A model generated the notes under the pieces. The model saw only the letters and a program-made list of their open reading frames with translations. It made no database searches and was not told the origin of the DNA. Below, piece after piece: positions 1-24,040 of a stretch of DNA of 24,040 nt. The DNA lies in the IMG/VR virus record IMGVR_UViG_3300031629_000081, positions 1 to 24,040 of that record. The stretch is one strand, 5' to 3'. The translations under genes were made by a program, and so were the position numbers. The stretch's first letter is position 1, and each line of letters opens with the position of its first letter. This DNA is from a virus.

Positions 1-665
1 TGAATCAAATTGGCCGTAAGATCATATCTATGAACTCTGAATTCTTAGAAGACGAAGAAATTGTTCGTATTACTAATGAAGAGTTTGTAGCCATTAACCG
101 AAATGATTTAGGTGGTAAATATGATATCAAACTTAATATCTCGACAGCTGAAGCTGATGAACAAAAAGGTAGCGAATTGGCATTTATGTTACAAACTATG
201 GGTAATACAATGCCGCCGGAAATGAGTCAGATGATTTTAGCTGACATAGCTAAATTACGTAAAATGCCTGATTTAGCTAAACGTATTGAGGAATATCAAC
301 CTCAGCCTGATCCTATGGCTCAACAGAAAGCTCAACTTGAAGTTGCTTTACTACAAGCACAAGTGGCTAATGAAACTGCTAAAGGACAAGAAAATGCTGT
401 TGATGTTCAACTTAAAACGGCTAAAACACAGACAGAACAAGCTAAAGCAAGAAGTATGAATAGCGGTTCTGATCTTACTGATTTGGACTTTGTGGATAAA
501 GAATCTGGAACTAAAGACACGAGAGAAAATGATTTAGAAGATAGAAAACACGCTAAAAATATTGAAAGTAAAGAATTTGATAGACAAGCTAACCTAGAGG
601 GTAAAGAATCTGATAGATTATCTAACCTTGACAAAGTAGCCGTTGATACGTTAAATAAGCAGTAA
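1..665 (+). CDS. Portal protein, C-terminal part (5' end outside window)
   Basis: The frame is open from the first complete codon at base 3 through the ATG at 30, so this is the 3' end of a longer gene and that ATG is probably internal. The visible 220 residues go from a mixed region (about 1-60 after the ATG) to a long Ala/Gln/Lys/Glu-rich helix (about 95-211), as expected for the C-terminal helical barrel of a podovirus portal. The portal is the dodecameric ring at the capsid vertex through which DNA is packaged and ejected. The assignment also rests on position: in N4-type phages the portal gene stands a few genes upstream of the capsid gene. Near the C-terminus there is a tandem 11-residue repeat (residues 181-202 from the ATG; pattern KExDRxxNLxx twice). 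A 36-base gap with an AGGA site leads to the next gene. The portal call is inference, since the diagnostic N-terminal part is missing. Confidence 0.8.
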   Translation, partial: NQIGRKIISMNSEFLEDEEIVRITNEEFVAINRNDLGGKYDIKLNISTAEADEQKGSELAFMLQTMGNTMPPEMSQMILADIAKLRKMPDLAKRIEEYQPQPDPMAQQKAQLEVALLQAQVANETAKGQENAVDVQLKTAKTQTEQAKARSMNSGSDLTDLDFVDKESGTKDTRENDLEDRKHAKNIESKEFDRQANLEGKESDRLSNLDKVAVDTLNKQ

Positions 666-701
666 GGAGTATGTTTATATTAACTAATCATAAGGAATGA
701 C

Positions 702-1037
702 ATGACTACAGAACTAGAACAAGTTGAAATTCAGATTGATGCTGCTCGAAGAATACGTGCACTGAGAGATAACTGCATTAAACTGATGGATAGTAAGCAT
801 TTTAAAGACGTTATTGAAGAAGGCTACTTTAAAGAAGAAGCCGCTAGATTAGTTATGGCTAAAAGTTCTAATCTTACTGTTGATCAAATGAAGCTCATTG
901 ATAACATGCAGTATGGCATTGGAGCCTTAGCTAACTTCCTTGAAGCAGTCATGCGACGAGGCAGTGAGATGGATACCGCACTTGGTGAACACGAACAAAC
1001 TCGTGAAGAAATCTTAGCGGAAGGGATAACTAAATGA
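702..1037 (+). CDS. Small conserved head-region protein (111 aa) between portal and scaffold
   Basis: This is a highly charged, nearly all-helical protein with no membrane segment. The central stretch reading VIEEGYFKEEAARLV (about residues 38-52) resembles a small uncharacterised protein that I recognise from the head gene clusters of several podoviruses, where it sits between portal and scaffold or capsid genes. Its exact function is not established. A role in head assembly or as a portal- or scaffold-associated protein is inferred from position. The start is supported by AAGGA five bases ahead of the ATG. The stop codon overlaps the start of the next gene in ATGA, so the two are probably translationally coupled. 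The confidence refers mainly to this being a real gene of that family, not to a function. Confidence 0.8.
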   Translation: MTTELEQVEIQIDAARRIRALRDNCIKLMDSKHFKDVIEEGYFKEEAARLVMAKSSNLTVDQMKLIDNMQYGIGALANFLEAVMRRGSEMDTALGEHEQTREEILAEGITK

Positions 1038-2194
1038 CTAATACTGCTTTAGGGCTAACGGATGCAGAATTCTTAGCTAAAGATCCTGCTGAATTCTTAA
1101 ATGAAGAATCTGACCAAACTACCGAAACTGCTGAAGATACCGCAGTTATTGAAGAAACTAACGCATCAGATCAAACTGATGATAGTGAAGAAGCCTCTAC
1201 TGAAGAGGTAAGTGAAGCACAGGAGCAAACTGAAGTTGACACTACTACAGATCAAGTACGCCAACCGTTCGGGGATACTCAAACGGAGCCAGAAAAATCT
1301 ATTGATAGTAATACAACAGAATCTCTTGATACTAGTAAGAAAGACTCGACTGACACAAATGGGGATACCCAGGAAACTCCAGAGTTCAATTACGAAAGTG
1401 CTTTTAAAGAGATTTCTGCGCCTTTCAAAGCCAATGGTGTAGATATGCAAGTGAAAGATCCTAAAGATATTGTGCGTCTTATGCAAATGGGGGCCAATTA
1501 TCAAAAAAAGATGGGGCAATTAAAGCCTAATTTAAAACTCATTAAGATGTTAGAAAACAATGAGCTATTAGATGAAGCTAAGTTAAATCATTTAATTGAT
1601 CTATCTAAAAAGGATCCACAAGCTATCGCTAAGCTGATTAAAGAAAGTACCGTAGATCCTTTAGATATTGATAAAGATGCTCCAGTAAACTACGAACCAA
1701 CTAACTATTCAGTTACAGATAAAGAATATAATTTGGATCGTATATTAGATGAGATCAAAGGCACTGCAACCTTTAGTAAAACAATTGATGTTTTAACTAA
1801 AGAATGGGATGCAGAAAGTAGAACTACTATTTCAGATCAACCTGAAATAATTTCTATAGTTAATGAACATATGCTTAATGGTGTATTTGATCAAATTAAC
1901 GCTAAATTACAACAAGACCGGATTTTAGGAAAATTAAAGAATATTCCGGATGTTGAAGCATATCGGCAAACTGCTGAAACTATGCACAAAAATAATATGT
2001 TTGCTAACGCTCCATCTAATCCGACTGAAGCTCCTGTAGTATCAAGTAACTCTGAACTTAAACAAGCTGATGTTGATCGTGATAAAAAACGAAAAGCAGC
2101 AGCACCAGTTAAGCAAACAGCTTCTAATAAAGCTCCACCGGAAAGCGAGTTTTTAGGCTTATCAGATGATGACTTTATGAAGAAGTATGCTTAG
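1034..2194 (+). CDS. Putative scaffolding protein, acidic (386 aa)
   Basis: The N-terminal third (residues 10-115) is dominated by Glu, Asp, Thr and Ser and is probably disordered. The rest is helical and charged, and the last 40 residues hold a basic patch (DKKRK at about 350-354). An acidic protein with a basic C-terminal segment directly upstream of the major capsid gene is the usual picture of a phage scaffolding protein. Such a protein directs capsid shell assembly and leaves before DNA packaging, and its basic tail often binds the coat protein. The motif GL[ST]DxxF[LM]xK occurs at both ends (residues 7-16 and 375-384). The gene overlaps the stop of its upstream neighbour by four bases, with AAGGG eight bases ahead of the ATG. 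The function is inferred from composition and position, with no catalytic motif. It could instead be another internal head protein. Confidence 0.62.
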   Translation: MTNTALGLTDAEFLAKDPAEFLNEESDQTTETAEDTAVIEETNASDQTDDSEEASTEEVSEAQEQTEVDTTTDQVRQPFGDTQTEPEKSIDSNTTESLDTSKKDSTDTNGDTQETPEFNYESAFKEISAPFKANGVDMQVKDPKDIVRLMQMGANYQKKMGQLKPNLKLIKMLENNELLDEAKLNHLIDLSKKDPQAIAKLIKESTVDPLDIDKDAPVNYEPTNYSVTDKEYNLDRILDEIKGTATFSKTIDVLTKEWDAESRTTISDQPEIISIVNEHMLNGVFDQINAKLQQDRILGKLKNIPDVEAYRQTAETMHKNNMFANAPSNPTEAPVVSSNSELKQADVDRDKKRKAAAPVKQTASNKAPPESEFLGLSDDDFMKKYA

Positions 2195-2230
2195 CTGTTA
2201 TTTATAATTACTAAGCAATAGGATAATATC

Positions 2231-3574
2231 ATGGCTAACGAGAATATGTATAATGCTCCTTCTAGCACGGCTAGTGGGACTGGATCAGATATAGGTGCAC
2301 AGGCAAGAACTGATTACTACTTTAAAAAGGCCCTTATTTCTGTACGGGATAAACAGTACTTCATGCCTTTGGCTGATGTACGTGCAATGCCTAAGAATAT
2401 GGGTAAGAAAATTAAGCAAGATGTATATGTTCCATTGCTTGACGTACTAAACACTGGTGATCAGGGAATTGATGCTGCAGGTACTGCATTGACAGCTGGT
2501 ACATACTCTGCTTGGAACGCTGCTGGCGTACTGCAAAGTTCTACTGCTGCAAATAGAGCTGCTGCTGTAACCGCTGCTGGTGCTCTTGGCGAAATTGGTC
2601 TTAATGACCAGAACTTGTACGGGTCTTCTAAAGATACCGGTACGATTAAATCTAAAATCCCGACTCTCCGTGAAAATGGTGGTCGAGTTAACCGAGTTGG
2701 TTTCACACGTACTCAAGTTGAAGGTGATTTGCTTAAACGTGGTTTTTTTACTGAGTATACTCAAGAATCACTGGATTTCGATTCTGATGCAGACTTGCTC
2801 TCACACATCACTGAGGAAGCACTTGTTGGTGCCAATGAGCTGACTGAAGCGGAGCTTCAGGCAGATCTTATTACTACGGCTACTGGTACAGGTACTTCTT
2901 ACTATTGTTCTACTGCTCCTACTGGTGCTGCTCTTGCTGGCTCTGGAACGGCAGCTGCTAGAACAGCTTTGAAGCTAGCTGTTGATGAAGTTGTTACTTA
3001 CACGGATCTGATGAATCTTTCTATTGCTTTGGATAACAATAAGACCCCTAAGCAAACGAAGGTTATTTCTGGTTCTCGAATGGTTGATACTAAAACCATT
3101 AATGGTGGACGTATCATGTATGTGGGTTCTGAATTGATCCCAGTACTAAGAGCTATGACTGACTTGCATAGTGCAGCTGCTTTCGTATCTGTTGAAAAGT
3201 ATGCTGATTCTAGCAACATCATGAATGGTGAAATTGGATCTATTGATCAGTTCCGCATTGTTGTAGTACCAGAGATGCAATTCACTGAAAACGGTGGTGC
3301 ATCTGCTTCTGATACTGCAGGTACTGGCGATAATGGTGCAGATATCTACCCAATGTTGGTTGTTGGTGATGGTGCTTTCACTACTATCGGTTTTCAAACA
3401 GATGGTAAAAGTGTAAAATTCAACATCAACCATAAGAAGCCTGGTAAAGAAATTGCTTCTTTGGATGACCCATATGGTGAGGTAGGATTCTACTCTATCA
3501 AATGGTATTATGGCTTTATGGCACTTCGCCCAGAACGTCTAGGTATTATCTGGACTGCCTTGGCAGCTGTATAG
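2231..3574 (+). CDS. Major capsid protein, N4-gp56 family (447 aa)
   Basis: This forms the icosahedral shell (HK97-type fold in this family). I recognise the N4-gp56 family from the overall pattern: an N-terminal arm, a segment ending KKIKQDVYVPLLD (about 60-72), a region around residues 155-205 that includes FFTEYTQESLDFDSDADLL, the central GGRIMYVGSELIPVLRAM, then GEIGSIDQFRIVVVPEM, and a C-terminal stretch with DPYGEVGFYSIKWYYGFMAL. The length is near N4's roughly 400 residues. The extra length lies mostly in Ala/Thr/Ser/Gly-rich loops (about residues 78-120 and 215-245). AGGA lies seven bases ahead of the ATG. Leucine is written TTG, CTT or CTG and almost never TTA, unlike the neighbouring genes, which fits very high expression. 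A hairpin follows the stop codon. The family call is from memory of the family pattern and could not be tested by a search here. Confidence 0.88.
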   Translation: MANENMYNAPSSTASGTGSDIGAQARTDYYFKKALISVRDKQYFMPLADVRAMPKNMGKKIKQDVYVPLLDVLNTGDQGIDAAGTALTAGTYSAWNAAGVLQSSTAANRAAAVTAAGALGEIGLNDQNLYGSSKDTGTIKSKIPTLRENGGRVNRVGFTRTQVEGDLLKRGFFTEYTQESLDFDSDADLLSHITEEALVGANELTEAELQADLITTATGTGTSYYCSTAPTGAALAGSGTAAARTALKLAVDEVVTYTDLMNLSIALDNNKTPKQTKVISGSRMVDTKTINGGRIMYVGSELIPVLRAMTDLHSAAAFVSVEKYADSSNIMNGEIGSIDQFRIVVVPEMQFTENGGASASDTAGTGDNGADIYPMLVVGDGAFTTIGFQTDGKSVKFNINHKKPGKEIASLDDPYGEVGFYSIKWYYGFMALRPERLGIIWTALAAV

Positions 3575-3593
3575 TTGTAGTGTTTACCTGTCA

Positions 3594-3615
3594 CCCAAGG
3601 GCGTTAGCCCTTGGG
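3594..3615 (+). terminator. Perfect 9-bp GC-rich hairpin after the capsid gene
   Basis: CCCAAGGGC, the loop GTTA, then GCCCTTGGG form an uninterrupted stem 19 bases after the capsid stop codon and about 14 bases before the strong ribosome site of the next gene. No run of T follows, so this is not a standard intrinsic terminator. It could be a partial terminator, or a 3' stabiliser that keeps the capsid message abundant over downstream genes. The structure is seen directly; the role is inferred. Confidence 0.5.
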
Positions 3616-3640
3616 GGACTATCTTAAATAAGGAGGAATT

Positions 3641-4267
3641 ATGCAAGTAGTAACGCCCATTAAGGAAATGACCATCGAGGAAGTTAAACAAGAATTAAAA
3701 GATTACGGAGTTCAGGTCCATCATAAAACTGGCCTAGCTAAATTATCTGAATTGCTAGCTGATGTTCGTGAAAATCCAACAACAGTAACTCAAGAAGTAT
3801 CTGCTGAAGTGTCAGTTAAAGACCGTCCTTATAAAGACGGATTACCAGATGCAAGTAATGCAGCTATCGAAGCCGCATCAAAACACTTTGAGTTATCTCC
3901 ACAGCAATCAGCTATGAAATTAGTTAGAGTTGTTGTTACTCCAAATGATCCTCTTATGACTGCGTATCCAGGACTTATATTTACTGTAGGTGCTTCTGGA
4001 ATTAATAAAGGTCAAATGGTTAAGAAATTTGTTCCCTTCAATAATGAAGAAGGATGGCATGTTCCAAATATTATCCTTCAACAAATTGAACACGCTGAAA
4101 TGCAGAAATTTAAAACGGTTACTATGCCTAATGGCGAAAAACAATTAGAACCTTACATTACTAAGAAATTCAATGTACGGATTTTAGATCCTTTAACACC
4201 AGCGGAAATGGATCGGCTTACTGCGTCTCAAGCAGCTAACCCATCATTCCATATAGGGGATAACTAA
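3641..4267 (+). CDS. Virion-associated protein with N-terminal SAP/HeH-like segment (208 aa)
   Basis: Residues about 9-40 (including VKQELKDYGVQVHHKTGLAK) have the pattern of a SAP/LEM/HeH helix-extended-helix unit: helix, a GVxxHHKTG turn, then a second helix ending in SELLADV. Such units are often found in phage virion proteins and can bind DNA or protein. After a flexible linker (45-75) comes a compact domain (about 80-195) with the phrases KFVPFNNEEGWHVPNIIL and KFNVRILDPLTPAEMD. I associate this domain with a gene next to the capsid gene in N4-type phages (the gp55 position), but no function is known to me. The ATG is preceded by a textbook AAGGAGGA site, the strongest in the window, suggesting high expression. 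The last A of its TAA stop is the first base of the next ATG. A decoration or head-completion role is possible but is inference. Confidence 0.7.
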   Translation: MQVVTPIKEMTIEEVKQELKDYGVQVHHKTGLAKLSELLADVRENPTTVTQEVSAEVSVKDRPYKDGLPDASNAAIEAASKHFELSPQQSAMKLVRVVVTPNDPLMTAYPGLIFTVGASGINKGQMVKKFVPFNNEEGWHVPNIILQQIEHAEMQKFKTVTMPNGEKQLEPYITKKFNVRILDPLTPAEMDRLTASQAANPSFHIGDN

Positions 4268-4791
4268 TGGCGATTACTATTGCTAATTTAACTGCCAGTG
4301 TTGCTACGAGTGATGCCAATGTAGTAACAGGTTCAGGCATATTCGATGACATGATGGAAACTGTGAATGCGCACATGGCTGCGCAGTTTAATCTTGGTCG
4401 AATTACTGGCAGTGATTATGCAACAGTTTATTTAACAGCTATGCAAGCAACAGTACAACAAGCTGTGGCATTCACAATAGGTGTTCAAAAAGGTAATGCT
4501 GAAGAGTCTTTGCTATTTCAGAAAGAGATTACTGAATTTGCTCAAACCGAGAAATCAACTAAAGCTGCTCCTACAACTACTTCTGTAGCAGGAAGGGCAA
4601 ATAATCTTTCTACTGAGCAAGCTAAAGGATTTCAATGGAATGCAGATCAAAAATATCTTAAAACATTATTAGATGCATGGGCTGTTAATATATCTACCGC
4701 TGGTGTAGCCTCTACTGGCGTAACGGCACTTAATGTAACTGGTACAGGTAATATAAATACCCAGATTACTAATGCTGAACCGACTGGGTAA
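4267..4791 (+). CDS. Small structural protein of unknown function (174 aa)
   Basis: The N-terminal part (about 25-100) is predicted to be helical, including a phrase about forming or binding in a crowded helical bundle (HMAAQFNLGRITGSDYATVYL). The middle has FQKEITEFAQTEKS, and about residues 118-140 read GFQWNADQKYLKTLLDAW. The C-terminus is Thr/Gly/Asn-rich and probably flexible. This arrangement resembles small virion proteins encoded after the capsid gene in N4-type and some other podoviruses, but I cannot name a function. It overlaps the stop of the upstream gene by one base (TAATG) and has AGGGGA six bases ahead of the ATG, which indicates coupled translation. Only six bases separate it from the next gene. 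It may be a head-tail or internal protein. Confidence 0.65.
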   Translation: MAITIANLTASVATSDANVVTGSGIFDDMMETVNAHMAAQFNLGRITGSDYATVYLTAMQATVQQAVAFTIGVQKGNAEESLLFQKEITEFAQTEKSTKAAPTTTSVAGRANNLSTEQAKGFQWNADQKYLKTLLDAWAVNISTAGVASTGVTALNVTGTGNINTQITNAEPTG

Positions 4792-4797
4792 TCTCCC

Positions 4798-7578
4798 ATG
4801 GGATTTATTGCAAGTGCCATAAGCTCAATCATTAACGTTATTGTTGATGTTATTGTCGGTATAGTTGAAGCAATCGTTCAAATAGTTGAAACGGTAATTC
4901 TGCTAATTATGGTGCTCCTTGGGTATGATACCGGGGGCACCCAAACTGTTGAATATTATGAAGTTCGTAACTACCCCCTTTTCGGTGACGTAGATAAGAA
5001 AAATCCTATAGCGCAATCCATCCTTCAATCTATATTGTCGGATAAAGATCTTTCTAGTACCTTAATATATAATCTTACATTTCGGAGCTTAAAAGGAAAT
5101 ATAAAAGAATTTATGGATTTCATAGAGGATGGGAACTACTTTGAAGGGTTCCCTGCTATTGATTCTTTTATTCTGATTATTAATTACACAGAATTAACTG
5201 CCGCTTTACAAACACTTAATGGTGTACCGTGTACTCCTGAAGCATCATATTTAAAAGCCCTATCTCAGTCTGATTGGATCAAGTATTGGTTACAAGAGAA
5301 TAAAGAATACAATGTAGGGGCCAATACAATGGGTATTGGGAATGCAACTACTAGCACAACAGCAGGAACCCCCGCCGCAGATACCTTCCAGGTAATACCT
5401 TCTTTAAATCATTTTGATGTAAATATTACAAGTGAATCTGTAACTAGTGATGCTTTTGAGGCCGATCAACAATGGTCCGTTGATTTAGGCACCGTTGTAT
5501 ACAATGCAGTTCCTGATACTTACACCGTTCAAGTGTATAATGCAGCTGGAACAATAAGAACCCTGCCTTATACTGTACCAACTAAACCAGCTGAATTACA
5601 TTATGTGTCTGACTATTATAGAGATAGTCTTCCTTCTCGAAAATACTCATTTGTATATAAAGTAGGAACAGGAGTATATAGTGATTTAGATACTATAGAA
5701 GAGCCTATTAATATAGATAATGCAGTATTACAGACTATTCCTGCTGTCCCATTAAGAATTAGTAATTCAAATTACACAACATTTGGGGCTACTAAAAAAC
5801 AACAAATTGAAGATCTATTAGCTATTCTGAATTTAGATGCTAATGAGCTTATTACTGGGGTTCTGACTGACTCTGGATTAGCTGCTGGAGATGTAGATAA
5901 TGTGTATGTGAATTTTGGTGTACGCATGTGGGATGACTCTCAGGCTGGAATGTCTTATCTATACACAATGTTTGAGAATTTATATCCTGCCCAAGGAACC
6001 ACTCAAGGAACTTATGATAATACAGCTTCATCGGATACAAAACCTACTAACAATATACATACAACAACTGCCGATAATAATGCCGCTTTTCAATTTAACT
6101 ACATTCAATATACGCATACTTCATTAGCTACGATTAATGCTAGTAGTGGAAGTACTGAAAACGGGATTTACTATTCCGATCTGTCTAAATTCGGTGCGGA
6201 TGGGCTGTTAAAGTATAACTACTATAACTCATCAGGTAAAGGTACGTATAATGTCGGATATAAAGCAGATACGTTAACAGAAGTAGCTGCATTTTTAGCA
6301 GGCAATGGCACAGTAAATCCTGGTACTACTACTGCAGAAGCAGCTAATTGGTTACAAGTAACTACTCGGCTACCTTATAACGATCCTTCTCCTAGTTTAT
6401 TAGAATCAACTGGAACAGCTAGTACGTTAAAATTTTTAACTGCAGATGCAGTTTATGAAAATAACGGATCAGGAGTATTAAGGTACGTTCAAGAAGCTTC
6501 CGAGGAGACTACTTCAGGACAGTCAATTACGTATTATTGTATTAAACCTAGTGGGTTAGACGCGTATACCGTAGCTGCTCCTATTGGAGCTTTACGAGTA
6601 GTAGATGGAGATAGTGGTAGGTTTAAAACTGTTAAGTTTAATTTAGGGGATAAAGGGGATTTGATGGTCCCCTTTATATATACATTTGTTAAAGGATTAT
6701 CACATACGCAGGTAGCTCAACTATTTTTAGCAGGAGCACATGTATCGATCTATATAGCCCACTATGAAGTAATTGTACATGCGGGTATGAGTTTCTTTGA
6801 AGCCCTTGTAATAATTATTATTCTTGCTGTTATCATTTATTTTACTTGGGGTGCAGATGGCGGAGCAACTACTAAAGCTTTTATTAAAGCATTCGGTGTT
6901 GCAGCGGCAGGCGGAGTTGCAACTCTTGTTAAATTTGTATTAACCAAATTAGTTACTTACGCTTTTAAATTCATAGTTCAAAGTTTTATTCAGCAAATTA
7001 TAGCAGAAATAACAGATGACCCTATGTTACAGATGCTTTTAGGCATGTTAGCCAGTTTTGCTATAATGTCGTGGGAAGGTAATGTAACTTACGATGGTGG
7101 TGGTGGTGACCCTATGTTTGATGGTATGGGGGATATGATAGGTGATGTCACCATAACAGAAATGCCATCTGCTGGATTTAGTTTTAATTCCATGACTAGT
7201 TTTAAAAGTCCGTTATCATTCACTCCTTTACAATGGGCATCTCTAGGATTACAGGCCTTTAGCGGTGTAAGTTCTTTAAAAGCAACAGCTATTCAAACAG
7301 CTGCTAATGTCTTATCAACAGAAAGTACGGCTTGGAATAGAAATAGAGCGAAGAAATTACAAGAGATTAAAGAAATGGAGAATTTTCTTAATCAAGAAAA
7401 TTACGGGATGTCTACAGCAGCAGCTACTCGGTCATCGTGGAGAATGCGTAATAATTCTAGTGGAATAAAGGCTGATCAGTTGATATTAGGAATGTTGGGA
7501 TATGTTGATATATCATTACAGAGCATTGTAACCTCACCTGAGGTTACTTATGATCTATATGATGCAATGTTTGAGTGA
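4798..7578 (+). CDS. Large virion protein with membrane-active ends, putative ejection protein (926 aa)
   Basis: The N-terminus (residues 3-43) is an unbroken hydrophobic helix rich in Ile and Val, with acidic residues exactly seven apart (Asp17, Glu24, Glu31). It has no positive start or cleavage site, so it is not a signal peptide. The middle (about 175-650) is Thr/Ser/Asn/Tyr/Gly-rich and beta-like. Around residues 666-686 there is a strong transmembrane-like stretch (ALVIIIILAVIIYFTW), followed by a Gly/Ala-rich amphipathic region to about residue 760, a Gly- and Met-rich loop, and a charged helix near the C-terminus (about 845-880). Two membrane-active regions in a protein encoded between the capsid gene and the virion RNA polymerase suggest an internal protein that is ejected and forms part of the DNA channel. 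The family was not recognised with certainty. The start has no good ribosome site, but it lies six bases after the previous stop and translation may be coupled. Confidence 0.65.
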   Translation: MGFIASAISSIINVIVDVIVGIVEAIVQIVETVILLIMVLLGYDTGGTQTVEYYEVRNYPLFGDVDKKNPIAQSILQSILSDKDLSSTLIYNLTFRSLKGNIKEFMDFIEDGNYFEGFPAIDSFILIINYTELTAALQTLNGVPCTPEASYLKALSQSDWIKYWLQENKEYNVGANTMGIGNATTSTTAGTPAADTFQVIPSLNHFDVNITSESVTSDAFEADQQWSVDLGTVVYNAVPDTYTVQVYNAAGTIRTLPYTVPTKPAELHYVSDYYRDSLPSRKYSFVYKVGTGVYSDLDTIEEPINIDNAVLQTIPAVPLRISNSNYTTFGATKKQQIEDLLAILNLDANELITGVLTDSGLAAGDVDNVYVNFGVRMWDDSQAGMSYLYTMFENLYPAQGTTQGTYDNTASSDTKPTNNIHTTTADNNAAFQFNYIQYTHTSLATINASSGSTENGIYYSDLSKFGADGLLKYNYYNSSGKGTYNVGYKADTLTEVAAFLAGNGTVNPGTTTAEAANWLQVTTRLPYNDPSPSLLESTGTASTLKFLTADAVYENNGSGVLRYVQEASEETTSGQSITYYCIKPSGLDAYTVAAPIGALRVVDGDSGRFKTVKFNLGDKGDLMVPFIYTFVKGLSHTQVAQLFLAGAHVSIYIAHYEVIVHAGMSFFEALVIIIILAVIIYFTWGADGGATTKAFIKAFGVAAAGGVATLVKFVLTKLVTYAFKFIVQSFIQQIIAEITDDPMLQMLLGMLASFAIMSWEGNVTYDGGGGDPMFDGMGDMIGDVTITEMPSAGFSFNSMTSFKSPLSFTPLQWASLGLQAFSGVSSLKATAIQTAANVLSTESTAWNRNRAKKLQEIKEMENFLNQENYGMSTAAATRSSWRMRNNSSGIKADQLILGMLGYVDISLQSIVTSPEVTYDLYDAMFE

Positions 7579-7595
7579 TTTATCTAATGCAATTA

Positions 7596-7617
7596 AAAGC
7601 TTCATGTAGTAAGCTTT
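7596..7617 (+). other. Weak inverted repeat in the 74-base gap before the 212-aa gene
   Basis: AAAGCTT and AAGCTTT form a perfect 7-bp, mostly A-T stem around an 8-base loop. The gap 7579-7652 otherwise holds only the AGGAG ribosome site at 7641. I see no convincing promoter boxes. The structure may be an RNA processing or pausing site, or chance. Confidence 0.3.
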
Positions 7618-7652
7618 AAACGACAACTGTACTTATAAGTAGGAGAATATAT

Positions 7653-8291
7653 ATGGCACTACCATATGATAGCAAAAAATCAGCTTTTAAGAATTTACCC
7701 CGTTCAAGATACCCTTCAGCCCCTCCTAATTATTTATTAGGCCCCGGTGGTGGAATGAGTAATATACTATCTGGTTCAGATTCTAGGGGAGCATATTCTT
7801 GGACCGAAGATCAAATGAAAAAAATAGGGGGAAGAATGAATCCTACTGAATTTACGGGAGATGGTACATCAGATTTACGCCCAGATGAATTTAGTAACGG
7901 ATTAGAATCTTTTAATTTAGCTAGTAATCAATATGGCGGAAGCAATCCGTTCAATCAAATCTGGGGTGGTGGAGGCATGCAGGATCCCAGGAGAGAAGGC
8001 GGTGCTGCTCCAGGGATGCTAAGTAAAATTGGTAATTATATAGGTGATAACCCTATGGATGTAGCAAATCTAGGATTAAATATATGGGGGCAAGTAAATA
8101 AAAATAAGGCCCTAAATCAAAATGAGCAATATTTAGGTGATGTTAGAAAAGCGATGGAATTTGATCAAGCTGATGTGAATAGACGTTGGGATTTAGCTAT
8201 GGGCGACTATAAAGTTCGGCAAACAGATCAAAATTTACATCGTGTAGCACAAGGTGGAGAGGCCCACGCTAAAGTATTTGAATCAGTATAA
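7653..8291 (+). CDS. Gly/Asn-rich internal virion protein of unknown function (212 aa)
   Basis: Residues 1-130 are rich in Gly, Pro, Ser and Asn (for example GPGGGMSNILSG and WGGGGMQD) and look flexible. Residues 131-200 are helical and end with a charged segment (QYLGDVRKAMEFDQADVNRRW). There is no signal peptide or clear membrane helix. It stands first in the run of three genes that ends in the giant polymerase gene. By position it resembles the small internal or ejection proteins of podoviruses (a role like T7 gp14 or an N4 gp52-region protein), but I see no sequence motif that proves this. The start is well supported by AGGAG seven bases ahead of the ATG. The next gene follows after 20 bases. 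Confidence 0.6.
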   Translation: MALPYDSKKSAFKNLPRSRYPSAPPNYLLGPGGGMSNILSGSDSRGAYSWTEDQMKKIGGRMNPTEFTGDGTSDLRPDEFSNGLESFNLASNQYGGSNPFNQIWGGGGMQDPRREGGAAPGMLSKIGNYIGDNPMDVANLGLNIWGQVNKNKALNQNEQYLGDVRKAMEFDQADVNRRWDLAMGDYKVRQTDQNLHRVAQGGEAHAKVFESV

Positions 8292-8311
8292 GTGCATAAA
8301 AAGGAAATACT

Positions 8312-10258
8312 ATGTCAGTCCTAAAAGGAAATATATCATCAGTATTAAGAAGAGCAGATAATAGTTTATTAAATACTTTGCGTCAAGGTATGGATGATGG
8401 CAATGATCTCCGAGCTCAGCAAGTTGCAGATGCTAAAGCCTCTCTTACTGGACTAGGTGCTAGTGCTGATGCAGATACTCAATTACTTCTTGCTCAACAA
8501 GATACCAAAGAGGGCGTACAAGATGTATTAGCTAATCAATTAGGTATGTTTGCAAATAAAGGAGTAGCTGCACAAACAGCTAGTGCAAGAGAGAAACTCT
8601 TGGCAGATCGAGAAACCACAGCTTTAAATAACTTTAAAACAGAGCTAGGAAATAAAGATCTACTAGAAGGCTTTCAAAATAAACGACAAATTAAAGACGA
8701 ACTTAAAGAGCTTGGCCAGTATCAACCAGGTACTCCTCAGTATAAAGAAGCATTAGAAAAACATCATCAATTTAATATAACTAATGCTGTTCCTGATAAA
8801 CAAATTACTGACATATATAGTCAACAATTTGCTACTGCTGATATCCAAATAAGGCCTGAAACTATTCAAGCTGCTATAGGAGCTGGAGTAGACCCAACTA
8901 ACCCAGATAGCTTTACTAAGAGTGCTCACAATACTGCAGTTAAAACTATCTCAGATAGATTACAAGGGCAGTGGACAGGTATACAGGATAAATCAGTATT
9001 TGATGCTAAAGCTAAAGATTTACTTAGTAAGTCTGAATGGGGTCAGAACTTTGATCGTCAAATTAAGCTTGAAGCTGGTCAAACTACTCAAGATGTTAGA
9101 TTAAAAGGTTTGAGTTCCAATATTGCAGCAGCTATTCGTTCAAAAAACCCTGATGCAGTCGATAATGAAGTAAATGCCACTTTAGACTTCTTACAAGCAA
9201 ATAATATAACTGGAGACAAAGCTAAAGTATTTGATAAAAATGTAGAATTAGCATTAGATCGTTCTAAAATAGATCCTGCTGCTATATTCCAAAATGCTGA
9301 ATATGGCAATACAACTTATGGAACTACGCAGAGAATTTCACCAACAAAAGCTTCTATGCTGCAAGCAGATATAAAAGCAGCATATCGTGAAAAATATCCT
9401 AATTTACCAGATCGTTTATTAGACCCACAAGTTGCTAAAGTTATTAGTGCAAACCAACAATTAGGTTTTGCTATTGCTGAAGGCAAAAAAGATGCTGCAT
9501 ATAAGGCAAATTTAGATGCAGATTTTAGAGAAACAGGCAGGGCATTTAAAGGACAACAACATAAAGCTCTTTTTGCTATGGCACAGGATGGTACAAAAAC
9601 TTATATAGCAGATAGATTAATTGATAAACTATCTAAATTAAAATTTAAATCTGAGGATGGTTTTACAGCAACAGATGCTACAGAAGTACAAAGAGAAACT
9701 TCGGAAGTAGTAGAACGATTACGAGGATTTTTTACAGATGATAAGGGTGACTTTCTTGCTGGTGCTAGTAAACAAACATTAGCTGCATTTAGATTAGCTG
9801 CATCTAAAGCCATTATTGGAAATGCAGGTATAGATGAAGATTCTTTGCCGGGAGATGGTAATGATCTTGTATTTGCAACGGTAAATAGATATCGACAAAT
9901 GAGTGATACATCTGATTATGAGTTATTAAAATTGTTTGTTGAAGCACTCCCAGATTCACAAAGATCTGTTGAATATGATAGTGATAAAAAGATCAATGTC
10001 AGAAAAGGAATTAATAGATTTACACAATTTGCAAAAGGAAGAATGAAGGATGCACACGCTGTAGGGTTACGTCCTACTAAATCCGGATTTACAGCTTTTA
10101 AAACAGGTATTAATAGTTTGGGATTGGGCGCAGATTTTGATCGATTACCGCCAATTAATAGTACTAAATACCAAGCTCTTATGACCCCAGTAGATGAGCA
10201 AGATGTAGTTAATCAAGATAGAACTAAAAGAGCTGCAATAACTGCTTTGACACAATAA
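8312..10258 (+). CDS. All-helical internal virion (ejection) protein (648 aa)
   Basis: Nearly every segment is predicted helical, with high Ala, Gln, Asp and Lys and very few aromatic residues, and no membrane segment or enzyme motif is visible. Length, composition and position directly upstream of the giant polymerase and transglycosylase gene resemble T7 gp15, which stands directly ahead of gp16. N4-type phages have a comparable internal protein (gp51 position). The likely role is a packaged helical protein that is ejected with the polymerase and helps build the trans-envelope tube. That role is inference from context, not from recognised sequence. AAGGA lies six bases before the ATG. The gene is in the same operon as its neighbours, with a 35-base gap to the giant gene. 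Confidence 0.6.
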   Translation: MSVLKGNISSVLRRADNSLLNTLRQGMDDGNDLRAQQVADAKASLTGLGASADADTQLLLAQQDTKEGVQDVLANQLGMFANKGVAAQTASAREKLLADRETTALNNFKTELGNKDLLEGFQNKRQIKDELKELGQYQPGTPQYKEALEKHHQFNITNAVPDKQITDIYSQQFATADIQIRPETIQAAIGAGVDPTNPDSFTKSAHNTAVKTISDRLQGQWTGIQDKSVFDAKAKDLLSKSEWGQNFDRQIKLEAGQTTQDVRLKGLSSNIAAAIRSKNPDAVDNEVNATLDFLQANNITGDKAKVFDKNVELALDRSKIDPAAIFQNAEYGNTTYGTTQRISPTKASMLQADIKAAYREKYPNLPDRLLDPQVAKVISANQQLGFAIAEGKKDAAYKANLDADFRETGRAFKGQQHKALFAMAQDGTKTYIADRLIDKLSKLKFKSEDGFTATDATEVQRETSEVVERLRGFFTDDKGDFLAGASKQTLAAFRLAASKAIIGNAGIDEDSLPGDGNDLVFATVNRYRQMSDTSDYELLKLFVEALPDSQRSVEYDSDKKINVRKGINRFTQFAKGRMKDAHAVGLRPTKSGFTAFKTGINSLGLGADFDRLPPINSTKYQALMTPVDEQDVVNQDRTKRAAITALTQ

Positions 10259-10293
10259 TCTTCTATGAACTCTTCTTCAAGTAAATATAACTC

Positions 10294-13200
10294 ATGGCCC
10301 AATCTAATAATGACTCTATCATTCAACAATTTTTAAATACCAGTACTCCTGTACAAGAACCCGATCCAAGTGCTTATGATTTTATTGGACAATCTGATAC
10401 TGCAGTAACTACTCCCCCTCCTACAGAAGATACAATAGCCAGAGCTCGATTGGCTTTCGCTAAAGACACTTCTAAAAGAAATATCGATACAGCTAAGACA
10501 ATACTTCAAGCTAAAAAAGCTTTAGGTATTGATCCTCGTGTTGCAATGCATGAACAATACATGCAAGGCATAGACACACGCAATGAGGGGCCCAGTACTG
10601 AAGAAGTATTCAATTTGGAATCATATAAAGCTTTAGTTAGAGGAGCAGAAACCGGTGGTCAGGTAGATTCTAACACTGCACAAAATCCAAATTCATCAGC
10701 TACAGGAACGTATCAGTTTACGGAAGGCACCTGGGCTGGTTTAATGGCTAAGCACCCTAATGCAGGATTAATTGCAGATGGACGAACCAATAGAGCTCAA
10801 CAAGAAATTGCTGAGGATCTTTTAGCAAGTGACGATAAAGACAATTTAGAAGGTAAAAATATTCCTGTAACAAATGGTAGTATGTATGTAATGCATACTC
10901 TTGGAGCAGGTAATGGAGCTACAATACTGCAAGCTGCTATGAATGGAGATACCAGACGAGCTGCAGAACTTGTACCTTCTCAAGTAGTAGAAAGCAATCC
11001 AACTTGGTTTCAAGATAACCCTACTCCACAGGGTTTAGTAGATCATTTATCAGGTCTTGTAGGTAGTCAACCAGCTACAGATCCTGTCACTAGTTTTACT
11101 TCAGGACGTATACCTGCTGATATTCCAGTAGAACCGGAACGCAGTGTAGGTTCTACGGCTGTGGAAGAAGAAGTTATAACACCGCCTTTACTCGCAGATC
11201 CTCCAGCTGAAGAAGAAAAAGAAACCGTACTAGAAAAACTAGGTCGTGCAGGAGATCAATTAATCTCAGGACTTAATAAAGCTGGGGATATATTATCTGA
11301 TAAAGATAAATACATTGATGCAAAAGAGGCCTTAATTGATGGTGCATCTAGAGCTCCAGGTGAAGCATTAGAAGGTGTTAAAAAATCAGGAGACATTATA
11401 GCTACAAAATTAGGTTTGAAATCAGACCCAGATCCAGATCCAGAATTACCTCCTGCTTCTACTATTAATTATTATGATTTAGTAAATGAAGCTGCTGAAG
11501 AAGAAGCTGGAACTTCAAATCGTCTTTCCATTATGGATATGGATGTTAGTCCACAAGTAAAAGCTAGTGTTCTTAAATTGACAGAAGCACCAAGTATGAA
11601 AATAGATTCTCCAATTATTAAAAGTAAAGGAGATAAAGTTTTCCAGCTTGAAAATCAAACATGGGTTGCAATTCTCAATGGTAAACCCATAACTAATCTG
11701 TCTGAAAAAGAAGCAACTTTTTACGCTACTCGTTTTGAGCAAGATGCTGCAAAGCAAGCTAATGGCGCTTATGAAGAATGGTCTGTTGGAGATGTTAAAA
11801 ACTATTTAATGAAGAGTATTGCTCAACCTGTTGCAGCTGGTTTTACTGCTGCTCTTGTAGGAGAACAATCATTACAAGGAAAAGTAAATGATTATAATGC
11901 ATTAAAAGGAGCACAGCCATTACTTAATGATAAAAAAACAGATCTGACACCTGCAGATATTAAACTGTTTAACTCTATTCTTACAAGTAAAACTTTAACT
12001 CCTGAGCAAGAAGCATTTAAAAATGATTCTAAATTTGGTGTATTGTCTAAGTTACAAAAAGAAGCAAATAACGAAAAAGAACAAGCAAAAAATATTACAG
12101 ATTATGCAGATAAATGGAAATCTGCTTTTCCTACAAATGATGCCGGGTTTCAAGCTAGTCAATCAATTTATGATTTAATTGCTGAAAAAGACGGAGAGTT
12201 TGCAGCTGTTTGGGAGATGTTAAAAAATCATAAAGCTGCATACGCTAAAGAAGGATTAGGCAGTGCTGCTTATTCATTAGCTTTAGTAAGTGGAGGATTA
12301 GTTACGCAAAGTGCCGTATTAACTAGTTTTATTATGGATGAATCGCAACGTGCTAAAGCCAAGTGGGTTGAGAAAAATGGAGCAGAAAATTATACGCCAG
12401 ATGTTCAATCTTCTATTGAAAATTGGATGGCGTTAAAAGTTATTTCTCAAAAAATAAGTTTAGGTTATCTAGATAAAGTAGTAGGTAAGGTTATTCCAGG
12501 TGGGCGTAAAAAATGGATTAAACAAATGGCTGCTAAGCTTAATAGTACTACTCCAACTAGTATTAAAGTTTTAGCTACAATTGGTGGTAAAGGGGTTTCA
12601 TTAGGAAGTGGTGTAGGTGCAGAAGCACTACAGGGCGCAGGTGAAGTAGTTATTGAAGCACAACTACCTGAAGCAACTCTTAACTGGAGAGAAGTATATC
12701 AAGGTGCATTAGCTGAAGGGTTAGGTTCATTAGCATTAGGTCCTACAATGGCTGCTAAAAATCTAACTGAAGCTACAGTTAAAAGTATTATACAACCTTC
12801 TAATAAAGAACGATTAAAGAAAGGATTACAAGCTGAGAAAACTCGGCTTGAAGAAAAAATTAAAAGGATTGAAAAATTTGAAAAAGAAACTAATCCTAAA
12901 GATCTTGCTAATTTTGAAAAATTAACAGAAGAAATAGTTGGAATAGAATCAGCTTTAGTTGAATTAACTAATCTTAGTATGGATGCAAAAAGCGGTGAAT
13001 TAAAAATAGATACAAAAAACACTGCAATTAAAGAATTGTTTGAAAAACATAAAAGTTTAGCTAATAAAACTAATGCTACATCTGATGATGTTATTGATGC
13101 AATTAGAACTGATTTAGAAGCAACATTACTTAATACACAAACTGAATTTGATGCTTTAGAAAGTCGTATTCCTCAAGTTATTACTAAACAACGCAGTATA

Positions 13201-16200
13201 AGGGAAGTATTTGCAGGAGCATCAGATACTACAACTATACGAGTAAAAGATACCGAGTACGGTAAAGGCTTAGAGCAACAAGTTGAAAAATACGAAGAAG
13301 ACATTAAAAAAATTGAAAATGATAAAGACACATCTGATGTTCAAAAAATTATAGCTATTGAAACACGACAAAAACAAATTAATGAATTAGGACAAAAATT
13401 AGAAGAGACTGCTAAACCAAGTTTATTAAAAGCTGAAAAAGTCTTTCTTCAAACTCAATTAGAGAAAAGAAAAATTCAAGTTGAAGGTGACAAAGCAGGG
13501 CAAGAAATTATTAATGTTCAGATTAATAAAGATGCTGGAACAGATATCTCTGATGAAGATGTTGCTTTTCAATTAGAAGAAATAGGAGTGTTAGATGATA
13601 GAAATAATCCTAACTACATACCTATTGAAGAGAATGACCAATATGGCCCTGGAGATATTGTTGATTTAAAAAATAATGAAAATCCAGATAATATAGATGC
13701 ACAGGGTTATGTAATTGAAGAAATAATTGGACTGTCAAGAGATGGAAAAGTATATGTTCGATTAAAAGGAGTCACTGATGCTGTTCAAGTAGATCAATTA
13801 ATTCCACGAGTTCGTCCTGATGAAACTCCTCGAACTATATTAGAAAAATTTCAAGCACTAACACAACGTAATCTAAGTGATGCTGCTCAAAAATTAGTTC
13901 AAGCTAAATTTGATGAGTTTATTACAAAATATGCCCCTAAAGATGATGGTAAAGGGGGTAAAACATTTGGCTCTATTGATGATAGTTACGAGGAACATGA
14001 AAAATTATCCATTGATGAAGCAAAGAAAAAACAAAAAGATATTAAAAATAATCCAGATTCTACTCCTGAAGATCTTGCATATTGGGATTATCAAGTTAAT
14101 CGAAAACAGGAACAGTCTCAAAGAGCTAAAAAAGAAGAGCAAGCCGATAAAACTATGGGCGATGTTCATTCAGAAATCTTAGAAGGTGAGTCTAAAAAGT
14201 GGAAAGGTTTAGCTAAATACCATGAAGAAATAATTAATGCATATAAAAATTTAGTTGATCCAGTAATTCGTGACAGAAACATTCGTGCCATTACTTCTAA
14301 AATGCGAACTCATGCTACTAATCTAACAAGTAAATTAGCTGCATTTGGAGAAGCTGATCGAATGATACCAAATTTAGCATCTGGTATGGGCGCAGTTGTT
14401 ATAGGTTCAATAGATCTAGCGTCACCAAAGGGTGTACGACAGATGAACTACAAAGTACAGCCTATGCCCCTAACAGAAGCAGATGCAAAAGCTCAAGCTA
14501 AAGCAAAGGGAACTGAGTATAGAGAAGGACAGTCATTTGAATCTCGTAAAAACAATGGGCAATTTGTTACGTTAATCACTGATAAAACTCATAAGTTTAA
14601 AGATTTTACTATTAAAAGATCTTCTGGTCTTATCAGTAATTTACAAACAGAATCTGAATACGGTAAGTTAATTATGGGTAGTGTAGAAGGTTATAAAAAA
14701 ACTTCTATGGCCCAGAACGCTGCTAACCAGCAAGTTAAGATTGAAGCTAAACAGAAAGTGTATGACCAGTTAGTTAAATTAAGGGGCAAACTTCCTCGAA
14801 TTATTAAAGAAATATCTGAAAAAGATCGTGAGAAAATTAGAGTAGATAAAGAAAAGGAGAGTAAACCCCTTTCGTTAATCAAACAATTAGAAAAGGCTGA
14901 GAAAGAGTTAGAAGCATTACAAAAAGCTTTTGATAACACGGAGAAAACTGATGAGACTAAACTTACCCTGGAAGAAGACATCGACAAACTCAAAAAAGAA
15001 ATTGATAGTCTTACAACCAGAATTGCTGAAGAATCCACAAAAAATGGTGACTCTCCAGGAAAAGATAAGCCACCTAAAAGTCCTCCTCCAGGTTCTGATG
15101 AAGTTGCTCCTGATGTGCGAGAAAGTGCTGAAGCTACAGAAGGTAAAAAAGGAGAGCAATTCGAATTCCCCTTCACAGGAAAGAATTTTATAGAGACGGC
15201 TACTCGTATGTACCACGCTGTTGTAGGTGGAAAGTTAGAGACCGTGTTTGGTTTAGTAGGTAAAAAGTTTACTGATTTAGTTAGTGTAGGTAAGAAGACT
15301 ACAATTTTAGGATTACAGAACTTAGCTGACACTAATTTTGCTGATGAAAAAGTGTTAGCGAAATCATTAGAAGCACTAGGCATTGATAGTAAAGCCGCTA
15401 AAGTTTTAGCTAATCGTTATTTTAAATTTAAAACACGGTTTGATAAGACTTTATTCCACTCTATAAAGATAGATAGAAAAGTTGTTTTATTAGCGAAAGA
15501 TGGGAATTCTAAAGAAGAACTGGCTGCGGCTGGGGAGACTTTCACTGTTTCAGAGATTGATGGTACAAATAAAACAGTAACTATCCATAATCAAAATGTA
15601 ACTGGAGATGACACATGGACAGTTCCTCTTAATGATGTAGTAGATGCAGAAAATTATGCTATCAGGCAACCATTATCACTATTGTACCGAGAAGATCTAG
15701 ATAATGCTGATAACCAACAAGGTACTTTACCTGAGCAAGTTGTCTTTTCAATGATGATTGGAGCAATGTCTTGGAGACAACGAACTACTGATAATGATCG
15801 ATTTGGGGGAAGTGAGTATGGTATGGAAGCTTTCCTATACAACAATCAACAGAAATTAGATGGTGATGAAAAAGTTCAATTAGGCCAAATAGGTTATGGA
15901 TACAATGATGTAGCTAGGCAAATAGGAAATGATATTTCTCAAATGCTACATCTTTCTCCTAAAAATGCTAATGGAGAATTGAGTCAAGAAGGTATAGATA
16001 TTTATTTTGAGCATTTGCTTCCGGCTCTTGGCATGGCAGCTATTGAAACAGCTCAAGGAACTGATAGTGAGTCTTACTTTATTAAAGATATACACAAATG
16101 GGACTTTGATGACGCTGACAGAAGTGCTGATGGACGGGTTTACAATAATAACCCTACAGGCAGCCAAGCAGAAACAGATGAATTTGGATACAGACACCTT

Positions 16201-19200
16201 AAAATTGATGAAAACCGACCTCCTTCTGAAGAAGGACTATCTGCAGTTAAAAGTTTAACTGAAACCTTAGAATTAAATATCCATTCAAATGCAGGTCCAT
16301 TACAAAGTCCTAAAGATATTAAAACTGATGTATCCGGTACTTTTGGTGATGTTCCATTAGAAGTACAAAGACTTATGAAGAAACTCCATAAAGTTGAGTG
16401 GAGTAAGTCTGAGCCAATGGATATAGTAAGTGATCTATTTGAAGATCATTATGATGTTTTAAAAGAAGTATTAGGTATTGAAGAACTATATGAAACTAGA
16501 ATTAAGGACGGTAAGGTTGAGTATGTCTACGAAATAGAATCAGGTAATGATTCTACTATTAAAAAAGAATTAGCACAGATTACGAAACAAGCTAATAATC
16601 TTAAAAAAGATAATCCTAATCTCGCAAAACTTCGTACAAAATACACTGCTCTTTTGGAAGAGCAGAAAGCAATACTTGCTAAAAAAGGCCAACCTAAACT
16701 AGATAAAGCAGGTGAACCTATTAAAAAAGGGTTGTGGCATAAGCGTGACATGGCAGCTAAAGAAGCTGCTAATAGAGATAAATTACTTAGCTTGGAAAGA
16801 CTTGTAAAAGCTAATGATAAAAATGAACTTGAAAAATTCTACTTCACTTACAACTTGCAAAATCATCATCGGATTATGCAAGAAGGAAAGATCAATCCTC
16901 AACAAAGTAAAGTTGATCGTTTCTTATTAAAATCTTGGGAACCTAAAACTTACACAGATAAAAATATGTGGAAGTTTGAGCTAGCAGTAGCTCAAAATTT
17001 TGGTACTAAGATTGATAAAGAAACCTATGGTGTTTCTAAAGCGGCATTTAATGATGTAATAAATGACCCTATTATATTAGAAGCTGTTAACGCCTACCAG
17101 ACATTAACTAAGGCTCGAGCGCTTGTAGAGAGTACTAAGCTTAAGAAAGCTAATACAACAAAACATAAAAATGCAGTAGCTGCTAAGAAAGTTGCAGCCA
17201 AAGAATTTGCTGAAGCTCTTTCAGCGGTTAAATTTACCTATAAAAAAGGCAACATGTCGTTACTCCAGGGGATTGCTGGATTATCTAATTACATGAAAGT
17301 TAGTCCTAGACCTTCAGCTAAGCTACGTTTTAGTAAAACACGGAATACTACGTTTAAATCAGATATTGTTATGGAGATCGATGGTATCTCTAATGGCTTT
17401 GCAATGAATGTTATGCAATTTCCTATGTGGGAAAATATGCCAGAGATGCTTGCTAAAGTAGCTACTTATTTTGGTAAAGATACAGAACATAATACCAAAG
17501 CTCCTGATACCTATGAAACTCTTGCTGAGTATGTACAAAAAGGTATGGGCGATGGAACAATGAATATTGAAAACAATACAATTCCGTACGAATACATTAC
17601 TGAAAATAATTGGAAAGATGATTATGATCCGTTATCTATTTATAAAAAGCGTAAAAGTAAATACAAGGCATATTCAGATAAAGATTCTAAGTTTATCGCT
17701 GAACAACTCAGACAGCGAGAGAAGGTTATTGAGGCAAGGGGCATAATTAAAGCATGGGCAAGAAAACATTACTCTGACAACAATACAAAAATTCTAGGCT
17801 GGGCAAAACTTAATTCCAAAACAAATAAGGAAATGTCCGTGGAGGACATTAAAGCAGAAGATGAGTTATATATAAAACAACTCTCATATACGTTTGATAG
17901 TAATTTTGTATTAGTGTTTAATAAAATGGATGCTGGACCTGAACGCACTAGAGCATTTAATGAGTTTAATAAAATAAGAAAATTACAAAAGTTAGAGCCT
18001 ATAAAGCCATTAAAGAGAGGAGATCGTGGAGGCGGTTCTAAAGCACGAACTAAAGCACAAGAAGCTGCATTTAATGCAACTCTTGATCGAGAAGAAAAAA
18101 TTCAAAGTGCAAACCATGCCAAAGCTCATAAGGAATTCTTAACAGACTACAATCAAATAAATGGTGCTCTTAATACTGTCTATTCTGATTTTACAGGTGA
18201 GGTAGGCGAAGAACTACGTTCTGTTGTTAAATATCCATTTATTATTCATATGTATGGTGGTGGGATAGATCGTATTTCAAAAGATGTTACTAAAGATATT
18301 ATTGGCCATATCTATGAACAAGTAGGCCTTTTACAACAACAATATAATGATGCACTAAGGGCTTCTCCAGAATCAGCAGCATTCTTTGAAGAATATAAAT
18401 CTGTCTTACCGTCAGATAACTATGAAAACATTGAATCAGGGGTTTTAAAGATTGACGGTATTGTGAGACAAATTGAAGAATTTGCTGCAGCTTTAGAAAC
18501 ATTAGGAGCTTTTAAGCAAGATAACAAAAGCAATGACAAGAACTTTATCCCCCAAAATGCAGACGCTTTTGTTAAGGCTATGGTCGAAGGAAACGGGTTA
18601 AATAAATATTTTAATGAAAATTATTTACGTGCCAACATCAGTACGACTATAGCTCCAAGATTTGATCATGGTCTCAAGACTATGTTAGAGCCTACTCAAG
18701 CGGCTAGAGATGCTATTGTTCAAATGGGTGGACTATTGCATGGGATTTTCATGGCTCACTTTACACAAGCTTATGAGAAGAAAATAAATGAACTAAACGA
18801 TGGACGTAGTACGTTAACTAAAAAAGAACTCACCGCATTAATTAAAGACGCAAAAGGAACTTTAATTAAAGTATACCCACAATATGCTGGTCCATTATCT
18901 GCTATTGATGAAAATGGTAATACTGAAGGATTTGTTGATTTAGCTAAAACTAAAAGCGTTTCAACAATCAAAGAAATAGTAAACGTACCAAAAGACATTG
19001 ATAAAAAAGATATATGGACTGCAGAAAAAATTACTCAATTTATAGAAGATAATGCAGATAATTTTACTGATGATGCACGAAAGCGATTACCTGCAATAAT
19101 AAATTTCAGAAAGGATATTTCTACAAACACCAAAGAAGATTTAGTAGATCTACTTAAGGAGCGAAATAAATTTGAAGATGAACGAGTAGAGTATAGAAAT

Positions 19201-22200
19201 GCTAAGCAGAATAAGGATGGTACATACGATTCTGATACTTCTACAGCTCATAATACATTCCCACAACAATTAAAATTTATTGAGCCTGGAGTGGCTGCGT
19301 TAATTCGTCAGATCATTAATATGGATTCTGTTTTGTTAACTCAAACAATGAATGGAGATCCTAATATTAAAGTAAACGGTCAACGGTGGGTAGGAGATGT
19401 CAATGTACTAATGCTGCATGATGCATTTATGGCCAGTCCAGAACAGCTATCTGAAATCAGTGAAGCTTATGGTCAACTGTTTTTACATTACAATCGTACT
19501 CATAGTGTTATTGAAAAAACGTATGACCAACTTAAGAAAGCTTTAGCTCTAACTAAATCAATAGATGACGCTGCACCGGAGGGCACCCCTCTATTGATGG
19601 ATAAATTAGATCGGTTTATTAGACACGAATTTTTTGATAATAAAAATAAAAAAGCTGAAGCTAAACTATTGCTTTCAGATATATTAAAATCAGTTGATAG
19701 AACTGTTAATAGCGTTGCAGAAGCCAGAGTTAGCTTTGAAGAATTAGCGTCAGAGAATGGTGGTCTTAGTGAGTCATTGCAAATGTTGATGCAACGACCT
19801 GAGCAAAGCCAATCTCTGGATGAAATGATAAATGATGTACTTCATGACTTAGCTAATGAAACAGCTGAAAATAAAAAACGTAATAAAATATCTCAAACCC
19901 CAATTCAAGAGCAATCGAATAAATCATTTGACGCTAATAATACGCTAACTCAAACTGAGTTTGATTTCTCTAAAAAAGACGTAGACGATTTAAAAAACTC
20001 GCTAATGTCAGAAAAGGGAAAGATTAGTGAAACAGAAAATCTAAATGACATAACGCGTAATACTGTTCAGTCTTTGTTTGGTGATTTTACTAAACTATCT
20101 GGTAATTATTACAATACTGCAGAAGAAGCCGCTAACCATACTGATACTCTTAGCCGAGTAATTGGTATTTTAAGTGAAGGGTTTGATTCAACAGCTGGTA
20201 TTCAGCTGACTTATGAGCAGATCCAAGGGATTACTCAAGGATCTTACAGTCAAGCTTTTGAGCGTATGGTAATTTCGAAGAGTCAACAATCCCCTACTAC
20301 ACGGAATGGGCAGTCTCCTCAAGAAGCCTATGCGCATGAATTATTACATGCAATGACGGGAATTGGGCTTGATCAATCTCCCCTAGTTAGACAGCGAATT
20401 GAAAAACTATATGATAATGTTTTAGATACTCTTGGGCGTAAATATGGTAAAGGACAAGAATATAAAGTATTCCTTCCTTCAAATACTGGACCTACTAATT
20501 TAGCTACTTCTAAAGAAATCTTAATGGCGAGAGAGCTATTTAATCATGCTTTCTATGCTAAAGAATCACATCGTTTACATGAATTTATGGCATTTGCTAA
20601 TACGAATGCTTCTTTATCTAATTTCATGAAACAGAACGATGTAGCTCAACGAACTGATCTATACGGTAGAATGTTGAGTGCGATTAAATACATTGTTGAT
20701 ACGATTAAACTCGTGTTAAACCAGAAAGTATACAACCCAACTGACTTGTCACAGGTTGCAGAAGCGGTAGCCATAACCGAACAATTGGTTGCTGCCCAGA
20801 ATAAACACAAGAGTAAACATGAGCAAATACGCAGTAAAGGATATAAAGCCTTAGATGCTTCTGATCAAATTATTAGAAAATTTGCAAACAATGCTTTTAA
20901 AGCATATGAAAGAGCAGCAAAGCAAGCTAGTGATGAAGGCAAAGATATTGAAACTGCTAGTGTTCCATTAAAAGTTGCTACTGGGTTAATTATGGTACCG
21001 TATATTTATTTTGGTGAACATAATGCTGTTCAAGAAATTCGTAATAGTGGAATGGAAAAACTCAATTATTCTTTACGAGGTATTCTGAAAGAATTTGGAG
21101 ATGGTGTTTTAAGTCCAGGAATGATTGAACAACTATTACAATCAAAAGTTAACATATCTAAACAACGACAATTAGCAGAAACGTTTCAAATAGATTGGTT
21201 TAACGGCAATAAGGCTAACGGAGTAAATAGTATTTGGCAATCACTAGATCCAACAAAAGATCACGCTATGTCAGTTGAGACCAGGGAAGCACTTACTAAT
21301 GTAATGCTTCGTACTGATATCTCTCAACTCATAACGGCAGGTCTTGATTTTAATTCACCTGCTGGAATGAAAAAGATTATTAGTTTAATTGGTAAAGACC
21401 CAACTGCTGGGCAAGAACGAGGTAGATTAAAACAACAAATATTAAAAAAATTAAATGTAAGCGGTGATCACTCAGCGGTTAAATATGCTAGCGAATTGGC
21501 TCACTGGATGATGACAGGAAATACAGAAAGATTATCGAATGCTCGACAGAATGCATATTCTATTGCTCTTGATTATTTACCAAATCCTACAGAAGAACGT
21601 GTTGGATTACTAGATGCTTTTGCAACTATTTCTGCATTAGGAGAAATAGATTCTAGAGATGCGGAAAATATTGGAGAATTAGCTAATAAAGAATTTGCAG
21701 CCAATCCTAATGAAAACGGCATAATTAGTATCATGCAAGCACACGTTCATTATAAAGCCAAATCACGAAGAGATTTATTTGATGGTGACCCTACACAAAT
21801 GATGAAGGGGTACATCGTTGAACGTATGGATAATTTAACAGATATTAAAATTGGTACACCAGAAGAAAAAGATGCAATGTATGAGCAAGGGTACACCTAC
21901 GAAGTGCCATTAAGTAAAATAGCTGCGGGGCAAACACACTATATTATGTACGTTAATCGTAATAAACCAGAAGTAAAAGATGTATCTGGTGTTATGTCAA
22001 CGACTAATCAACGTAATCAAGGAACAACATTGACAGAGATCTTAAGTTTAAATGATAAGTATAAAGACCCTGTTACTAAGAAACCAGATATGTTTATGAT
22101 TAGAGCTGAGGTTAAAAAGTTTAAAAAGCATCAAGATAAATTAGCTAAGCAACTCAGCTTTGATTCTAGATTTAAATTCCGTCCTATCTTTGATCAGAAC

Positions 22201-23547
22201 AATGTAATAACTGATTATCGAATAATGATGAACCATAAAGATACTAAGAAAATTCTTAAACCAGATTTAGAATTTCAAAATGTATTTGCTCACATGCATT
22301 CAAACTTAGTAGATCGTAAAAATACGATTATAAATGATAAAGAAACAATTCATCTATTAGTACATGAACAAGAAGATCTTTATAAAACATATCCTAATCA
22401 GTTTATTAATATATTAGATCCGGAAAGTAAGTATTTTGATCGTTACCAAAAGATGCCTCGGGCTATTAGAGAGTACATGCAAGAGTTTGCAGTAAGTGGC
22501 AAATTCATGGTTCGAATAGATATTATTGATAAGGTATTTGGATATAAACAAATAGATATTACTCAAGCAAAAGTATTTGAAAATAATCAACATCCATTTC
22601 TTAAACAAATGGCTGGGTTAGCTCACTACACAGTTAAAGAAACTGTAAGCTACGGTAAGAATCGAGTTGTACTAGCTGTTCCTAAAGTAATTATCGCAAA
22701 TATGATGTCAAATGTTGCGCAGTTACTTATGCGTAAAATCTCATTGTCATACATTACTAATAAATTACTTGAAGGTTTGTCAGAGTATAAACGGTACAGC
22801 AAAGATACTATTAAGATGAGAACACTTCAGTATCAAATTGATACTAAAAACTTAAACTCAACAAATAGTGCTGAAGCTCAGGAAGTTGCAAGATTAAAAG
22901 TTAGAATTGAATCTAACAAAATTCATGCAATGAATGAAGCCGGAGTAGACTCGTTAATTATTGAAGATTTAAATGACGCTCAATTAGATGGGTATTTTAA
23001 TAGAATGTCTCGTATTCTATTTAAAGGAAATCTTAAGCATATTGGGGATAAAATTCCTAGAACTCTACAAACAGTTGCACATACATTATTTTGGACTAAA
23101 GAAAGTTTGCCATATAAATACTCTAAACAAGTTGTACAGATGACAGACTTTATGGGTAGGTATGTAATGATGGAACATAGTCAGAATGTATTAGGACATA
23201 GTTTTAAAAAATCATTGCATGATTCACTAGAATCATTTGTTCTATTTGATGAATCTCTTATTGCTCCTTTAGAAATGCTAGATGCAATAGGTGCAACAGC
23301 TTTCTTATCTTATTGGCTTAGAAATCAGCGAGCTGTTAAGAAATTAGTACAAGCTAGTCCATCATCTGTAGCTATTTCTGCGGTTGTACAAGAGATGACT
23401 GGCATTCCTACATTAGGAAATATTAACAGTGCTTGGATGGGTGGTGATTTCTTTCCAAACGTAGCACAGACTGATGATTTGTGGGATGAAGCTAATAATG
23501 TAACATTATTTGAAGCAATCTCTCAACTCAAAGGAATGGTGAATTAG
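10294..23547 (+). CDS. Giant virion RNA polymerase with transglycosylase and metalloprotease-like domains (4,417 aa)
   Basis: In N4-type phages this protein is packaged in the head, ejected into the cell and transcribes early genes from hairpin promoters. Segments seen, in order: lytic transglycosylase (about 108-245; Glu119); acidic Pro-rich linker (250-400); hydrophobic Gly/Ala-rich regions (653-682, 755-822); coiled coils (838-880, 990-1065); small beta-barrel-like segment (1115-1165); coiled coil and Pro-rich linker (1530-1610); RNA polymerase (about 1622-3090); zinc metalloprotease-like region (about 3280-3480); unassigned helical C-terminus. The candidate polymerase residues are Arg2193, Asp2363, Arg2642, Lys2646, Tyr2654 and Asp3043. 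N4 gp50 is about 3,500 aa, so this is unusually long. No stop or frameshift interrupts the frame. The in-frame stop at 10288 and the lack of another Met before about residue 60 fix the start, yet no Shine-Dalgarno site is visible, which may keep the protein scarce. The polymerase call is strong; the protease function is inferred. Confidence 0.92.
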   Translation: MAQSNNDSIIQQFLNTSTPVQEPDPSAYDFIGQSDTAVTTPPPTEDTIARARLAFAKDTSKRNIDTAKTILQAKKALGIDPRVAMHEQYMQGIDTRNEGPSTEEVFNLESYKALVRGAETGGQVDSNTAQNPNSSATGTYQFTEGTWAGLMAKHPNAGLIADGRTNRAQQEIAEDLLASDDKDNLEGKNIPVTNGSMYVMHTLGAGNGATILQAAMNGDTRRAAELVPSQVVESNPTWFQDNPTPQGLVDHLSGLVGSQPATDPVTSFTSGRIPADIPVEPERSVGSTAVEEEVITPPLLADPPAEEEKETVLEKLGRAGDQLISGLNKAGDILSDKDKYIDAKEALIDGASRAPGEALEGVKKSGDIIATKLGLKSDPDPDPELPPASTINYYDLVNEAAEEEAGTSNRLSIMDMDVSPQVKASVLKLTEAPSMKIDSPIIKSKGDKVFQLENQTWVAILNGKPITNLSEKEATFYATRFEQDAAKQANGAYEEWSVGDVKNYLMKSIAQPVAAGFTAALVGEQSLQGKVNDYNALKGAQPLLNDKKTDLTPADIKLFNSILTSKTLTPEQEAFKNDSKFGVLSKLQKEANNEKEQAKNITDYADKWKSAFPTNDAGFQASQSIYDLIAEKDGEFAAVWEMLKNHKAAYAKEGLGSAAYSLALVSGGLVTQSAVLTSFIMDESQRAKAKWVEKNGAENYTPDVQSSIENWMALKVISQKISLGYLDKVVGKVIPGGRKKWIKQMAAKLNSTTPTSIKVLATIGGKGVSLGSGVGAEALQGAGEVVIEAQLPEATLNWREVYQGALAEGLGSLALGPTMAAKNLTEATVKSIIQPSNKERLKKGLQAEKTRLEEKIKRIEKFEKETNPKDLANFEKLTEEIVGIESALVELTNLSMDAKSGELKIDTKNTAIKELFEKHKSLANKTNATSDDVIDAIRTDLEATLLNTQTEFDALESRIPQVITKQRSIREVFAGASDTTTIRVKDTEYGKGLEQQVEKYEEDIKKIENDKDTSDVQKIIAIETRQKQINELGQKLEETAKPSLLKAEKVFLQTQLEKRKIQVEGDKAGQEIINVQINKDAGTDISDEDVAFQLEEIGVLDDRNNPNYIPIEENDQYGPGDIVDLKNNENPDNIDAQGYVIEEIIGLSRDGKVYVRLKGVTDAVQVDQLIPRVRPDETPRTILEKFQALTQRNLSDAAQKLVQAKFDEFITKYAPKDDGKGGKTFGSIDDSYEEHEKLSIDEAKKKQKDIKNNPDSTPEDLAYWDYQVNRKQEQSQRAKKEEQADKTMGDVHSEILEGESKKWKGLAKYHEEIINAYKNLVDPVIRDRNIRAITSKMRTHATNLTSKLAAFGEADRMIPNLASGMGAVVIGSIDLASPKGVRQMNYKVQPMPLTEADAKAQAKAKGTEYREGQSFESRKNNGQFVTLITDKTHKFKDFTIKRSSGLISNLQTESEYGKLIMGSVEGYKKTSMAQNAANQQVKIEAKQKVYDQLVKLRGKLPRIIKEISEKDREKIRVDKEKESKPLSLIKQLEKAEKELEALQKAFDNTEKTDETKLTLEEDIDKLKKEIDSLTTRIAEESTKNGDSPGKDKPPKSPPPGSDEVAPDVRESAEATEGKKGEQFEFPFTGKNFIETATRMYHAVVGGKLETVFGLVGKKFTDLVSVGKKTTILGLQNLADTNFADEKVLAKSLEALGIDSKAAKVLANRYFKFKTRFDKTLFHSIKIDRKVVLLAKDGNSKEELAAAGETFTVSEIDGTNKTVTIHNQNVTGDDTWTVPLNDVVDAENYAIRQPLSLLYREDLDNADNQQGTLPEQVVFSMMIGAMSWRQRTTDNDRFGGSEYGMEAFLYNNQQKLDGDEKVQLGQIGYGYNDVARQIGNDISQMLHLSPKNANGELSQEGIDIYFEHLLPALGMAAIETAQGTDSESYFIKDIHKWDFDDADRSADGRVYNNNPTGSQAETDEFGYRHLKIDENRPPSEEGLSAVKSLTETLELNIHSNAGPLQSPKDIKTDVSGTFGDVPLEVQRLMKKLHKVEWSKSEPMDIVSDLFEDHYDVLKEVLGIEELYETRIKDGKVEYVYEIESGNDSTIKKELAQITKQANNLKKDNPNLAKLRTKYTALLEEQKAILAKKGQPKLDKAGEPIKKGLWHKRDMAAKEAANRDKLLSLERLVKANDKNELEKFYFTYNLQNHHRIMQEGKINPQQSKVDRFLLKSWEPKTYTDKNMWKFELAVAQNFGTKIDKETYGVSKAAFNDVINDPIILEAVNAYQTLTKARALVESTKLKKANTTKHKNAVAAKKVAAKEFAEALSAVKFTYKKGNMSLLQGIAGLSNYMKVSPRPSAKLRFSKTRNTTFKSDIVMEIDGISNGFAMNVMQFPMWENMPEMLAKVATYFGKDTEHNTKAPDTYETLAEYVQKGMGDGTMNIENNTIPYEYITENNWKDDYDPLSIYKKRKSKYKAYSDKDSKFIAEQLRQREKVIEARGIIKAWARKHYSDNNTKILGWAKLNSKTNKEMSVEDIKAEDELYIKQLSYTFDSNFVLVFNKMDAGPERTRAFNEFNKIRKLQKLEPIKPLKRGDRGGGSKARTKAQEAAFNATLDREEKIQSANHAKAHKEFLTDYNQINGALNTVYSDFTGEVGEELRSVVKYPFIIHMYGGGIDRISKDVTKDIIGHIYEQVGLLQQQYNDALRASPESAAFFEEYKSVLPSDNYENIESGVLKIDGIVRQIEEFAAALETLGAFKQDNKSNDKNFIPQNADAFVKAMVEGNGLNKYFNENYLRANISTTIAPRFDHGLKTMLEPTQAARDAIVQMGGLLHGIFMAHFTQAYEKKINELNDGRSTLTKKELTALIKDAKGTLIKVYPQYAGPLSAIDENGNTEGFVDLAKTKSVSTIKEIVNVPKDIDKKDIWTAEKITQFIEDNADNFTDDARKRLPAIINFRKDISTNTKEDLVDLLKERNKFEDERVEYRNAKQNKDGTYDSDTSTAHNTFPQQLKFIEPGVAALIRQIINMDSVLLTQTMNGDPNIKVNGQRWVGDVNVLMLHDAFMASPEQLSEISEAYGQLFLHYNRTHSVIEKTYDQLKKALALTKSIDDAAPEGTPLLMDKLDRFIRHEFFDNKNKKAEAKLLLSDILKSVDRTVNSVAEARVSFEELASENGGLSESLQMLMQRPEQSQSLDEMINDVLHDLANETAENKKRNKISQTPIQEQSNKSFDANNTLTQTEFDFSKKDVDDLKNSLMSEKGKISETENLNDITRNTVQSLFGDFTKLSGNYYNTAEEAANHTDTLSRVIGILSEGFDSTAGIQLTYEQIQGITQGSYSQAFERMVISKSQQSPTTRNGQSPQEAYAHELLHAMTGIGLDQSPLVRQRIEKLYDNVLDTLGRKYGKGQEYKVFLPSNTGPTNLATSKEILMARELFNHAFYAKESHRLHEFMAFANTNASLSNFMKQNDVAQRTDLYGRMLSAIKYIVDTIKLVLNQKVYNPTDLSQVAEAVAITEQLVAAQNKHKSKHEQIRSKGYKALDASDQIIRKFANNAFKAYERAAKQASDEGKDIETASVPLKVATGLIMVPYIYFGEHNAVQEIRNSGMEKLNYSLRGILKEFGDGVLSPGMIEQLLQSKVNISKQRQLAETFQIDWFNGNKANGVNSIWQSLDPTKDHAMSVETREALTNVMLRTDISQLITAGLDFNSPAGMKKIISLIGKDPTAGQERGRLKQQILKKLNVSGDHSAVKYASELAHWMMTGNTERLSNARQNAYSIALDYLPNPTEERVGLLDAFATISALGEIDSRDAENIGELANKEFAANPNENGIISIMQAHVHYKAKSRRDLFDGDPTQMMKGYIVERMDNLTDIKIGTPEEKDAMYEQGYTYEVPLSKIAAGQTHYIMYVNRNKPEVKDVSGVMSTTNQRNQGTTLTEILSLNDKYKDPVTKKPDMFMIRAEVKKFKKHQDKLAKQLSFDSRFKFRPIFDQNNVITDYRIMMNHKDTKKILKPDLEFQNVFAHMHSNLVDRKNTIINDKETIHLLVHEQEDLYKTYPNQFINILDPESKYFDRYQKMPRAIREYMQEFAVSGKFMVRIDIIDKVFGYKQIDITQAKVFENNQHPFLKQMAGLAHYTVKETVSYGKNRVVLAVPKVIIANMMSNVAQLLMRKISLSYITNKLLEGLSEYKRYSKDTIKMRTLQYQIDTKNLNSTNSAEAQEVARLKVRIESNKIHAMNEAGVDSLIIEDLNDAQLDGYFNRMSRILFKGNLKHIGDKIPRTLQTVAHTLFWTKESLPYKYSKQVVQMTDFMGRYVMMEHSQNVLGHSFKKSLHDSLESFVLFDESLIAPLEMLDAIGATAFLSYWLRNQRAVKKLVQASPSSVAISAVVQEMTGIPTLGNINSAWMGGDFFPNVAQTDDLWDEANNVTLFEAISQLKGMVN
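10615..11028 (+). other. Lytic transglycosylase (SLT-type) domain within the giant protein
   Basis: Residues about 108-245. RGAETGG places the catalytic Glu at 119. It is followed by NPNSSATGTYQF and GTW (131-147), the classic pattern of phage and bacterial soluble lytic transglycosylases, and by MHTLGAGNGA from residue 200. The family cleaves the MurNAc-GlcNAc bond of peptidoglycan. A local opening of the cell wall during DNA ejection, as for T7 gp16, is the likely use. Confidence 0.85.
15157..19563 (+). other. Single-subunit (T7/N4-type) RNA polymerase domain within the giant protein
   Basis: Residues about 1622-3090. Motif B reads RSVVKYPFIIHMYG, exactly the Rx3Kx7YG spacing of T7 RNA polymerase (Arg627, Lys631, Tyr639). 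Motif C is MLHDAFMASPE (Asp3043), like T7 LIHDSFGTIPA. Motif A is MEIDGISNG (Asp2363), like T7 AFDGSCSG. A candidate for the conserved fingers/palm arginine is NHHRIM (Arg2193), followed by NPQ as in T7. The domain boundaries are estimates. N4's minimal active polymerase is about 1,100 residues, so this one is about a third longer. Confidence 0.9.
20131..20733 (+). other. Zinc metalloprotease-like domain within the giant protein
   Basis: Residues about 3280-3480. YAHELLHAMTG gives HExxH at 3348-3352, and 78 residues downstream of His3352 comes HEFMAFANTN with Glu3430 as the likely third zinc ligand. This HExxH...E(F)xAxxxTN pattern is found in metallopeptidase domains of large multi-domain phage and mobile-element proteins. 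Activity and target are unknown: self-cleavage of the ejected protein or cleavage of a host protein are both possible. Confidence 0.7.
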
Positions 23548-23555
23548 TTCTAATA

Positions 23556-23786
23556 TCACCCGTCTTCTAGGTCAGGGTAATGCCCTGATTCATTATCTTT
23601 TCGCATTCCATCCTCGTCGATCTTACGTTCAGTAAGGTCCTTCTTAATACTCGCTGCAACAAAACTTGCTGCAGCTAGCATAGGAATAGTCCATACCATC
23701 TTATCTGTTAGGAATGCCATGATATAGGTAGGTACTAATACAATAAGCCCTTGTACTAGGGCTATTTTTATACTGTGTGCATCCAT
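23556..23786 (-). CDS. Small membrane protein, holin-like (76 aa)
   Basis: Two hydrophobic helices (about residues 6-27, ALVQGLIVLVPTYIMAF, and 30-47) are separated by a very short turn (TDK) and followed by a strongly charged tail (KKDLTERKIDEDGMRKDNES). This topology and length are typical of small phage holins, which make holes in the inner membrane at the end of infection, but also of other small phage membrane proteins. No family was recognised from sequence. The gene points toward the giant gene and ends eight bases from its stop codon. It starts three bases after the end of the 57-aa gene, so the two are probably translated together. There is no clear ribosome site. Confidence 0.6.
   Translation of the reverse strand: MDAHSIKIALVQGLIVLVPTYIMAFLTDKMVWTIPMLAAASFVAASIKKDLTERKIDEDGMRKDNESGHYPDLEDG
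23572..23588 (+). terminator. Possible weak terminator hairpin at the end of the late operon
   Basis: TCAGGG, the loop TAATG, then CCCTGA form a 6-bp stem 24 bases after the stop codon of the giant gene, followed on the + strand by a T-rich stretch (TTCATTATCTTTT). It lies inside the 3' end of the minus-strand 76-aa gene. It could end the late transcript, but the stem is short and the T-run is broken. Confidence 0.3.
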
Positions 23787-23789
23787 AAA

Positions 23790-23963
23790 TTATTTAGATA
23801 ATACTACTTTAATAATTACATATAATATACATGCTACTATTAAAAAAATAGTAATAGGCAGTACCATTATACCAACTACGATAATCAACGGAATTCCTAT
23901 CATTCCTAGTGTAGTGTAAAGTACACTCTGTAAAGTAATTGATGCTGTTTTTATTTTAGTCAT
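23790..23963 (-). CDS. Very small hydrophobic membrane protein (57 aa)
   Basis: Reading the minus strand from ATG at 23963 gives 57 codons and a TAA at 23790-23792. After a short polar start (MTKIKTASITLQS), almost all residues from 14 to 54 are hydrophobic, with a Gly/Pro-containing break near 35-36 (MVLPIT), so two membrane helices are likely. Only a Ser-Lys end remains outside. Its ATG overlaps the stop of the upstream minus-strand gene in ATGA, and its stop is three bases ahead of the next start. Such tight packing supports a real gene. It may work with the 76-aa protein in a lysis or membrane module. That is inference, since no family was recognised. Confidence 0.62.
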   Translation of the reverse strand: MTKIKTASITLQSVLYTTLGMIGIPLIIVVGIMVLPITIFLIVACILYVIIKVVLSK

Positions 23964-24040
23964 CGGAATAGTGAGTCAGTATTTAACTTATCTGCTTTAG
24001 GTATTGTAGCCTCTACATCATGTTTGTCCATACCTTCTTG
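23960..24040 (-). CDS. C-terminal end of a minus-strand gene (start outside window)
   Basis: The frame is open from the right edge to a TGA at 23960-23962 and encodes 26 visible residues (QEGMDKHDVEATIPKADKLN and then TDSLFR). The stop overlaps the ATG of the 57-aa gene by four bases. The Met at the fourth visible codon has no properly spaced ribosome site, so the gene most likely begins outside the window. The visible part is polar and charged and gives no clue to function. Confidence 0.55.
   Translation of the reverse strand, partial: QEGMDKHDVEATIPKADKLNTDSLFR

Follow-up and report, generated by a model that had tools for sequence, protein, structure and literature searches.

A 4,417-residue virion RNA polymerase homologue of an N4-like virus with a predicted, exchangeable wall-cutting module at its N-terminus

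The window analysed here is a 24,040-nt stretch of viral DNA whose genes lie in the order gp59-58-57-56-55-54-53-52-51-50, the same as in phage N4; all window features described below are on the plus strand. The portal protein gene (N4 gp59; 3..665; PHROG 1216, 8.4e-48) is cut by the contig end and retains its C-terminal part. The major capsid protein (N4 gp56; 2231..3574; PHROG 1357, 4.5e-116) was 49-51% identical to those of the best-matching cultured schitoviruses. A 926-aa homologue occupies the place of the N4 tail plug gp53 (4798..7578), as judged from its position and a match to PHROG 2220 (2.9e-47). It is followed by a 212-aa protein (7653..8291), the positional equivalent of N4 gp52, and by a 648-aa ejection protein (8312..10258), assigned as the equivalent of N4 gp51 by position and size; a family search with the latter gave no match. 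Two differences in length were seen among these genes, with L numbers designating the sequences compared with the window. The protein at the place of the tail tube gp54 (window 4267-4791) has 174 aa versus 299 in N4, a size also present in L002, L004, L005 and L042. The gp52-position protein ranged from 165 to 217 aa across the clade (window 7653-8291; L004:4769-5266; L024:1287-1796), while its neighbours were constant in length.

The last gene of this order, the homologue of N4 gp50, encodes a protein of 4,417 aa (10294..23547) that matched the PHROG virion RNA polymerase (vRNAP) family, PHROG 2206, along the whole chain with an E value of 1.9e-139. The frame starts with ATG, ends with a stop codon and has 0 internal stops; it fills 55% of the window as one uninterrupted frame, just as the earlier note had read it, and the calculated mass of 494.4 kDa agrees with the roughly 490 kDa estimated there. 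At the base composition of the window, the chance of a stop-free run this long is ~10^-139. The GC content of the ORF was 19.5% at codon position 3 versus 49.6% at position 1, the pattern of a real coding frame. The start codon was supported by the finding that MAQ.. opens, at the matching position, every relative whose N-terminus is contained in its sequence.

We considered whether the extra length could be an artefact of assembly or gene calling, produced by a chimeric contig or by fusion of neighbouring genes. The split frame of Alteromonas phage AD45-P1 shows that records of this gene are error-prone, and window 18053-20398 is covered by no other assembly of the same virus. However, window 294-18052 was matched at 99.95% by an independent metagenome contig and window 20399-24040 at 100% by another, so that the uncovered stretch is flanked on both sides by concordant sequence. 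Furthermore, complete homologous frames were found in three other contigs (L039, 4,450 aa; L024, 4,506 aa; L025, 4,582 aa), and the gp51, gp52 and gp53 equivalents are each present as a separate gene. Because independent contigs agree and complete long homologues exist elsewhere, the frame is no assembly accident; the artefact was regarded as refuted by the long relatives and was rejected as hardly conceivable. Searches of the window for tRNAs, Rfam families and tandem repeats gave nothing explanatory for the giant ORF. In AD45-P1 (L016:1606-13288) the vRNAP record consists of two frames (2,481 and 1,409 aa), and its annotation points to a potential frameshift.

For the polymerase region, profile methods were needed because residues 1600-3100 had no match among phages by direct tblastn. 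A profile comparison of this region with the N4 vRNAP had been set beforehand as the check on its identity, and it gave a significant match. When the clade profile was aligned by hhalign with ten known vRNAP polymerase domains (N4 and nine relatives), a probability of 99.8 and an E value of 3.8e-28 over 864 columns were obtained, and the alignment placed the RNA polymerase region at residues 1800-3215 (15691..19938). The window sequence alone reached 98.4% and 6e-15 against the same domains, whereas the controls, a reversed and eight column-shuffled profiles, gave E values of 0.37-0.97. In searches of the PDB, a profile including Rhodovirinae-type relatives found the N4 structures at 1.9e-24; the clade-only HMMER profile did not reach them, and the single-sequence search returned noise only.

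All six catalytic residues aligned with their N4 counterparts. These are Arg2193 (16870..16872; N4 Arg1421) at the TxxGR motif, here QNHHR; Asp2363 of motif A (17380..17382; N4 Asp1556), which sits in MEIDGISNG; Arg2642, Lys2646 and Tyr2654 of motif B (18217..18255; N4 Arg1663, Lys1667 and Tyr1675); and Asp3043 of motif C (HDA; 19420..19422; N4 Asp1948), which sits in LMLHDAF. In mini-vRNAP numbering the N4 residues are R424, D559, R666, K670, Y678 and D951, known catalytic or conserved positions. The motif A sequence EIDGISNG also fits the pattern ExDGxxxG used by others to screen for vRNAPs (PMC10654107). Downstream of the polymerase, we found an HExxH motif (HELLH, residues 3348-3352; 20335..20349) in a zincin-like C1 domain, kept in L024, L025, L036 and L039. 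The HExxH of N4 is at 2228 and belongs to the C1 domain (PMC12633501). The best stretch of the PHROG 2206 match was the conserved vRNAP C-terminal domain (residues 3339-4390; 20308..23463), which had tblastn matches in 311 phage records. An AlphaFold2 model of residues 2060-3215 (mean pLDDT 49.6; fold search without a significant match) was too poor to show the palm or to judge the placing of Asp2363 and Asp3043 within it.

Taken together, the profiles, the catalytic residues, the HExxH and C-terminal domains and the gene order strongly suggest that the ORF encodes the virion RNA polymerase of a schitovirus (an N4-like phage), in line with the earlier proposal based on T7/N4 signatures lying in the right order. 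Alternatively, the RNA polymerase domain could have lost its catalytic function and serve only as a scaffold within a polyvalent injected protein. N4-like RNAPs are part of the network formed by such proteins (PMC5512222), and both the degenerate TxxGR motif and the large insertions in the polymerase would fit this reading. Such a loss would be hard to reconcile with the catalytic Asp pair and the motif B Arg and Lys, which are kept even in L039 at ~40% identity, and we consider it very improbable.

The assignment as a vRNAP was consistent with what was found on a longer contig. L024, the nearest of the long relatives, is encoded on a contig of 73,993 bases, inside the 59-80 kb range of Schitoviridae genomes (PMC7650795). 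This contig also encodes an N4-like RNA polymerase, the one further N4-like RNAP gene identified besides the vRNAP, together with a gp25-type ATPase, DNA polymerase, primase, portal and terminase. Schitoviridae have three RNA polymerase genes per genome. The late-gene order characteristic of the family, gp59 to gp50, was present in the window, itself a 24-kb fragment. With high confidence, we assign the ORF as the virion RNA polymerase of an uncultured virus that is either a member or a close relative of the Schitoviridae.

We then compared the size of the chain with that of known vRNAPs. It is 917 residues longer than N4 gp50, which bears out the earlier figure of about 900. The remark that its length is unusual for the class holds to the extent that published reference vRNAPs have 2,842-3,820 aa (PMC10654107), but the chain is not a one-off. 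In the sample measured here the reference vRNAPs had 3,022-4,093 aa, and in the window clade the chains had 4,417-4,582 aa, with that of the window being the shortest complete member among those found. Because the complete relatives are longer still, the large size is a trait of the clade. The upper value of the reference sample comes from Vibrio phage 1.169.O (L018:507-12788), a cultured schitovirus whose vRNAP of 4,093 aa exceeds the published range and is annotated only as a coil-containing protein; a hydrolase domain was looked for in its first 1,000 residues and was not found.

The alignment with N4 was used to locate the extra residues. Ahead of the polymerase marker W1827 there are 1,826 residues, versus 1,158 at the aligned column in N4 (+668). 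The interval from W1827 to R2193 is longer by 104 and that from motif A to motif C by about 290 in all, made up of +172 between A and B, ~137 of these being one insertion, and +116 between B and C; the part from motif C to the C-terminal end is ~180 residues shorter than in N4. Most of the growth in this clade has taken place at the N-terminus of the chain and through insertions in the polymerase. The enlarged N-terminal region (residues 300-1599; 11191..15090), defined from its length relative to N4 and from hydropathy, is helix-rich and charged, with residues 662-680 as its most hydrophobic stretch; a family search with residues ~403-1069 gave no match. The insertion between motifs A and B (residues ~2456-2600; 17659..18093) is optional, being present in the window and in L025 and L036 and absent from L024 and L039. 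L025 and L024 differ in this ~137-residue insertion despite 84-88% identity, and it had no PHROG match.

At the N-terminus, a conserved leader (residues 1-96; 10294..10581), delimited by comparing L004 with L005, precedes an exchangeable module. In the window this is a lytic-transglycosylase-like module (residues ~108-242; 10615..11019), recognised from profile and tblastn matches. It matched the PHROG 4067 transglycosylase at 9.2e-12, and a profile of four module sequences matched the lytic transglycosylase gp144 of phage phiKZ (1.2e-6). Among annotated phage proteins, the closest was the ejection protein of Dinoroseobacter phage DS-1410Ws-06 that corresponds to gp51 (tblastn 2e-18); the match to Pfam PF06737 was below threshold. 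Glu119 (10648..10650) is the candidate catalytic acid, and its AE.G context was invariant in all four clade members with this module type. In an AlphaFold2 model of residues 1-320 (pLDDT 47), gp144 was the best fold match, at a non-significant E value of 0.59. From these comparisons, residues ~108-242 are predicted to be a lytic transglycosylase. This module and its swapping, missing from the earlier note, are the most informative part of the protein.

The swapping became apparent when members of the clade were compared along their length. Between L024 and L025, identity is 84-88% over most of the chain, and yet residues 74-283 had no blastp similarity at all. Likewise, L004 and L005 share 74% identity overall, 90% over residues 1-50 and 84% over residues 51-100, but 10-27% over residues ~101-350, where ~240 residues after the leader are unrelated. 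L004 and L025, in contrast, are only 57% identical as proteins and have a second module in common, at 50-69% in 50-residue blocks. These breaks in identity, together with a module shared by the distant L004 and L025, indicate that the cassette has been exchanged against the phylogeny of the carrier protein. The second module matched PHROG 873, endolysin-type/internal virion protein families (3e-13 and 4e-15), and more weakly the PHROG 7182 tail injection transglycosylase; a LysM domain (1e-11) is added in L023, L024 and L025. Within the clade, the transglycosylase module can be replaced by a wall-hydrolase-like module unrelated to it, in some members accompanied by LysM; elsewhere the proteins remain 74-88% identical. 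A wall-hydrolase module is not obligatory, since none was recognised at the N-terminus of L039. In the publications consulted, we found no description of this cassette exchange or of the size class of 4.4-4.6 thousand residues.

The N-terminus of the 4,450-aa L039 protein (L039:1412-2671) is of neither module type. It looked lysozyme-like by eye (IAEG..VPFG) and had no Pfam, PHROG or tblastn match, and a lysozyme is not claimed. A weak match of L005 to an ADP-ribosyltransferase (0.016) was not accepted.

Comparison with known systems placed the module in a wider context. N4 gp50 (PHROG 2206; PDB 2PO4, 3C2P and 9PNR) has the same order of N-terminal domain, polymerase, HExxH C1 domain and helical C-terminal domain, and shares the catalytic residues and the place in the late operon, but lacks the transglycosylase-like module. 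With the domain libraries used, N4, LUZ7, BUCT194 and JA-1 had no wall-hydrolase domain on either the gp50 N-terminus or the gp51-type protein. In the Vibrio and Pseudoalteromonas schitoviruses pYD6-A, PJN101 and pVa5, the vRNAP N-terminus is likewise peptidoglycan-hydrolase-like, although of lysozyme type rather than transglycosylase type and on vRNAPs of only 3,220-3,344 aa. The pYD6-A N-terminus matched a PHROG tail lysozyme at 1.1e-20 and that of pVa5 matched Phage_lysozyme at 6e-4; the match of PJN101 was weak and sub-threshold (0.02). In the Rhodovirinae phage DS-1410Ws-06 and in phage Presley, as in the window virus, the ejection proteins include a transglycosylase of SLT type, but there the domain sits on the gp51-equivalent (3e-7 and 4e-9, respectively), whereas that of the window sits on the vRNAP. 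T7 gp16 (internal virion protein D) resembles the window protein in being the largest of the ejection proteins and in starting with a transglycosylase domain, but it has no RNA polymerase domain; internal virion protein D homologues of Aeromonas T7-like phages matched the N-terminal module, the part of the window protein that was compared. The transglycosylase domain of gp16 opens peptidoglycan in T7. Fusions of N4-like RNAPs to a metallopeptidase, and sometimes to lysozyme/transglycosylase, ADP-ribosyltransferase or RNase domains, were described by Iyer et al. 2017 (PMC5512222), and the combination of RNAP, metallopeptidase and lysozyme/transglycosylase is known, for example, from a Moraxella prophage; the lysozyme domains of such injected proteins were proposed to breach the wall. 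The fusion in the window is similar, but in the publications consulted we found neither an exchange of modules at the level of a clade nor a class of 4.4-4.6 thousand residues described for those polyvalent proteins.

By analogy with N4, the vRNAP would be packaged in the head and ejected together with the gp51- and gp52-type proteins. The N-terminal module may cut or loosen peptidoglycan locally where the ejectosome assembles, as the gp16 domain does in T7, and the T7/N4-type polymerase domain, whose catalytic residues are intact, would afterwards transcribe the early genes; polymerases of the N4 gp50 family act on single-stranded hairpin promoters. Local opening of peptidoglycan during ejectosome assembly is the role that we favour, with some reservation, for the module on the basis of its domain type, position and swapping. 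The ejection proteins of N4 appear to be without wall-opening activity, which is presumably supplied in trans (PMC12633501); the module therefore points to a way in which the wall may be opened by related ejectosomes. It is also conceivable that the protein is a vRNAP but that its module is a remnant, decayed or structural, with no part in wall cutting; another factor would then open the wall, as has been supposed for N4. The weak Pfam score, the fold search of the module model without a significant match, the lack of such a domain in N4, LUZ7, BUCT194 and JA-1 and the N-terminus of L039 are consistent with such a remnant. It is, however, at odds with the substitution of a different hydrolase-like fold plus LysM at the same spot in the clade, with the invariance of Glu119 and its surroundings among carriers, and with the occurrence in cultured phages of unrelated domains of lysozyme-like type at the corresponding position, and we regard it as rather unlikely.

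On a broader view, this clade of uncultured schitoviruses might use a single ejected chain of 4.4-4.6 thousand residues both to open the wall and to begin transcription, swapping the wall-cutting module as a cassette and perhaps tracking changes in host peptidoglycan; we judge the chances of this broader reading to be about even. With the domain carried on either the vRNAP or its partner gp51, and with the cassette being swapped, the wall-opening step becomes testable in this virus family. The earlier suggestion that such a chain would have to unfold to pass the tail is an inference and describes one option; structural work on N4 proposes a passage either in unfolded form or like beads on a string (PMC12633501), and the chain may also be cut by its HExxH domain before it passes. 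If it is packaged intact, its 4,417 aa would set harder bounds on the size of protein that a short-tailed phage can eject. Another giant polyvalent protein was seen in Microcystis phage Mwe-JY07 (L009:7869-16369), where a 4,985-aa "DNA methylase" with InPase and Eco57I methylase domains starts with the same transglycosylase-like domain.
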